This document shows, one piece after another, positions 1 to 64,000 of a stretch of DNA of 64,000 nt. Source of the stretch: Draconibacterium aestuarii (GTDB taxonomy: Bacteria; Bacteroidota; Bacteroidia; Bacteroidales; Prolixibacteraceae); contig JAPOHD010000007.1 in NCBI GenBank assembly GCA_026671195.1, positions 1 through 64,000 on the forward strand. The letters run 5' to 3'. How positions within the stretch are numbered: the first letter of the stretch is position 1; every line of letters begins with the position of its first letter. The notes beneath the pieces were generated by a model that was not told the DNA's origin, made no database searches, and saw only the letters and a program-made list of their open reading frames with translations. Made by a program: the position numbers and the translations under genes.

Positions 1-2
1 CG

Positions 3-172
3 CGAAAGTTTGTTTTTCGTTATTTTGAATCGTTCGCATGCTTGCGATAGTTTGTTTTTAATTCAGTTTCGGTTTTCGCATAGCTGCGACGGGTTGTTTT
101 CTAATCCTATTTTGATTTTCGGGGAAGTCCGAAAGCTTGTTGGAATCAGACTTTCAGGATTTTAGAAAACCG
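3..172. repeat. Degenerate ~42-bp tandem repeat at the left edge
   Basis: Units begin at about 3, 45, 87 and 130, with spacings of 42, 42 and 43 bp. Each opens with CGA, then a TTGTTTTT-like tract, and the first two end in TTCGCATnnnTG. Units 1 and 2 are the most alike; unit 4 is strongly decayed. The array probably continues to the left of the window. No protein that spans it was recognised. Confidence 0.55.
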
Positions 173-375
173 GAAGGTCTGTCATCTGCCGACTGCGACC
201 GAAAACTGCGACTATTCTTTTCGGCCGGTTGCCGGTCAGCTCCAACAGGGTTTGTGTCACCTGGTGTTATTAAATCATCGATGGAGAAAGAAAGAATCAG
301 GTTGTTTACTTCGTTTTGAAAATTATACCGGTCCGGGGTATCCGAATCCTGGTTTTGTTTTTTTAAGTCGCCCAT
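154..375 (-). CDS. Small hypothetical protein (73 aa)
   Basis: Unrecognised. The protein is hydrophilic and probably cytoplasmic, with no signal peptide or cysteines, and a short hydrophobic stretch (NLILSFSIDDLI) around residues 25-36. It carries no family motif I know. Two features argue for a real gene: a plausible ATG at 375, and three evenly spaced palindromes at 442-501 just upstream that look like an operator array. Against it, the gene is short, and its 3' end runs into the degenerate tandem repeat at 3-172, so it could be a decayed fragment of a longer protein. Confidence 0.4.
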   Translation of the reverse strand: MGDLKKQNQDSDTPDRYNFQNEVNNLILSFSIDDLITPGDTNPVGADRQPAEKNSRSFRSQSADDRPSGFLKS

Positions 376-441
376 ACAGTTATCGTTTAAAGATCAAATC
401 TTGATCTACCAAAAATACGGGGTAAAGGCTATTCGTGTCAA

Positions 442-501
442 GCGTAATTCTACGCAATTTTAATGCGTAGTTCTACGTAAAATGAATGCGTAGTTTTACG
501 C
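442..501. promoter_or_regulatory. Three iterated palindromes, likely operator array
   Basis: Three 14-bp inverted repeats of the form GCGTA-nTTn-TACG(C/T) lie at 442-455, 465-478 and 488-501. They repeat every 23 bp, roughly two helical turns. They sit between the 3' end of the isoprenoid-synthase-like gene (636) and the start of the small gene at 375, so they are upstream of the latter. The geometry fits cooperative binding of a dimeric regulator. Which regulator cannot be read from the sequence. Confidence 0.5.
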
Positions 502-635
502 ATAAGCAGCGAGAAACAAGGGAAAACAAAGTATAAAACCTGGAAACAGCAACCAGAACAGCCTCCTCTGTGGCGCTCTGTGAAAGCTTCGCGTACTCTG
601 TGTTTGAAAAAGCGTGAGGCACGAAGTTGCGTACT

Positions 636-1871
636 TTAAACTTTAAACGCTGAACCCGGCACCTTTGCCGTATCGAAATATTTTTGAAAAAGTGCGAAAC
701 GTTGCGATTTGCTTTGTGCCCGTTTTTCACGAACAAAGGCAAAATGAAGCGGTGAATGTTTTTCCAGCTCCGCCAGATAATCTTGTTCGTACCAGGTAGG
801 GTTTAAACCCACCGACTCAATAATCATGGTTTCTATGCTGCGGTTCATCAAATCTAAAAAATCGTCGTTTTTAACACCCGGGAAACAACGCATTTCATCC
901 AGCGCCTTACGTCCAAAATGAATGGTTTTGTTTACAAAGCTGCCCAAATCGCTTTCGGGCAAACACGAAAACATGGTTTTGGTAAAAGCCAGCGAATCTT
1001 CTTTTACATCCTGAATATCGTCGAGCAACTGCAAGTACACCCCGTAACCAAACAAAGCCTGCTCCTGTTGGCGACTTAGTTTTCCGGCCACCAGATACCC
1101 GTCGGCCAGCACCGAGGCACCGCCTTTCTCGAAACAAATACACCGTATTTCATCGTCCGATAAACCATTTTGTTTCATCATTTTCAGACTATCGGTTTGC
1201 CCCTTCTGAATGGCATACAAGCTCGCATACACTTCCGGGAAACTGCCGCGCGGAAACTCTTCTTCAAACATTTCAACAAGCCTGTAAAGCTGGCGTTCGG
1301 TAAAATTTTCCGGTGCTACAGGTTCTCCATGCAACCGCAGGCTAAACCGCCCGGAGAAAAGTTGTTTTTCGTGATCAGAAATTTCAGGATCGTCTAAAAA
1401 ATTATCGCTGTAGGGATAAATCATCGAATAGGCAAACACCGACGGCGTAATTTTTACCGGTATATTGGCCATTAGCTGTACACCATTCATTATCCACACA
1501 TTTCGCATTCCCTGGTAAATATCTTCCGGCTTTAACTCGGAACCAAAATCGCGTGCTTTGTAAAAAAAGTCTTTCGAAACATCTTTAAACTCATCCGAAA
1601 GAATGAGTTTCAGGTGGTCTGTATCAAAATCAAAAACCGTTTCCAAAAAAGCTTTAAACATCGGAAAAAACGATTGCCCCGGATCTTTCCGGAATTGCTG
1701 CACCGTTTTCCGGTTTTGCAAGTCCTTAATTTTTTGCTGAAAATGTTCGTAGTTGGTTTCGCGTTCCCTTTGTTCTTCTTCAGAATAAACTTTTTGAAAA
1801 GCGGGAAGTTCGCTGGGACTGTTCTCCCATATTACGATAAAATGTTGAATGTATTCCTGAACCGGTAGCAT
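636..1871 (-). CDS. Class I isoprenoid-synthase-like protein
   Basis: 411 aa from the ATG at 1871. An upstream in-frame ATG at 1916 would add 15 residues that look untranslated. Two aspartate-rich motifs sit where class I (all-alpha trans-prenyltransferase/terpene-synthase fold) enzymes bind Mg-diphosphate: DNFLDD at about 156-161 and DDIQD at about 284-288. There is no signal peptide or membrane segment, so it is probably cytosolic. The substrate is unknown; the overall sequence is not a standard farnesyl or geranylgeranyl diphosphate synthase. The nearest label is the Bacteroidota class 1 isoprenoid biosynthesis enzyme group. The gene stands alone, with no carotenoid, hopanoid or quinone genes beside it, so the pathway cannot be assigned. 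Confidence 0.65.
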   Translation of the reverse strand: MLPVQEYIQHFIVIWENSPSELPAFQKVYSEEEQRERETNYEHFQQKIKDLQNRKTVQQFRKDPGQSFFPMFKAFLETVFDFDTDHLKLILSDEFKDVSKDFFYKARDFGSELKPEDIYQGMRNVWIMNGVQLMANIPVKITPSVFAYSMIYPYSDNFLDDPEISDHEKQLFSGRFSLRLHGEPVAPENFTERQLYRLVEMFEEEFPRGSFPEVYASLYAIQKGQTDSLKMMKQNGLSDDEIRCICFEKGGASVLADGYLVAGKLSRQQEQALFGYGVYLQLLDDIQDVKEDSLAFTKTMFSCLPESDLGSFVNKTIHFGRKALDEMRCFPGVKNDDFLDLMNRSIETMIIESVGLNPTWYEQDYLAELEKHSPLHFAFVREKRAQSKSQRFALFQKYFDTAKVPGSAFKV

Positions 1872-2045
1872 AGATTTTAGTTTTCCCCGAAAATAAGTGA
1901 AATGAGGGAGAAACAAATAAAGAATTAGATAACCGTTGGATTTTTGAGGGTTAATGAAGATTTTAAGAGGGATAAAAGGGGTGACATTTCAGGAGTCTGC
2001 TCATTTTTGAATTGCCATTACAAGAAGATTATCGAACAGTGAAGC

Positions 2046-2123
2046 TGTCATTTCGACGAAGAATAAGGAGAAATCTCTCCAATATGGAACAGATTTCTCA
2101 GTCGTACCTCCTTCGAAATGACA
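2046..2123. repeat. Dispersed inverted-repeat element (REP/MITE-like)
   Basis: A 78-bp imperfect palindrome that opens with TGTCATTTCGA and closes with TCGAAATGACA, with AGAAATCT/AGATTTCT inside the arms. Related copies lie at 62304-62778. It sits between yebC and the isoprenoid-synthase-like gene, carries no ORF of its own, and could fold as a long hairpin in RNA. Confidence 0.75.
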
Positions 2124-2136
2124 TCTGAATAAGCGA

Positions 2137-2847
2137 CTATGCAATATTTGTATACACCGCCTGCACGTCTTCGTCTTCCTCCATTTTGTCCAACATTTTT
2201 TCAATGTCATCCATCTGTTCCTCGGAAAATTCAACCGGTGTGGTAGGAATACGTTGTAATTCGGCCTTGCTTACATTTATGTTCAATCGCTCAAACTCAT
2301 GCGCCATATCGCTAAAGCTGGTATAATCGCCATAGGCATAATAGATACCTTCGTTTTCTTCAATTTCTTCCAGCCCGGCATCAATCAGTTCCAGTTCAAT
2401 ATCGTCCACGTCCATACCTTCCGGCATCTCAAACTGAAAAACAGCTTTGCGCGAAAACATAAATTCCAACGAACCATTGGGCACCTGACCACCACCCGCT
2501 TTATTGAAATAGCTTTTTACATTGGCAACCGTACGCGTTGTATTATCGGTAGCTGCTTCAACAAAAACCAAAACTCCGTGTGGTCCTTTGCCTTCGTAAG
2601 TAGTTTCAATAAAATTGGCCGCATCTTTTCCCGATGCACGTTTAATAGCTGCATCGATGTTGGCTTTAGGCATGTTTTGTGCCTTGGCATTTAAAATAGC
2701 GGTACGCAGAGCCGGGTTCAAATCAGCTTCCGGTCCACCTTCTTTTGCTGCAATCGTTATTTTTTTCGAAAGTTTTGGAAATACTCTCGACATTTTATCC
2801 CAGCGTTTCTCTTTCGCTGCCCTGCGATATTCAAATGCTCTTCCCAT
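2137..2847 (-). CDS. yebC: YebC/PmpR family regulatory protein
   Basis: 236 aa, the usual length for the YebC/PmpR/TACO1 family. The N-terminal signature is intact ([16 protein letters not shown], then a [12 protein letters not shown] stretch and NPALRTAI), followed by the family's EGKGPHGV and NKAGGG motifs. The C-terminal part is acidic. Family members act in the cytoplasm, either as DNA-binding regulators or as ribosome-associated factors that help translation through proline stretches; this sequence cannot decide between the two. It appears monocistronic, with a dispersed inverted repeat about 14 bp after the stop. Confidence 0.93.
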
Positions 2848-2990
2848 TAGTTCGTCTGTTTTTGAAATTTTTTGCGAAAATAATTACAGAAAACTGAAAT
2901 ACCAAACATGTTTCTTCAAAGTTCAGTATTCGGAGTTCAATGTTAAACAAATCGAGAATTTATGATCGTAATTTGCAGGCTGAAGTACAT

Positions 2991-3113
2991 TTAAACTTTT
3001 TTCGGCTTACAAACCTTCTCCTCTTTTTTTACTTTGGCCCCACACTTTTTACACTCGTATTTTGCGTCTTCTCTGTTTTCGAAATCTTTCTTTTTACAAG
3101 CCTTTTTACCCAT
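2991..3113 (-). CDS. 40-aa mini zinc-ribbon-like protein
   Basis: The 40-residue protein is lysine-rich, with cysteines at 6, 21, 24 and 35. The CKKCG knuckle at 21-25 and the later VC pair suggest a small metal-binding fold. Its ATG overlaps the stop of the upstream APH-RapZ fusion gene (TAATG, sharing base 3113), the usual sign of translational coupling, and this supports the start and its reality. The function is unknown. The charge suggests nucleic acid or ribosome binding, which is inference only. Confidence 0.7.
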   Translation of the reverse strand: MGKKACKKKDFENREDAKYECKKCGAKVKKEEKVCKPKKV

Positions 3114-4573
3114 TACCAGTTTTCTTGTTCCCGATGAATAAGAACAACATTTACCGGATAATTGTTTTGTAAAAAATCGCTGATTTTTTCGGCCGAATAA
3201 ACCGAACGGTGCTGCCCTCCGGTACATCCAAAGTTTATGGACAAATGCGTAAAACCCCTTTCCAGATATACTTTAACCGATTGCTCCACCAAAAGCTTCA
3301 CAGGATCCAGAAATAAGCGTATTTCCGATTTCTGTTCCAAAAATTCCTGAACAGCCAGGTCTTTACCACTTAACTTTTTGTATTCTTCGTAACGCCCCGG
3401 ATTATTTATGGCCCGGCAATCAAACACATGACCGCCACCATTTCCCGACGGATCTTCAGGAATACCCTTTTTATATGAAAAGCTGGTGATACGAACGGTT
3501 AAATTCGATTTTACACGGCCGATCTCTTTTAGTACTTCCGATTTTGAGAGCTGCATTAAAACGTTCACCAGTTCGGGCATTTTTACCGGCAAATTCAAAT
3601 CCTTTAATAAATATTCCAGGTTTTTTAAGGCATACGGAATACTTTTCAGGAAATGTTCTTTTTTCTCGTAAAACCCACGGAAACCATACGCCCCCATGGC
3701 CTGCATAATCCGAATCAGTACAAATCCTTTAAAATAAGCAGCAAAACGCTCCTCATCCACTTTCATCAGTTTTTTAAGCTCGCTGATATAGAAATCGTAC
3801 AATTGTTGTCGCACACTTTCCGGAATATCAGCTTTCCCATCGTATAACAACGATGCCAAATCGTATTGTAAAGCCCCCGAACGTCCCCCCTGGTAATCGA
3901 TAAAATACACCTCATCGTTCTTTAGCATCACATTACGCGACTGAAAATCGCGATACATGAAATAATTAGAACTGGCGCTCAATAAATAATTACTGAACAA
4001 CTGAAAATCATCTTCCAAAGCCTGCTCGTCGAAATGGATTTTAGCCAGTTTCAGAAAGTAATATTTGAAATAGTTCAAATCCCACATCATCGATTGCTTA
4101 TCAAAAGCCTCGCGCGGATAACAAACCGAATAATCAATTTCCCTTCCGGCAATGATCTGAATTTTAGGAAGTGCTGTCAGTACCTTCTTGTATTTCGAAA
4201 TAACATTTTCGGAAAAACCTTCACTCTCGCGTGTTTTACTCAGGTATGCAAAAAGTGTGGTATTTCCCAGATCTTCCTGCAAATATTTCTTTAAATCGGA
4301 ACTTACCGCATAAATTTCAGGCACCCGAATTCCTTTGTGATAAAAGTGGTTGGTAAACGAAAGAAAAGCGGTGTTTTCTTTAACATCGCTGTTCAATGCC
4401 CCAATAACACTTCTGTTTTCGTTGGTTAGCCTGCAATACTGACGATACGATCCGGATGGAGGTAATAACTCAAAATACTGGACCTTTTCATTAAAATGGT
4501 GCTCAAAAAGCTGTATTATTTCGTTTTTTTCTGAAGTATTCAAATTGTAAGAATTTAATTTTAAACAGTACAT
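3113..4573 (-). CDS. APH-type phosphotransferase fused to RapZ C-terminal domain
   Basis: 486 aa with two parts. Residues about 15-330 form an aminoglycoside-phosphotransferase/choline-kinase-like fold, with the catalytic-loop motif MYRDFQSRNVM and the metal-binding FIDYQGG about 15 residues later. Residues about 365-486 match the C-terminal domain of RapZ, with GHVFDCR, NPGRY, the GCTGGQHRSV signature and a final HRE. The RapZ N-terminal Walker-type kinase domain is absent; the APH-like module takes its place. APH-like relatives include sugar kinases such as cell-wall-sugar (MurNAc/GlcNAc) kinases, while RapZ C-domains sense amino-sugar metabolites, so a role in amino-sugar sensing or salvage is plausible but unproven. 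It is coupled to the mini zinc-ribbon gene and diverges from the YdcF-type gene 21 bp away. Confidence 0.85.
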   Translation of the reverse strand: MYCLKLNSYNLNTSEKNEIIQLFEHHFNEKVQYFELLPPSGSYRQYCRLTNENRSVIGALNSDVKENTAFLSFTNHFYHKGIRVPEIYAVSSDLKKYLQEDLGNTTLFAYLSKTRESEGFSENVISKYKKVLTALPKIQIIAGREIDYSVCYPREAFDKQSMMWDLNYFKYYFLKLAKIHFDEQALEDDFQLFSNYLLSASSNYFMYRDFQSRNVMLKNDEVYFIDYQGGRSGALQYDLASLLYDGKADIPESVRQQLYDFYISELKKLMKVDEERFAAYFKGFVLIRIMQAMGAYGFRGFYEKKEHFLKSIPYALKNLEYLLKDLNLPVKMPELVNVLMQLSKSEVLKEIGRVKSNLTVRITSFSYKKGIPEDPSGNGGGHVFDCRAINNPGRYEEYKKLSGKDLAVQEFLEQKSEIRLFLDPVKLLVEQSVKVYLERGFTHLSINFGCTGGQHRSVYSAEKISDFLQNNYPVNVVLIHREQENW

Positions 4574-4594
4574 TTATCGTCACAATTTGCAACG

Positions 4595-5317
4595 ATGGTT
4601 AAAACAAAAATCAAAAGTATTTATTTTTTAAGATTACTACGAAATTTATTGGTATTGATTGGGTTCTTTTTTCTGATTTGTGTGATCCTGGCATTAACAT
4701 CGGCTCCCTTTTGGGGATATCACTGGCTGGGAACCAGCAAATCGGAGTTAAGATGGAAACCTGAAACCATTGTTCTTTTGGGTGGTGGTGGCATGCCCAG
4801 CCAAAGTAACTTAATGCGTAGCTGGTATGTTGAAAAAGCCGCAAAATCGTTTCCCAACGCAAATGTAATTGTTGCCATGCCGGGTGATCTTGCCGATTCG
4901 CTAAGCACACCTCAACTGATGAAAAATGAGTTGGTTTTGCGTGGAGTAAATCCCGGGTTGATCAGTTTTGAACCCGAGGCAACCAACACACGTGCACAAG
5001 CCCTGAATTGCCAGCGTTTTATAAAAATGCAAACCCCCGTTTTATTGGTTACATCGCCTGAGCACATGCGCCGCTCGGTGTTATGTTTTAAAAAGGCAGG
5101 TTTTGAAAAAGTAAACGCTCTTCCCGCTTTTGAAAATGCTGCTGAAGCCGATTTCTCGTTTAAAGACGATGAGCTGGGAGGAAACACCATACTTGTGCCC
5201 AATGTGGGGCAGAATATCAATCTGCGTTACCAACTCTGGAATCACCTGAAATACGAGATATTAATTGCCCGCGAAATGGTGGCAATGACTTATTATAAAT
5301 TAAGAGGTTGGATGTAG
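4595..5317 (+). CDS. YdcF family (DUF218) inner-membrane protein
   Basis: 240 aa. There is one N-terminal membrane segment at about residues 12-33, then a DUF218 domain with the IVLLGGGG start, the ATNTRAQA motif and the LLVTSPEHMRRS region typical of YdcF/SanA/ElyC proteins. Members sit at the inner membrane and are linked to cell-envelope polysaccharide metabolism and vancomycin-type barrier phenotypes; the reaction is unknown. It diverges from the APH-RapZ fusion with only 21 bp between the starts, and converges on the Crp/Fnr gene 6 bp beyond its stop. Confidence 0.85.
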   Translation: MVKTKIKSIYFLRLLRNLLVLIGFFFLICVILALTSAPFWGYHWLGTSKSELRWKPETIVLLGGGGMPSQSNLMRSWYVEKAAKSFPNANVIVAMPGDLADSLSTPQLMKNELVLRGVNPGLISFEPEATNTRAQALNCQRFIKMQTPVLLVTSPEHMRRSVLCFKKAGFEKVNALPAFENAAEADFSFKDDELGGNTILVPNVGQNINLRYQLWNHLKYEILIAREMVAMTYYKLRGWM

Positions 5318-5323
5318 TACTTA

Positions 5324-5989
5324 TCATCCATAATTTGAAATATCATATAGCCGGACCGAATCCAGTATCTTTATTTTTTTCCCATTACTTTCCACTATTC
5401 CTTCTTTCCTGAAATGTGCCAAATTTTTCAATACACTCTCTTTTGAAAAACCAATAACCCGGGCTATATCTTTTCTCTTAAGTGGAAGCTCAAAAGTATC
5501 GCAACCATTACTTTTTTCAAATTCACACAACAAAAAAGCCAATGCTCCTGCCGAATTCTTTTCTGTTAGTTTCATATGCCAGTTTAGAAAACTTTCGTTA
5601 ACCATTGAAATATATTGGATAAATGACATCGAAAAATTCGAATTACTTTTTAGTAATCTCGAAAATATATTATAGTTCAGTATTTCAACACAACAATCAG
5701 TTAACGCTTTGGCAGAAAACCGATAATTCAACGTAGAATAAGCACAATTTACCCCAATTATTTCACCTGGGAAAAGCAGCATAAGTGACCTTTTTTTTTG
5801 CCCTTCATCCAATGTTAACTCAACTGCCCCATCCTTTAATAAATATAAATCATGAACAGGTGTCCCCTTTTTGATAACAATCTCGCCAGCTTTAAAATCC
5901 AGGCATACTGCCGTACCAAAAAGTTCCTCCTTTTCCTGCTCACAAAGTGTTTTTATACAGGTATTCCCTGTTGTATGAATTGTTTCCAT
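5324..5989 (-). CDS. Crp/Fnr family transcriptional regulator
   Basis: 221 aa. The N-terminal cyclic-nucleotide-binding beta-roll spans about residues 25-140 (GEIVIKKGTPVHDLYLLKDG, then LLFPGEIIG). The C-terminal winged helix lies at about 150-215, with the recognition segment KRKDIARVIGFSKESVLKNL. No Fnr-type N-terminal cysteine cluster is present, so iron-sulfur sensing is unlikely. It diverges from the OsmC gene at 6115 across a 125-bp spacer, making that gene a candidate target. The ligand cannot be inferred. Confidence 0.88.
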   Translation of the reverse strand: METIHTTGNTCIKTLCEQEKEELFGTAVCLDFKAGEIVIKKGTPVHDLYLLKDGAVELTLDEGQKKRSLMLLFPGEIIGVNCAYSTLNYRFSAKALTDCCVEILNYNIFSRLLKSNSNFSMSFIQYISMVNESFLNWHMKLTEKNSAGALAFLLCEFEKSNGCDTFELPLKRKDIARVIGFSKESVLKNLAHFRKEGIVESNGKKIKILDSVRLYDISNYG

Positions 5990-6083
5990 TCGTTATTATT
6001 TTCTTTCAGCAAAGGTGTAAAATTACATCCCTTTACATTTCCTAATACACAGCGTCACTCATCCCTGCCGGAAGTTAAACTAT

Positions 6084-6091
6084 TAGTTTTG
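6084..6091 (+). promoter_or_regulatory. Bacteroidota -7 element for the OsmC gene
   Basis: TAGTTTTG matches the TAnnTTTG -7 consensus of Bacteroidota sigma-ABfr promoters and lies 24 bp before the ATG at 6115. No good -33 TTTG is found 19-21 bp further upstream, which would fit dependence on an activator such as the divergent Crp/Fnr protein. Confidence 0.5.
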
Positions 6092-6114
6092 CAAAAAAAA
6101 TTAAATCATTTCAA

Positions 6115-6564
6115 ATGGAAACAACACAGGTACAAAAAATTGATTTTAGTGTAGAATCAACCACCAAATCAAATTCTCAATCAGAAATAAAGGTACGTAA
6201 TTTCAATGTTCTTATTGACGAACCAATTGCCCTGGGGGGCACCGACGAAGCACCCAATCCGGTTGAATATATTTTATGTGGCCTCACCGGGTGCATGCAT
6301 ATTTTGGCGTTCAAAGTAGCGAAAGAGCTCAATATGGAATTAACAGACCTCAGAATTAAAGTTGAAGGACAACTCAACCCGATGAAGTTATTTGGAATGC
6401 CAACTGAAGACAGAGCTGGTTACCAAAATATTTCCATTAAATTATATCCAAAAACAAATTCCGATAATGAAACACTTGATAAATGGATAAAAATTATGAG
6501 TAATCGTAGTCCGGTATTAGATAATGTTATGCACAAAACTCCTGTTGAAATAAAACTGGCGTAA
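6115..6564 (+). CDS. OsmC family protein lacking the second redox cysteine
   Basis: 149 aa, the usual OsmC/Ohr length. The helix carrying the first conserved cysteine is present (LCGLTGCMH, about residues 56-64). The second conserved cysteine, normally in an RCPV motif near the C-terminus, is replaced by serine (NRSPVLDN). Standard OsmC/Ohr enzymes reduce organic hydroperoxides with this cysteine pair in the cytoplasm, so this copy may not cycle through the normal disulfide. It faces the Crp/Fnr gene. Compare the second OsmC at 24244-24690, which keeps both sites. Confidence 0.88.
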   Translation: METTQVQKIDFSVESTTKSNSQSEIKVRNFNVLIDEPIALGGTDEAPNPVEYILCGLTGCMHILAFKVAKELNMELTDLRIKVEGQLNPMKLFGMPTEDRAGYQNISIKLYPKTNSDNETLDKWIKIMSNRSPVLDNVMHKTPVEIKLA

Positions 6565-6730
6565 GCTCCTGTTTATTACAGCTACCAATGAACTAACAAT
6601 ATACTGATCCGGCATACAGGCCGGGTCTTTAATACGACATATTGTTACTTTCTTTGGTAGTGACATCAGTTATTCTTACTTAGTAAAAAGTATGCATTTC
6701 ATGGATTCACTTCCAATCCAAACTCCGCCT

Positions 6731-7606
6731 TTAACCAAGCTCTTTGCAATACTTTTTAACCCAACTTTCGCCACGCAGTAAGTTTAACTCGTCCAGAAAA
6801 CGTTCGGTTTGAATTAAGGTCTTTTTAAAGTATTTTGGATTGTTTCTGTAATTAAAAAAGCCGTGTTTCTGATGTTTGTAATCCTTTAACCTACATTTAT
6901 TTCCTACTTGTTTCATAAGACTGGTAAAGCGGGCAACATTTTCATAAGGAACCGTTGTGTCGTCCTTTCCATGCATAATTAAAGTTGGAGCAATTCCGGC
7001 TGTAATGTGGTGAACCGGCGAAATTTCAAACTCACGACCTTCCAGTTTCTCCTGCCCATATCCTCTTTTCCCGGTATCAACCACCGGATTAAAAAGCACC
7101 ATTGCCATTGGTTTTGTTGAAACCGACAAATCATCATCTGTTTCGTTGCATTCCTTTATGGTTGCTGTACAAGCGGCCAAATGACCGCCGGCAGAACCAC
7201 CTGCTGCAATAATCTTATCCGAATCGATTCCCAGTTCTCTCCAGTTTGTTCGTAAATAACGCATCGCAGAATTTGCATCTTTTACACAATCAAAAGGAGT
7301 GGTTCCTTGTCGGCTTTTTACTCGATAATCGGGGCAAATTACAATAACACCGCGCGAGGCGAAATATTCGGCCTGTAACTTAAATTGTTCCGGAGTACCT
7401 CCTACCCATCCACCGCCAAAAAAGAAAACAATGGCAGGCAAATTAACGTGTGATGATAAAATGGGTTTATACATGGTCATCTCCAGTGAAATTCCTCCAA
7501 TCTCTTTGTATACAAATTTGCTTGTTTCAAACTGATAAGTCTGTCCAACCCCCTGAACGCCCGAAAAGATCAGAATTATGAATATTAAAATATGTCCCTT
7601 TTTCAT
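6731..7606 (-). CDS. Secreted alpha/beta-hydrolase (BD-FAE-like esterase)
   Basis: 291 aa with an N-terminal signal peptide (about residues 1-22). The alpha/beta-hydrolase elements are complete: the oxyanion loop FFGGGWVGG (the HGGG equivalent), the nucleophile elbow GGSAGGH, the acid in HGKDDTTVP and the histidine in KHGFF. This fits the bacterial esterase/carboxylesterase families that remove acyl or feruloyl groups in the periplasm; the real substrate is unknown. It starts one base after the stop of the upstream M28 peptidase gene, so the two form an operon. Confidence 0.85.
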   Translation of the reverse strand: MKKGHILIFIILIFSGVQGVGQTYQFETSKFVYKEIGGISLEMTMYKPILSSHVNLPAIVFFFGGGWVGGTPEQFKLQAEYFASRGVIVICPDYRVKSRQGTTPFDCVKDANSAMRYLRTNWRELGIDSDKIIAAGGSAGGHLAACTATIKECNETDDDLSVSTKPMAMVLFNPVVDTGKRGYGQEKLEGREFEISPVHHITAGIAPTLIMHGKDDTTVPYENVARFTSLMKQVGNKCRLKDYKHQKHGFFNYRNNPKYFKKTLIQTERFLDELNLLRGESWVKKYCKELG

Positions 7607-7607
7607 C

Positions 7608-9374
7608 CTATAACTGTATAATTAGCACCTTGGGTTTTTCATCACGAAGCACATCCACCGTAATTGTTTGTCCGGCTTCCAACGTTTTTAAGCGATTCAT
7701 GTACTCGTAAATATTTCCAACTTTTTTCCCTTCAATTGCTGTTATAATATCTCCTTTTTTCATACCACCTTTGTATGCTGGCTTCCCTTTTGTAACGCCA
7801 TCAACGCGCATTCCCCGTTTTTCAATTCCTGCAAAATCGGGCATCACCCCCAAAGTAACTTTAAAGCGTCCGCCACGGTTACGCTGAAATTTATCGCCTG
7901 CTTCCTGAAATGTAAGAGCACTATCGCGGTTGGCAATGTTCTCAACTAACGAATACGCATAATCGGCTACCTTTTTAACACCCTCAAAATTGATAAATTC
8001 AGAATCGTCTTGTGGAGTATGATAATCGGAATGTGCGCCGGTTGATATAAAAAATACAGGAATATTTTGCAGGTAAAACGATGCATGGTCCGACGGGCCA
8101 ACACCTTCGCCCGAAAATGCCAGGTCGAATCCTGAATTTAAATCGTTGAGTAATTGTTCGCTTTCTTTTGCAGTTTGTGTTCCGCCAATACTTAATGCTT
8201 TCGATTTTTTATCTAAACGGCCTACCATATCGAAATTAAACATGGCAACCATTTTTTCGCACTCAACCGGTGGTTTTGCAGTAAATGCTTTCGATCCCAA
8301 AAGTCCCATTTCTTCGGCTCCAAAAGCCACAAAGATAATACTGCGTTTGTTATTTTTATCCACTGCGATTTTTTCGGCCAGCTGAATTACCGTTGTAACC
8401 CCCGAAGCATTGTCGTCGGCTCCGTTGTGTACCGCCATTGTATCTATTGCACGTGATCCCGAACCGGGACCTCCCATTCCGAGATGATCGTAATGTCCAC
8501 CCAAAACAAGGTATTCGTTTTTTAAATTAGGATCCGTACCGGGCACCATGGCAACAACGTTTTGCGTAGTGGTTTCTTTTAGTTGAACGTTTACAGAAAC
8601 ACGTACCGATGATTTAGTTTCAAGATTGATTCCTGCCTGTTTCTCCAGCATCGTATTTTCAAGATCCGCTATTGTTTTTTGTGATTCTGCCAGAATTTTA
8701 TTGGCAACTGCCCGAGTAACCTGAAGTACCGGAATTGAAAAACGACTGCTGTTTTTGTCGTAAAACAAAGAAGACAACTCGTCTTTTTCGCTAAATTTTG
8801 GCCCGGCAACCAAAATTAAACCTGCTGCATTTTTATCCGATGCAGTTAGTCCTTTTGCCCGTTCGGACGAGAACTCCAAAAAAGGACTGTTAGGATTATC
8901 CAAATCGGGATCGCCCTGAAGCACCATAATCCACCTCCCCTGCACATCAATACCTTCAAAATCGTTCCATTTTAAGGTGTCCTTGTCAACATCCAGACCG
9001 TATCCGGCAAAAATGACCTCGGCTTCTACGGTTGTATTGGCAGAAAAAGCATAGGGTAAAAAGTCGGTTTCTGCAGCAAATTCCTGTTCCTCAAAAGTTA
9101 ACATGTTTCCTTCGCACAATTCGGCAGATGCAACCAAATTAAAATACTGAAAACCATCTTCGTACAAAAGCTCCAGTCCTGCTGTCTCAAATTTCGAGCG
9201 GATAAACTCTGCAGCCAAAAAATCGCCGGGTTCGCCGGGTTTGCGCCCACGTAACGAGTCGGATGCCAGGTATTCAATGTTTTCGGTAATGTCATCAACA
9301 GTAATCTCAGGATTGAATTTTGGGCCACAAGAAATAAGTATTGTTATCAGAATAACAAAAACAGAAATCTTCAT
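7608..9374 (-). CDS. M28 family zinc metallopeptidase with C-terminal PDZ domain
   Basis: 588 aa. A lipoprotein-type N-terminus with cysteine at about residue 16 (LISCGPK) predicts membrane anchoring. A protease-associated insert at about 120-260 is followed by the M28 catalytic domain. The metal ligands are visible in order: GGHYDH, NGADDNASG, AEEMG, NFDMVGR and SDYHTPQD. Residues about 510-588 form a PDZ domain (ITLGVMPDF-like start, then GKPAYKGGMKKGDII). M28/PDZ proteins are aminopeptidases acting outside the cytoplasm on peptides. It is co-transcribed with the esterase that follows. Confidence 0.9.
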   Translation of the reverse strand: MKISVFVILITILISCGPKFNPEITVDDITENIEYLASDSLRGRKPGEPGDFLAAEFIRSKFETAGLELLYEDGFQYFNLVASAELCEGNMLTFEEQEFAAETDFLPYAFSANTTVEAEVIFAGYGLDVDKDTLKWNDFEGIDVQGRWIMVLQGDPDLDNPNSPFLEFSSERAKGLTASDKNAAGLILVAGPKFSEKDELSSLFYDKNSSRFSIPVLQVTRAVANKILAESQKTIADLENTMLEKQAGINLETKSSVRVSVNVQLKETTTQNVVAMVPGTDPNLKNEYLVLGGHYDHLGMGGPGSGSRAIDTMAVHNGADDNASGVTTVIQLAEKIAVDKNNKRSIIFVAFGAEEMGLLGSKAFTAKPPVECEKMVAMFNFDMVGRLDKKSKALSIGGTQTAKESEQLLNDLNSGFDLAFSGEGVGPSDHASFYLQNIPVFFISTGAHSDYHTPQDDSEFINFEGVKKVADYAYSLVENIANRDSALTFQEAGDKFQRNRGGRFKVTLGVMPDFAGIEKRGMRVDGVTKGKPAYKGGMKKGDIITAIEGKKVGNIYEYMNRLKTLEAGQTITVDVLRDEKPKVLIIQL

Positions 9375-9517
9375 TTTAAAGCTTTTAAGTTTACAGTCAG
9401 CACCAACCTTGAATTACATTGGTTTATAAATTGATTCTATCTTTCACAAATGGTTTAACAGATTGTCTAAATTTAAAGCGTAATAATACACATTAATCGC
9501 CATTAAAAAAAAGAGTT

Positions 9518-11638
9518 GTGTATATTTACGACTTCTTAAAATTAGATGATTTGATTTCATTTGGAACAAAATATTGGTTTATCCTCTTAATCGCAATAAC
9601 AGTAGCAGCAGCGGGGATTGTTCTACTCTTGTATTTCAAAAACAAAGCAAACAAAGAGCTAACAAAAACTCAGGTACGTATTTTAATGAGCCTGCGCTTT
9701 TTGTCGTTTTTCCTGATTGCCTTTTTGTTGCTTTCGCCCTTTTTGAGAAACCTGAAAAAGATAGTGCAAAATCCCATTATCATAGCTGCCTGGGATAATT
9801 CGTCATCGCTTGTTTCAGTTGGCGACTCACTTCAGTCTGCTAACTTATTAGCAGCGGTAAAATCGGAAATTGGAAATGGGCTGGGGTCTGATTTTAAACT
9901 GGTGGAATATACTTTTGGCGAGACTTCAACCAGAGATAGAAATCACGATTTTAGCGAGAAGAAATCGGATTACAGCGAACTGATTTCAACCGTAAACGAT
10001 AACCATTTCAATGAAAACATTGGTGCTCTGATTATCGCCGGTGACGGAATTTATAACCAGGGGAAAAATCCGGTAAATCTTTTAAGTGAGGTTAACTTTC
10101 CGGTTTACACTATTGGTTTTGGCGATACAACAGTGGTTTCCGACTCCCGTATTCAAGGCATTCGAGTTAATCGTACGGCGTTTTCCGGAAATAAATTCCC
10201 CGTTGAAATTGATGTACAGTTTTCGAAAGTAAAAGGCAGAACATTAAAACTTTCAGTGGTACACAACGAAGCAGAGTTGGGAAGCAGGATGATTACGCCT
10301 TTAAACGATAATTATTTCGACACGCAAGAATTTATTATTGAAGCTGGTGATTCGGGATTAAAACACTATTCAGTAAAAATTGAAAGCGTTGAGAACGAAC
10401 GCAACACAAAGAACAATACAACAGGATTTGTAATAAATGTACTGGAAAACAAACAAAAAATACTGATTCTTTCCGATGGTTCACATCCTGATATCGGAGC
10501 CATAAAAAATACGCTTGAAGAACAAAAAACATACGATGTTACTGTTTTTACCGAAGAACCATACCCCTCGAACCTGAACGAATTTAATTTAGTGGTTTTA
10601 AACCAGTTGCCCACCTCCGGAAAATCGGCAGCCAAAATTATTGAGACCGCTAAAGCCAATCGCTTGCCACTACTTTTTATTGTTGGAAACAAATCATTTC
10701 TACCTCAGTTAAACACCCTTAATCAGGGAGCAAAAATAGAACCTCTGGCTGGTAGCGGCGAAGAGGCCCAGCCTACGCTTAACCCGACTTATGCCACATT
10801 TAATCTCTCTGAAAATTTTAAAGAAATAGTACCCAAATTTCCTCCCTTGCAGGTTGCTTTTGCCAATTTTGAAATGAACGCGGAATTTACGGCTCTGTTC
10901 TACCAAAAACTAAAAGGCATTGAAACGGGGAAACCGTTAATGGCCACAGGAAAAATCGATGGTCGGAAAATCGGGTATATTTTTGGCGAAGGAATATGGC
11001 GCTGGCGTTTATTCGACTACTACCAAAACCAAAGCCATGAACGATTTAACGAACTGGTAAATCAATTGGTGCAATACCTGGCCTTACGCGAAAACGAAGA
11101 TAATTTTATAGTGGAATTTAAACCTGTTTATGCCGAAACTGACGATGTAATTTTAAATGCAGAAGTGTACAACGATGCATTTGAGCGTATTGCCTCGGAA
11201 GAGGTACATGTTGAATTGAAAAACGCGAACGGCGAAGATTTTAACTATACTTTTGACATACAGGGACAAAATTATTTTTTGAACGCAGGACACCTTCAGA
11301 AAGGTGATTACACTTTTTTGGCAGATGTAACTATTGGCAACGAAAAATATACCGAAACAGGCAGTTTTACTGTTACACCGGTAAACATTGAAAACGTAGT
11401 AACCCGGGCCAATCATACGATGCTTTACCAGCTGGCAACACAAAGTGGAGGGCAGTTTTATTTCCCCAACCAAACCGGGGATTTAATTTCAATGCTAAAA
11501 TCGAGCAATAAATTAAAAGCAGACAGCTACTTCCAGGAGATGATAGACGAACTGCTAAACCTACGCTGGCTGTTTTTTGTTCTCTTAATCTTATTAAGTG
11601 TGGAATGGTTTTTGAGAAAATACTGGGGAATTTATTAA
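9518..11638 (+). CDS. Membrane-anchored VWA-like domain protein
   Basis: 706 aa from a GTG codon. Membrane segments lie at about residues 18-40, 56-76 and 680-698, leaving a large periplasmic body. The first part of that body (about 88-200) resembles a von Willebrand A fold: IIAAWDNSSSL stands where the DxSxS metal site would be, and ALIIAGDGIYNQG and PVYTIGFGDT follow. A glutamine-amidotransferase-like fold may lie at about 310-410 (ILILSDGSHPDIGAI). This architecture is common in Bacteroidota and its function is undefined. It begins a same-strand run with three DUF6340-type lipoproteins, 28 bp apart from the first. Confidence 0.75.
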   Translation: MYIYDFLKLDDLISFGTKYWFILLIAITVAAAGIVLLLYFKNKANKELTKTQVRILMSLRFLSFFLIAFLLLSPFLRNLKKIVQNPIIIAAWDNSSSLVSVGDSLQSANLLAAVKSEIGNGLGSDFKLVEYTFGETSTRDRNHDFSEKKSDYSELISTVNDNHFNENIGALIIAGDGIYNQGKNPVNLLSEVNFPVYTIGFGDTTVVSDSRIQGIRVNRTAFSGNKFPVEIDVQFSKVKGRTLKLSVVHNEAELGSRMITPLNDNYFDTQEFIIEAGDSGLKHYSVKIESVENERNTKNNTTGFVINVLENKQKILILSDGSHPDIGAIKNTLEEQKTYDVTVFTEEPYPSNLNEFNLVVLNQLPTSGKSAAKIIETAKANRLPLLFIVGNKSFLPQLNTLNQGAKIEPLAGSGEEAQPTLNPTYATFNLSENFKEIVPKFPPLQVAFANFEMNAEFTALFYQKLKGIETGKPLMATGKIDGRKIGYIFGEGIWRWRLFDYYQNQSHERFNELVNQLVQYLALRENEDNFIVEFKPVYAETDDVILNAEVYNDAFERIASEEVHVELKNANGEDFNYTFDIQGQNYFLNAGHLQKGDYTFLADVTIGNEKYTETGSFTVTPVNIENVVTRANHTMLYQLATQSGGQFYFPNQTGDLISMLKSSNKLKADSYFQEMIDELLNLRWLFFVLLILLSVEWFLRKYWGIY

Positions 11639-11666
11639 ATTCAACCGAAGTATTGAGGAGTACATT

Positions 11667-12719
11667 ATGAAACAACTGTTTAAACAAAATTATATATTAC
11701 TGGTATTCATTCTGCTGTTTGCAGCTTCGTGCACAACCACCAAAATTCTTACAATTGAAATTCCGCAACCTGCACCAAAGGAACTTTCCGACCGTATTCA
11801 AAGCCTGGTTTTAGTTAACCGAACCGTGAATGAGAAATATTCTGATTTTCTTTCAGATTCGTTACAAATGCTTTTTTATAAGCAACAGTTTAACCTCGAT
11901 ACAATTATACTCGATTCAACAGCTGTTGATACCACCATAAAAGCTTTAGGCGAACTCTTATTCGAATCGGGAAGGTATGATTTTGTGATTCCTGAAAATC
12001 GTTTTTTAACTTTTAATAAAAACTCCTTTTTCACTCAGGAAATGCCATGGAATGAAGTGAAAGAACTCTGTGAAACATACGATGCAGATGCCGTTCTATC
12101 GCTCGATATGTTTAACACACGGATTATCACAAAATTCGACAAAGAAAGTGTTTTTGATCCCATGCAAAATGGATTTTATTCGGCCTATTCTGCAGATATG
12201 ACTATTATTTACGAAGCTTTGTTCAGAGTATACGATCCGTTGGAGGAGAAAGTATTGGTACGGGAATTTTTCAAAGACACCATCCAATGGAATGATTTTG
12301 CCTATTCAATAAACGATTTGTTTGGTCATTTCACGCCGGTAAAACAAGCATTAACTGAAACAGGAATTGCATTGGCATTAGATTTTTCAGAAAAAATAAG
12401 TACGGTTTGGCGACAAGAACAAAGACCATTTTATGTTAAGGGAGATGCCAATTTAAAATATGCTGGCACATTTATTGATGATGGCGAGTGGGCACAGGCC
12501 ATGGCATTATGGAAAGAAACGGAAGAAAATACCCAGTCGAAATCAACAAAAAGTAAAGCCCAGCTAAACATGGCCATTGCATACGAGTTACAAGGCGACA
12601 TTGACGAGGCCATTTCATGGGCATTAAAATCATACAACACCATGTATCGGCAGATAACTTATCAGTATTTGGAATTATTAAACCGAAGGAAAAAAGAACT
12701 TCAAAATCAAACAAAATGA
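11667..12719 (+). CDS. DUF6340-type lipoprotein, copy 1 of 3
   Basis: 350 aa. The N-terminal signal ends at a lipobox (LFAASC), predicting a lipid-anchored envelope protein. The middle contains ADAVLSLDMF, and the C-terminus has a short TPR-like hairpin region (GEWAQAMALWKE, then KSKAQLNMAIAYELQGDIDEAI). The same layout recurs in the next two genes, so these are tandem paralogues. The function is unknown; TPR-bearing lipoproteins usually serve as scaffolds. Its stop overlaps the next start (ATGA at 12716-12719). Confidence 0.8.
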   Translation: MKQLFKQNYILLVFILLFAASCTTTKILTIEIPQPAPKELSDRIQSLVLVNRTVNEKYSDFLSDSLQMLFYKQQFNLDTIILDSTAVDTTIKALGELLFESGRYDFVIPENRFLTFNKNSFFTQEMPWNEVKELCETYDADAVLSLDMFNTRIITKFDKESVFDPMQNGFYSAYSADMTIIYEALFRVYDPLEEKVLVREFFKDTIQWNDFAYSINDLFGHFTPVKQALTETGIALALDFSEKISTVWRQEQRPFYVKGDANLKYAGTFIDDGEWAQAMALWKETEENTQSKSTKSKAQLNMAIAYELQGDIDEAISWALKSYNTMYRQITYQYLELLNRRKKELQNQTK

Positions 12720-13738
12720 ACCGACTCCTGCTATTAGGTTGCATTCTTATTTTAATCTCCTCGTGTACTGTTTACAAAGAATATGCAATTGACGTGTATA
12801 AACCGGGAGAAATTGCTATTCCGCCCGAAGCCCAAAATGTGGCTATTGTTTACCGAAATTTTAAATACGCCGGCGATACCCTGCAGCATTATTTTAAAGA
12901 TGACTTCCGCCTTAAAAAGGCCAAAAATGATCCGCAAAACCTCGACAGTATTTTGGTTAGTAATTGTGTGAAAGAACTTGCTAAAAATTTTAAAGCACAA
13001 AATACATTTAACAACATTCATATTTTCCCTGAAATATTCGAATCTCATTCAGCAAAAAAACTTCCGGCATTAAATTTCGATTTGGTAAACACGTTAACCA
13101 CCTCTACTCAAACTGATTTGCTGATATCACTCGAGACTTTTTCGTATTTCTATTCCGAATATTCATCAACCGAGGAAATACCCACAAAGTCGAACGAGGT
13201 AATTACAGCTGCCGTTTGGGCAGTATACAATCCATACTCTCAAAAACTTTTGGAACGTAAAACCATGATCGACACCATTTACTGGAACGGTTACGATACC
13301 CAGGGAAATTACCGCAGAAACAGCAAACTTCCACCACGAATTACCGCCTTAAAAATTGCCTCGCAAATGGCAGGTGAAAATTATTCCAAACGGTTTTTTG
13401 CATCGTGGCAAACCGTAAACCGCTCGTATTCGGTCCCTCCTCTACCCGATTTTTCGGCTGCTGATGAATATGTTCAAAAAGGAGAATGGGACAATGCAAT
13501 AATGCTTTGGAAACGATACGCTGCCGACGATAACGGTAAAATGGCAATTAATGCACGCTACAATCTGGCACTAGGTTACGAAATGAAAGACGACATGGAC
13601 ACTGCCCAAAAGTGGCTGATGGCAGCCCAGCAAATAGCTGCCGATTACAAAAGCAAGGAAGACCTGAAAATGATATTACAGTACATGAAAATTTTAGCTG
13701 AACGAAAAAACGACATTGAAAGGTTAAAACAAATGTAA
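12716..13738 (+). CDS. DUF6340-type lipoprotein, copy 2 of 3
   Basis: 340 aa. The start chosen is the ATG at 12716 because it overlaps the previous stop as ATGA and gives a clean lipoprotein signal (MNRLLLLGC, lipobox LISSC). Extending to the in-frame ATG at 12617 would bury the signal. The body repeats the family plan: an early VAIVYRN strand, TDLLISLE, an ERKTMIDTIYWNG segment, and a C-terminal TPR-like pair (KGEWDNAIMLWKRY, then NARYNLALGYEM). Confidence 0.8.
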   Translation: MNRLLLLGCILILISSCTVYKEYAIDVYKPGEIAIPPEAQNVAIVYRNFKYAGDTLQHYFKDDFRLKKAKNDPQNLDSILVSNCVKELAKNFKAQNTFNNIHIFPEIFESHSAKKLPALNFDLVNTLTTSTQTDLLISLETFSYFYSEYSSTEEIPTKSNEVITAAVWAVYNPYSQKLLERKTMIDTIYWNGYDTQGNYRRNSKLPPRITALKIASQMAGENYSKRFFASWQTVNRSYSVPPLPDFSAADEYVQKGEWDNAIMLWKRYAADDNGKMAINARYNLALGYEMKDDMDTAQKWLMAAQQIAADYKSKEDLKMILQYMKILAERKNDIERLKQM

Positions 13739-13739
13739 G

Positions 13740-14933
13740 ATGAAACGCTTCTACTTCCTCCTTAATTTGGTTGTTGCGCTTTTGTTAAACCAGGGATGCA
13801 ACACCTTATACAACACCAAAGTAATTGACATAGAAATTGTTGAGCCGGGAAAAGTAAGTATTCCTGAACAATACAAAACAGTGGCAATTCGGTATAATAA
13901 TTGTAAAGTTGCTCCAAATCCCCAGTTCCAGAAATCTTATTTCATCGATAAATCGGTTTTTCACGAAGAAAATACCGATAGTATTGCCTCCAAAATCTAT
14001 TTCGAATCTTTTACCGGAGAAATAAGAAAACAGAACTTTTTTGATAAAGTGTTCGAAGTTGAAGCTCAAGATTTTAGTTCGATTAAAATCAGAGACACCA
14101 TCAGTTATGAATTGGATGTGGAAAATGATTCAATAAGTAATACCAAAGAGCTTCTCGATGAATTTAACGTCCGTTTGTTCTCCAAAACGATCAATGAATT
14201 TCCCAATGAAAGCAAGATTTATACCTCAGAAAAATTTCTTCACCCACGATACGGACTTTATCAACCCAATGAATTAAAAAAGATAGCTGACACAACACAT
14301 GCTGATCTTTTGCTTTCGCTCGATTATTTTTATTCTGTTGAAGGAGCTTTCTACGACAAAAACATTTCAATAGCCAACGAAATTGTACTTATTCGGGCCT
14401 ACTGGAATTTTTACGATCTAATTAATCAGGAATATCTTTATTCCTACGACAAGGCAGATACAATTTCATGGAACGGTCTGGTTGATGATATCAAAAATTT
14501 AAGAGAAATTCTACCACCGCGAAAAGATGCCATATTAAACGCAGCAGATATTTCAGGTGTTAATGCAGCAAATTACCTCATTCCGCATTGGACACAAGTG
14601 CAACGCATGTATTACGGTTCGGGGCATGTTGATTTACAAAAAACCGATCAGTTAATTGCAAAGGGCGATTGGCTGGCAGCTGCCAAAATATGGAAAGCAA
14701 ACGTAAATAATCCCAACAAATCAATTGCTGCCAAAAGCAAATTTAATATGGGGCTGGTTTGCGAAATGCAAGGCAATTTGGAAGCTGCGCTCGAATGGGT
14801 GGTAGAATCTTTTCATGTTTTTGGTCAGAAAAATAAGATACACTCTGCTAATTGTATGAATTATATCCGTATTCTAGGTCAACGTATGCAGGATATTAAA
14901 ATTATTGAAAACCAGATAGGACTGAATAATTAA
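13740..14933 (+). CDS. DUF6340-type lipoprotein, copy 3 of 3
   Basis: 397 aa, starting one base after the previous stop. Lipoprotein signal with lipobox LNQGC. It shares with copy 2 the VAIRYNN strand, ADLLLSLDYF, the ADTISWNG segment and the terminal KGDWLAAAKIWKA / KSKFNMGLVCEMQG hairpins. It is about 55 residues longer than copy 2, the extra length lying in the first half. The conserved order and close coupling suggest the three products work together, perhaps as a hetero-oligomer on the membrane. Confidence 0.8.
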   Translation: MKRFYFLLNLVVALLLNQGCNTLYNTKVIDIEIVEPGKVSIPEQYKTVAIRYNNCKVAPNPQFQKSYFIDKSVFHEENTDSIASKIYFESFTGEIRKQNFFDKVFEVEAQDFSSIKIRDTISYELDVENDSISNTKELLDEFNVRLFSKTINEFPNESKIYTSEKFLHPRYGLYQPNELKKIADTTHADLLLSLDYFYSVEGAFYDKNISIANEIVLIRAYWNFYDLINQEYLYSYDKADTISWNGLVDDIKNLREILPPRKDAILNAADISGVNAANYLIPHWTQVQRMYYGSGHVDLQKTDQLIAKGDWLAAAKIWKANVNNPNKSIAAKSKFNMGLVCEMQGNLEAALEWVVESFHVFGQKNKIHSANCMNYIRILGQRMQDIKIIENQIGLNN

Positions 14934-14986
14934 CCTGGGTTCAATCAAAATAAAATTCAAGAATTTTATTTATTTCACCCCTCTGT

Positions 14987-15055
14987 CAGCCTTAAAGGCT
15001 GCCATCTCCGCTCAACGGGGGAGAAAAAGCGGAACCCCGAGGCAAAGCCACGGGG
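14987..15055. repeat. Pair of short palindromes between convergent genes
   Basis: A 15-bp perfect palindrome (CAGCCTTAAAGGCTG, 14987-15001) is followed by a 21-bp one at 15035-15055 (CCCCG-aGGC-aaa-GCC-a-CGGGG). They lie in the 282-bp gap between the third lipoprotein gene and cvfB, which converge. No U-tract follows, so they are not classic terminators. They resemble the short GC-rich intergenic repeats seen widely in Bacteroidota genomes. Confidence 0.55.
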
Positions 15056-15215
15056 AATTATTCAGATTAAATTTTCAGCAAAAGGAAAGAGAGAAACCAC
15101 TGTTTCCCTCCCAATTTAACCAAAAATCACAACATGAAAATATTGTTCTTTAAATTTAGAATATTTTACTTGAATGTCCCAAATTTAATCATATGTTTTT
15201 AAGTATATGTTCAAA

Positions 15216-16049
15216 TTATTTTACAAGCCGAATACCATCTGATTCAAAAGTAATCAGCTGTTTTTTGTACAATCCGCCAATGGCCTTTTTGAAATTCTTT
15301 TTGCTAATACCAAACATGGCTTGTATCATTTCGGGCGAAGTTTTGTCTGATACAGCGATAAATCCCCTGTTCTCTCTCAGTTCATTCAAAATCTTTTCCG
15401 AAATAGCATCTACTTTTTCGTAACCCGGTTTTTCAAGCAATAAATCAATTTTTTCATCGTCCCGAACCTTGCTCACATAACCTTTGGTTTTCAGGCCTAT
15501 TTCCAAATCTTTAAATACCTGATTTTTATATAACATTCCCGAGTGTTCGAGATTTACAATTGCTTTATACCCCAGGTCCGTTTCTTCCATAATTATTAAA
15601 CCTACTTCCTGGCCCACTGTATATTCCGGTGGTGTATTATCCAAAAACTTATTCAGTTTTGCCGAGGCGGCAATCCTGTTTGAAAGCAAGTCCAGATAAA
15701 TATAAACCCAGTAACTGTTGCCTTCTGCCATTTTACTGCGTTGCTCGCGAAAAGGCACCAATAAATCCTTGGGTAAGCCCCAGTCGAGAAAAGCTCCAAA
15801 ACTACTTGTGGCTTTTACCTTCAGGCAGGCAAACTCGCCTACCATTGCCAATGGTGTTTCGGTAGTGGCTACCAGCCGGTCTTCCGAGTCGGTATAAACA
15901 AATACCTCAGCAACACCTGCTTCCTTTACCTCGTCGGTTACAAATTTTTTGGGCATTAATATTTCACCGTGATCGCCACCGTCAAGATACACTCCATTAT
16001 CTGTTTCACGGTTTACTGTTAAAGTATTTATTCTTCCTATTTCCAACAT
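15216..16049 (-). CDS. cvfB: CvfB-like S1-domain RNA-binding protein
   Basis: 277 aa from the ATG at 16049 (MLEIGRINTLTV), the typical family start; an in-frame ATG at 16097 would add 16 non-conserved residues. Tandem S1-like OB folds come first (GVYLDGGDHGEILMP, then FGAFLDWGLPKDLLVP, then a third), with a winged-helix-like C-terminus (FGISKKNFKKAIGGLYK). CvfB proteins bind RNA in the cytoplasm and affect expression of other genes. Confidence 0.88.
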   Translation of the reverse strand: MLEIGRINTLTVNRETDNGVYLDGGDHGEILMPKKFVTDEVKEAGVAEVFVYTDSEDRLVATTETPLAMVGEFACLKVKATSSFGAFLDWGLPKDLLVPFREQRSKMAEGNSYWVYIYLDLLSNRIAASAKLNKFLDNTPPEYTVGQEVGLIIMEETDLGYKAIVNLEHSGMLYKNQVFKDLEIGLKTKGYVSKVRDDEKIDLLLEKPGYEKVDAISEKILNELRENRGFIAVSDKTSPEMIQAMFGISKKNFKKAIGGLYKKQLITFESDGIRLVK

Positions 16050-16173
16050 ATCCAGAGATTTAATCGGATCACAATCCGTACTGTTATAATTCAACAAAAG
16101 TAGTTTTAATTTACCGGCTTTCTTATCCTTTATGTATTAAGGCCAAATTTTGGAATAATTTTCCAATCACTAA

Positions 16174-17829
16174 CTAATTCTGAAGTAATTCCTGTGCCGC
16201 TTTCATTGCCGTTTCAGTTAGTTTTTCGCCACCAACCATTTTGGCCAGCTCTTCCACGCGTTCAGCTTCGTTCAGCTGCTTTATTGAAGTAAAAGTTTTG
16301 CCATTATTTTCCATTTTATACACCTGCAAATGTACGTCGCCTTTGGCGGCAATTTGTGGCAAATGGGTAATATTTATAATTTGTGTTGATGTAGAGAAAG
16401 CTTTAATAATGTTTCCCATTTTTACTGCAATTTCACCGGAAACGCCTGAGTCGATTTCATCGAAAATAACCGTTGGAAGTGCTTTTGAACTACGAAGTAA
16501 ATTTTTTATAGCCAACATTAATCGCGACATTTCACCGCCCGAAGCAATTTTGGATATTTCATCGGGACTGGAATCGGGATTTGCGCTAAACAAAAGAGAA
16601 ACGGAATCTTTCCCATCGGCATGAAAATCCTCCAGTGCTGTGTGAACAATTTGTATACGCGACTTGGTCATTCCCATCTGTTTTAGATCTTCAACAACAG
16701 ATTTCTCAATAACCGGAAACGCACTTTTCCGTAGCTTTGAAAGCTGTTTTGCTTTCGTCTCAAGTTCCGTTTTACGCTTTATCAGCTGGTCTTCCAGCTC
16801 TTTAATTTCATTTTCGTATCCAACCGCACGATTTATTTTTTCATCAAAATCGTTCCGCAATTCAATTAATTCTGCTACACTTCCCACATTGTGTTTTTGC
16901 TGAAGACCAAAAAGCAAATTCAAACGGTCGTTCACCTCTTCAATCCGTGTTGGATTAAATTCAATTCGCTCTGCCAGAATTTCGGCTTCATCAACAATAT
17001 CTTTTAATTCGAGCACAGTGCTTTGCAATCTTTCAGACAAATCAGCTGCGTCAGGGTCAAAATCTTTTATCTTCTCCATTGCTTTCTGCGCTTCCCTGAT
17101 ATTTTGAATTACCGAGATTGTTTCGCTATCTAATAATTGTCCTGCTTCTGAAAAGGCTGTTTTTATATCTTCAGCATGCGTCAACTTCTCTAATTCTAAT
17201 TCCAACTCATCCTGCTCGTATTTAGCCAGTTTTGCCTCTTCCAACTGGTTAAACTGAAACTGAAAATAGTCCAAATCAGTTTTGGCTTTTTCGGCTTTTT
17301 CTTTTATTTCGGCGACTAACTTCTGCTGATTTTTATATTCGGTATATAATTTTTTGTAGTCAGTAATTACACTTTCGACACCGGCTACCGAATCAACCAG
17401 ATTGAGCTGAAACTTTTGATTACTTAGTTCCAGGTTTTGATGTTGCGAATGAATATCAATGAGTTTCAAACCCAGTTCCCGCAGCACTTTTAAATTTACC
17501 GGTGTATCATTTATAAACGCACGCGATTTCCCGGCAGGAGTAATCTCGCGACGCAAAATTGTCGACGGATCATAATCTAAATCCTGCTCTTCAAAAAACG
17601 TGTTCAGCGAATAGTTATTCACCTCAAATTGTCCCTCAACAATACACTTTTCATCTTTATTTTTTAATACCGAAAGATCGGCACGATTTCCCAAAATCAA
17701 ACCCAGTGCTCCAAGAATAATGGACTTCCCGGCACCTGTTTCACCCGTTACCGAATTCAGATTCCTATGAAAATCGACCTGAAGTTCATGAATTAAAGCA
17801 TAATTGGAAATGGATAATTTAGACAGCAT
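16174..17829 (-). CDS. recN: DNA repair protein RecN
   Basis: 551 aa, full length. The SMC-like ATPase parts are intact: Walker A GETGAGKS at 29-36, a long coiled coil through about 150-390, the ABC signature ASGGEMSRLMLA at about 430 and Walker B TVIFDEIDSG at about 456. RecN is a cohesin-like cytoplasmic protein that holds broken ends during double-strand-break repair. It ends the conserved minus-strand run bamD-rpoZ-coaBC-DUF4835-recN. Confidence 0.96.
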   Translation of the reverse strand: MLSKLSISNYALIHELQVDFHRNLNSVTGETGAGKSIILGALGLILGNRADLSVLKNKDEKCIVEGQFEVNNYSLNTFFEEQDLDYDPSTILRREITPAGKSRAFINDTPVNLKVLRELGLKLIDIHSQHQNLELSNQKFQLNLVDSVAGVESVITDYKKLYTEYKNQQKLVAEIKEKAEKAKTDLDYFQFQFNQLEEAKLAKYEQDELELELEKLTHAEDIKTAFSEAGQLLDSETISVIQNIREAQKAMEKIKDFDPDAADLSERLQSTVLELKDIVDEAEILAERIEFNPTRIEEVNDRLNLLFGLQQKHNVGSVAELIELRNDFDEKINRAVGYENEIKELEDQLIKRKTELETKAKQLSKLRKSAFPVIEKSVVEDLKQMGMTKSRIQIVHTALEDFHADGKDSVSLLFSANPDSSPDEISKIASGGEMSRLMLAIKNLLRSSKALPTVIFDEIDSGVSGEIAVKMGNIIKAFSTSTQIINITHLPQIAAKGDVHLQVYKMENNGKTFTSIKQLNEAERVEELAKMVGGEKLTETAMKAAQELLQN

Positions 17830-18051
17830 TCTTTATTATTATTTTAAATAAAGTTTAAAAGTACCAAAAAACTAGCAACGGCAATCAATATTTATTTTGA
17901 TTTGGAGAAAGAAATAACCGAACTATTCAGCATAGAAAAACAGGGTTACAATTTCGTTTGGCTTTCAACAAGATTACAGTTGAATGGTATGGTGCAGGAA
18001 GTACGAAAACCGAGTAAATGCGCAATAAAGGATTTCGGAAGTTTTACTCCA

Positions 18052-18960
18052 TCATAATCCCTCGTTTTCTGCTATTTTTTCGTACTTACTTCCGTTCGAT
18101 GGGTCAACTTCGTTCAAAATTGCCATCACACGATTTCGTTCATCGGGGTACGATTTGGAGAAGATATTTACCAGTTCGTCGGCTTTGGCATCAAAAAACA
18201 TTTGCAAAATATAAGTTGACGGGCGGCGGCGAAATACTTTCTGAATATCCCGTAACGAGTTGGCAACATTTGCTCTCCCCTCTTCCACACGTTCCGACAT
18301 CATATCCAAGCCTAAACGATGGTAGTTATACATGCAGGTACGAAACGAAGAATAGGATTTATTCATAACATTCTCAATCAGCCAATATCGGTTTCTCTCG
18401 CTTTCAAAAGCTTTCCAACCGCGTTCGCGGGCATTTTGCGAGTTGTTTACAATTGATTGTGCCTTCTGAAAAAACTCGGTACCGCCTTCTTCTGAAAATG
18501 TGTCGTAATCGAAACCTAAAATTACATAGGCATAATAGGCCATAATGTTGGTCAGGTTGTCACGATTTGAAGTTTCGTTAAATTCCAAAGGTTGGAATTC
18601 GACATATTTACAATGAAAATCGTTGTCCTTGATATTTAAAACCGTTGAAGTATAGCTCGAGTTGTAAATGGGACGTGTAAGCTGTACCTGAATTGAACCT
18701 TTAAACTCGTCGGCCGAAATTTGTTCATCCAAACGAATTAGAATATTACAACGTATTTTTTCATCGTAACTATACACATGTTCTGTCCATTTACGATTGT
18801 TCATAAATTCGTACAAATCAGACTGCATGGTACGAAACAAATTCTGGTTTGCCCCCTGAATACCTCGGGCAGAAACTGTTACATTACAACGTAACTCTTG
18901 CGTGTTACCCTGTATTGCAAAAGCAAAAATAATTAAAACCGCTGTAAAGAATTTCTTCAT
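18052..18960 (-). CDS. DUF4835 family protein (PorD-type)
   Basis: 302 aa with a signal peptide (cleavage after about residue 20, near GNTQELRC). It is a Bacteroidota-specific envelope protein always found between coaBC and recN, as here. Members of DUF4835 have been associated with the type IX secretion system under the name PorD; I regard that as plausible rather than shown by this sequence. The body is mixed alpha/beta, with the conserved FNNRKWTEHVY-like and YVILGFDYDTFS segments. It lies 37 bp downstream of coaBC. Confidence 0.85.
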   Translation of the reverse strand: MKKFFTAVLIIFAFAIQGNTQELRCNVTVSARGIQGANQNLFRTMQSDLYEFMNNRKWTEHVYSYDEKIRCNILIRLDEQISADEFKGSIQVQLTRPIYNSSYTSTVLNIKDNDFHCKYVEFQPLEFNETSNRDNLTNIMAYYAYVILGFDYDTFSEEGGTEFFQKAQSIVNNSQNARERGWKAFESERNRYWLIENVMNKSYSSFRTCMYNYHRLGLDMMSERVEEGRANVANSLRDIQKVFRRRPSTYILQMFFDAKADELVNIFSKSYPDERNRVMAILNEVDPSNGSKYEKIAENEGL

Positions 18961-18997
18961 AATTTTATAACTGGCACTGTAAAATTAGTATTTCAAG

Positions 18998-20200
18998 TTA
19001 AACAACACCTTCAACTATTTTATCAATAATATCTTTGGCGACTTCTTCTTTACTTTTTAACTCAAAATTTTGTTGATTATTGTTCCTGTCAATAATTGTT
19101 ATTTTATTCGTATCAACACCAAAACCTGCCCCTTTATCGTTTAACGAATTAAGCACAATAAGATCAAGGTTTTTCTTCAGCAATTTCTTTTGAGCGTTTT
19201 CCAGCTCGTTATTGGTTTCAAGCGCAAACCCTACCAAAAGCTGATTTTTGGTTTTTAAACGCCCCAATTCTGCAGCAATATCTTTGGTCGGCTCCAGTTC
19301 AATGCTCCAGTTTTTGTTCCCTCGTTTGGTTTTTTCCACTTCTTTATGTACAGGAGTAAAGTCGGCAACTGCAGCACACATAATTGCACCATCGCAAGTT
19401 GAAAATACAGCTACAGATTCGGCATACATTTCTGATGCGGACTCAACAGGTACAATATTTATATTTTTATTTTTTGTTGAAACAGATACAGGCCCTGATA
19501 CCAAAGTAACTTTTGCACCTTGTTCTGCCAGTTCTTCAGCAATTGCATACCCCATTTTACCTGAAGAGTAGTTGCCAATAAAACGCACCGGGTCAATTTT
19601 TTCGAAAGTTGGTCCGGCGGTTACCAAAAATGATTTATTCAGAAGTTTTTTTTTTCTCGACAACTGCTCAACTACAATTTCGAGTATTTTTTCCGGCTCT
19701 TCCATTCGTCCTTTACCGGTAAGCCCACTGGCAAGTGCACCTTCGCCGGGTTCAACAATAATATTTCCGTATTCTTTTAGTATCGAAATATTACGCTGTG
19801 TTGACGAGTGAGCAAACATATCGAGGTCCATTGCCGGTGCCACCAATACCGGGCACTTTGCCGACATATAAGTTGTAACCAACATATTATCGGCAATTCC
19901 GTTGGCCATTTTGCCCATAGTTGAAGCAGTTGCCGGGGCAATTAACATTAAATCGGCCCACAACCCCAAATCAACATGGCTGTTCCAGGAACCATCGTTT
20001 GCACCAAAAAATTCGCTTACAACAGGATTGTTCGAAAGCGCAGATAAAGTAACCGGGGTAATAAATTCTTTACCCGCTGGTGTAATTACCACCTGCACCT
20101 CGGCTCCTTCCTTTATTAAAAGCCGAAGAAGCATTGCTGCTTTATAAGCTGCAATACTTCCCGTTATTCCAAGTATAATATTTTTTCCCTCAAGCCTCAT
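18998..20200 (-). CDS. coaBC: Bifunctional phosphopantothenoylcysteine decarboxylase/synthetase
   Basis: 400 aa, the usual length. The N-terminal CoaC flavodoxin-like domain runs from about 1-180 (LGITGSIAAYKA; PAMDLDMF; GEGALASGLTGKGRM). The C-terminal CoaB domain spans about 185-400 (TAGPTFEKIDPVRFIGN, SSGKMG, AAVADF). Together they convert 4'-phosphopantothenate plus cysteine to 4'-phosphopantetheine in coenzyme A synthesis. The gene starts 15 bp after rpoZ. Confidence 0.96.
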   Translation of the reverse strand: MRLEGKNIILGITGSIAAYKAAMLLRLLIKEGAEVQVVITPAGKEFITPVTLSALSNNPVVSEFFGANDGSWNSHVDLGLWADLMLIAPATASTMGKMANGIADNMLVTTYMSAKCPVLVAPAMDLDMFAHSSTQRNISILKEYGNIIVEPGEGALASGLTGKGRMEEPEKILEIVVEQLSRKKKLLNKSFLVTAGPTFEKIDPVRFIGNYSSGKMGYAIAEELAEQGAKVTLVSGPVSVSTKNKNINIVPVESASEMYAESVAVFSTCDGAIMCAAVADFTPVHKEVEKTKRGNKNWSIELEPTKDIAAELGRLKTKNQLLVGFALETNNELENAQKKLLKKNLDLIVLNSLNDKGAGFGVDTNKITIIDRNNNQQNFELKSKEEVAKDIIDKIVEGVV

Positions 20201-20215
20201 CAGGCAAGATTTTGT

Positions 20216-20551
20216 TTAGATGCGTTGTTTGTTCTCGCGTGCCGGATTTCTGTGGTAAATCTCACCTTCCTTCAACTCTTCAAATGCAATTAAAGTTGGT
20301 TTTGGCAAACGTTCGTAGAATTTCGAAATTTCAATTTGCTCTCTGTTCTCAAAAATTTCTTCCAGGTTATCTGTATACGAGGCAAACTCTTGTAATTTCT
20401 GATTCAACTCTTCTTTCAGTTCCGAAGAAATCTGATTTGCTCTTTTAGCTAAAAGCATAACAGTTTCATAAATATTTCCGGTTTCCAGAGTCAATACTTC
20501 CAAGTCGCGTGAAATAGTTGACGGAGCTGCTTTTGTTTTCTTGTAATCCAT
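20216..20551 (-). CDS. rpoZ: RNA polymerase omega subunit (Rpb6-like)
   Basis: 111 aa. It matches the Bacteroidota omega/Rpb6-like protein, recognised by the ETGNIYETVMLLAKRANQI segment and by its position between bamD and coaBC, which is constant across the phylum. The second half is more divergent, ending with ELKEGEIYHRNP. It assists folding and assembly of the beta' subunit in RNA polymerase. Only 3 bp separate it from the bamD stop. Confidence 0.9.
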   Translation of the reverse strand: MDYKKTKAAPSTISRDLEVLTLETGNIYETVMLLAKRANQISSELKEELNQKLQEFASYTDNLEEIFENREQIEISKFYERLPKPTLIAFEELKEGEIYHRNPARENKQRI

Positions 20552-20554
20552 ATT

Positions 20555-21379
20555 CTAATTAATGTTTGTTTCTTCTTGTTCTTCTTCGTAATGTAAAATT
20601 TCAGAGGCTTTCTCGTAGAATTTAGCTACCTCTTTTTTGTATTTACTTTCCGGATACTCATCGATAAACGAAAAATACTCGTCGAGTGCACTCGTATACC
20701 TGCCTTCCGCTTTATTAACAACACTATTCGTCGCCAACAGGTATTTCGATTTTAATAACATATATTTTAAATCTTCCCGGTATTTACTGTCGGGATATTT
20801 TTCCAGACTATTCGTTAACGCAACTACGGCTGCTTTATAGTTTTCAAAATCGTAATACAATTTAGCACTTAAATACGATTTATACACCAACTTATCTTCC
20901 ATTTCATCAATTAATCGATTGGCCTCGTCAACTCTGTCGCTATATGGATATAAGTTTATGTACAACTCAAATGCATCTATTGCCTCCTGAGTAACTTGCT
21001 GGTCGAGTCTTGGTTTTGGCGACTGCAAATAAGAACAGTAGCCCACCATAAACTGTGCTTCTTCGGTGTATTCACTATTTGGGAATTCTTTTACCAACGA
21101 TCTGAAATAATGACCTGCCATTAAATAATCCTTTTGGCCAATCATACTTTTAGCAAAGTAGTAATAGATTTTATCGGCACGGGTTGTTCCCCGGTAGATA
21201 TTTACTAATTCCTTGAACAATGTTCCGGCACGAACATATTCCCCGTCTTCGTAGTATTCAACTGCTTTCTTGTATTTGAACTCATAATCGGTACTTTTTA
21301 CAATTTTATTATAGTCACCGCACGAACCCAAAACGAGCATTAAAAACACTAGTCCTATTCCCAAAAATCTCATTTTCAT
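20555..21379 (-). CDS. bamD: Outer membrane assembly lipoprotein BamD
   Basis: 274 aa from the second in-frame ATG. The first (21385) lies only about 5 bp after a -7 element. Lipobox LVLGSC, then TPR-type helices through about residues 40-250 (YEDGEYVRAGTLFKEL; YYFAKSMIGQKDYLMAGHYF; SEYTEEAQFMVGY). BamD helps BamA insert beta-barrel proteins into the outer membrane. It heads the bamD-rpoZ-coaBC-DUF4835-recN run. Confidence 0.93.
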   Translation of the reverse strand: MKMRFLGIGLVFLMLVLGSCGDYNKIVKSTDYEFKYKKAVEYYEDGEYVRAGTLFKELVNIYRGTTRADKIYYYFAKSMIGQKDYLMAGHYFRSLVKEFPNSEYTEEAQFMVGYCSYLQSPKPRLDQQVTQEAIDAFELYINLYPYSDRVDEANRLIDEMEDKLVYKSYLSAKLYYDFENYKAAVVALTNSLEKYPDSKYREDLKYMLLKSKYLLATNSVVNKAEGRYTSALDEYFSFIDEYPESKYKKEVAKFYEKASEILHYEEEQEETNIN

Positions 21380-21389
21380 AAACATGGCG

Positions 21390-21397
21390 CAAAAATA
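21390..21397 (-). promoter_or_regulatory. -7 element of the bamD-recN run
   Basis: On the minus strand TATTTTTG matches TAnnTTTG and ends 5 bp before the first bamD ATG. Transcription starting about 5-7 bp downstream would put the first ATG at or before the mRNA start, which supports use of the ATG at 21379 or 21373. No clear -33 TTTG is visible. Confidence 0.45.
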
Positions 21398-21576
21398 TAC
21401 TTTTTTTAGTTAACTGAAACTATATGAACATCAAAATTTAATACAAGAGATGGAATTAACATTTACATCTATTGCATTCATTTTTAACACCATATAGAAA
21501 CTTGTTTAATTTTATCGTTTGTGAATATACGATTCATTTTTAATGTTAAGTAAATCGCTTAGTATTATTTAACACA

Positions 21577-21607
21577 TTTGCTGAGATTTTAAAAAAGGTT
21601 ACATTTG
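21577..21607 (+). promoter_or_regulatory. Canonical Bacteroidota promoter (TTTG-N19-TAnnTTTG)
   Basis: TTTG at 21577-21580 and TACATTTG at 21600-21607, separated by 19 bp, match both boxes of the Bacteroidota primary-sigma promoter. The predicted start is about 25-30 bp before the GTG start of the aminotransferase-fold gene. Confidence 0.75.
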
Positions 21608-21640
21608 CAGCCTAATAAATTAATATAAAATTGAATTAAG

Positions 21641-22903
21641 GTGGATATATTTGCAAAATTCAGAGAAAACAAAGGTGACATTGGCAAGTGGATGGATCAA
21701 ATTCATGGATATTTTGCGTTTCCAAAACTGGAAGGCGAAATTAGTGCCAGAATGAATTTCCGTGGGAAAGAAGTGTTAACCTGGAGTTTGAATAACTATT
21801 TGGGATTGGGTAACCATCCCGAAGTGAGAAAAGCAGATGCCGAGGCAGCTGAACAATACGGGATGGCCTATCCAATGGGAGCCCGAATGATGTCGGGACA
21901 AACCGTAAAACACGAACAACTGGAGCGCGAACTGGCCGCTTTCGAAAAGAAAGAGGATGCTTTCTTGCTAAACTACGGCTACCAGGGAATGGTTTCAATT
22001 ATTGATGCTATTGCAAGCCGTAAGGATGTAATTGTTTACGACTCTGAAGCACACGCTTGTATTATGGATGGTGTATTCCTTCATAAAGCAAAAGGTGGTA
22101 AAAGTTTTGTTTACTCGCACAACGACATGGAAAAATGCCGCAAAATGTTGGGATTTGCCACAAAACGTGCTGCCGAAACCGGAGGGGGTATTCTGGTTAT
22201 TACTGAAGGTGTTTTTGGCATGACAGGTCAGGTTGGTAAACTAGACGAAATTGTTGCACTGAAAAAAGAATTTGATTTCCGTTTGTTGGTTGATGATGCG
22301 CATGGATTCGGAACATTCGGGCCAACAGGTGCAGGAGCTGCTGAGCATTTTGGTGTTCAGGAAGAGGTTGACCTTTACTTTGGTACTTTTGCAAAAGCAA
22401 TGGCCGGTATTGGAGGTTTTGTTGCCTGCGACCGCGACATTTGCTACTACCTTCGGTACAACATGCGTTCGCAAACATTTGCCAAATCGTTACCAATGGC
22501 CATGACTATTGGAGCTTTAAAACGTTTGGACATGATTCGTACACAACCAGAATTACGCGAAAGATTGTGGACAATTGTGAATGCTTTGCAAACAGGATTA
22601 AAAGAAGCCGGTTTCGACCTTGGCAAAACCAATACACAGGTAACTCCGGTTTACATGAAAGGTGGGGAAGCCGAAGCAACGCAAATGGTTTACGACCTGC
22701 GCGAAAACTATGGTATTTTCTGTTCAATGGTTGTTTATCCGGTTATTCCTAAAGGCGAAATTCTGTTGCGTTTAATTCCGACTGCAATGCACGAACTTTC
22801 GGATGTGGAATATACTTTAAAAGCATTCAAAGAGGTAAAAGTAAAACTGGAAGCAGGTGCATACAAAAGTGAAACACTTGCAAAAGTTGAAGTTGACAAA
22901 TAA
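21641..22903 (+). CDS. Alpha-oxoamine synthase, serine palmitoyltransferase-like
   Basis: 420 aa from a GTG codon. PLP-enzyme fold type I of the alpha-oxoamine synthase family: NNYLGLG substrate loop at about 51-57, H138 stacking over PLP, the DDAHGFG aspartate/histidine at 218-224 and the PLP lysine K252 in GTFAKAMAGIGG. Such enzymes condense an amino acid with an acyl-CoA. In Bacteroidota the close relatives are serine palmitoyltransferases (sphingolipid synthesis) and 2-amino-3-ketobutyrate CoA ligases; the MDIFAKFREN-type N-terminus and absence of a threonine dehydrogenase neighbour favour the former. It is cytoplasmic, with its own promoter and terminator. Confidence 0.85.
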   Translation: MDIFAKFRENKGDIGKWMDQIHGYFAFPKLEGEISARMNFRGKEVLTWSLNNYLGLGNHPEVRKADAEAAEQYGMAYPMGARMMSGQTVKHEQLERELAAFEKKEDAFLLNYGYQGMVSIIDAIASRKDVIVYDSEAHACIMDGVFLHKAKGGKSFVYSHNDMEKCRKMLGFATKRAAETGGGILVITEGVFGMTGQVGKLDEIVALKKEFDFRLLVDDAHGFGTFGPTGAGAAEHFGVQEEVDLYFGTFAKAMAGIGGFVACDRDICYYLRYNMRSQTFAKSLPMAMTIGALKRLDMIRTQPELRERLWTIVNALQTGLKEAGFDLGKTNTQVTPVYMKGGEAEATQMVYDLRENYGIFCSMVVYPVIPKGEILLRLIPTAMHELSDVEYTLKAFKEVKVKLEAGAYKSETLAKVEVDK

Positions 22904-22925
22904 TCAATTCTCAATTATAGATTCA

Positions 22926-22955
22926 AAAGGGAGCCTGACGGTTCCCTTTTTTTTG
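22926..22955 (+). terminator. Rho-independent terminator
   Basis: AAGGGAGCC-tgac-GGTTCCCTT hairpin followed by an eight-T run, 23 bp after the aminotransferase-fold gene. Confidence 0.8.
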
Positions 22956-23101
22956 TATCAAACCCATGAAAAAAATTTGGTGTTCGGTAAAAATGAATTC
23001 AAGTACACCGATTATTTTTTGTATTTTAACAATGTATTCGATACATAAAAATGATGTACACATCGGGTAAAACTAAAATTTCAATAATTAATTGAGCAAA
23101 G

Positions 23102-24169
23102 ATGACACTTGAAGAATTAGGATACAGCCAGGAATTAGAAAATTACAGGAAAGAAAATAATTTCGATTCATTTGGAGTGGGGCGTGTTATTTTGGAACAC
23201 AAAGAACGATACGCTGTAAAAACAGTTGATAATGAATTTGATGCTGAAATAATTGGAAATTTAAGATTCGCGGCACAAACGAGATCTGATTTTCCGGCTG
23301 TTGGCGACTGGGTAGCCATATCGGAATACGGCGAAAATAAAGTTCTTATTCACGCAGTGTTTCCACGTAAAACCATTATTGAACGACAAGCAGTTGGTAA
23401 ATACGGAGAAAAACAAATAATAGCAACCAATATTGACTTTGCTTTTATCGTTCAGGCTGTTGATCAGGATTTTAATATCAACCGAATAGAAAGATATCTG
23501 ACCATCTGCAATGCGTCAAATGTTGAACCAATTATTATTCTCAACAAGATTGATTTAATTGATAATGCAACCTTATCCGATTTAGTATCTAAAGTTCGAA
23601 AAAGGATAAAACAGATTCCTTTGATTGCCATAAGTAACGAATCAAAAGAAGGAATAGAAGACCTTCAGAAGTCAATAGTAGCAGGAAAAACTTATTGTTT
23701 GCTGGGCTCATCCGGAGTAGGGAAATCATCTCTTCTCAACAATCTTTTAGAGAAACAACAGATGAAAACAAATACAATTAGTACCAGCACGAATAAAGGA
23801 CGGCACATTACCAGCCACAGAGAATTGACACTTCTTGAAAACGGAGGAATTATTATAGATAATCCGGGAATGAGAGAAGTTGGCATAGCAGATTCAGGAA
23901 GTGGGGTGGAAAAAACTTTTGAAACAATAACCCAACTCTCAAAAAACTGTAAATTCAGTGATTGTACGCATACCACAGAAATTGGCTGTGCGGTATTAGT
24001 AGCCATTACCAATGGCGAGATTGATGTAAATGCATATGAAAATTACCTAAAAATTGAGAAAGAAAAGGAGCATTTTGAATCAACAGTTGCTGAAAAACGC
24101 AAAAAAGATAAAGAATTTGGGAAAATGATAAAACACTTTAAAAACAGCAAGAAATCGAATAAATATTAA
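23102..24169 (+). CDS. rsgA: Ribosome biogenesis GTPase RsgA
   Basis: 355 aa. It shows the circularly permuted GTPase order of the YjeQ/RsgA family: an N-terminal OB fold (about 20-105), the G4 motif NKID at 148-151 before the P-loop GSSGVGKSS at 202-210, then G3 DNPGMRE near 260 and a C-terminal zinc knuckle (CKFSDCTH, then EIGC) near 285-300. It acts in late maturation of the 30S subunit. The last 40 residues are basic. A terminator follows. Confidence 0.94.
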   Translation: MTLEELGYSQELENYRKENNFDSFGVGRVILEHKERYAVKTVDNEFDAEIIGNLRFAAQTRSDFPAVGDWVAISEYGENKVLIHAVFPRKTIIERQAVGKYGEKQIIATNIDFAFIVQAVDQDFNINRIERYLTICNASNVEPIIILNKIDLIDNATLSDLVSKVRKRIKQIPLIAISNESKEGIEDLQKSIVAGKTYCLLGSSGVGKSSLLNNLLEKQQMKTNTISTSTNKGRHITSHRELTLLENGGIIIDNPGMREVGIADSGSGVEKTFETITQLSKNCKFSDCTHTTEIGCAVLVAITNGEIDVNAYENYLKIEKEKEHFESTVAEKRKKDKEFGKMIKHFKNSKKSNKY

Positions 24170-24182
24170 CCTCATAAAAAAA

Positions 24183-24209
24183 GATGCCGTCTTTTTCAAG
24201 ACGGCATTT
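24183..24209 (+). terminator. Terminator downstream of rsgA
   Basis: GATGCCGTCTT-tttc-AAGACGGCATT: a near-perfect hairpin with a TTT tail and a preceding A-run. It lies between the convergent rsgA and OsmC genes, so it may serve both. Confidence 0.75.
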
Positions 24210-24243
24210 AACCATTATATCACACGATATGCCTTTGTTGTAA

Positions 24244-24690
24244 TTAAACGGTTGCACCTTCTGCAACAACCGGAGTAATTACTGACATATTTAAAATATT
24301 ATCAGCCACCGGACATCGTTTGGCAACATCCTGCAAAAAGGCATCTTTTTCCTCTTTGGTCATATCTGCATCTATCGACACAAAACTTCGTATCTCGGTA
24401 AAACCAGAGCGTCCTTCGATAGTTTTCCCCAACAGAAAATCTTTATCAATGTCCCCTTCAATATCGACGTTAATTCCACGTAATTCAATTCTACGCTGAT
24501 TGGCAATAATTCGGCCAATTGCACAAATACACGCCGGCAAACTTGACAAAAATATTTCCAACGGATTTGGACCTTCATTATTGCCACCGGCCATTTTGGG
24601 TTGGTCGATTATAAACGGGTGAGAGCAGTTAATTTTAGTTGAAAAAGTAGTACCCATTTCGGCACTTACCTTCATAGTTGAAATAGCCAT
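24244..24690 (-). CDS. OsmC family protein
   Basis: 148 aa. Both conserved redox cysteines are present: the first in SLPACICAIG (about residues 52-61) and the second in KRCPVADN (about 123-130), so peroxidase-type chemistry is possible. The protein is cytoplasmic. It is a different subgroup from the OsmC at 6115-6564, which has lost the second cysteine. The gene is single, with an AT-rich 121-bp spacer to the next gene. Confidence 0.9.
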   Translation of the reverse strand: MAISTMKVSAEMGTTFSTKINCSHPFIIDQPKMAGGNNEGPNPLEIFLSSLPACICAIGRIIANQRRIELRGINVDIEGDIDKDFLLGKTIEGRSGFTEIRSFVSIDADMTKEEKDAFLQDVAKRCPVADNILNMSVITPVVAEGATV

Positions 24691-24811
24691 TTTGATTGAT
24701 ATTTTTATTGTTAATTTGAATTAAACAATACTACCAATAAATTATTTATTCGAACATGATTTTTATCAAATAAAGAACATAATTTCATAATAAAATAAAA
24801 TACTCAACTAA

Positions 24812-25228
24812 TTAAAGTTTATGAAATAACTTTTTTGCTCCTAAAATTAAGTATACAATTAGTGGAAGTAATAAGATAAAAGCAGTGCAGGTTATCCACA
24901 CTTTAAATAATTGTTGGTTTTCGAAAACAAACGCCCAGTTTCCGGCTAACAAAGCTGAAATAACTCCCCAAAACGATGCCAGCAGCCTATTAAAGAACAA
25001 GACTCGGGCACCACTTTTAAGAAAAACAGATTTGTTCTTTAACGGAAAAAGAAAATAAAAAAACGAGGCATAACCAAACACTCCTAACCAGCTAACAAGG
25101 CTACCCAAAGGAATTTCAGTTCCGGAAAAAACAGATTGTGTTAGTAATTCCGGTTTAATAAATATAAAAAACAACGCAAGCAGCAGTACTGTGAGCGACA
25201 GAATGAATTTATACTTCTTCCAATTCAT
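24812..25228 (-). CDS. Hypothetical four-helix membrane protein
   Basis: 138 aa from the ATG at 25228 (MNWKKYKF). Four hydrophobic segments lie at about residues 7-27, 45-63, 75-97 and 108-130. There is no motif I recognise. It overlaps the end of the MATE transporter gene by 20 bp, which suggests co-expression and perhaps an accessory role. Confidence 0.65.
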   Translation of the reverse strand: MNWKKYKFILSLTVLLLALFFIFIKPELLTQSVFSGTEIPLGSLVSWLGVFGYASFFYFLFPLKNKSVFLKSGARVLFFNRLLASFWGVISALLAGNWAFVFENQQLFKVWITCTAFILLLPLIVYLILGAKKLFHKL

Positions 25229-26579
25229 GGTTATGAACAATTAAAGGAAGTCGTTGCCACTCGCGATATAAAAGGAATCCAACAACCATTGCCGATATGG
25301 TATCTGCAATTGGATAACTCAACCAAATTCCGTCGATTTCCAAAAAGGTTGGTAGAATATACAACAATGGAATTAAACAAATTACCTGACGAATAAGTGT
25401 GGCAAATATCGACAAACCGGCTTTACCAATCGCCTGAAAAAAATTGGAGGCTACCACTTGAAATCCGATAATCGGGAAAGCCAGAATCACCAAACGTAAT
25501 CCATGAGTAGCGATATCAAATAAAACCTGGCTATCGCTGTTAAATACTTTTATTATGGCTCCAGGGAAAATCTCGATAAGTACAAATGAAACAACAGCAA
25601 TTGCAGTAGCTGCAATAAGCGATATTCGCAGAGTTTGCCTGATACGGTCAACCGATTTTGCGCCATAATTAAACCCGATAATAGGCTGCGAGGCCATATT
25701 TAAAGCAACTATGGCCATTATAAACAGGGTCATCACCGAGTTGATAATTCCCATGGCGCCCACAGCAAGGTCGCCTCCAAAAACGATCAATTTCTTATTT
25801 AATAAACCTTGCACAAAACTTCCGGCAATTTGCATCGAAAAAGGTGCCATGCCAATAGCTAAAATCTCCATCACAATGTCCCAGTCGAACCTGATATTCC
25901 TTTTTCGGAGTTTTATAACAGCTCTTTTGCTTTTCAGAAAATGATACAAAACCCACATCATCAAAACAAACATGGATATTACAGTGGCATAGGCAGCTCC
26001 TTTTACCCCCATTTTAAGCCCAAAAATAAATATCGGATCAAGAATGATATTTACCACTGAACTCAAAATCATTGAAATCATTGCCACCTTTGCATTTCCT
26101 TCAGACCGAATAACATTGTTCAATGAAAAACCAATAACCATAAATGGTATACCCGCAATAATAATATTGAGGTAGTCATTGGCATATTGAAAGGTTTCTT
26201 CGGTAGATCCAAAGGAGCGAAGGATGGGAACTTTTAGCACATAAATAACCAGCATTATTATCAACGACACAACCAGCATTAAAGCAAAGCCAGTACCAAG
26301 CGTTTGCTCTGCCCGTCCCAAATCTGTTTTCCCAAGATTGATGGAAACATATACGCCGGTTCCAATGCCAATAAGCATTCCAAAGGCCATCATAATCAAC
26401 ATTACCGGAAATATTACAGAGATACCTGACAAGGCTTCTGCACTAACACCCTGACCAATAAAAATCCGATCCACAATATTATAAAGCGCGTTTACAAATA
26501 CACCAATAAATGCAGGGATAAAATATTTAAGCATTAGTCGCCCAACATGTGCTTCTTTTAACTCTTCAGTGTTTTTCAT
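25209..26579 (-). CDS. MATE family efflux transporter
   Basis: 456 aa with about 12 hydrophobic segments in two six-helix halves, the standard MATE layout. Conserved parts include the VDRIFIGQGVSAEALSGIS region near the N-terminus and QPIIGFNYGAK at about 300. MATE proteins export cationic compounds, drugs or metabolites with Na+ or H+ exchange at the inner membrane; the cargo is unknown. It is followed by the overlapping small membrane protein. Confidence 0.92.
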   Translation of the reverse strand: MKNTEELKEAHVGRLMLKYFIPAFIGVFVNALYNIVDRIFIGQGVSAEALSGISVIFPVMLIMMAFGMLIGIGTGVYVSINLGKTDLGRAEQTLGTGFALMLVVSLIIMLVIYVLKVPILRSFGSTEETFQYANDYLNIIIAGIPFMVIGFSLNNVIRSEGNAKVAMISMILSSVVNIILDPIFIFGLKMGVKGAAYATVISMFVLMMWVLYHFLKSKRAVIKLRKRNIRFDWDIVMEILAIGMAPFSMQIAGSFVQGLLNKKLIVFGGDLAVGAMGIINSVMTLFIMAIVALNMASQPIIGFNYGAKSVDRIRQTLRISLIAATAIAVVSFVLIEIFPGAIIKVFNSDSQVLFDIATHGLRLVILAFPIIGFQVVASNFFQAIGKAGLSIFATLIRQVICLIPLLYILPTFLEIDGIWLSYPIADTISAMVVGFLLYREWQRLPLIVHNHELEEV

Positions 26580-26625
26580 GAATTACGCAAAGGTACTTAT
26601 TCTGTTTTAACATTTACCCCCTCCC

Positions 26626-26657
26626 TTTGTTTTAGCTCATTTAATAACGTAAATTTG
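26626..26657 (+). promoter_or_regulatory. Bacteroidota promoter upstream of the HEAT/PorP run
   Basis: TTTG at 26626-26629 and TAAATTTG at 26650-26657, spaced by 20 bp, match the -33/-7 consensus. The ATG of the HEAT protein is 21 bp downstream. It likely drives the HEAT gene and possibly both PorP/SprF genes. Confidence 0.7.
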
Positions 26658-26677
26658 CAGCAAATACATTTTCATTT

Positions 26678-27184
26678 ATGACAAAGAATAAAATAAATCA
26701 GGAAACCAAAAATAGACTGTTCTCAGGTAATCAGACCGAAGTAATTGCAGCTATTAACACCATAAAAGATACAGGAAACAAAGAATATCTTCCTGTACTA
26801 TTCGAACTGTTACTGTCTCAACCCGAAGAAGAAATAAAAAAAGAGATTTTGCTACTTTTAGGAACAATTAAAGACAAACAAGCCATTCCGGTTTTTATTG
26901 AAGCATTAAAAGAAGAAAAGTTTATTCCATTAAGAAAAGACATCCTAACCTCCTGCTGGCAAAACGGCATGGATTACGGTAATTATATTGATATTTTTGT
27001 TGAATTAGTTGTTGATGGAGAATGGGACATTGCTTTTGAAGCGTTTACCGTTATTGAAAACCTGGAACATTTTCCTCCGGCAGAAGAGATGAAAGAAACA
27101 AAATTGCGAGTTGCACGTGCCTTAAAATCTGCCAACAAACAAAAAAGTTATTTTCTTGAAGAAATTTTAAAAATGGCCCCATAA
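26678..27184 (+). CDS. HEAT-repeat protein
   Basis: 168 aa, all helical, with HEAT-like pairs around residues 33-100 (KEYLPVLFELLLSQPEEEIKKEILLL-type helices, then DKQAIPVFIEALKEEKFIPL). There is no signal peptide, so it is probably a cytoplasmic scaffold. It stands 16 bp before a PorP/SprF gene and may share its promoter. A role linked to type IX secretion is guilt by association only. Confidence 0.75.
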   Translation: MTKNKINQETKNRLFSGNQTEVIAAINTIKDTGNKEYLPVLFELLLSQPEEEIKKEILLLLGTIKDKQAIPVFIEALKEEKFIPLRKDILTSCWQNGMDYGNYIDIFVELVVDGEWDIAFEAFTVIENLEHFPPAEEMKETKLRVARALKSANKQKSYFLEEILKMAP

Positions 27185-27200
27185 ATCCTATCTTAAAACC

Positions 27201-28193
27201 TTGAAGTTTGTAGCAAAAATACTGGTTAGCTGTATCATTTTTTTAACGGCATCAAATCTGAAGGCCCAAACGGAAACTTACCTGCAACCATTTTCGGGTT
27301 TGCTCATTTTAAATCCGGCATTTGCCGGTTATGATAAAAACACCAGCTTTCATTCAGGAAATCAATACTATTCTCCTGCAAAAGACCAGTCATTAAACTT
27401 GTTTTACGTTACTTACGATACCTATTCTGATAAACTTAAAGGAGGCTTAGGGCTAACATTTCAACACGGACTTATTGGTGATCAGAACATTACCTTATCA
27501 AAGCTTGGAACTTCGTATGCGGGTTCTGAAATAAGAACTACAATTGGCAGTTTAATTCCTTCGATTTCTGCTGAATTGTCGCTGGCAACCAAACAGTGGC
27601 ATACTTATTTAATCGACCGGATTTTCGATCCGAAGGGCGACATGCCAAGTCCTCCGGGAAAACAATTCAATCGATACTATATTTTTAAACCCGGCATAGG
27701 ATTACTTTATGAACTAAATTCATCAATCTGGGGTTTTGCTGCCAGTTTCCCGCTCCAGTTTAGCTTGTCTGACGATACTGCAGAAGGGATTCAAAATGCT
27801 GGAGAAATTCCTGTGAGTTTATCGTTTTACTTTTCAAAAAAAGTTCGTGGAAATCGTAACGGACTTGCATCGAAACAGTTTTTAGCTTATCCCGAAGTAA
27901 TCCTGTTTTACAACAAGGCTTTTCTTTTAAGCAGGGTAAGTTTATATATTGAACAGGAAAACAAAGTATATGGCATATTTATTCAAAACGATTTTACATA
28001 CAACATACACTGTATAGGCGGAACGTTTGGTTGGCGTAGAAATAATTTTAAAATTAATCTAAATACAGGTGTCGGAATCCCTGGTATTTCTAATAATATC
28101 GGAGTAACAGGAGAATTATCTCTCAACATTATTATACCACCTGTAGATTATTCGAAAATAAATCCCTGGGCACCTAAAAGAAAGTTAGATTGA
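27201..28193 (+). CDS. PorP/SprF family type IX secretion membrane protein, copy 1
   Basis: 330 aa starting from TTG at 27201. No ATG precedes the signal peptide (MKFVAKILVSCIIF, cleavage near NLKAQ), so the TTG start is well supported. The family hallmark LILNPAFAGYDKN follows the signal, then a 14-strand-like outer-membrane barrel pattern. PorP/SprF proteins sit in the outer membrane and help deliver or anchor type-B CTD cargo of the T9SS. It lies 41 bp before a second PorP/SprF gene and near a type-B cargo gene at 29507. Confidence 0.88.
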   Translation: MKFVAKILVSCIIFLTASNLKAQTETYLQPFSGLLILNPAFAGYDKNTSFHSGNQYYSPAKDQSLNLFYVTYDTYSDKLKGGLGLTFQHGLIGDQNITLSKLGTSYAGSEIRTTIGSLIPSISAELSLATKQWHTYLIDRIFDPKGDMPSPPGKQFNRYYIFKPGIGLLYELNSSIWGFAASFPLQFSLSDDTAEGIQNAGEIPVSLSFYFSKKVRGNRNGLASKQFLAYPEVILFYNKAFLLSRVSLYIEQENKVYGIFIQNDFTYNIHCIGGTFGWRRNNFKINLNTGVGIPGISNNIGVTGELSLNIIIPPVDYSKINPWAPKRKLD

Positions 28194-28234
28194 TTTTGTA
28201 TTTTGGCGAGCCATTGTAACCGGGTTTGTGCTAA

Positions 28235-29215
28235 ATGAATATTAAACAACTAATCTTTTTATTTCTTTTTATTCCGGCTTTTTCGTTTGCCCAGGATCCC
28301 GGCTATTCGCAATTCTTTGCAAATCCACTCTATTTAAATCCTGCTTTTGCAGGTACAACAGAGTTACCCCGAACTGTAATCAACTATCGAAATCAATGGC
28401 CTCAAAAAGGAAACTCCTTCACAACCTATTCGCTTTCGTACGATTTTCTGGCAAAAAAACAAAATGCAGGTTTTGGCTTTCAGGTGTACCACGATTGTGA
28501 ACCGAATAACATTGTAAATACCAACTCGGCTACCTTCTCTTACTCTTACCACCTTCAGCTGGGAATGGAAAGTTTTATGACATTTGGATTAAATGCCGGA
28601 GTTGTTGTTAAACAATTTGATACAAATGGACTAATTTATCCATCCGAAATAGATCAGCTTAGTGGAGTTATAACTCCGGGCACACCAACACGTTATTCAG
28701 AAAACAACAGAGTTTACCCCGATTTTGCAGTTGGCACGCTGGGGCAATATCGCGAGTTTTTCTGGGGAGCCAGTATTCATCATTTAACACAGCCCAATGA
28801 ATCGATTACTGAAGGAGATAACAAAAATAAACTTTCGATGAAAGTTACGGTTCATGCCGGTGCCCGTACACATAAACTTCATCACGGACTTTTATCGCGC
28901 GAGTTTACTTTGTCGCCAAACATTTTGTACCAGCAACAGGGAAGCTTTAAACAACTCAACATTGGAATTTATATGATTGAACAATCATTTGTTTTTGGCG
29001 GATGGTACAGAAACAATATTGACATCCGACCAGATGCTTTAATCTTGTTAGCAGGATTTGCACGCGAGAAATTCCAATTTGGTTACAGTTTCGATTATAC
29101 TTTATCAAAACTATCAAATTATAGTCACGGATCTCACGAAATTTCGATGCTATTTTTCTTCGGTAATAAAGGAAAGGTTCCAATAAGAAACCGGCTTCTT
29201 ATTCCGATGATCTAA
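28235..29215 (+). CDS. PorP/SprF family type IX secretion membrane protein, copy 2
   Basis: 326 aa. Signal peptide (about 1-19, PAFSFAQD), then the family start GYSQFFANPLYLNPAFAG at about 23-40 and RTVINYRNQWP, which are closer to the canonical PorP/SprF consensus than copy 1. The outer-membrane barrel region runs to the C-terminus. It probably pairs with the gliding-motility-type adhesin encoded convergently at 29507-31765. Confidence 0.9.
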   Translation: MNIKQLIFLFLFIPAFSFAQDPGYSQFFANPLYLNPAFAGTTELPRTVINYRNQWPQKGNSFTTYSLSYDFLAKKQNAGFGFQVYHDCEPNNIVNTNSATFSYSYHLQLGMESFMTFGLNAGVVVKQFDTNGLIYPSEIDQLSGVITPGTPTRYSENNRVYPDFAVGTLGQYREFFWGASIHHLTQPNESITEGDNKNKLSMKVTVHAGARTHKLHHGLLSREFTLSPNILYQQQGSFKQLNIGIYMIEQSFVFGGWYRNNIDIRPDALILLAGFAREKFQFGYSFDYTLSKLSNYSHGSHEISMLFFFGNKGKVPIRNRLLIPMI

Positions 29216-29373
29216 TAGAAAGATTTCTTGATATCACCATTTGTTAATTCCCAAGGGACAACATATTTACGCGTCACATCATTTTCCTTTTTTTTGTCTT
29301 TTACAGGATATTCCCCGAAAACAGGATAATTAGCTTTTTCCACATCTCGCCACAATTTATCGTTCCGTTTCAT
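29212..29373 (-). CDS. 53-aa hypothetical protein
   Basis: Below the usual ORF cut-off, but coding-like: an ATG at 29373 opens 53 codons (MKRNDKLWRDVEKANYPVFG at the start, KSFY at the end) with no internal stop, and the codon choice matches the neighbours. It is rich in K, D and E, has one predicted helix and no signal peptide. It converges on the second PorP/SprF gene, sharing 4 bp at the stops. It lies 134 bp downstream of the adhesin gene's start-distal end on the other side. I do not recognise the family. Confidence 0.5.
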   Translation of the reverse strand: MKRNDKLWRDVEKANYPVFGEYPVKDKKKENDVTRKYVVPWELTNGDIKKSFY

Positions 29374-29506
29374 CCTCTATTTGATTTAAGATTTCATAAT
29401 AATTATACTGGTTCACTCCGGAAGTAAGAATCGTTAAGTTATAACGTTCTATAACAAAAATCAAGTATTTCAGGTAGAATAATAATAGTAAATTTTACGC
29501 TAATTA

Positions 29507-31765
29507 TCAGATTACCAAGGTAACTGTTCCTTGTTGCTTGTGCGTTTTACCTGTAAAATCGGTGTATTGCAAAACCCATGTATAGACTCCGGCCGGAGCA
29601 AAATTTGCATTTTTCATTCGACCATCCCAGCCAACATTCTGACTGTTTGATTCAAAAATCACTTCTCCCCAGCGGTTAAAAATCAGTAACTGATATCCAT
29701 CGTCGAGAACACCTTCGGAATAAATTCGAAACACCCGATCATCCTCTGCTGTTGCATTTGGAGAAAATGCATTGGGCGGAAATAATTTATCGAAGGTAAC
29801 AGCAACCTGTTTTACAATTGTATCGGCACAATTAAGCTCATTCTGCGCTTCAAGTACAATATCATACAAACTCATGGAAACGTACCTATGAAAAGGATTA
29901 ATTTCGTGAGATATGGAAGCACTATCTCCAAAATCCCAGTTATATGAAGTTGCTGCATGACTGGTATTTGTAAAAGTAACCACCGGATCAGTGATCAACA
30001 CCTCGTACGAATCCGCATTAAAACCGGCAATTGGAACAGGATAAACCTGAACCCAGTCTTTGTATGTAGCGGTATTATCACATCCATCAACCGAATAGGC
30101 AGTTAAACTTATATCGAAAGCTATTATATCGTCATTCGAATTTAAAAAGGTATGCGAAGGATTTTGCTCTTCCGAATTTCTGTTGTCTCCAAAATCCCAC
30201 TCGAATGCTTGTGCCGGTTTATTTGTCGTAGCGCTAAAATTAACGGTTATTGGTGAGCAGCCCGAAGTATTTTCAGCCGACAAAATAATATTTGGTTTAA
30301 CTTTTACCGGTTTTGTCAGCGAATCAGAGCACCCTTGCTCGTTGATTGTTAGGCCTACTGTTCGATCTATATCTTCAAAACCAAGTGGAATCTGAACACT
30401 GTCTAAATCTATTCCCGATAGATATTCTTTCTCATTAAAAAACCAGCTAAAATAAGCTTCTTCCACGGTATTTCCTTCAAAGGCAAGTTTCAGGTTATAC
30501 CCGTAACAATCATTTTCATCAAGATTGAATATTGCTTCCGGTTGGTTATGAAATTCGAGTTGAATGGTATCCGAATAATCACAATTGGCTTGGTCGATCG
30601 TTATTAACTGGAACTTGTAAAAGCCAAACTCAGGAACGGTAACAGTAGGTTGAGAGGTTTGCGCATCGGCTACAACAACCCGGTCATCAATGGGGATAAA
30701 TTCCACTTGCGGAGTTTCCCCCTTAAAAACAAAACTGACCTGTGATGTTTTAATCCCGCAAAATAAAGTCTGTGTTTCCGTATAATCCAATTCCGGATGT
30801 TTGGTGTCCATCACTTCTATTTTCACGGTTGCCGACAGCTTCAAATCAGGCTCATCGGGCATACCACCGAACTCAACAATATAACCTTGCGGGTAATAAT
30901 ATCCGTCCGGGCTATTTTTATCTCCTTCATCAGAAAGATCATTCCACGATTTTGGTTTGCTGTCGGGTGCAACAACCATGTGCGCATAATTTTCGTAATC
31001 GCCCCATGATTTTTGCAGGTTATTGGGTTCTCCATAATTCCAGTTCGAATACTGTCCAGATATAGTAGAACCGCTGGCAGAAGTCCCCTGAAAGAATTGT
31101 GTACCTGCCTCGGGGCCCGTTTCCCATATCCATTTTCCCTGCGTTTTGGCGTCACTTGCACCAATCCATCCCACACCATCAATTTTCGACCAGATAAATT
31201 CATTCTCTTCTGCCGAAGTAATAGTTGCCAGGTAACCTTGCAAACCATAATAATTCATAGTTTCACAGGCATTTCGGGCTTCAGTCCATCTTATACCGCG
31301 TTTTTTAACAAAACGGTAAAAATGTTTTGTGCGAGGTAAATAATCGGCATCTAAAAGACTTATTGAAAAAGATCGAATTCCTACCTTTCTCTGGCTACTA
31401 AGATTCTTGTAATACACCTTGGAAACAGCTTCTTCGTATTCTGCATCAGTTCCTTTTCCACTGATTTCCAGTGTGCCTTTAGAATTGTTCCAGTAATAGC
31501 TTAAACTTTCCTCCGGGTCGTAAACCAAAATATCCTGTCCGCTTTCATAATTGGCAATTGAAATTTTCATCCCTTCACCTTCTTCATCCACCTGTATATT
31601 TCGAATGGAAATATCGGGAGCCACCAGAACAGAATCGGAACAATAAACCAGTGTTGCAGAATTGGGATTTTCAATTGAAGGAATTTCATTTTGCGAAAAT
31701 ACTAAACCCGCATTTCCCATTAGAAAAATCAGAATCAGTAGAAATGCCGGTTTAGTATTGAACAT
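29507..31765 (-). CDS. T9SS type-B (gliding-motility C-terminal domain) protein with C-type lectin and PKD domains
   Basis: 752 aa. Signal peptide (about 1-24). A C-type-lectin-like domain at about 150-300 carries WIGASDAK, the EPN motif of sugar-binding lectins and GYIVEFGG. PKD-type beta-sandwich domains lie at about 490-570 and 575-660 (FEWDFGDN, YNWDFGDS). The C-terminal about 90 residues form the CHU_C/type-B sorting domain (PPNAFSPNATAEDDRVF; LLIFNRWGEVIFES; PAGVYTWVLQY). It is predicted to be secreted through the T9SS and attached to the surface as an adhesin, with the two adjacent PorP/SprF proteins as likely partners. Confidence 0.92.
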   Translation of the reverse strand: MFNTKPAFLLILIFLMGNAGLVFSQNEIPSIENPNSATLVYCSDSVLVAPDISIRNIQVDEEGEGMKISIANYESGQDILVYDPEESLSYYWNNSKGTLEISGKGTDAEYEEAVSKVYYKNLSSQRKVGIRSFSISLLDADYLPRTKHFYRFVKKRGIRWTEARNACETMNYYGLQGYLATITSAEENEFIWSKIDGVGWIGASDAKTQGKWIWETGPEAGTQFFQGTSASGSTISGQYSNWNYGEPNNLQKSWGDYENYAHMVVAPDSKPKSWNDLSDEGDKNSPDGYYYPQGYIVEFGGMPDEPDLKLSATVKIEVMDTKHPELDYTETQTLFCGIKTSQVSFVFKGETPQVEFIPIDDRVVVADAQTSQPTVTVPEFGFYKFQLITIDQANCDYSDTIQLEFHNQPEAIFNLDENDCYGYNLKLAFEGNTVEEAYFSWFFNEKEYLSGIDLDSVQIPLGFEDIDRTVGLTINEQGCSDSLTKPVKVKPNIILSAENTSGCSPITVNFSATTNKPAQAFEWDFGDNRNSEEQNPSHTFLNSNDDIIAFDISLTAYSVDGCDNTATYKDWVQVYPVPIAGFNADSYEVLITDPVVTFTNTSHAATSYNWDFGDSASISHEINPFHRYVSMSLYDIVLEAQNELNCADTIVKQVAVTFDKLFPPNAFSPNATAEDDRVFRIYSEGVLDDGYQLLIFNRWGEVIFESNSQNVGWDGRMKNANFAPAGVYTWVLQYTDFTGKTHKQQGTVTLVI

Positions 31766-31776
31766 TATTTATAGTG

Positions 31777-32766
31777 CTACTTTCGGTTCGAAAAGTATTT
31801 CATAAACTGCGAACGTTCGTACATCAGCGGATCCGGAATATTTTTATACGAAAGTCGTCCTCTGAAATCGTCAACTGTTTTAAAATTCCATTTGTTCATA
31901 AACGAATTTAAATCGCTCAGCATTTGTTCTACTACACTTGCTCCGTTAATATATAAAGTAGAACAAAGTTGCGCCACCTGTGCCCCTGCAAGCAATTGTT
32001 TTATAACCGCATCGCCATCGTGAATTCCGGTTGATGCAGCAATATCGAGTTTAGTTATTGCCGACGAAACAATACCGACCCAGCGTAACGAACGACGAAT
32101 ATCGGCAGGGGAACTAAACACTTCAGAAGAAGTAAGCTCCAGTTTTTCCAGATCGATATCGGGTTCGTAAAATCGGTTAAACATTACCACCCCGGCAGCC
32201 CCATTCGCTTTTAATTTATCGGCCATACCAATAATATTGCTGTGGTGTAATCCAAATTTTACGGAAACAGGGATAGACACTTCCAGCTTTACTTTTTTTA
32301 GCACATCAAGATACAATTGCTCTACCACACCTGGTTTTTCGTGCCGATCGGTTGGCATGTAAAAAATATTTAATTCGATGGCATCGGCACCGGCTTCCTC
32401 AAAATCTTTGGCAAAACTTGTCCATTCTGCTCCCGTTACACAATTTACACTGGCAATAATCGGAATGTCAACGGCTTCTTTGGCTTTTTTCAGCAATTCC
32501 AGATGCTTGGTAACAGTATTGTCGCGCAAATAATTTTTAATGTAATCTTCTGCCTCGGGATAAGCCATGTTCTGCTGGTCTTTCTCTAACATGCTGCTTA
32601 CCTCGTTGTTAATCTGCTCTTCAAAAATCGATTTCAGCACAATGGCACCGATACCGGCATTGGCCAGCTCCTTAATTTTTTCAACTGAACTGGTTAAACC
32701 CGAACTTGCTGCCACCAAAGGATTTTTGAGTTTTAATCCCAAATATGTTGTTTCTAAATTGCTCAT
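31777..32766 (-). CDS. Dihydroorotate dehydrogenase-like FMN enzyme
   Basis: 329 aa, a TIM-barrel flavoprotein of the class 1 dihydroorotate-dehydrogenase-like group. It opens with DLETTYLGLKLKNPL-type sequence (ETTYLGLKLKNPLVAAS), has PIIASVNC near 103-110, ELNIFY near 140 and the late GDAVIKQLLAGAQVAQLCS phosphate-binding region. These relatives are distinct from PyrD and lack its adjacent PyrK-type subunit, so the true substrate is uncertain. It lies 11 bp from the adhesin gene, in the same direction. Confidence 0.85.
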   Translation of the reverse strand: MSNLETTYLGLKLKNPLVAASSGLTSSVEKIKELANAGIGAIVLKSIFEEQINNEVSSMLEKDQQNMAYPEAEDYIKNYLRDNTVTKHLELLKKAKEAVDIPIIASVNCVTGAEWTSFAKDFEEAGADAIELNIFYMPTDRHEKPGVVEQLYLDVLKKVKLEVSIPVSVKFGLHHSNIIGMADKLKANGAAGVVMFNRFYEPDIDLEKLELTSSEVFSSPADIRRSLRWVGIVSSAITKLDIAASTGIHDGDAVIKQLLAGAQVAQLCSTLYINGASVVEQMLSDLNSFMNKWNFKTVDDFRGRLSYKNIPDPLMYERSQFMKYFSNRK

Positions 32767-32855
32767 AATTTATTGTTATTATTATTTTTTTGAGTTCAAT
32801 GTGTATAAGAGCCTATAGCACAATGCACTCATATTGTAACGTTTATCTGTCTGTT

Positions 32856-33524
32856 TTAATAATTTCGTCTGCCAAAAATTTTGCTTCCTACACGAATAAG
32901 TGTACTTCCTTCGTCAACGGCAAGCGGATAGTCATCCGACATTCCCATCGAAATTTCGCAAAAAGAATCAGACTCCGCAAAAAAATTTCTTTTTAGTTCT
33001 GTAAAAATCTCTTTTAACGTTTGAAATTCTTTCCTAATCTGGTTTTCATCGTCGGTATATGTTGCCATTCCCATAACGCCAACCACTTCAACATTATTAA
33101 GTTCAGCAAATTCCCTGGAAGTCAAAATCCCCACTGCTTCCGGTTCGGAGAGACCAAACTTTGTGGCTTCTTCAGCAATATGAAATTGTAAAAGGCACTT
33201 TATTACCCTTTTGTTTTTTGCCCCTTCTTTATCAATCGTTTTTAATAATTTTATGGAATCAACCCCATGAATCAGACTAATAAAAGGGGCAATATACTTT
33301 ACCTTATTTCTTTGAGGATGACCAATAAAATGCCATTCAATATCTTTCGGAAGTTCTTCGTATTTCCGGGTTAAATCCTGCACCTTATTTTCGCCAAAAA
33401 TTCGTTGACCAACATGGTAGGCAGCTAAAATATCCTCGTTGGGTTTAGTTTTCGAAACCGCAACTAAACGCACACCTTCCGGCAAATTTTGTTTTAATTC
33501 TGAAATGTTCTTCCCAATATCCAT
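32856..33524 (-). CDS. yggS: YggS family PLP-binding protein
   Basis: 222 aa. Single-domain alanine-racemase-like barrel of the PLP homeostasis protein family. K25 in VAVSKTKPN binds PLP; FGENKVQDL, WHFIGHPQRNK and the late SMGMSDDYPLAVDEGSTLIRVG are all intact. Members buffer pyridoxal phosphate in the cytoplasm and have no proven enzymatic activity. It diverges from pabB across 110 bp. Confidence 0.94.
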   Translation of the reverse strand: MDIGKNISELKQNLPEGVRLVAVSKTKPNEDILAAYHVGQRIFGENKVQDLTRKYEELPKDIEWHFIGHPQRNKVKYIAPFISLIHGVDSIKLLKTIDKEGAKNKRVIKCLLQFHIAEEATKFGLSEPEAVGILTSREFAELNNVEVVGVMGMATYTDDENQIRKEFQTLKEIFTELKRNFFAESDSFCEISMGMSDDYPLAVDEGSTLIRVGSKIFGRRNY

Positions 33525-33616
33525 CTTGCTGAATTTCCGGTAAAAATAGGAATAAAGTTGGAATCACTTCAAAGTTCAGCCTTCAAAGTTTAAAGTAAAT
33601 ATACCAATGCTTTTTA

Positions 33617-33624
33617 TACCTTTG
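33617..33624 (+). promoter_or_regulatory. -7 element just upstream of pabB
   Basis: TACCTTTG fits TAnnTTTG and ends only 10 bp before the pabB ATG at 33635, implying a leader of a few bases or none if that start is used, or about 34 bases if the ATG at 33665 is used. The -33 region lacks a clear TTTG. Confidence 0.5.
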
Positions 33625-33634
33625 CACGCACTAA

Positions 33635-34603
33635 ATGAAGGCGCAAAAAGAAATAACACAACAAATGAACTCTCTGGGTAAAAAGGGAGAAAGATTTGTT
33701 TTTCTGATTGATTTTGAAGGCAATACTGCACATTTATTCTCCCCCGACGAAACGGATAAATTGCTCTGGCGAACACCTGAATGTTCGAATTCAGAAAAGG
33801 AACTAAAAAGTAACTCTATCGAAAAATGGGAAATCAATCCCGTTTCATTTAAAAAATACAAAAAAGGTTTTAAGCTAATCCAAAACCATATTCACAACGG
33901 CGACACTTATCTTTTAAATTACACCCAACCCACGCCCGTTAAAACCAATCTTTCGCTCACCGATATTTTTCACACCAGCACAGCTCGTTACAAAATTTTA
34001 CTTAAAAATAAATTTGTGTGTTTTTCGCCCGAAAAGTTTGTGCGGATTGTAAACGGGCAAATTGCATCGTACCCCATGAAAGGGACTATGGATGCCACCA
34101 TTAAAAATTCAAAAGAATTGATTTTAAAAGATTCAAAAGAAATTGCCGAACACAATACCATCGTTGATCTGATCAGAAATGATTTAAGTCTTGTGGCCGA
34201 AAATGTGGAAGTTGAAAAATTTCGATATCTGGAAAGGATAAAAACCAATAATAGCGATCTGTGGCAGGTAAGTTCGAAAATTACAGGTAAATTGCCTGAA
34301 AATTATACCGAGAATATTGGCGATATAATTTTCACAATGCTGCCGGCAGGATCTATTTGTGGCGCTCCCAAAAAGAAAACTGTGGAAATAATTAAAGCAG
34401 CCGAGAATTACGAACGGGGTTTTTATACCGGTATTTTTGGTTATTTCGATGGTAGAAACCTCGACAGCTGCGTGCTTATACGTTATATTGAAAACCAAAA
34501 CGGACAGCTGATTTACAAGAGTGGCGGTGGAATTACATTTCTTAGCGAAGCTGAAAAGGAGTACGATGAGATGTTGAAAAAAGTGTATATCCCAATTAAC
34601 TGA
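33635..34603 (+). CDS. pabB: Aminodeoxychorismate synthase component I (PabB-like)
   Basis: 322 aa. It is the short chorismate-binding form common in Bacteroidota and lacks the long N-terminal TrpE-like half. The conserved parts of the chorismate-binding fold are clear: FSPEKFVRI, YPMKGTMDAT, HNTIVDLIRNDLS, GSICGAPKKKTVEII and RGFYTGIFGYFDG. It makes 4-amino-4-deoxychorismate for folate synthesis with an amidotransferase partner encoded elsewhere. The ATG at 33665 is an alternative start (MNSLGKKG), but the ten residues before it fit the family. Confidence 0.9.
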   Translation: MKAQKEITQQMNSLGKKGERFVFLIDFEGNTAHLFSPDETDKLLWRTPECSNSEKELKSNSIEKWEINPVSFKKYKKGFKLIQNHIHNGDTYLLNYTQPTPVKTNLSLTDIFHTSTARYKILLKNKFVCFSPEKFVRIVNGQIASYPMKGTMDATIKNSKELILKDSKEIAEHNTIVDLIRNDLSLVAENVEVEKFRYLERIKTNNSDLWQVSSKITGKLPENYTENIGDIIFTMLPAGSICGAPKKKTVEIIKAAENYERGFYTGIFGYFDGRNLDSCVLIRYIENQNGQLIYKSGGGITFLSEAEKEYDEMLKKVYIPIN

Positions 34604-34718
34604 CATCAATAATATGGGTGGATATAATTTCCTGTTGAATCAATTTGGATTCAATCATTTCTACCTATATTTAAAACGCGAAATTGCCTTTGAAAATTTA
34701 CATCTTTACAGATTATAA

Positions 34719-35321
34719 ATGAGTATAAAATTACTTGAAACTATTAAATGCCAGGACGGCAAGCTACTGAACATAAAGTGGCACAATCTACGTTTTAACC
34801 ATGCCCGTCAAGAATATTTTGGACTTCAAACCAAAATGAACCTTGTAAATTTTATCAAAGTTCCTTCGGGCGCAAAAAAAGGATTGTTCCGGTGCCGGAT
34901 TACGTATTCCAAAGCAATTGACAAACTGGAATTTATTCCTCATGAACACAAAACGATAAACCGTTTAAAACTGGTTGAAGACAACCAAATTGACTATCAC
35001 TTTAAATACGCCGACCGCAACAGACTTAATGAACTGTATGACAAAAGAGGTGAATGTGATGATATCCTGATTGTAAAAAACGGCTGCATCACTGATAGCT
35101 TTACTGCCAACCCCATCTTTTTTGATGGCGTATACTGGTGGTCGCCCGACACTCCCCTCCTTCCCGGTACACAACGTGCACGACTAATTGCAGAACATAA
35201 AATATCAGTTTGCCGGATTACTCCCAACGACCTCAGTAAATACGAAAAGATAGGATTGATTAATGCCATGTGGGACATGGAGAATATGCCGGTTATGGAG
35301 GTGACAGCTATTCAAAATTAA
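34719..35321 (+). CDS. pabC: Aminotransferase class IV protein (aminodeoxychorismate lyase-like)
   Basis: 200 aa, short for a class IV PLP enzyme but of the size seen next to pabB in Bacteroidota. The order MSIKLLETIKCQDGKLLNIKWH, then RNRLNELYDKRGECDDILIVKNGCITD with the PLP-site lysine region, and PDTPLLPGTQRARLI matches the fold. It is expected to release pyruvate from aminodeoxychorismate to give 4-aminobenzoate. The 115-bp spacer after pabB suggests a loose operon. Confidence 0.85.
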   Translation: MSIKLLETIKCQDGKLLNIKWHNLRFNHARQEYFGLQTKMNLVNFIKVPSGAKKGLFRCRITYSKAIDKLEFIPHEHKTINRLKLVEDNQIDYHFKYADRNRLNELYDKRGECDDILIVKNGCITDSFTANPIFFDGVYWWSPDTPLLPGTQRARLIAEHKISVCRITPNDLSKYEKIGLINAMWDMENMPVMEVTAIQN

Positions 35322-35393
35322 GTGAAATTCTTTATTATAGCCTTACCAATATAAACCGCATTGTTCTACTATCCTTTTTTCCCTTTTGTTGAA

Positions 35394-36938
35394 TTATTCA
35401 ATCTTTCCCGGGTAGGTAGAGTTTGCTCTAACCGGCACCTGCATTAATCCAGCTTCTTTGGCACTGTCTGTTTTAGCCTTCATATCCTTTGCTGTATCTT
35501 CCGGATTTTGATACCAATCGCTGTCTATATGTGCCTCTTTCATTATTTCTAAAATCCGGTTTACAACTTCAGGATTTTCATTTGCAATATTCTTTCCCGA
35601 GCCAATATCATTTTTCAAATTCCACAGCTGTAATGAATCTGACGGATTATTTCTCATTCCAAACCAGTCTCCCATTCTAACCGCCTGCGACCGGGGAGTA
35701 AAAGTTCCACCTCCCCAATACAAATACTCATGATCTTCTTGTTTTTCAGGGGTACCATTCAAAAGAGGAACAAAACTAATTCCGTCATTTTCAGGCGCCT
35801 CAACTCCTGCCAGGTCACATGCTGTGGCCATAAAATCGTATAATACTACCTGATGATTTGTAGTTCCATGCGGAATGGTCCCCGGACAATAAGCCAACAT
35901 TGGAATACGCACACCTCCATCAAATGAAGCAAATTTCCCTCCTTTCCACGGACCTTTATTTTTAAATAACGGATCATCTTCCCAATGTTTTCTACCCATG
36001 TATCCACAGTGGGCATAACCGTTGTCGCTGGAAAATATAAAAATTGTATTTTCTGCAATACCCAACTCTTCGGTAAGGTCAACCAGATCTCCAACATGAC
36101 GATCTAAATGAGTCATCATTGCTGCCCACTCTTTGTGTTTCATTCCCCAGGGTTTGTCTTTGTATTCACCCAAATCTGGCGTAATACACGGCCCGTGTGG
36201 AAGCTGAGTTGCATAGTATAAAAAAAGCGGTTCATCTTTGTTTTCGGTAATAAATTCCAATGCCTTTTCATGAATCAAATCCTGCGAATTTTTGGCTTTA
36301 AAAGGTTCTTTTATTCCATTGGGGAGCAACTGACCATCTTCATTATAAACATTCAGTCCTTCTTCGCTATTGGTATGCGCATAACATTTTGCCATATCAA
36401 AACCATAGTTTTCAGGAATGGCAACTTGTTTTCCATTTTCCATCAAATAGTAAGGATAGAAAGTATGTGCACGCAATTGATCATAATATCCAAATGCATA
36501 ATCAAATCCCTGTTTATCCGGGGTTCCTTCCGTTCCTGGCAAACCAATCCCCCACTTACCCACAAAACCGGTTTTATAACCTGCCTTTTTTAGCATTTCA
36601 GCAACTGTGATATCATCATCCATTAAATGGTCTTGCATACGTGCCGAGCGGTTTAACCTGATGCGACTATGCCCCAAATGTTTCCCCTCCATAAGTGTTC
36701 CCCGCGATGGGGCGCACTCAGGAGCGGCACTGTAGGCTTCAGAAAAAAATAAACCACCATTGTACATTTTGTCGATATTGGGTGTTGTAAATTGATTCTG
36801 CCCTAAACAACTGAGATCGTAATAACTCATATCGTCAGCCAGAATAAAGATAATATTTGGCTGGCTGTTACTTAATTGATGCTCGTTTTTGCAACTGAGA
36901 AGTGCTATCAGCGCGAAATAGGTCAGTAGAATTTTCAT
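35394..36938 (-). CDS. Sulfatase (S1 family) lipoprotein
   Basis: 514 aa. Lipobox LLSC (C16) anchors it. The metal-binding DD is at 35-36 (ILADDM) and the formylglycine site is CAPSR at about 75-79, so an anaerobic- or FGE-type maturase elsewhere must activate it. GFVGKWGIG, HGPC and FSSDNGY complete the active-site set. It should remove sulfate esters from sugars in the periplasm. It lies at the far 3' end of the enzyme block and is 48 bp from the SGNH gene. Confidence 0.93.
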   Translation of the reverse strand: MKILLTYFALIALLSCKNEHQLSNSQPNIIFILADDMSYYDLSCLGQNQFTTPNIDKMYNGGLFFSEAYSAAPECAPSRGTLMEGKHLGHSRIRLNRSARMQDHLMDDDITVAEMLKKAGYKTGFVGKWGIGLPGTEGTPDKQGFDYAFGYYDQLRAHTFYPYYLMENGKQVAIPENYGFDMAKCYAHTNSEEGLNVYNEDGQLLPNGIKEPFKAKNSQDLIHEKALEFITENKDEPLFLYYATQLPHGPCITPDLGEYKDKPWGMKHKEWAAMMTHLDRHVGDLVDLTEELGIAENTIFIFSSDNGYAHCGYMGRKHWEDDPLFKNKGPWKGGKFASFDGGVRIPMLAYCPGTIPHGTTNHQVVLYDFMATACDLAGVEAPENDGISFVPLLNGTPEKQEDHEYLYWGGGTFTPRSQAVRMGDWFGMRNNPSDSLQLWNLKNDIGSGKNIANENPEVVNRILEIMKEAHIDSDWYQNPEDTAKDMKAKTDSAKEAGLMQVPVRANSTYPGKIE

Positions 36939-36986
36939 CTTAATAAACTAGTTTATAGTTGATCATCGTAATTTTATGAATACTTG

Positions 36987-37706
36987 TTATTTTATTAATT
37001 CAGAGTAAACCAACTCCGCGATGGCACGGTATCCCTCTTTATTTGGGTGTACTCCGTCTTTTTCTGTAAACAATTCAGGCTTATGTTTTAAAGGTATATT
37101 CAGGTCGATAAAGCCCGTATTCTTTTCCTTTGCCACTTTTTTAACATACGTAATTAACTCCTGCAACCGCGGTTTCCTAACCGTTAAACCTTCAATACGA
37201 TCGGCATTTAGTCCGGGTGTTTCCAATACCATTGGCGAAGGTGCACATATCCAGATTTTGGGATTAGAAGGCCATGTTCGTAATGTATCAATCAAATCAC
37301 AATAATCATCTTCATATTCGTCTTTGTATTCCCAGCATTTACGATCACCACAGGTTCCATATCCACAGGTATCGTTCGTCCCCAAACTAATAATTACAAT
37401 GTCAGGATTGGCCTCTTTTATTTTGGGAAGCTGGTTCCAAACCGTAGGATTACCTTTTCGGATAAGTGTACAACTGCCAACTCCAAAATTTATTACCTGG
37501 TATTTATGTCCCAACAACAATTGTAATTGGGCCGGGTATGAATCTTTATCGCGGTTCACAAGGCGGGCGCCATATGTAATGCTATCTCCAATACAAGCCA
37601 CTTTTATTACTTTTTTATTTGTACTGCCCCCTTCACCAATATTTGGTAACAGTAGAAGCAACAACAGCAAACCTACCCATATCGGAAAATGCTTTTTCTT
37701 TGTCAT
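36987..37706 (-). CDS. SGNH/GDSL-family esterase
   Basis: 239 aa with a signal or anchor segment at about 8-21. Block I GDSITYG (S42), the block III SLGTND and the catalytic DGVHPN are present, so the triad is complete. A cysteine-rich insert just after GTND (TCGYGTCGDRKC, then YC) is unusual and could form disulfides or bind metal. Probably an acetyl-esterase acting on the same acylated sugar chain as the neighbouring sulfatases; specificity is unknown. Confidence 0.87.
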   Translation of the reverse strand: MTKKKHFPIWVGLLLLLLLLPNIGEGGSTNKKVIKVACIGDSITYGARLVNRDKDSYPAQLQLLLGHKYQVINFGVGSCTLIRKGNPTVWNQLPKIKEANPDIVIISLGTNDTCGYGTCGDRKCWEYKDEYEDDYCDLIDTLRTWPSNPKIWICAPSPMVLETPGLNADRIEGLTVRKPRLQELITYVKKVAKEKNTGFIDLNIPLKHKPELFTEKDGVHPNKEGYRAIAELVYSELIK

Positions 37707-37784
37707 ATCAATTAAATTACGTTACAATATACTTCTTTCGAGTAAGGCAAGTTATGCCGTGTTGGAATTTGTTTAAATAAAGAG

Positions 37785-37805
37785 ATGCTGAAACAAGTTC
37801 AGCAT
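37785..37805. repeat. Short palindrome in the sulfatase/esterase gap
   Basis: ATGCTGAA and TTCAGCAT arms separated by a short loop. This is a recurrent intergenic motif in Bacteroidota, and it lies in the 216-bp spacer between the second sulfatase and the SGNH esterase. Confidence 0.45.
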
Positions 37806-37922
37806 GACGCTCTTACGTTTCTGGCTTAGTTTATCTCCAACGGTCAGTCAACAAAAAAACAGTTTAGGCTCTCGTTTGCGTGTTCCGGAATTGCCTTTTA
37901 CGATTGTTTTATTCATTTCGAG

Positions 37923-39377
37923 TTACTTTTTATAGTGAGGATTGGCAAATGGCATTTGCGCATTTACTTCCTTTCTCCATGAATGAAGTAACGCGTTTAA
38001 TTCATTTGTTTTGTCCGGATATTTTTCGGACAAGTCATTCTTCTCGCTGATATCGTTTTTTACATCATACAATTCTACGTGCATGTCTTCATAAAATTCT
38101 ATCAACTTATAATTCCCCAACCTGACAGCACCAGATGGCCGACCTCCTAAACCACCGCTGTAATGCGGATAGTGCCAAAAAACAGGGCGCTCGCTAATCG
38201 GCTTTTTAAACAAGAGAGGTTTTAAACTTACACCATCCAATTGTTGCTGTTCAGGCAAATTAATCCCTGCCAAATCAATAATTGTAGGATAAAAATCGGT
38301 GCCTGTAACCGGCGAACTGCAACTACTGCCTGCATCAATGTGTTTAGGCCATCGAACCAACAATGGCTCACGTATTCCGCCTTCGTATAAATAGCCTTTT
38401 CCGGCCCGGAGTGGTAAATTAGAGGTTGGGATATTGTCGGTTTGATTACTGGTAGCCATTCCACCATTGTCAGAAGTAAAAATAACAATCGTATTTTCGA
38501 TTAGGCCAAGCTCATTGATGGCGGCAAGTAAACGGCCAACGTTTTCGTCCATGCTTTCAACCATGGCTGCATAATGAGGCATATTCTGGTGATTTTTAAA
38601 CCATGTGTTCCCTTCTTTGGAAAACTCTTCTCCGTGGTAATTCATCGTAGCTAGTTTTTCCTTATATTTTTTCACTTTTTCAGGTTTACCCTGCATGGGT
38701 AAATGCACCGTATAAAAAGACAAGTACGCAAAAAACGGCTCCGATTTATTTTGTTTTATAAAACCAATTACCTCATCGGTTAAGCGGTCGGTCAGGTACT
38801 CTCCTTCGTACCCATCAGTTAACTGAGGATTCTTGTAAGGCGAAAAATATCCTCCGGCAGGATGTCCGGTTTTATTTCCCCCAATATTAATGTCAAATCC
38901 CTGGTACTGCGGATAATATTGTTCTTCCTCTCCTACATGCCATTTCCCTGCAAACATGGTTTTATATCCGGCATCTTTCAATGCTTCGGCAATGGTATAT
39001 TCTTCCAAATCAAGTTGCAGTTTAAAGGGATGCGATGCCAGCTTTTGGTCTTTATGCGGGCCCCAATGCCTGTTTCCTGGAATGTAATCGGTAAGATTTA
39101 GGCGGGCCGGATATTTTCCACTAACAATTGCGGCTCTCGAAGGCGAACATACCGGGCAGGCGGCATAAGCATCGGTAAATATCATACCCTCCGATGCAAG
39201 TTTGTCGATATTGGGAGTCTCATGATAAATACTGCCATTATAACCTAAGTCGGTCCATCCGAGATCGTCAACCAGAATAAAAACCACATTTGGCTTGTTT
39301 TCAGTCTTTTGTTTACATTCACCATAAAAAGGCAACAAACAAACTACAACCAGTATTATGAGAAATAACTTGTACAT
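37923..39377 (-). CDS. Sulfatase (S1 family), second copy
   Basis: 484 aa with a signal peptide (about 1-20). The metal pair is in ILVDDLGW at about 34-41, the formylglycine site is CSPSR at 77-81, followed by GKYPARL, FAGKWHVG and FTSDNGGM. Its sequence differs enough from the sulfatase at 35394 to suggest a different position specificity on the sugar. It directly follows the GH29 gene by 17 bp and so is co-transcribed with it. Confidence 0.93.
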   Translation of the reverse strand: MYKLFLIILVVVCLLPFYGECKQKTENKPNVVFILVDDLGWTDLGYNGSIYHETPNIDKLASEGMIFTDAYAACPVCSPSRAAIVSGKYPARLNLTDYIPGNRHWGPHKDQKLASHPFKLQLDLEEYTIAEALKDAGYKTMFAGKWHVGEEEQYYPQYQGFDINIGGNKTGHPAGGYFSPYKNPQLTDGYEGEYLTDRLTDEVIGFIKQNKSEPFFAYLSFYTVHLPMQGKPEKVKKYKEKLATMNYHGEEFSKEGNTWFKNHQNMPHYAAMVESMDENVGRLLAAINELGLIENTIVIFTSDNGGMATSNQTDNIPTSNLPLRAGKGYLYEGGIREPLLVRWPKHIDAGSSCSSPVTGTDFYPTIIDLAGINLPEQQQLDGVSLKPLLFKKPISERPVFWHYPHYSGGLGGRPSGAVRLGNYKLIEFYEDMHVELYDVKNDISEKNDLSEKYPDKTNELNALLHSWRKEVNAQMPFANPHYKK

Positions 39378-39394
39378 TTTTTGGATTAAATCGT

Positions 39395-40792
39395 TTAGTT
39401 TTTTGTATTAAAAACGGTGAAAGTTTTGATTATTGGTTCGTCTTCCGACTCAGAAATTTTTAACCGAACCGAAGAAACTTCCAGCTCATCAAAACGATGA
39501 ACAAATTTATGACCGATACACGATCCTTCAAAAATTGGGTCCCAACCTTTTGACGTTTTTCCTTCGAGTACAAATTTCCTGATCCGTTCTCCTTTCGTAA
39601 TGTCTTCCATTAAAACAATCTGATTTATTTTTTGCTTTTTCGGAAGTTTTAAGATTAGCTTTTCTCCTGTTCCTGATGCAGATGCGACTGGATTTGAAAA
39701 CCTTCTTGTTATTTCATCGCCCAATTCTTTCAGGCGTTTCACATCGTCTTCAGGCATTAAACCTCTGTTGTCAGGAGTGAGTCCCAGTATAAGTGAAGTA
39801 TTGTGTCCAACCGAATTACAATACATATTCACCAGGTTTTCAAGTGGATAAATATGTTCCTCATCACTGGGTTCCCAAAACCACTCGTGCCGTCCGTTGT
39901 ATCCACGCAATGGGGCGTCACTCATAGCCGGCATATAATGATGCCCATTTGGATCTCCTTCTTTCAATAATTGAAAATTATTTTTAAAGATTGTTTCCTG
40001 ATTCGTTGAATGTGAAAAAGGATAGGGAAATGTTCCCCAGCAAGGGTAAGGAACTATCCCGGATTCTGATCCTCCCCATCGCATATCGGCACGTTGCGTA
40101 TTGTGATAAAAAATACAATTGGACTGGTGTTTCTCAAAAATTCTCAGAACATCAGGGCCACCTTTCTCCGGTCCATGAGCCCCCCCGTCGAACCAAACAA
40201 TGGCCAGATCGCCATAACGCGACATCAATTCTTCAACCATTCCTTCGCATATACGGTTATAATGTTTTTGACGATTTTCTGCAAATTTGCCTTCACCATG
40301 CACTTTAAAATCGTGAATCCCATAAAACGAATTCCAACGGATACCAATATAAATTCCGGGTAAAACATCGTATTTCCGGCACGATTCTACAAAATCTTTT
40401 ACAATATCGCCTTTCCCATCGCGCCATTTAACGGCCTTCAAACAGTAAGGATTTACATCGCTTTGATAAAGCGCAAATCCTGTTTCGTGAGTAGCAGTGA
40501 GAATGGCTATTTTACAACCGGCATCTTTTGCTGCTTTCACCCACTGGTCGGTATCCAGTTGTTTCGGATTAAAAATATTGATGTCTTCAACCGGTGTAAT
40601 TCTGTTTTTCTGCTGGTTGTATTTTACGCCATCGAAAACATGCAAGTCGTAATGAAAAACGGCTACAAGTTCAGCATTTTGCCAGTTTAACTGGGCTTGT
40701 GTTGGAATAGGTACTTCCGCCTGATTTTGTGCCAATAGTGGAGAAAAAGCAATCAAAAATAAACTTAGTATTCCAATAAATTTTTTCAGCAT
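39395..40792 (-). CDS. GH29 alpha-L-fucosidase, copy A
   Basis: 465 aa with a signal peptide (about 1-22). The barrel carries the nucleophile D202 in IVWFDGGAHG, and the surrounding motifs HETGF, HYNRICEGMVEEL and SDAPLRG are shared with the paralogue at 46523-47926. The C-terminal about 110 residues form a beta-sandwich (GEKLILKLPKK, then GKTSKGWDPIFEG). It hydrolyses terminal alpha-L-fucose in the periplasm. Only 4 bp separate it from the beta-propeller enzyme gene, so the two are in one operon. Confidence 0.92.
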   Translation of the reverse strand: MLKKFIGILSLFLIAFSPLLAQNQAEVPIPTQAQLNWQNAELVAVFHYDLHVFDGVKYNQQKNRITPVEDINIFNPKQLDTDQWVKAAKDAGCKIAILTATHETGFALYQSDVNPYCLKAVKWRDGKGDIVKDFVESCRKYDVLPGIYIGIRWNSFYGIHDFKVHGEGKFAENRQKHYNRICEGMVEELMSRYGDLAIVWFDGGAHGPEKGGPDVLRIFEKHQSNCIFYHNTQRADMRWGGSESGIVPYPCWGTFPYPFSHSTNQETIFKNNFQLLKEGDPNGHHYMPAMSDAPLRGYNGRHEWFWEPSDEEHIYPLENLVNMYCNSVGHNTSLILGLTPDNRGLMPEDDVKRLKELGDEITRRFSNPVASASGTGEKLILKLPKKQKINQIVLMEDITKGERIRKFVLEGKTSKGWDPIFEGSCIGHKFVHRFDELEVSSVRLKISESEDEPIIKTFTVFNTKN

Positions 40793-40796
40793 ATTA

Positions 40797-41876
40797 CTAT
40801 TTTTTGAATTTTAAGACATAACTCACGGTACAATCTCCTCCGTATATATTAGTACCCGACGGCAAATACACATAGGCTGGCTTCCCATCTTTCAGTACTA
40901 TTTGCGGACGTTCGAACTTGGCATAACTTCTGTTTTGGGGGCCGTAATGAACAGCTGCCTTTTTCATATCCACATCGGTATAATCATTAATCCGGTGAAA
41001 TCCTTTTTCGTAGGTATCAAAATGAATTCCATCATCGGAAGTCCACAAAATACCCCCACCGGCTTCAATTATTCCATGGTTATCGGTGGTGAGCAAAGCA
41101 AATTTTCCTTTGTACATAAAAGCATATCCATCTTCTATGTTCCTGTCGTTAGCCGTTACAGGGAAAGGCATTTGAACATACGGACCCTCAATATTTTCAG
41201 CAACTGCCAGTCCCATTCTTGCTTTTTCTGATTTAAAATAAAGAAAATATCCGCCATCGGGATGTTGTAAAAATGCAGGGTTGTTAACGCCATTGCTTGC
41301 CTTATAATTCCAGTAATCTTTGTTTCTGGGAGGCTTCAAAACCAAACCATCTTCGCCTGCTTTTTTCCAGGGGCCGTACAAACTTTCTGAAACCGAAAGG
41401 CAAATATACTGGTTTGAAGGATGTTCTTCAATGCCATCGTTCACAATATAAAACAGGGCATATAAACTATCCACCTTATGAATGGCAGGATTATGCGGCG
41501 CATAAACCGCTCTGTTTTTCACCTTATGAATAGCGGGATTACAGGGAGCTTTTCCCTCTTTATCCGTTTCTATATCTCCCTTAATGGCAACGTCGGAAAA
41601 TACAAAAGGACCTTCGGGCGAATCGCCAACATAATGAGCAATTTCACTGTGTGTGCGCCATCCCGGATCTACTTTTAGTTCTCCGGGCCAGCGAGCTACA
41701 AAAAGGTGCACTTTCCCATCGTCACCCAAAATAGGAGAAGTTCCCCAAATGGTGTATCCCGGTTCTTCAACCGCTTTACCCACAAACGCCCATTTATCTG
41801 CAAAAGATTTTTCATTTTGTGAAAATCCGTTTGGTACAATAAAAAAAGCACATAAGCTTAATAAAATATATTTCAT
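40797..41876 (-). CDS. Five-bladed beta-propeller glycosidase (GH43/GH117-like)
   Basis: 359 aa with a signal peptide (about 1-19). Repeated blades with the GYTIWGTSPILGDDGKVHLF start, NPAFLQHPDGGYFLYF and LAVAENIEGPY point to the GH43/GH117 type five-bladed propeller. The exact family and sugar cannot be settled by eye; the setting suggests fucose, galactose or xylose side chains. The motif NPAIHKV occurs twice, 16 residues apart (about 109-132), in a short internal direct repeat. It is co-operonic with GH29 copy A and lies 175 bp beyond the esterase-EEP fusion. Confidence 0.75.
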   Translation of the reverse strand: MKYILLSLCAFFIVPNGFSQNEKSFADKWAFVGKAVEEPGYTIWGTSPILGDDGKVHLFVARWPGELKVDPGWRTHSEIAHYVGDSPEGPFVFSDVAIKGDIETDKEGKAPCNPAIHKVKNRAVYAPHNPAIHKVDSLYALFYIVNDGIEEHPSNQYICLSVSESLYGPWKKAGEDGLVLKPPRNKDYWNYKASNGVNNPAFLQHPDGGYFLYFKSEKARMGLAVAENIEGPYVQMPFPVTANDRNIEDGYAFMYKGKFALLTTDNHGIIEAGGGILWTSDDGIHFDTYEKGFHRINDYTDVDMKKAAVHYGPQNRSYAKFERPQIVLKDGKPAYVYLPSGTNIYGGDCTVSYVLKFKK

Positions 41877-42051
41877 CTGTTTATAATTGTTTATTTTTTT
41901 ATGGTAACAGATGCCTGCCCGGCTTACGCGTTCAGACGGGGAACTCCCCTGATTAAAATCATCCGCTTTTGAGTGAAATACTTTCTGATGGTCGTTTCAT
42001 ATCTCTCTTTAAAGCTATCGAGTACAAACTAACGATCTGTTTACTTCTCAT

Positions 42052-43698
42052 TTATTCAAATTCAGCTACTACAGGATAATGGTCGGACAGTAACCAATTA
42101 TCTGCTCCATTACAAACTTTGGCATTAATACATTTGGTACTAAGTCCCGGCGACACAAGTATATAATCGATACGTTCCATTCGCGACATTAATTGTTCAT
42201 TTGTTTCGTTATTTACCGGGGCCAAAACCCGTCCCGGGAAACTTCCTCGTTCTTCCAGTCCGCTCGTATAATCTCGTACAACATCATACAAAGGATGTGA
42301 TAGAAACGATGATAATACAGCATAATCCAGGTTACCGTTCAACTCCAGATTTCCATTTAATCCTTTGTCATTATTCATTTCTTTTAACCGGTTAAGAAAA
42401 TATCCTTCCGGCTCATACAAATCGGCATCAAAAGGCGAGTGCGCATTAAAATCGCCAAGTACAATATATTCAGAACTCTCGTGCTTAATTTCCTCCAGTT
42501 TATTAAGTAAAATGTTTGCTTCCTCCCTGCGACGTTTAATGCTTCCCGGATGAAGGTGGACCACAAAAAAATCGATGCCACTGGTTACACAATGAAGCGC
42601 ACCATGATGCATTCCTTCACGAATTTTTTCTTTCAAAACAATGGGATATCTTGAGGTTAATCCAACAGAATATCCGTCCTCTTTTAATAACACAGAATAG
42701 TTATGCCCCCAGCTTTGGGCATCTTCCGCCAATTTCTCCGGTGTATATTTACAAAGTTCCTGCAAGGCCACCACATCAGGTTGTTGCATGTTTACCCATT
42801 GCTGCAACTTCCCCCGGCGAAGCTCATCATTTCCCCAGTCAAAACCATTCCAAATGTTATAAGTAAGCGCTTTAAATTTGCCCGTATGTTTAATTGTACT
42901 TTCCTCCCCTGCATTTAAAAGGTTGAATGCGTTAAAAATCCGGCAACCATGTTCCACCAAACCATCAGGAGTTAAATGCGTAGCATCGGCTTTGGGCAGA
43001 CCATACATACTTGTGTAAATGATATTTTTATCCTCCTGTGCAATTTTCTTTTGTGCCTCTACAACCGCAGGCCTGTCCTTCATATAACTGTGTTGCTCAT
43101 CTACACCCAGTATTATCTGAAGCTCAGCATCTTTAACAACGTTTGTGCGCAAATCATATATCAGGGTTTTCAGATTAGAGTAATAAGCATTGGCAATTTC
43201 ATCGTTCACACCATCCGATTCTCCCTGTATCCATATAAATCCTCGGATATTTACCTTATATCCCCTTTTCTTCAATTTTTGAATGGCGGGTTTCAAATCC
43301 TTTACCATACTGTCATAAATCCCGCCTTCTCCGGGAGCTTTCCAGTCATGGGCAAGCCCGGTTCCTCCCAAACAATATTTGAATATGGCCGGATTAAAAC
43401 CGGCATTTTTCAACTCCCGGGCAAAACTAACTTCCGGGCCAAAATGACCTGACGGAAAGCGCCCTTTTTGAGGCTGCATTGTTCCCCACTCTCCATTGGA
43501 ACTTGTATTCCTGAAAAAAGTCCAGTTTAATAATATCGATTTATCCAAGTCTTGTTTGTCAAATGGATATTCCGCTGCATTCCCCATCCATCCTTGTGCG
43601 TTCGACTGACCAGCCCAAATAAAAAGGTCGATATTTTCCTGTGCTTTTAACAGAAAGGGCAACATCAATATGATCGCAACTAGTTTTATTTTATACAT
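42052..43698 (-). CDS. SGNH/sialate-O-acetylesterase-like domain fused to an EEP phosphodiesterase domain
   Basis: 548 aa with a signal peptide (about 1-19). Residues about 22-265 are a SASA/DUF303-type SGNH esterase: GQSNAQG with S32, QGESD at 158-162 and DATH at 238-241. Residues about 275-548 are an endonuclease/exonuclease/phosphatase fold: TYNIWNG at 279, ALQEL at 311, VVHLHPGS near 380, GDFNAH at 415 and SDHYP near 540. Both active sites look complete. An acyl-esterase and a phosphodiester or phosphomonoester hydrolase on one exported chain would suit a decorated polysaccharide; this is inference. It is 24 bp downstream of GH95. Confidence 0.85.
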   Translation of the reverse strand: MYKIKLVAIILMLPFLLKAQENIDLFIWAGQSNAQGWMGNAAEYPFDKQDLDKSILLNWTFFRNTSSNGEWGTMQPQKGRFPSGHFGPEVSFARELKNAGFNPAIFKYCLGGTGLAHDWKAPGEGGIYDSMVKDLKPAIQKLKKRGYKVNIRGFIWIQGESDGVNDEIANAYYSNLKTLIYDLRTNVVKDAELQIILGVDEQHSYMKDRPAVVEAQKKIAQEDKNIIYTSMYGLPKADATHLTPDGLVEHGCRIFNAFNLLNAGEESTIKHTGKFKALTYNIWNGFDWGNDELRRGKLQQWVNMQQPDVVALQELCKYTPEKLAEDAQSWGHNYSVLLKEDGYSVGLTSRYPIVLKEKIREGMHHGALHCVTSGIDFFVVHLHPGSIKRRREEANILLNKLEEIKHESSEYIVLGDFNAHSPFDADLYEPEGYFLNRLKEMNNDKGLNGNLELNGNLDYAVLSSFLSHPLYDVVRDYTSGLEERGSFPGRVLAPVNNETNEQLMSRMERIDYILVSPGLSTKCINAKVCNGADNWLLSDHYPVVAEFE

Positions 43699-43722
43699 TT
43701 TTCAGACTACTTATCAGAATTA

Positions 43723-46143
43723 CTATTTCCTATTTTCTTCTTTCAGCTTGGAATCAAACAATTTTGACTCTCCGGATTTCATGTTTATTTCGAGCACATT
43801 ATCTCTGTATTTTAACATGCAAACCCCGTCTTGCTTTGCTTTAATCCCGGCATTTACCAACCGGCCATTCTCCCACTTGATATCTACTTCGAAATTACCA
43901 CGAGCCCGCAATCCTTTTACCTCTCCATTACTCCATTCCAGGGGCAATGCAGGAAGCAAATGAACCAGCCCTGTGTGGCTTTGAACCAACATTTCAGCAA
44001 TACCTGCCGTTGCGCCAAAATTCGCATCCATTTGAAAAGGGGGGTGTTGTCCAAACAGATTCGGTGAAGTACTTTTTGCTATTACTGTATTTAAACTTTC
44101 CTTTGCTTTCTGCGCCTCGTGCAGCCGTGCATATTGACTAATCAGCCATGCAGCACTCCAGCCGGTATGTCCACCACCGTTTTCAATCCGATAGTCTAAT
44201 GATTTTTTGGCCGCCATTGCCAGTTGTGGTGTTTTTTCCATACTAATCTGAGATCCCGGATGTATGGCAAATAAATGAGAGATGTGACGATGCCCGGGTT
44301 CCACCTCAGGAAACTCCTCTGCCCATTCCATCAACCGGCCATCGGAACCAATTTCAGGACCTGCCAACCTGTTTTGTGCATTTTTAATCCTTTCAATAAA
44401 TTCATCATCCCTGTTCAACTCATTTGAAGCGGAAATAAAATCAGTAAACAGTTGCCAGATTACTTGTTGGTCGTGTGCCGGCCCCATGCTGATCTGACTC
44501 CGGGTTCCGTCCGGAGCAACAAATGTATTTTCAGGAGAAACAGCTGGTCCTGAAACCAGTTTCTTAGTTTCAGGATGCTCTACCAGCCAATCGAGGTAAA
44601 ACTCAACCGAGCCCCTTAAAACCGGATACATTCTGGTTAAAAATTCTTTATCGCCAGTAAATGCAAAATGTTCCCAGATATGTGAACAAATCCATGCTCC
44701 GGCCCCGGTATGCATTCCCCATGATGCACTTTCGCCGGGAGAAGTATACCCCCATACGTTTGTTATTGGATGAACCACCCAACCCTTTTTGTGGTATTGA
44801 GTAGCGGCTGTTTTTTCACCCGGAGCAACCAATGATTCAGTTAATTCGAACAAGGGTAAATGAATCTCCGGAAGATTGGTTACCTCTGCCAGCCAATAAT
44901 TCATTTCAACATTTACATCGGTATGATAATCGCCATTCCACGGAGTTTGAATTTTATTGGCCCAAATACCCTGCAAATTGGCCGGCAACGTACCCGGTCT
45001 TGATGAAGAGATGAGAAGATAACGCCCGTACTGAAAGAGGAGTTCAGCCAAATGCGGATCGGTTAACGTTTGTTTGAAATTTCTTACCCGCTCATCGGTT
45101 GGGACTGTTGTAATTTCACCAGGCGCTATATCAAGGCTTACCCTTTTAAAATAGCCCTGATATTCTTTTTGATGCGCCGCAAATAAATCGTTGTACGATT
45201 TTTGGGTTGCCTGTTCTATATTATTGTTGGTTATTGTCTCATAGTCCCGTCCTTTGTACTCAGGATATTTTAACTGATAATCGGTAGAAGCCGATAAATA
45301 CAGAATTACCTCGTCAGCTTTTTCCACAACTAATTCAGCCCCTTCACAACTAACTTTTCCATTCTTATTTACGGCTTTCAACCGCGCCACATATTCTAAT
45401 CCATTCCCTCCTTTTCCGCTTGAAAGGGCCCCTTTCATAACCAACTGATTGTTTTGAGTAAACGTTTCAGAACGCTCGGGACGGTTCATGGAGCAGGTAA
45501 AAGAAATCTGCCCCGGTTTATCGGCGGTAAAACGGGCAACCATTACCTGATCGGGCTGACTGATAAATATTTCGCGACTATAATTTACTCCATCCTGCGT
45601 GTAGTTTATCCGAACAATTGCATTCTCGAGGTCGAGCTCGCGATAATAATTATCATACTCCGGGTTATTTTCAAAATCGATCCATAAATCACCCAGTGTC
45701 TGAAAGCACCCAAATGGCACATTTGCACCATTACCATGCCCCGATCCTTCGCCCTTACAAATTTGTGTTTTATTCGTCAGTTCGGTGGCTTCTTTGTATT
45801 TCCCGTCAAACAAGAGCTGCCTGATTTTTCCCTGTTCTCCGGCAGCTTCCGGATTATCACTTTCCTGGTTGCTTCCCGACCACATACTCTCTTCACTCAG
45901 CTGAATACGTTCGTGATTGACATCACCAAAAACCATCACTCCCAAAGAACCATTTCCCAGCGGTAGTGCTTTGAGCCATTCCGGATCATCTTTCCACCCG
46001 TTTTTATCATCGGGAACTGATGCATTTGCAGGTTGATTGTACCATAGTTTCAATTTCGATTCCGGTTGTTTTAAATTCTGGGTTTTACACGATAAAAAAA
46101 GTAGTAAAACAGCCGGAAAAAAATAAGTTTTAATTATATGCAT
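43723..46143 (-). CDS. GH95 family alpha-L-fucosidase lipoprotein
   Basis: 806 aa with lipobox FLSC (C19). The N-terminal beta-sandwich (GH95 'WYNQPA' start, LPLGNGSLGVMVFG at about 54-67, ERIQLSEESMWSG) precedes an (alpha/alpha)6 barrel with YHTDVNVEMNYW, HTGAGAWICSHIWEHF and PFQMDANFG. It cleaves alpha-1,2-linked fucose, or alpha-L-galactose in some members, by inversion. It is first in the transcript that continues through the esterase-EEP, propeller, GH29 and sulfatase genes. A promoter -7 box lies 133 bp before its ATG. Confidence 0.93.
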   Translation of the reverse strand: MHIIKTYFFPAVLLLFLSCKTQNLKQPESKLKLWYNQPANASVPDDKNGWKDDPEWLKALPLGNGSLGVMVFGDVNHERIQLSEESMWSGSNQESDNPEAAGEQGKIRQLLFDGKYKEATELTNKTQICKGEGSGHGNGANVPFGCFQTLGDLWIDFENNPEYDNYYRELDLENAIVRINYTQDGVNYSREIFISQPDQVMVARFTADKPGQISFTCSMNRPERSETFTQNNQLVMKGALSSGKGGNGLEYVARLKAVNKNGKVSCEGAELVVEKADEVILYLSASTDYQLKYPEYKGRDYETITNNNIEQATQKSYNDLFAAHQKEYQGYFKRVSLDIAPGEITTVPTDERVRNFKQTLTDPHLAELLFQYGRYLLISSSRPGTLPANLQGIWANKIQTPWNGDYHTDVNVEMNYWLAEVTNLPEIHLPLFELTESLVAPGEKTAATQYHKKGWVVHPITNVWGYTSPGESASWGMHTGAGAWICSHIWEHFAFTGDKEFLTRMYPVLRGSVEFYLDWLVEHPETKKLVSGPAVSPENTFVAPDGTRSQISMGPAHDQQVIWQLFTDFISASNELNRDDEFIERIKNAQNRLAGPEIGSDGRLMEWAEEFPEVEPGHRHISHLFAIHPGSQISMEKTPQLAMAAKKSLDYRIENGGGHTGWSAAWLISQYARLHEAQKAKESLNTVIAKSTSPNLFGQHPPFQMDANFGATAGIAEMLVQSHTGLVHLLPALPLEWSNGEVKGLRARGNFEVDIKWENGRLVNAGIKAKQDGVCMLKYRDNVLEINMKSGESKLFDSKLKEENRK

Positions 46144-46522
46144 AAGAATAATTTCTTGAGTGATTTTTAGTTTGTTTCTATTCTAATTTAAGTTAATTGC
46201 AAATGTTTTAACGGTAATTTCATTTCATAAAACTTCCCTCTGGATATATATACTCTTTACTAAAAACTTTCTCTGCAAACTTACAAACCAGTATAAACAA
46301 TAGAAATAGATAAATTCGTAAAAAAATGGATAATCTTATCTTCCTTTGCGAGTTAATGGAATCAAACTATGGAATAAAATTCAACTTTAAATTCCATACC
46401 GACAATCCTGTTTTACTCCATTTGCTTCATTGCATTACGCTCAGAATGACAACGGGTTCGTTTCATAAGGGCTTCAGGGAGGAATCTTTTCAAAATTACC
46501 CTGACAGTAGTGTAAAAGAAAC
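46144..46522. other. 379-bp intergenic region with the GH95 operon promoter
   Basis: AT-rich spacer between GH95 (starting at 46143) and GH29 copy B (ending at 46523). Besides the -7 box at 46276-46283 it holds half of a dispersed palindrome near 46436-46461, ending in the AGAATGACA-type arm. No convincing ORF: the 66-codon frame on the plus strand is an AT-rich chance frame across the repeat. Confidence 0.5.
46276..46283 (-). promoter_or_regulatory. Putative -7 element for the GH95 operon
   Basis: On the minus strand TAAGTTTG matches TAnnTTTG. It would give a leader of roughly 125 bases before the GH95 ATG. The -33 TTTG is not clear, so activation by a regulator is possible. Confidence 0.45.
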
Positions 46523-47926
46523 CTAAATATTAGGAACATCAAAGACTGAAAACTCCAAAATATGAGGTTCACCCTTTGCTTCCAAAACTGTTAGCCGAAC
46601 TGCCGAAACTTCCATATCATCAAACCGATGGATGAATTTATGCCCAATACAGGAACCTTCAAATATCGTTTGCCAGCCTTGTTTTGTTTTTCCTTCCAGT
46701 ACAAACTTCCTAACCCGCTCACCTTTTGAAATATCTTCCATTAAAACAAGCTGGTTTACGTTTTGCTTTTTCTGAAGTTGGAGGTTTATCTTTTCCCCTT
46801 TTCCGGCAGCGGTGGCAATCGGGCTTGAAAACCTGCGGTTTATCTCATCACCAAATTCTTTCAGGCGTTTTACATCAGGTTCGGGCATTAAGCCATCGGG
46901 GCCCGGCGTAACGCCAAGAATCAAGCTGGTGTTGTGGCCTACCGAATTGTAATAGATATTCACCAGCTTATCAAGTGGATAGATAATATGTTCGCGTTCA
47001 GGTTCCCAAAACCAATCGTGTCCGCCATGTCCACGCAAAGGGGCATCACTCATGGCATGCATGTAATATCTTCCATCGGGATCGCCGGTTTTCAGCAGCT
47101 GAAAATTATTGGCAGCAATCTCCTTTTTAGCCGATTCTCCGGCACCTGTTGAAACATACGGGAATGTTCCCCAGCAAGGATAGGGAACGGTACCTGTTTC
47201 GCTGCCTCCCCAACGCATATCGGCGCGTTGCAGGTTGTGGTAAAACAAACAGTTGGCCTGGTGTTTTTCGAAAACCGACAATACATCGGGGCCACCCTGT
47301 TCCGGACCGTGTGCACCACCGTCGAACCAAACCATGGCCCAGTCGCCGTATCTGGTAAAAATCTCCTTTACAATTTTTTCAATCATGATGTTGTAGTGCT
47401 TTTGCCGGTTTTGGGCAAAAGTATTATCGCCATGCACTTTAAAGTCATGAATACCGTAAAAAGCATTCCAACGTGTACCAATATATACACCGGGAAGAAT
47501 ACCGTATTTTTCGCAGGCCGTTTTAAAATCGCGCAGAATATCGCCTTTACCATCCTGCCATTTAAGGGCTTTCATACAATAGGGTGTGGCATCGCTCTGA
47601 TGGAAAAAGAATCCGGTTTCGTGACTTACAGTAAAAATGGCGATTTTAAATCCACCATCTTTTAACGATTTAATCCACTGGTCCATATCGTATTTTTGCG
47701 GATTGAAGGCATTGTAATCCTTCACCGGAGTAATACGTGCTTCTTTTTGCACATAGAATTCACCATCGAAAACGTGCAAATCCCAGCAAACCAGGGCTGC
47801 CAGTTCGGCATTTTGCCACTGAATTTGGGCAGGGGTTGGGATGGGTACATCATTTGAGATTTGTGCATATAACACAACCGTAGTCAGCAAAAACAGACTC
47901 AGAATACTGATTATTTTTTTGAACAT
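46523..47926 (-). CDS. GH29 alpha-L-fucosidase, copy B
   Basis: 467 aa from the ATG at 47926 (MFKKIISILSLFLL), chosen because it gives a clean signal peptide; the open frame runs 56 codons further up without one. The nucleophile region MVWFDGGAHG (D202) and C-terminal beta-sandwich match copy A at 39395 residue for residue in most motifs, so they are paralogues. Its first 537 bp are also duplicated, decayed, at 52113-52645. It has its own leader of over 180 bp, and a terminator separates it from the upstream GH106-like gene. Confidence 0.92.
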   Translation of the reverse strand: MFKKIISILSLFLLTTVVLYAQISNDVPIPTPAQIQWQNAELAALVCWDLHVFDGEFYVQKEARITPVKDYNAFNPQKYDMDQWIKSLKDGGFKIAIFTVSHETGFFFHQSDATPYCMKALKWQDGKGDILRDFKTACEKYGILPGVYIGTRWNAFYGIHDFKVHGDNTFAQNRQKHYNIMIEKIVKEIFTRYGDWAMVWFDGGAHGPEQGGPDVLSVFEKHQANCLFYHNLQRADMRWGGSETGTVPYPCWGTFPYVSTGAGESAKKEIAANNFQLLKTGDPDGRYYMHAMSDAPLRGHGGHDWFWEPEREHIIYPLDKLVNIYYNSVGHNTSLILGVTPGPDGLMPEPDVKRLKEFGDEINRRFSSPIATAAGKGEKINLQLQKKQNVNQLVLMEDISKGERVRKFVLEGKTKQGWQTIFEGSCIGHKFIHRFDDMEVSAVRLTVLEAKGEPHILEFSVFDVPNI

Positions 47927-48110
47927 ACTATATATTCTGAACCAGAGCGCGATGGAATTGTCAGAATATGAACATGCGGAGAATGTTCCCGGGATTTGAA
48001 TTAAGTTGATCAATTTCGCATGCATCTTTTTAAGATTAAGTTGATTTATAAATATACCAATTAAGTTTTTTTTATGACAATACCATCCAGACACGCAATG
48101 ATAAAGATAA

Positions 48111-48142
48111 AAAGGCTCAGCATTTCTGCAGAGCCTTTTAAC
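48111..48142 (-). terminator. Terminator between GH106-like and GH29 copy B
   Basis: AAAGGCTC-tgcagaaatgct-GAGCCTTT hairpin with a T-run on the minus strand, about 28 bp after the GH106-like stop. The same loop sequence (TGCAGAAATG) recurs in the terminator at 63429-63458. Confidence 0.75.
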
Positions 48143-48169
48143 ATTTTATTCTTTATTATGGTAAAATTA

Positions 48170-51118
48170 CTATTTCATTATAGCTTCTGATATAACAACC
48201 GGTCCGAGTAAACCTGATGGTTCCAAAGGAATATTTGTTATTGGACGCCCCCGAAAATCATGTGACAATACAATATTGGTTTTTGTTATCTGCTTTTCAG
48301 AAGGATACAGCTCATCGCCGGCAACCCGATTATACCATGAATTGACAACTTTGATTTCAAGTTGATTGTCACCCATTTTAAGCTCATTAGTAATATCTAC
48401 ACGGAAGGGTGCAGTCCAAAGAATTCCTTTGTACTGGCCATTAATTGTTACTTCGGCAATACCAACATCTTTTACACTTCCCAACTCCAAATAGTAAAAC
48501 TCGTCGTCCTGTGGTTTGTTTTGAAAAGTAAATGATTTAGTGTATACTGCTTCTCCGGAATAATATTTAATATCCAAATCCTCATGTTTCGTCCAATCCA
48601 TCAGTTCAGGAAAAAGAACAGATGCAGGTCCCCCCAGTTTGGGATCAAAACTTACTTTCCATTCGCCTGAAATCTTTTGCAGAGTTTTATAATCAGCAAA
48701 ATTCGTTGTTTCAGAGCCCTGTTTATGGGTTGAAACTGGTTGATTAAAAACTACCATTATTGCCTGACAGGGTTCCAATGTCAGAGGAACTGTGGTTACT
48801 TCATTTTTCTGAGAAAAAGCCAATGCTGACCTGATTTCACCGGTTAAAGCATCCCAGAACTCAGGTTGTTTCCCTGAAACCCGGAAAGAACAATTGATTT
48901 TACGGCGTTCTGTAGTTTGATTGGTAACAAAATAAACATCAAGCTCTCCAACGGTATAGTGAATATAATCGAAATCCTTTTTACTATCACTCTCAGCCAC
49001 ATCAAAATCAGGTAAAATGCCTTTTGACAGAAGATATTTCCTTGCAGTTACGCCCCAGCGAACAGTTCCCTTAGCATAGTTTTTTTCTCCCGTTGCAGAA
49101 ACTGTATTCCCCCATATTTTATCTGCTAAAGTCTTAAATTCTTGCTGAGCTTTTTCACCACCAACAACACTGACCATCTGCTCTGGTTTATTTCCCAAAA
49201 CAGTAGCACCATTTTGCAACAGTTCTTCCACCTTCCTCAAAATAGCAAGCGAAAGCACATTATGATCGGGCAAAACCAACACACGATATTCTACTCCTCC
49301 CGGAACCACAATTTTGCCGTTGCGCATTTTTAATTGTAAAAAAATAGTTTCGTCAGTTACATCGTAATCAAAACCGGGCATTACACCTGCCGGATCGGAA
49401 TGTTTATACGGGAATACATTGGGAACATGGTCACCATAATAGTACAGTACATCGGCAACAAATTTTCCTTCTTGCACAATCGATTGTATGCGATGCATGT
49501 AATCGATAAAAGCTCCGGATTGATTCCACCACGTTACCTGCGGATTTACGTGTGTTCCTGCAAAATATTCCTGTCCGGGCAAGCCCATTTCGGGAGGAGA
49601 AGCTGTAAATGTGTGAAAATACATGCGGTTTAATCCAGCACAAATTTCATGATCGAATGCAGACTTCTGATCGCGCCAGAGTTCATCGTTCCAATGCGGC
49701 CCAATTGTAGTAAAGGATTCAGCACCGACAATTTTTTTCCCGTAAATGTGAGCGGCCGATGAAGCCTGTTTCAAAAAGAAACGGTTTTCGTCAAGCGGAC
49801 GATGCGGCGAAGGCGACCAAAATTCGCTCATTACAATATCGTTGAATCCATAATTTTTAATTCCGTCCATTGGCCCGGCATGTGGTCCGGCAGACTCGGG
49901 TTGAATGCCCATATTGTATTTGTGTGCATATTCCTGAAAACGTGCATAATGGTTGTACGCGACCAAATCGCCAATGGTTTTTCTAAAGTCGGCAAGAAAA
50001 GCATTCGATGTATTGATATCATTAACTATATATCCGGCAACAATTGGCAAATAATTCTTTAGATCATATCCGCGATAGTTAGTAAATTCTTCTGCAAATT
50101 TATCGGTCCAGTTCATACCACCACACTCCCAGCTATCGGTTTCCATGTATTTTAAAGTAGTTCCCACATGAGCGCCGGCCTTTTCAAAAATTGGTTCAAC
50201 AACATCATTCCAATAAAAATCAAAAGCATCTGTGCTCATATAATCCAATACGCGTCCCTGCCAGTCACCACTCGAAGTTGAAACATGAGCATCGGTACAA
50301 GTATACCCGATCCGCATTACCACCCACTCTCCTGCAGGCGCATCCCAATTTAAAATACCATCAGAATTCATTTGAGAGGTCAAATCAATGATCTCGTCTT
50401 TATTTATAATAAAAGTTGACTGATTATTTGAAGGTCTTCTGGTTTTAGGCTCATTAAAAAGAAGAAAGCGGCAATCGGGTGCCGATCCTCCCAATTCGTG
50501 AAACCCCAGCTTATAATCCAGATCAGAAATAGTTTCTGTTGTTTTGTTTTTATCACTTACCGGAAGTGCAAGCACGGCCACATCTTTGTAAAAATCGTCT
50601 CTTGTGTTTGGTTGTTCTATTCGTTTGGAAATCTTTTCCCATCCTTTAACTTTAGTTTCAGAAAAAGTTATTTGTTTGGCAGCATATTTTGGAGTTACAC
50701 GTGGTCCTCCCAGGTTCCATCCACTTTGGATATTAAATCCCATCTCCAGCCCAAGTCGTTTTGCTTCATCCATAGCAAAAACAAATAGTTCGCTCCAATC
50801 ATCAGAACCAAACAGCGGCCCGTTCGGAATGTCTTTATTTCCTCTTTGATTATGGCCACCTGCATCAAAAATCATGGCTCCCTGAAAGTTTCGGGATTTC
50901 ATGGCTTCCAGATCTTTGGTGATGGTTTCTTGAGTAACATTTCCATTAAGCCACCACCACCAGCAATTTACACCTGTTACTCCCGGAGGTGATTGAAAAT
51001 TACTGACCAGATCCTCATAGCTTATTGCATGGGGATTTTCAATATTTTTATCGGACTGAGTTTTACACGATATAAATACCAGAAAAAGAGCAAATAGTAA
51101 ACACAAATTAGTTTTCAT
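48170..51118 (-). CDS. GH106-like alpha-L-rhamnosidase lipoprotein
   Basis: 982 aa. Lipobox FISC (C18). The hallmark tryptophan run NCWWWWLNGNVT at about 51-62 and DLEAMKSRNFQGAMIFD start a GH106-type barrel; GFNIQSGWNLGG, SEFWSPSPHRP and a long central barrel follow. The C-terminal domain (GSVKDVGIAEVTINGQYKG; VDITNELKMGDNQLEIKV) is a jelly-roll of the GH2 sugar-binding type. It releases L-rhamnose from pectin- or algal-type glycans in related enzymes; the exact linkage is unknown here. A hairpin after the dead susD lies just upstream of its ATG. Confidence 0.82.
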   Translation of the reverse strand: MKTNLCLLFALFLVFISCKTQSDKNIENPHAISYEDLVSNFQSPPGVTGVNCWWWWLNGNVTQETITKDLEAMKSRNFQGAMIFDAGGHNQRGNKDIPNGPLFGSDDWSELFVFAMDEAKRLGLEMGFNIQSGWNLGGPRVTPKYAAKQITFSETKVKGWEKISKRIEQPNTRDDFYKDVAVLALPVSDKNKTTETISDLDYKLGFHELGGSAPDCRFLLFNEPKTRRPSNNQSTFIINKDEIIDLTSQMNSDGILNWDAPAGEWVVMRIGYTCTDAHVSTSSGDWQGRVLDYMSTDAFDFYWNDVVEPIFEKAGAHVGTTLKYMETDSWECGGMNWTDKFAEEFTNYRGYDLKNYLPIVAGYIVNDINTSNAFLADFRKTIGDLVAYNHYARFQEYAHKYNMGIQPESAGPHAGPMDGIKNYGFNDIVMSEFWSPSPHRPLDENRFFLKQASSAAHIYGKKIVGAESFTTIGPHWNDELWRDQKSAFDHEICAGLNRMYFHTFTASPPEMGLPGQEYFAGTHVNPQVTWWNQSGAFIDYMHRIQSIVQEGKFVADVLYYYGDHVPNVFPYKHSDPAGVMPGFDYDVTDETIFLQLKMRNGKIVVPGGVEYRVLVLPDHNVLSLAILRKVEELLQNGATVLGNKPEQMVSVVGGEKAQQEFKTLADKIWGNTVSATGEKNYAKGTVRWGVTARKYLLSKGILPDFDVAESDSKKDFDYIHYTVGELDVYFVTNQTTERRKINCSFRVSGKQPEFWDALTGEIRSALAFSQKNEVTTVPLTLEPCQAIMVVFNQPVSTHKQGSETTNFADYKTLQKISGEWKVSFDPKLGGPASVLFPELMDWTKHEDLDIKYYSGEAVYTKSFTFQNKPQDDEFYYLELGSVKDVGIAEVTINGQYKGILWTAPFRVDITNELKMGDNQLEIKVVNSWYNRVAGDELYPSEKQITKTNIVLSHDFRGRPITNIPLEPSGLLGPVVISEAIMK

Positions 51119-51188
51119 AAATAAGATTTAGGTTGTTGGTAAAGTGCAAAATAAATGAAGTTCTTATCAACTTCAAAAAGAAATAAAA

Positions 51189-51236
51189 AAATGTTATTCC
51201 GGTCAACCGTGTTTTGACAGGACAGAATAACATTTT
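51189..51236 (-). terminator. Terminator/attenuator after the susD remnant
   Basis: AAATGTTATTC and GGAATAACATTT arms with inner CCTGTCAA/TTGACCGG pairing, followed by a T-run on the minus strand, 14 bp after the stop of the susD remnant and 71 bp before the GH106-like ATG. The same layout follows the intact susD at 55741-55798. Confidence 0.8.
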
Positions 51237-51249
51237 AGTTTACATTTTA

Positions 51250-51360
51250 TTATCTATCCCTGCCGGGATTCTGTTCCATTTTAACATCTTTATTTCTATC
51301 AATTGCACTTTGTGGTATTGGCCACAAATTGTAATTAAAATTGAGTGTTAATTCCACGTG
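51250..51360 (-). pseudogene. C-terminal remnant of a SusD-like gene
   Basis: The last 36 codons before TAA at 51250 read as a typical SusD/RagB C-terminus: NYNLWPIPQSAIDRNK, then KMEQNPGRDR and stop. Upstream, the reading frame decays into the 42-bp repeat array at 51431-51682. No other SusD sequence and no SusC remain here. It shows that a second SusC/SusD pair once preceded the GH106-like gene. Confidence 0.85.
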
Positions 51361-51430
51361 AGGGAGCAGAGCATATTTACGAATTCGGAAACCCTTAATT
51401 CTATTGATCCCGAGGCAGGTTCACCCCTTC

Positions 51431-51682
51431 CCCGGGGCTTTTTTTATTCCAATTGGCAGTTTCACCGTCCCATTGGCAATTTTTTTACGCCAACTGGCCC
51501 GGTTCACCAGCCCATCGGCATTTTTTTTGATTTAATTGGCAATGACAACCGTCCCCTTGGCAATTTTTCTGATTTAATTACACACAGTGACCAGTCCCCC
51601 GGCAATTTTTCTGATTTAATCGGATCGTTTATCGTCTCCATTGGCAATTTCTATGAAATAATTGGCAAACGCTGCGTTCACA
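51431..51682. repeat. Six-unit 42-bp tandem repeat with a 21-bp half-period
   Basis: Units begin at 51431, 51473, 51515, 51557, 51599 and 51641, exactly 42 bp apart. Most begin TTGGCA and hold a second TTGGCA-like box 21 bp in, so the basic unit is 21 bp. In the plus-strand frame from 51358 this reads as a repeating 14-residue pattern around IGNF-DL and IGN. It could be coding decay or a non-coding array; no start with a promoter is evident. Confidence 0.8.
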
Positions 51683-52112
51683 GGCAGTTTTTCCATTTTT
51701 TTCTTTGGCTCCTTTGGCGGTTTCTAGAATGATTAGAAAACTATTACCGTTCATTGATTACAAATCGGCCTCAATGGGTGCGGATGGAATAAGGCGAATC
51801 GCGCATTATCCGCAATAAGGCACATCTATAAATGAAAGAACTGGTGGACGAAATCCGTATTGCAGGCAAATACCTCTTTTAAAATGACCAGCAACAGCTA
51901 AAGGGATATTCGAGCCAATACTGGAAGAAGTATAACCGGAAAAAGATGACACTCCAAGCGAAGTATGTTATACAGGCTACTTCCCTCTTTTGCCCGGATA
52001 ATTAAGTGCACTTGGTTGGATATTATGCACCAGGTAAATATCTTTCAAGAGTAATGCATTGTATCGAAACATCCTACGCTCCTATCCGGCCACCAAATCG
52101 GCGCCAGCTGAG
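51683..52112. other. Unassigned decayed stretch
   Basis: About 430 bp with no intact gene. A short plus-strand frame near 51830-51880 (MKELVDEIRIAGKYLF) is broken by a stop. The junction with the duplicated fucosidase is at about 52113. No transposase motif or clear target-site duplication was found by eye. Confidence 0.4.
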
Positions 52113-52645
52113 GTTGTAGTGCTTTTGACGGTTTTGCGCAAACTGGTTACCGCCATGCACTTTAAAATCGTGAATGCCATAAAAAGCGTTCCAATGGGTT
52201 CCGATATATACACCGGGAAGAATACCGTATTTTTCGTAGGCCGTTTTAAAATCGAACAGGATATCGCCTTTACCATCCTGCCATTTTAGAGCTTTCATAC
52301 AGTAAGGCGTGGCATCGCTCTGATGGAAAAAGAACCCGGTTTCGTGACTTACAGTAAAATGGCATTTTTAAATCCGCCGTCTTTTAACGCTTTAATCCAT
52401 TGGTCCATGTCGTATTTTTGCGGATTAAAAATATTGTAATCTTCTACCGGAGTAATACGTGCTTCTTTTTGCATATAAAATTCACCATCGAAAACGTGCA
52501 AATCCCAGCAAATCAGGGCTGCCAGTTCGGCATTTTGCCACTCAGGCTGGGCGGGAGTTGGGATGGGTACATTTGTATCTATTTGAGCACTTATTTGTCC
52601 AAATAAACCAAGCAGCATTGAAACTGTACAAAGTATATTATTCAT
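52113..52645 (-). pseudogene. Truncated, frameshifted GH29 fucosidase copy
   Basis: Colinear with codons 1 to about 179 of GH29 copy B (46523-47926) at high nucleotide identity, for example the shared GGGAAGAATACCGTATTTTT block. The ATG at 52645 and a signal peptide remain (MNNILCTVSMLLGLFGQISA). A frameshift near 52354-52362, where A and T runs have shortened relative to copy B, breaks the frame. The sequence stops being homologous at about 52113, before the catalytic aspartate, so the product would be dead. Confidence 0.92.
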
Positions 52646-52837
52646 TAGATTAGGTCATTAGATAATTATATCGTTTAATCCATTACGAAAACCTGAACCG
52701 GTCTTAACAATCTAGAAGAAAGTGACTCCTTAAATCGAAACGAGCTTCACTGCCCCTCCTTTGCAAGACGACTCCTTCGGAGCACTCCAATTACAAATTG
52801 GCGTTAGCGGATTATTAGGGATCAAGTTTTCGTATAA

Positions 52838-52950
52838 GTTAGGTAATCCTAGTTGTTTTACCCACCTGACGAGGTTCCTTAACTACTTGAATAAATTCCC
52901 CGGGTTCTTCCATACGTTATTTAAGTCTCTCTAAGTAAAGACTTTCAAAC
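52838..52950 (-). pseudogene. Fragment of an AAA_14/DUF4143-type ATPase
   Basis: Reading the minus strand from 52950 gives SLYLERLK, a stop, then MEEPGEFIQVVKEPRQVGKTT. This matches the N-terminus of AAA_14 (DUF4143) ATPases, whose Walker A is usually GPRQVGKTT; here G is E. The frame is interrupted and continues only a few codons. It is an inactive relic, probably of a toxin-antitoxin-like or mobile ATPase gene. Confidence 0.65.
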
Positions 52951-53629
52951 TTAAACACATGTGTTACTCAATAAGATGAATAAATTTACTCAATATATTT
53001 TATATTACTCTTATTCCCACCGCATATAAGAATAATTGGCATTCATCAAAAAACTTCGACAAATTTACCGGGACATCAAAAAGAGTTGGAGAAAATCCAA
53101 CCTCGAACGGCAAACGAAATAACATTAACACCATCACGATTATGGCACATGTACTTTCTGCCCATATCGCCTTCATGGTCACCCCTGACTCAAATCCAAA
53201 CCAGCGGAGGAAAGGTAGTTTGGTTTTTCTAGAGGGATAATGTTTTTAGCGGCAAATTCTAGGATTAAAAAATTTATCTTTCGTTTTATCTGTATCCCGG
53301 GCAAGTGGGTAAAATCCAGCAGGCAATCCAAACTAAGCTTATACGGGGCCCACTGCTTCAAAACTTAAGACAGTTGACTTGTTGATGCCTGGGCACAGTA
53401 CTAAGGAAGAACCAATTCCAATAAATGTAATTATACCCAAACTCTAACAACCGCCTTTAAAGAAGATAAAAATCAACCTATAACCATTTTGGTTTTTTAA
53501 AATTGCAACCGAAAGCAACGAATTCATTGAAGCCAAAACAAATAAATTAAAAAATTGTGAGATATGCGGATTTAAGGTAAAATTGCACGGCAGCGGGGGA
53601 ATCGATTATTTTTTTTTTGATAAAAAAAA
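52951..53629. other. Unassigned AT-rich stretch in the decay zone
   Basis: About 680 bp without a supported gene. One plus-strand open frame runs about 75 codons near 53020-53240 and includes TITIMAHVLSAHIAFMVTPD, but has no start context and no recognised family. Another short frame near 53555-53600 holds a CEICGF pair. Both could be remnants; I do not assign them. Confidence 0.35.
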
Positions 53630-53655
53630 GACATCGTCCAAAATGAACGATGCCT
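53630..53655 (-). terminator. Terminator after the Gfo/Idh gene
   Basis: On the minus strand GGCATCGT-tcattttgg-ACGATGTC then eight T's, 21 bp after the oxidoreductase stop. It closes the SusC-SusD-DUF1080-Gfo/Idh transcript. Confidence 0.8.
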
Positions 53656-53675
53656 CTTCCAATTTAACTTAACTT

Positions 53676-54965
53676 CTAAAATTTACGATATTTAAAATCC
53701 AATAATTTATTGGCTTCTGGTTCAACAAATTTTGCAGAAGCAATATCCCAGTGTAATTTTTTATTAGGGAATCGGTTTCCAATTACTCCTAAAAGAATTG
53801 ATTCGGTTAAATGAGCGGCATAATCAAATGATGCACTACATTTATCTTTACCCATGCAGGTATCAACAAATTGATGGTAATGATCTGCTTTTGGAATTTC
53901 GGGGAAATCAATTGGTTCGTATTTTTTATTTACGATTAATTTGGGGTAATCCCAATGTGGCAATAGCAAATTGCCTTTTTCACCAACAAACATAGCTCCC
54001 TGGTCGGGAAGAATCTCACCATTTGGCAAGCTCAAATCTTTATGCTTTTTAGGTGCCCCCGGGCCATCATACCAAACCCATTTTAATGTTTCGGTTGTAT
54101 AACCAGTACCCGGGAATTCATACTCCACAACATTATGTTCGGGATGCCCAAAACCGTTAGGTTTTCTACACTTGGTTTTTATTGTTTTTGGCACATCCAA
54201 TTCCAGGGCAGTATAAGGAGTATCAAAAATATGAACTCCCATATCACCAAGAGTTCCGCAACCGTAATCTAGAAGTTTACGCCAATTCCCCGGATGATAT
54301 ATTTTATCTTTATACGGACGTTCTGGCGAAGTTCCCAACCAAAGATTCCAATCTAAGTTTGCAGGTACCGGATCGCTACCAGTAGGTGCAGAGCCATCGT
54401 ATCCCCAATTTTTAGGCGACCATGCTCTTACAGTGCTCACTTTTCCAATAATTCCAGACTTAATTAACAGCACAGCTTTTAAGTACATATCGCTGGAATG
54501 ACATTGAATCCCCATTTGAGTTATCAGATTATTCTCTCTAGCATATTTTCGCATAGATCTTGCTTCGGAAACATGATGAGTTAGCGGTTTCTGACAATAA
54601 ACCGGCTTGCCCATTTGCATTGCCAGAATTGATGCTGGAGCATGCGTATGGTCTGGAGCTGAAACAACAACTGCGTCAATTTCGCTACGCATTTTATCGA
54701 ACAACACACGGTAATCGGTAAATAATTTTGCTTGAGGAAACATCTTTTGTGCCGCACCTAAACAAACTGAATCAACATCGCATAAAGCGGTTACTTCAAC
54801 CATAGGATGAGAGGCTATTGATTTGAGGTCAGACAGCCCCATTCCGCCAACTCCAATATGTGCGGTTCTTAATTTTCCGTTTTTAGTAAGTGCCCAAACC
54901 GATGACGGCAACATGGTAATCGAGGCAAAAGCTGCTGCTCCTTTTAAAAAATCTCTTCTTCTCAT
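53676..54965 (-). CDS. Tat-exported Gfo/Idh/MocA family oxidoreductase
   Basis: 429 aa from the ATG at 54965 (MRRRDFLKGAAAFAS), which gives a twin-arginine signal and hence export as a folded, cofactor-loaded protein. The Rossmann motif IGVGGMG is at about 37-43, VSAPDHTHA follows, then the family lysine in YCQKPLTHHV. Members oxidise or reduce sugars using bound NAD(P); recent work ties such enzymes with DUF1080 proteins to 3-keto-glycoside chemistry. It follows the DUF1080 gene by 33 bp. Confidence 0.88.
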   Translation of the reverse strand: MRRRDFLKGAAAFASITMLPSSVWALTKNGKLRTAHIGVGGMGLSDLKSIASHPMVEVTALCDVDSVCLGAAQKMFPQAKLFTDYRVLFDKMRSEIDAVVVSAPDHTHAPASILAMQMGKPVYCQKPLTHHVSEARSMRKYARENNLITQMGIQCHSSDMYLKAVLLIKSGIIGKVSTVRAWSPKNWGYDGSAPTGSDPVPANLDWNLWLGTSPERPYKDKIYHPGNWRKLLDYGCGTLGDMGVHIFDTPYTALELDVPKTIKTKCRKPNGFGHPEHNVVEYEFPGTGYTTETLKWVWYDGPGAPKKHKDLSLPNGEILPDQGAMFVGEKGNLLLPHWDYPKLIVNKKYEPIDFPEIPKADHYHQFVDTCMGKDKCSASFDYAAHLTESILLGVIGNRFPNKKLHWDIASAKFVEPEANKLLDFKYRKF

Positions 54966-54998
54966 TTTTATTAAATTTAATAAATCAGTTGGCAAAAA

Positions 54999-55718
54999 TT
55001 ACAATTCTCTGATTTTAATCATCCTAAACTGAGTTAAACCACCATGGTCTTGTAAACCAATATGGCCTTCTTTTGCCATACCATAGTGCGTGGCATCCTT
55101 CCACTTTCCAGCTGCTTTTTGCGCTTGCCATTTATCGCTCCACAATTCATATTCTACCACCTTTTTCCCATTTAGCCAGTGTTCAACATGTGGATTTTTC
55201 ACTACAATTCGTGTTGTATTCCAATCTCCAACAAGCGCCACTTCGGCCCCAACAGGCGCTTCCATTGAATAATTTGAACCTGTGTACTGAGAATCTTTCA
55301 GTTTAGTTGGCCAACCTTTGTCATCCAATAATTGGTATTCCGGACCTGATTCGTAAATTTTTTCGGCAACTCCTTCCTTAGCATGATAAAATATACCTGA
55401 ATTACTTTCTGGTGATATTTTCCATTCTACATACAATTCAAAATTCGTATATTCTTTTTTGGTAATAATATCTCCTCCATGATCTGAACCAATCCCGGAA
55501 TTGTTCAAAATGCCATTTATGACTTTCCAGCCTGTTACTTCTTCTCCATTATACTTTTTCCATTTGTCAATACTTGACCCATTGAAAAGAAATTCCCAGG
55601 TTTCTCCTGATTTTATAATGGTAGCACTTACATCCTTATTCTTTTTTTCACTTGAAAATGAACAGGAAAACAAGGCGATACTCACTACGGATAAAAGCAA
55701 AAATGAAAACTTTCTCAT
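54999..55718 (-). CDS. DUF1080 (3-keto-disaccharide hydrolase-like) lipoprotein
   Basis: 239 aa from the ATG at 55718 (MRKFSFLLLSVVSIALFSC, lipobox C19). A concanavalin-like jelly roll carries the DUF1080 marks EWKISPESNSGIFYHA, PEYQLLDDKG, EHWLNGKKVVEYE and GHIGLQDHGG. The family includes proteins acting on 3-keto-glycosides. With the following Gfo/Idh enzyme it would form an oxidise-then-cleave pair in the periplasm. It lies between susD and Gfo/Idh, downstream of a hairpin. Confidence 0.88.
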   Translation of the reverse strand: MRKFSFLLLSVVSIALFSCSFSSEKKNKDVSATIIKSGETWEFLFNGSSIDKWKKYNGEEVTGWKVINGILNNSGIGSDHGGDIITKKEYTNFELYVEWKISPESNSGIFYHAKEGVAEKIYESGPEYQLLDDKGWPTKLKDSQYTGSNYSMEAPVGAEVALVGDWNTTRIVVKNPHVEHWLNGKKVVEYELWSDKWQAQKAAGKWKDATHYGMAKEGHIGLQDHGGLTQFRMIKIREL

Positions 55719-55740
55719 AATTTTAATATTTTTAAATATA

Positions 55741-55798
55741 AAAAAATACCGGCATGACACTTCTTTTTATTTTACACAAAAGATGTGGCTGCCGGTAC
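55741..55798 (-). terminator. Hairpin with T-run after susD (attenuator)
   Basis: On the minus strand GGTACCGGCAGCCAC pairs with GTGTCATGCCGGTA, followed by seven T's. It lies 16 bp after the susD stop. It probably lowers read-through to the DUF1080 and Gfo/Idh genes relative to susCD. Confidence 0.75.
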
Positions 55799-55813
55799 CT
55801 TGCTGTTTATTTA

Positions 55814-57586
55814 TTAATTAAGCGTTGGGTCGAATGTTCCTCCCCAATCTATGTTCTGTTCAATCTTACTGTTTAAATCAATTACCGATTGTTTAATTGG
55901 AAAGAAGTAATATTTCTCGGGAAGAGAAGTAACTTTTACTCCAGTAAACGGTATTTGCCAAACTTTATATTTGAAATCTGTTTCTGTAAGCACATTAGTA
56001 TCCGCTTTTGTTTTTGCTTCGGAAACAAGCATCTCTGTGCCATCGGGCTTAATTGCTATAGCTTCAACACCATACTTAGTTTGTCCATCTAATCTGTCAA
56101 GCATCCGTAAACGGCGCAAATCCCAAAAATACTTCCCTTCAAAACAGAATTCAATATTACGTTCAGCCAAAATGGCTTCGCGTATTTCTTCGCGTGTAGT
56201 AGCTGTAATTCCATAATTACCATCATCTCCTGCTTCAATACCTGCCCGCTCCCTAATTTCTTTCAATATAGAAAGAGCAACATCGGATTTGTTTGTTTCG
56301 TTGGCTGACTCTGCATAATTAAGCATTACTTCGGCAAAACGCATTACAATATAATCAATATCATATTGTTGGACTTCTGCTTGCAAAAGAGACAAATCAC
56401 TGGCTTTACGAATAAAAAATCCGCTATAACGATCGAGGTTGGTGGAATTTGTATTGGCTGCCGGATTAGTTCCAAAATCATCAAGAACATCGGCTATTCC
56501 CAAGGAGGTATATTGACGGTTTCCCTTTTTATTTGATACATCATAATTGGAAGCATTCCACACCACTGACTTATCAAATCGCGGGTCACGGTTTTCCCAG
56601 TAACTTTGTAAAAACTCATCGTCGGATTTAAAATACTTACCAGCCGGATCATTGTATAATTTTCCATCTTTCATCGGAAATTCTTTTACAAAATTCCAGG
56701 TTGGACCAGTTGAAGCATTTCCTCGGCTCTCCGATCCGGGGCGGACACCATAGTCCCAATTTGCCGTTTTATTCGGATAAGTATTTATTACTGAAAATAC
56801 AACTTCCGATCCTCGTTCTGCAAGAAATATATCTTCGTAATTCTCGCTTAAGGCATAACCCAAATTTTTCAGCTTTGTATAGGCTGTTTCATTTGCAGTA
56901 TAGGCTTCAGCCCACACCCCATTATTCCACTGGTTATCTGGATTAAATTGTGGAGATGCTTTGTATAAAAGAACTTTTGCCTTAAATGCTGTGGCAAAAC
57001 AAGCATCAATTTTTCCATAATCACCTGATGATTTTGATATTGCTTCGGGAAGAATCTTAATCGCTTCATCCAAATCTTTGATTATTAAATCGAAACACTC
57101 TTTAGTTGAGTTCCTTTTCACATAAAGATCATCGATATCTTTATCCTGTGGAATCGTAATATAAGGCACCCCTCCATGGTACCTTACCATATTAAAATAA
57201 ACATAAGCGCGCAGGAATTTAGACTGACCGATAACATTATCTTTTATCTCCTGATCAAGGGTACCTTCCTCAACATTCACAATTGCTTCGTTAATCAATC
57301 GGATGGTGGAATAATCCCAAAGCTTGTATTCGCCATTGGTAATGGTAATTCTATCGAGATAAAAATGTATTCCCGACAATTGCTGGGTTTTCTGATCCAG
57401 AGTTGGAGACCAATTATCAAATACCTGAGCATAAACGTTTGCTAAATATGCTTGTACAAGAGATTCGTCATCCCAAACCAACTCTGCATTATAATCATAT
57501 ATATTTTCTATATCCAGAGTATTGCAACTGTTTATTGAAAACAGCAAAGCAAATGCAAAGGCTAAATATTTTATCTTTTTCATCAT
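55814..57586 (-). CDS. susD: SusD/RagB family glycan-binding lipoprotein
   Basis: 590 aa. Lipobox INSC (about C20), then the SusD TPR-like scaffold: YVYFNMVRYHGGVPYIT at about 135-150, KAKVLLYKASPQFN near 200, the RFAEVMLNYAESANE motif around 410-425 and an ERNIEFCFEGKYFWDLRRL stretch near 480. The C-terminal YFFPIKQSVIDLNSKIEQNID is the usual SusD end. It lids the SusC channel and binds oligosaccharides at the cell surface. It follows SusC by 11 bp. Confidence 0.96.
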   Translation of the reverse strand: MMKKIKYLAFAFALLFSINSCNTLDIENIYDYNAELVWDDESLVQAYLANVYAQVFDNWSPTLDQKTQQLSGIHFYLDRITITNGEYKLWDYSTIRLINEAIVNVEEGTLDQEIKDNVIGQSKFLRAYVYFNMVRYHGGVPYITIPQDKDIDDLYVKRNSTKECFDLIIKDLDEAIKILPEAISKSSGDYGKIDACFATAFKAKVLLYKASPQFNPDNQWNNGVWAEAYTANETAYTKLKNLGYALSENYEDIFLAERGSEVVFSVINTYPNKTANWDYGVRPGSESRGNASTGPTWNFVKEFPMKDGKLYNDPAGKYFKSDDEFLQSYWENRDPRFDKSVVWNASNYDVSNKKGNRQYTSLGIADVLDDFGTNPAANTNSTNLDRYSGFFIRKASDLSLLQAEVQQYDIDYIVMRFAEVMLNYAESANETNKSDVALSILKEIRERAGIEAGDDGNYGITATTREEIREAILAERNIEFCFEGKYFWDLRRLRMLDRLDGQTKYGVEAIAIKPDGTEMLVSEAKTKADTNVLTETDFKYKVWQIPFTGVKVTSLPEKYYFFPIKQSVIDLNSKIEQNIDWGGTFDPTLN

Positions 57587-57597
57587 TCTTTGTTTTA

Positions 57598-60500
57598 TTA
57601 AAATTTAATATCAATACCGAAAGTATATGACTTCATTAGGGGATAAGAATCGTAACAGTCCTGTTCCGGATCATGGAATTCAGTCATATCGGAAATAACA
57701 AACAGATTTGTTCCATTGAAGAATACCTGTGCTGAGGAGATCTTAAAAATAGAAATCCAGCTCTGTGGAATATCATACCCAAGATTCAGATTCTTTAAAC
57801 GAACGTAAGCGCCATTCCGAATCCAAAATGATTGATTCCCTGTCCCTGACTCATACCAGCTTTTACCAACCACACGAGGATATTTGGCATCTGGGTTTTC
57901 AGGAGTCCAAACATCATCAGCCCAAATTGGATAATAAGGCCTAACCGTTCCACCATATTGGCGAATACCGCCATAACCTTCACCAAGGTTACTAACCATT
58001 CGATCGTACATTCCAACTCCCTGAAAGTGCATATCAAGAGTGATACCTTTCCAGGTAAGGCTGGTTCCAAAACCATAATTAATTCTTGGCGCAGCATTGT
58101 CTGACAAGATCTGAATATCGTTCCCATCAATTTTCCCATCCGGTCCAGGGGAATATCCATCACCACGTACATCTTCGAAATAAAGTCCGCCCAAATATGG
58201 ATCGCGTCCATATTGAGTAAAATCTTTTGCTAAAAGTTCGTCTAATTGTTCCTGCGTACGTACAATTCCTATCGTTTTTAAACCTGTTAAGCGATTTAAA
58301 GGATTACCGATAGCTGAAAATTCTTCCAGATTTCCTCCCGGAGAATAAAGAGCCGATTGATCTAACACATCCCACTGGTCTTTTGAATAGCCAATATTTC
58401 CATAAATAGCATAAGTCAATTTGTCTCCAAAAGCTTTATCCCGCCATATAGCATTCATTTCAAAACCACGCCACGATCTTTCAGCATAATTCTCAGGAGC
58501 CAAAGATTGCCCGTAACTGTCTGGAATATTTACAATGCGCGATCCCAGAATGTCCTTTTCTGATTTATAGAACGCATCAATTGAACCCGACAATTTATTA
58601 TTTAGCAGAGTGAAATCAATACCGCCATTGTAAGTTGTAGAAGTTGCCCAGGTAAGATACGGATTGGGTGTTGCTCCTGGTTCTATTCCAAGATTCAGGT
58701 TGTCACCCCAGATATACGAACTTCCCGACTGGTACACATTCATATAAGAGAAGGGACTAATTTCATTATTATAAACATCAAGGTCGTTTCCGGTAGTACC
58801 ATAAGATGCCCTTATTTTTAAGTTATTCAACCAACTGGAAGTATTGGCCATGAAAGATTCTTCACTAATTCTCCATGCTCCGGAAACAGATGGAAAGAAA
58901 CCCCATTGTTTTCCATCAGGGAAAAGTGTATTGCCATCGTAACGGAAAGAAAACTCAGCAATGTATTTTTGTGCATAAGTGTAGTTAAACCTGCCAATCC
59001 ACGAAAGGCGGCCACCCGTAACTTCACTGGCATCACCCCATCTTCTTTCTGCATCGGTAGAATAAACAAACATCTGATCGTAATTGGTAAGTGGGTTTTC
59101 TCCTTTTGCATAAACATATTCGCCCCCGTTCGAGGCTTGTTCCCAAACTACTGTGGCCGCAATGTCGTTTTCTCCAAACGAATTTTTATAATTCAAAAAC
59201 CAGTTAAATTGCTCGCTCCATAACGAATGAACATCGTAACTTAAAAATTCCTGGTTTTGTGAGAACGTAAAGGTGTTCATTTTTTCAGGATCGGGAGCAG
59301 CAGGGATAAAACGGTTTTCATCGGGATTGGCAGCAGCCCATACATAATTATGTTGATAGGTCAAATATTTTTTACGCATATAATCGTTGCCAATATAGTT
59401 GCCTACCACTTTTGTGCTTAAACCAGGGATAAAATCACCTAAATCGATGTCGAAAGAAAGAATTGCACTTACTTCTCTTTTTCTTGTTTTTATATACCTG
59501 TCGCCAACAACCTGATCAATAACGCTCCAAGCCTGCCAGCTTCCCATAGGAGTTTGAACCGGATAATCTGAAATGCCTTCTGCTGGCGTTCCGTCTTCGT
59601 TCAAATAAAATGGGTATGTTTTGGGCCAGTTAAACGTACAGCGGTATAAGTCGCCAATGGTTTGTTCATCGTCTCCCGAAAATGGCCAGTAAAATCGCTG
59701 TTGATTTTGTTGATTGGCAGACAAATTAAAATTCATTTTAATTTTGTCGGTAATTTGCGCAGTTACATTGGAACGCAAATTATATTTATTGTTTTCAAGG
59801 TTTTTATATGAACCTTCTTCCCCAATGTAGCTCCCCAAGGCATAATAGGTAACTTTATCACTTCCCCCCGAAACACTCATCGAATGTTTCTGATTCCAGG
59901 GTGTTTGCCAAATATAATCGTTTACATTATAATTTTTGTCTTTAAAATAATCGAACTCTTTATCTCCATTGGGAATGGCAAGTCCCTGAAATTCGGCAAC
60001 CCTGTTTTGGTAAATCAGTTCTTCAGTGGCTGTAAAGCGATCGGACATCAGCTCCTGAGTTGTTTGCATAAATGTGTACGACCCTTGATAATTAAACATT
60101 GGTTTTTGCTTGGTACCGCTTCGGGTAGTAACTAATACAACCCCGTTTCCGGCCTGAGAACCATAAATTGAGGCGGTAGCTGCATCTTTAAGAAAACTAA
60201 GTTGATCGATCTCGTTTACTTCCAGTGCATCGAAAGCATCTTTGTCTCTAACTATTCCGTCAATAACATAAAGTGGTTCACCAAAACCTCCGCGAATTCG
60301 AATATCTGAAGACGCACCCATCAATCCTGAATTTCCAGTGATGTTAACACCAGGAGCACGCCCTGCTAATGCATTAGATACATTTGTTGTCGAAATCTTA
60401 CTCACCTCATCCATTTTTACGGCAGTAATGGCTCCAGTCAGATTTACTTTTTTCTGTACTCCATACCCAATAGCTACAACTTCGTCTATCCCAACGGTTT

Positions 60501-61107
60501 CCTCTTCCAATACAATATTTATTTGTTCCAGGGTTCCGGCATCAACCTCTTTCGTTTTCATCCCAACAAAAGAAAACTGTAAAATCGTATTTTTAGCTAC
60601 AACCGCTAAAGCATATTGTCCATCTGAATTTGTTACTGTGCCATGTGTTGTTCCCTTTATTAATACCGTAACACCAGGCAATGGTTGTCCGCTTTGATCG
60701 GTAACTGTTCCTGAAACTTTCTTCTGTTGATCTTTTACCTCCAACTCTTTTGGATAAAGCATAATATGTCTATCCTGAGCGACATAAGTAACATCAACTC
60801 CTTTAAAAATTACATCTAATATTTCATCAATACTCTTTTTGTTCAAATCGATTGAAATTATTCTGTCCATATCAATCAATTCAGAACTGTAAGCAAAACG
60901 AAATTCCGATTGTTTTTCAATCTCATCAAGTACTTCCACAACCTTTTTGTTACGCATTTCAAGCGTTAGTTTCGTCGACTGGCTATAGACACTTGCAGAG
61001 ACATGCATCAGTCCAATCATCAGGAATAGAACGGTTAGTTTCATAATTCGTAAACATTTACTCCAAACAGGAGGTAATCCCCTCCCGGTACTTCGGATTT
61101 TTTTCAT
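57598..61107 (-). CDS. susC: SusC/RagA TonB-dependent transporter with STN domain
   Basis: 1169 aa. A signal segment (about 20-42, MKLTVLFLMIGLMHV) follows a basic N-terminal tail. An STN secretin/TonB N-domain at about 48-98 (LTLEMRNKKVVEVLDEIEK) is the part that talks to a FecR anti-sigma factor. A carboxypeptidase-like domain (VSGTVTDQSGQPLPGVTV) at about 130-210 precedes the plug (GVNITGNSGLMGASSDIRIRG, YVIDGI) and the 22-strand barrel. It imports oligosaccharides across the outer membrane using TonB energy. The STN domain predicts that the FecR and ECF sigma genes upstream regulate this locus. Confidence 0.96.
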   Translation of the reverse strand: MKKIRSTGRGLPPVWSKCLRIMKLTVLFLMIGLMHVSASVYSQSTKLTLEMRNKKVVEVLDEIEKQSEFRFAYSSELIDMDRIISIDLNKKSIDEILDVIFKGVDVTYVAQDRHIMLYPKELEVKDQQKKVSGTVTDQSGQPLPGVTVLIKGTTHGTVTNSDGQYALAVVAKNTILQFSFVGMKTKEVDAGTLEQINIVLEEETVGIDEVVAIGYGVQKKVNLTGAITAVKMDEVSKISTTNVSNALAGRAPGVNITGNSGLMGASSDIRIRGGFGEPLYVIDGIVRDKDAFDALEVNEIDQLSFLKDAATASIYGSQAGNGVVLVTTRSGTKQKPMFNYQGSYTFMQTTQELMSDRFTATEELIYQNRVAEFQGLAIPNGDKEFDYFKDKNYNVNDYIWQTPWNQKHSMSVSGGSDKVTYYALGSYIGEEGSYKNLENNKYNLRSNVTAQITDKIKMNFNLSANQQNQQRFYWPFSGDDEQTIGDLYRCTFNWPKTYPFYLNEDGTPAEGISDYPVQTPMGSWQAWSVIDQVVGDRYIKTRKREVSAILSFDIDLGDFIPGLSTKVVGNYIGNDYMRKKYLTYQHNYVWAAANPDENRFIPAAPDPEKMNTFTFSQNQEFLSYDVHSLWSEQFNWFLNYKNSFGENDIAATVVWEQASNGGEYVYAKGENPLTNYDQMFVYSTDAERRWGDASEVTGGRLSWIGRFNYTYAQKYIAEFSFRYDGNTLFPDGKQWGFFPSVSGAWRISEESFMANTSSWLNNLKIRASYGTTGNDLDVYNNEISPFSYMNVYQSGSSYIWGDNLNLGIEPGATPNPYLTWATSTTYNGGIDFTLLNNKLSGSIDAFYKSEKDILGSRIVNIPDSYGQSLAPENYAERSWRGFEMNAIWRDKAFGDKLTYAIYGNIGYSKDQWDVLDQSALYSPGGNLEEFSAIGNPLNRLTGLKTIGIVRTQEQLDELLAKDFTQYGRDPYLGGLYFEDVRGDGYSPGPDGKIDGNDIQILSDNAAPRINYGFGTSLTWKGITLDMHFQGVGMYDRMVSNLGEGYGGIRQYGGTVRPYYPIWADDVWTPENPDAKYPRVVGKSWYESGTGNQSFWIRNGAYVRLKNLNLGYDIPQSWISIFKISSAQVFFNGTNLFVISDMTEFHDPEQDCYDSYPLMKSYTFGIDIKF

Positions 61108-61164
61108 AATTTTACAATGATTTAGTTAATAAATTTATTTATCATTTACCGATGATAAGTATAG

Positions 61165-61190
61165 GCCGGAAGTGTTACCGCACTTTCGGC
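61165..61190 (-). promoter_or_regulatory. Hairpin between FecR and SusC genes
   Basis: GCCGAAAGTG and CACTTCCGGC arms with a 6-base loop and one mismatch, 14 bp beyond the FecR stop. There is no T-run, so it may be an RNA stability or processing element rather than a terminator. Confidence 0.45.
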
Positions 61191-61203
61191 TTTATTTTAC
61201 AGC

Positions 61204-62208
61204 TTATTCATCGACAGCTCTCTTTCTTTTTTTTTCTAATTTAAATTCAATTATCTCTCCATTTTGTTCCGCTTTAATTGGAGCAATTTTCTCCATTAAG
61301 CCGATTGTTTGATCCAACGATTCGTTTTTAATGGTAAAGGTGAAATGATAATTCTTTATGGCCTCGTCGAATTTAAACTTCTGATTGTAACGGGTTTCCA
61401 GACGCTTAACCAACTCTTCCAACGTTTGGTCGTAAATATTAATCATTCCGTCTTTCCACGAAGTAAACTTTGAAGTATTCACCTGGCTTACATCCAATTC
61501 CCGGGAGTCTTTATTAAAACTTGCTTTTTCACCGGGTTTAAGCTGATACTGAAAGGTTTCTGATTTTGAGCTTAAAAGTTCAACTTTACCTGATTCGAGT
61601 ACCACACTTATATTTTTAGATTCCGGATATGCTGCAACATTAAATTTTGTTCCCAGTACTTTAACTTCTAATTCGCCGGCATTTACAACCAAAGGAATGT
61701 CTTTGTTTTTGGTTACGCTGAAATAGGCTTCCCCGGTTAATTTAATATTTCGGTTATTGGCAGCAAAAAAATTGTTGTATGAGATTTCGGAACCAGAATT
61801 TAGCCAGACTGTAGAACCATCGGGTAATTCAACTTTTGAAATATGTCCGTTATCGGCTATCACATTGGTATAAAATTCAGCTGTATTTCGAAATTGGTTC
61901 GGAACAAAATAAACTGCACTTCCTACACTAAGAATAAAAAAGAAGATGGCGGCAATCCTGAAAAACTGATTCATTTTTCGGGAACTCTGCCATCCTGTGT
62001 AACTTTTCTGTAACAATTGGTCTTGAATTGTACTCCAGGTCTTCTCGCTATCTGCAGGAAGTTGCTCCTTATCAAGACCATTTTTCCACTCTAACTTTAA
62101 ACTATTAAAAACTAAACGATTTTCTTTCTGACGGAGCCATAGCAACATTTTTGCCTGTTCTGCTTTTGATGCTGTACCGTCTAAATATTTTGTAATACTA
62201 TTCTTCAT
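61204..62208 (-). CDS. FecR family anti-sigma factor
   Basis: 334 aa. The short cytoplasmic part includes an anti-sigma region (about 1-75), then one membrane helix at about 84-102 (RIAAIFFFILSVGSAVYF). The periplasmic FecR beta-domain at about 110-210 contains VELPDGSTVWLNSGSEI and GEAYFSVTK, and the C-terminal DUF4974 domain (about 255-325) contains LEELVKRLETRYNQKF. It holds the ECF sigma factor until SusC with bound glycan signals through its STN domain. Confidence 0.94.
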   Translation of the reverse strand: MKNSITKYLDGTASKAEQAKMLLWLRQKENRLVFNSLKLEWKNGLDKEQLPADSEKTWSTIQDQLLQKSYTGWQSSRKMNQFFRIAAIFFFILSVGSAVYFVPNQFRNTAEFYTNVIADNGHISKVELPDGSTVWLNSGSEISYNNFFAANNRNIKLTGEAYFSVTKNKDIPLVVNAGELEVKVLGTKFNVAAYPESKNISVVLESGKVELLSSKSETFQYQLKPGEKASFNKDSRELDVSQVNTSKFTSWKDGMINIYDQTLEELVKRLETRYNQKFKFDEAIKNYHFTFTIKNESLDQTIGLMEKIAPIKAEQNGEIIEFKLEKKRKRAVDE

Positions 62209-62303
62209 GTTGTCTTTCTAACAGGAGTACAATTAAAAAATAAAAACCCTACCTACACTTCGTGAAAAAGTTTAAAGATAGGAAAGTCGCGAATAAAGTT
62301 ACA

Positions 62304-62778
62304 TGACAGAAAGATTCCTCGGTCGTTGCTCTCCTTCGGAATGACAAATTTTGTTTTGAAATGGAATGTGGATTTGGGCGGCTGTGTCGCTCATAAATAC
62401 CATTCTCCTCTTCATATTGAAAATCGTCATTGCGAGATCTTACCCAAAAATATTTGGGCATAATGAGGCAATGACAGAACTCTGAAGCTGTCATTTCGAA
62501 CCTGAGAAACGAAGGTGATAAATCTGTTTGAGTTTAAGATTTCTCCTCATTCTTCGTCGAAATAACATTTAATGACAATCTCTGTACTTTATTCATATTG
62601 AATACTTTAATAAAATCTGTCATTGGCAAACCAACGTCAGGAAGCGAAGCAATCGATTGTTCTCAAAACAAGACACTTTAAATACAACATGTTACACAGA
62701 TGTTGTCATTTCGAAGGAAGTATGACTGAGAAATCTCGTTTAAAAATAGATTTCACCTCCTTTGTCGTCGAAATGACA
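62304..62778. repeat. Cluster of four dispersed inverted repeats between sigma and FecR genes
   Basis: Copies at 62304-62346 (half element ending CGGAATGACA), 62426-62475 (GTCATTGCGAG ... GAGGCAATGAC, with a CCAAAAATATTTGG core), 62489-62567 and 62704-62778 (TGTCATTTCGA ... TCGAAATGACA). The last two match the element at 2046-2123. They fill the 587-bp gap where sigma and FecR genes usually adjoin. A chance 81-codon minus-strand frame lies inside; it is not a gene. Confidence 0.8.
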
Positions 62779-62795
62779 AGTGAGCCCAAACTCTG

Positions 62796-63389
62796 CTAAT
62801 CCATTAATAATGTTATAAGAATAATTAATGCCGGATATTGCTGAATCAACTTTTCGCGAATTTGCTGTTTGGCTTTTGAGATGTGTTTTTCAACCATTTT
62901 TATACTAATACCCAACTCTTCGGCAACCTCTTTTTGCTTTTTCCCTTCAATCTTGCAAAGTGTAAATACGGTTTTCATCTTATCAGGAAGTTCTATCACA
63001 GCTTTCTTAAAAGATTCGATCAACTGTTCTTCCAAACTTTTTGCCTCTTTTTCGGTAAAGTCCAGTTGATACAAAAACTGAAGTTCTTCTACTTTCAGGT
63101 TCTCAATATCTACCTTATCGTCCTCAAGTTTTTGTTTTTTAAGAAAGTTCAGGCATTTGTTACGTAGAATTACAAACACGTAACTTTCGATGGTCTTGTC
63201 TGTTTTTACGGAATCTTTATTATCCCAAAGTGAAATAAATGTTTCCTGAATAATGTCTTCAACCTGGTTATTGTCGGATATAAAAAGTTTGCAATACCCT
63301 TTTAAGCGTGGGTATAACAAACGAAACACTTCTTTAAAAGCATCGGGGTTTCCTTTTTTTAGTTCTATTTTGGTTTGAATATCGAACAC
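62796..63389 (-). CDS. ECF-type RNA polymerase sigma factor
   Basis: 197 aa from a GTG at 63389 (FDIQTKIELKKGNPDAF after the start). An ATG at 63464 would begin inside the terminator of the upstream GH95-like gene and adds 25 non-conserved residues, so I prefer the later start; TTG at 63398 is also possible. Region 2 lies at about 22-90 (LFISDNNQVEDIIQETFISLWDN) and region 4 at about 120-190 (LPDKMKTVFTLCKIEGKKQKEVAEELGISIKMVEKHI). It is the partner of the FecR at 61204 and should drive this locus. Confidence 0.93.
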   Translation of the reverse strand: MFDIQTKIELKKGNPDAFKEVFRLLYPRLKGYCKLFISDNNQVEDIIQETFISLWDNKDSVKTDKTIESYVFVILRNKCLNFLKKQKLEDDKVDIENLKVEELQFLYQLDFTEKEAKSLEEQLIESFKKAVIELPDKMKTVFTLCKIEGKKQKEVAEELGISIKMVEKHISKAKQQIREKLIQQYPALIILITLLMD

Positions 63390-63428
63390 AGCTTTCAAAA
63401 GTAGGTGAAAATTCGAATTAATCAAATG

Positions 63429-63458
63429 AAAAAAAGGCCCCACATTTCTGCAGAGCCT
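63429..63458 (-). terminator. Terminator after the GH95-like gene
   Basis: AGGCTC-tgcagaaatgtg-GGGCCT hairpin with a seven-T run on the minus strand, 21 bp after the GH95-like stop. It overlaps the longest possible open frame of the sigma gene. Confidence 0.75.
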
Positions 63459-63479
63459 CTCCATATTTTTCCGAACAGC

Positions 63480-64000
63480 TTACCAGTCTAATTCAACCAT
63501 TTCTCCCTTTTTCAGGTTGAGCGTCTTTTCTTTTCCCAGGCAAAGCAATGTGGTTTTTCCACCATTTTTAGCCAGCACTTTTACTTTCGTAAGTTCTCCA
63601 TTTTTCCAATCCATTGAAACTTCGAAACTGCCACGTGCTTTTAATCCTTTTACACTACCTTGCTTCCATGCGGAAGGCAACGCCGGGAGTAATTCAATAA
63701 TGCCGGTATGAGATTGTAATAACAGTTCAGCCATTCCGGCACATCCACCCATATTTCCATCCAGCTGAAAAGGTGGATGAGCACACAGCAGATTCGAATA
63801 GCTTCCTCCGCCATCCGTCATATTTGTTCCCTGGCTTCCTGTTGGGCGCAATAATCTGCGGAACAATTTGTAAGCCCGGTCGCCGTCTTTTAAACGTGCC
63901 CAAAAGTTTACTTTCCAGGCCAGCGACCAACCTGTACCGTCATCGCCACGTGCATTTAAACTCACTTTTACCGCTTCCGCCAATTCGGGGGTAGTTTCAG
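63480..64000 (-). CDS. GH95-like glycosidase, C-terminal part (runs off the right edge)
   Basis: Partial: the last about 173 residues are inside the window, with the frame still open at 64000. The AHPPFQLDGNMG barrel motif and HTGIIELLPALPSAWKQGSVKGLKARGSFEVSMDWKNG C-terminal part (quoted here only in segments of the whole: SHTGIIELLPALP and VKGLKARGSFEV) match the GH95 at 43723-46143, so it is a paralogue. It is separated from the sigma gene by a terminator and is probably part of the same or a neighbouring glycan locus. Confidence 0.85.
   Translation of the reverse strand, partial: ETTPELAEAVKVSLNARGDDGTGWSLAWKVNFWARLKDGDRAYKLFRRLLRPTGSQGTNMTDGGGSYSNLLCAHPPFQLDGNMGGCAGMAELLLQSHTGIIELLPALPSAWKQGSVKGLKARGSFEVSMDWKNGELTKVKVLAKNGGKTTLLCLGKEKTLNLKKGEMVELDW

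Follow-up and report, generated by a model that had tools for sequence, protein, structure and literature searches.

Within the EEP superfamily, the solved protein 4c1r was deposited as a mannosyl-6-phosphatase, and this Bacteroides enzyme is presumably part of a yeast-mannan PUL. GlcNAc-PDase, of an EEP subfamily, removes phosphorylcholine and phosphoethanolamine from GlcNAc-6; it clusters with PGAP2IP and Cwh43p, and changes to its metal residues lowered activity, glutamate excepted (PMC10704324). Both enzymes are precedents for EEP action on a glycan and qualify the original prediction for the present locus, which knew of no described polysaccharide pathway needing an acyl-esterase and an EEP hydrolase on one exported chain.

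Two activities on one chain are also described for PUL or Bacteroidetes esterases, namely CE15-GH8 (PMC8417218) and fused acetyl-feruloyl esterases (PMC7110780). The protein described here resembles these in that respect and lies in a PUL, but as far as the abstract openings show, neither of the two couples an acyl-esterase with a phosphoesterase. No publication linking EEP and PUL was found in the open-licence literature, judged by titles and abstract openings, where the slashed family name is not searchable. The locus was found in the window, the whole analysed stretch of 64,000 nucleotides from Draconibacterium aestuarii (contig JAPOHD010000007.1, positions 1 to 64,000).

The two domains of the fusion protein

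The fusion gene (42052..43698, minus strand) appears in the ORF listing as a single unbroken frame of 548 codons, and its product of 548 residues carries two Pfam domains above their cut-offs, which bears out the predicted fusion of an SGNH acyl-esterase to an EEP domain. Residues 1–20 (43639..43698, minus strand; N-terminus MYKIKLVAIILMLPFLLKAQ) resemble a signal peptide by eye, and the protein is likely to be an exported chain, as had been supposed. The SASA/SGNH esterase domain (residues 23–258; 42925..43632, minus strand) matches PF03629 with near-full model coverage (E 1.5e-25, 90.5 bits against a cut-off of 24.8). The EEP domain (residues 278–540; 42079..42867, minus strand) matches Exo_endo_phos PF03372 over model positions 1–225 of 225 (E 6.8e-18, 65.6 bits against a cut-off of 24.5), and was found at the same place in a second PF03372 scan, that of the organism's own genome. 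This genome has one match to the whole fusion protein and four further PF03372 genes, one of which (L066) is short, ExoIII-like by eye and without a signal-like start.

The catalytic sets of both domains are complete, as originally predicted. In the EEP half, all 88 aligned rows share N281, E314, H381, D416, N418, D511, D539 and H540. In the SASA half, S32, N33, G111, Q158, E160 and D238 are kept in 37 of 37 rows and H241 in 36 of 37. The full-length PF03372 match together with the metal and catalytic residues places the C-terminal half in the EEP superfamily, and the GQSN serine block and the D..H block, present in both Pfam match and alignment, place the N-terminal half in the SASA family. 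Loss of catalytic residues, which the original prediction had considered, is ruled out by this conservation, and both halves are predicted to be active enzymes. The roles of the listed residues are presumed from the two families and from motif order. Six of the EEP residues correspond by their order to the metal-site residues named in PMC10704324. H365, outside the usual EEP residue set, is likewise invariant (88 of 88).

The SASA half has the full SGNH set of the SASA-family carbohydrate esterases (PF03629) and is similar to the putative esterase 2apj, which it matches at 1.4e-06 in a single-sequence PDB search. It differs from that family in that the SASA of this clade is fused to an EEP domain or to a GH43-like protein (GH43L). 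No pointer to sialic acid was found for the window's SASA domain.

Gene content of the PUL

The fusion gene lies inside a PUL, in agreement with the original prediction; a SusC/SusD pair and CAZyme genes are present, all on the minus strand. The SusC/RagA TonB-linked porin (57598..61107; TIGR04056, 1.5e-236) is followed by a SusD-like lipoprotein (55814..57586), assigned from this position and from NCBIfam SusD-family models that match below their cut-offs (best 2.4e-11). Downstream of the pair, a one-strand run, its genes 4 to 379 bases apart, begins with GH106 (48170..51118; PF17132, 2.4e-166), GH29a (46523..48094; PF01120, 2.8e-22; 3gza, 1.2e-165), whose listed GTG start is, by eye, probably too far upstream, and GH95 (43723..46143; PF22124, 1.1e-169), which ends 24 bases from the fusion gene. 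The fusion gene is followed by GH43L (40797..41876), which falls below the PF04616 cut-off and has a close relative joined to this SASA in 6 of the 120 matches listed, and by GH29b (39395..40792; PF01120, 6.9e-28), relatives of which stand near the EEP in other loci. The run continues with a first S1 sulfatase (37923..39377; PF00884, 2e-62), a GDSL/SGNH esterase (36987..37706; PF13472, 2.8e-23) and a second S1 sulfatase (35394..36938; PF00884, 8.8e-48).

Genes for a GFO_IDH_MocA oxidoreductase (53676..54995; PF01408, 4.1e-15) and a 3-keto-disaccharide hydrolase domain protein (54999..55760; PF06439, 1.3e-48) stand between SusD and the CAZymes (53676-55760, minus strand) and may serve to break down some of the sugar oxidatively. 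In the sister locus L133 of the same genus the CAZyme genes come directly after SusC–SusD. A GH29 gene remnant in the window (52083-52651, minus strand) consists of two pieces in different frames, which match GH29a residues 56-163 (66%) and 154-245 (85%).

The GH43L profile reaches the 3,6-anhydro-alpha-L-galactosidase 3p2n at 8.1e-08. The nearest solved structure to the first sulfatase is 9fo1 (5.4e-148), a kappa-carrageenan sulfatase labelled S1_16; for two B. theta S1_16 enzymes, 4-sulfated Gal and GalNAc are given as substrates (PMC10154612). The glycoside hydrolases, the GH43L profile and the sulfatase content thus suggest that the target glycan is probably rich in fucose or L-galactose and carries sulfate and acyl groups. 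Among the window genes scanned there is no lipid-cleaving gene and no phosphoesterase besides this EEP, unlike in nine other loci of the EEP clade described below.

Distribution and origin of the fusion

A homologue search in which 8000 candidates sharing most words were scored gave 619 relatives, and architectures were counted in the 120 listed of these. The SASA-EEP architecture accounts for 24 of the 120 and a SASA-EEP-GH43-like triple fusion for five. Full-length fusions number 29 among the 120 listed, at 62–89% identity and from several sources, two of which are named after Aestuariibaculum sediminum and Rhodohalobacter sulfatireducens. Two of the 120 are SASA-SASA (one in part) and five are partial. 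Carrying both activities on one chain, a need implied in the original prediction, is no fixed requirement, since in 78 of the 120 the EEP is present but no SASA is matched, and six are SASA-GH43L, in which SASA is joined instead to a relative of the GH43L encoded by the next gene. A SASA stump was apparently left before the EEP in three shortened homologues (P0031 and P0034 by BLAST, P0033 by eye). Two of the 78 carry other partners: in P0071 the same EEP is fused to a calcineurin-type phosphoesterase (PF00149), and in P0099 to an N-terminal part that has no Pfam label and looks alpha/beta-hydrolase-like by eye.

A second fused copy occurs in the same genus, inside a similar PUL of genome G1145. 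An assembly artefact, the other objection foreseen in the original prediction, is rejected because of the 29 full-length relatives from several sources and this second genome; the domain-architecture search that had been proposed thus upheld the fusion.

The fusion is rare in whole genomes, yet real and recurrent. In the family sample, either half was matched at 1e-60 in 15 of 140 genomes and the full fusion in two, the window's and G1145; an earlier family draw at 1e-40 gave 12 of 120. Matches were found in 5 of 395 genomes of the phylum sample, one of them another fusion (G322), in 3 of 295 of the order sample and, at 1e-100, in 1 of 395 of the class sample, which is the window's own genome. 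Family f7, to which G253 belongs, gave 14 of 299 genomes at 1e-55, with no full fusion and two SASA only, and family f25 gave 1 of 92, which is G322 itself. The window's genome is included in these counts, family f7 excepted. A DNA-pattern scan of genome contigs gave a single fragment at a contig end (L002).

In a quick LG+G4 tree of 88 EEP domains, in which long branches meet and standalone database rows are thinned to every third, nine changes of fused state are required and at least four are forced by starred branches. A single origin of the fusion is rejected by this tree.

Partner genes in related PULs

Two genomes of the window's genus, G1145 and G1139, carry the sister PULs L133 and L135. 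The outer genes are 95–99% identical between the two and comprise SusC (96%), SusD (97%), GH29b (98%), the sulfatase (98%), as well as sigma-factor-like and FecR-like genes. The central genes GH29a, GH43L and EEP are 83–89% identical, and this difference hints at cassette exchange between the sister PULs. L133 contains the SASA-EEP fusion, a GDSL esterase and an extra GH29. L135 contains the EEP alone, with neither esterase and without the extra GH29 in the stretch. Because the contig of L135 breaks off directly behind the sulfatase, the rest of G1139 was searched: no other match to the fusion protein was found at 1e-60 and none to the L133-type GDSL esterase at 1e-10. The GDSL esterase is present inside the PUL in both G1145 and the window's genome. 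These data indicate that both acyl-esterases go together and the EEP stays.

A similar PUL in G048 (L031) carries SASA-GH43L and a GDSL esterase and, over the 19 kb covered, no EEP; G048 has an EEP on another contig (L024). The EEP, alone or fused, adjoins GH43L in L021, L025, L026, L052, L133, L135 and L137, and GH29 genes lie in the same stretch in all seven except L052. L022 combines an EEP with GH29, sulfatases, GH95 and GH20, without GH43L, and in L032 the triple fusion is accompanied by two GH29, GH95, two sulfatases and a GDSL esterase. The most economical interpretation is that one type of PUL has two optional jobs, the cleavage of acyl groups and that of phosphoesters, which are independent of each other and combined on one chain where both are needed; the repeated change of fused state in the tree agrees with this.

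Relation to characterised EEP enzymes

By profile, the best-scoring solved relatives of the clade EEP are of the exodeoxyribonuclease III/AP endonuclease type (2jc5, 1.7e-09), followed by 3g6s, an EEP of unknown function (8.6e-09). ExoIII types are also the best NCBIfam matches, but the window protein reaches only 44 bits against the cut-off of 99.05 of the ExoIII equivalog model TIGR00633. It further differs from exodeoxyribonuclease III in being exported-looking, esterase-fused and set in a glycan neighbourhood. A housekeeping ExoIII is rejected on account of the equivalog cut-off and of the separate short ExoIII-like EEP in the genome.

The mannosyl-6-phosphatase matches in the clade profile's PDB list are 4c1r (3.9e-04) and 3mpr (4.5e-04). 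4c1r shares the EEP superfamily with the window's EEP, but is named a phosphomonoesterase and is only remotely similar, being absent from the single-sequence search with the window protein at E up to 0.1.

The likeness to GlcNAc-PDase lies in a predicted secreted EEP with metal residues in the same order, and GlcNAc-PDase acts on a sugar phosphodiester. The GlcNAc-PDase assay was coupled to added beta-hexosaminidase, and GH20 is found near 4 of 27 loci of the window's clade. GlcNAc-PDase differs in belonging to another subfamily, the PGAP2IP/Cwh43p cluster, and the available text of PMC10704324 mentions no SGNH fusion for it. With the PGAP2IP-type family PF23226 as a stand-in for that cluster, the window protein gave no match at E up to 1; its EEP is therefore said to work like GlcNAc-PDase, not to be one.

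Gene neighbourhoods of the EEP clade

As a control for the neighbourhoods of 27 clade EEP loci, 40 stretches were drawn at random from the same genomes; other PULs would make a stronger control. The 27 leave out the window, the SASA-only L031, L036, L054, L060, the 3.2 kb contig of G105 (L009) and L128-L137; L025, L032, L037 and L056 are shorter stretches near contig ends. A second phosphoesterase (a second EEP, calcineurin type or NPP) lies within ~9 kb in 9 of 27 clade loci versus 0 of 40 random stretches, the latter count being biased downwards because the HMM seeds were drawn from the test loci. GH20 was found near the clade EEP in 4 of 27 loci versus 0 of 40. Neither SusC (9/27 versus 10/40) nor SusD (7/27 versus 6/40) is enriched.

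Pfam annotation of the immediate neighbours, unbiased by the seeds, gave EEP 6, Metallophos 5, GH29 7 and sulfatase 11 of 106 genes, one of 107 having been dropped for a run of X. Among 108 control neighbours, four genes each from 27 of the 40 control stretches, there are two sulfatases and at most one each of EEP, Metallophos and GH29, upper bounds that arise because 25 of the 171 families are listed for the control.

Individual loci vary. L023 has the order SusC, SusD, a 4c1r-type EEP (1.9e-64 to 4c1r), GH20 and the clade EEP. L057 contains GH20, a sulfatase, GH123, the clade EEP, a PGAP2IP-type EEP (above the Pfam cut-off), GH92, a symporter and GH130, and may represent an N-glycan breakdown locus, which it resembles. 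None of the searched families was found near the EEP in L029, L037, L053 and L061; in L053 the EEP's neighbour is a tyrosyl-tRNA synthetase. In L033 (7286-8923) and L059 (10023-11645), the clade EEP adjoins a protein in which a different type of EEP is fused to a laminin-G-type domain.

Possible phosphonate-related loci

In genome G1049, a clade EEP that is 54% identical to that of the window belongs to a run of genes on one strand (L055/L126) consisting of SusC, SusD, NPP, a metallo-beta-lactamase-like protein, a PbfA-type lyase, a purple-acid-phosphatase-like protein, a metalloenzyme, the EEP, an endoglycoceramidase-like GH5 and an alkaline phosphatase. The lyase scores 718 bits with the PbfA model, against a cut-off of 525. 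The paralogous-group model PRK06082 scores nearly as high as, or above, the PbfA model on these lyases, so this lyase may be a phosphoethanolamine lyase or catalyse another reaction. The GH5 is above the PF18564 cut-off and reaches 143 bits with NF051847, far below the cut-off of 700.

L119 and L121 have a very similar run that lacks the EEP and the GH5, and L123 has part of it, without the metalloenzyme gene. This recurring SusC–SusD locus of L119, L121, L126 and partly L123 is apparently a locus for phosphonate or phosphoethanolamine utilisation. A second lyase copy in L123 adjoins GH92 and an EEP of another type. In L124 the lyase has the same direction as a phospholipase-C-type gene, GH20, a sulfatase and GH123, the last three of which are also together in L057; two operons may meet here, since a solute-binding-protein gene separates GH123 from the lyase. 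The PbfA substrate was first isolated from Acanthamoeba polysaccharides (PMC8154272). Given these lyase contexts and the Acanthamoeba origin, enzymes of the clade could plausibly act on esters of phosphonate or phosphoethanolamine.

The window's own genome has no PbfA-type lyase above the cut-off (best 220 bits versus 525), and the window's EEP itself is thus not tied to phosphonates. Of 26 genomes that carry the EEP clade, the window's among them, 5 have PbfA above the cut-off at the thresholds used, versus 3 of 32 genomes that lack the clade, too weak a difference to claim a genome-wide phosphonate trend; within family f7 the counts are 5 of 12 versus 2 of 15. A PbfA-type lyase stands in the same stretch as the clade EEP in one of the 26 genomes (G1049).

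Discussion

The reading that we favour, with a probability of roughly 0.55, is that the fusion protein is an exported, two-headed remover of decorations, in which the SASA half would cut an O-acyl group and the EEP half a phospho- or phosphono-ester on the same glycan, in the manner of GlcNAc-PDase. The target of the PUL would be a sulfated glycan rich in fucose (or L-galactose). Its O-acyl ester, most likely O-acetyl, would be hydrolysed by the SGNH/SASA half. The EEP half, as a divalent-metal phosphoesterase, would split off a substituent that one of this glycan's sugars bears as a phosphodiester or phosphonate ester. Removal of both groups would open the chain to the GH29, GH95, GH43-like and GH106 enzymes, and the sulfatases and the GDSL esterase would likewise clear other groups. 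We infer from the shared chain and PUL that the two halves act on one glycan. No documentation of phosphate on such a glycan was found in this analysis. The original prediction had named a phosphorylated or acylated glycan as a possible target, and a glycan that is both would fit the gene content best.

Other functions of the EEP half have to be weighed against this. It is unlikely to be a sugar phosphomonoesterase, like the Bacteroides mannosyl-6-phosphatase, instead of a diesterase. The shared superfamily, the presence of 4c1r and 3mpr in the clade profile's PDB list and the close 4c1r homologue beside the clade EEP in L023 would suit a phosphatase, but that same neighbour suggests that in L023 the phosphatase role is taken by a different EEP, and the window's EEP is only a distant relative of 4c1r. 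Somewhat less likely still is a sphingomyelinase-like cleavage of a phosphosphingolipid or glycolipid headgroup by a PUL feeding on glycolipid. This would suit L055/L126, where the EEP directly adjoins the endoglycoceramidase-like GH5 in a run with NPP, phosphatases and the PbfA-type lyase, whereas the closest relatives of the window's protein mostly lie beside GH29, GH43L or sulfatase and the window genes scanned include none that cleaves lipid.

About as improbable as the lipid reading is an extracellular nuclease that degrades DNA of biofilm or detritus, or yields phosphate. ExoIII types do top both the PDB profile and the NCBIfam matches; against a nuclease stand the low score with the ExoIII model (44 bits versus 99), the four other EEP genes of the genome, among them the short ExoIII-like one, and neighbourhoods that often hold glycan and phosphoester genes. 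The reading of extracellular DNA as a substrate, allowed for in the original prediction, is accordingly disfavoured by gene context. Invariant clade residues beyond the usual set, such as H365, could indicate that the EEP half no longer hydrolyses phosphoesters but some other ester, or that it does no more than bind sugar. This is very improbable, since none of the eight expected metal and catalytic residues varies in any of the 88 rows.

An extension of the favoured decoration-removing reading to the whole clade is doubtful, though less so than any of these alternatives. The EEP clade might be an unrecognised family of Bacteroidota glycan phosphono-/phosphodiesterases that act on phosphonoglycans, stripping glycans and glycolipids of aminoethylphosphonate, hydroxyaminoethylphosphonate or phosphoethanolamine, in at least one bacterium next to a PbfA-type lyase of the same run, the window's SASA-EEP being the form for acylated, fucose-rich, sulfated glycans.

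If the favoured reading is true, a PUL-borne EEP clade predicts the presence of such groups on the fucose-rich sulfated glycans that these bacteria meet, and the clade would supply tools for detecting these decorations. The division of labour can be tested directly on the sister PULs, one of which has the esterases while the other lacks them. Polysaccharide breakdown would then be linked to phosphorus recycling in these bacteria, and perhaps to phosphonate in some relatives.
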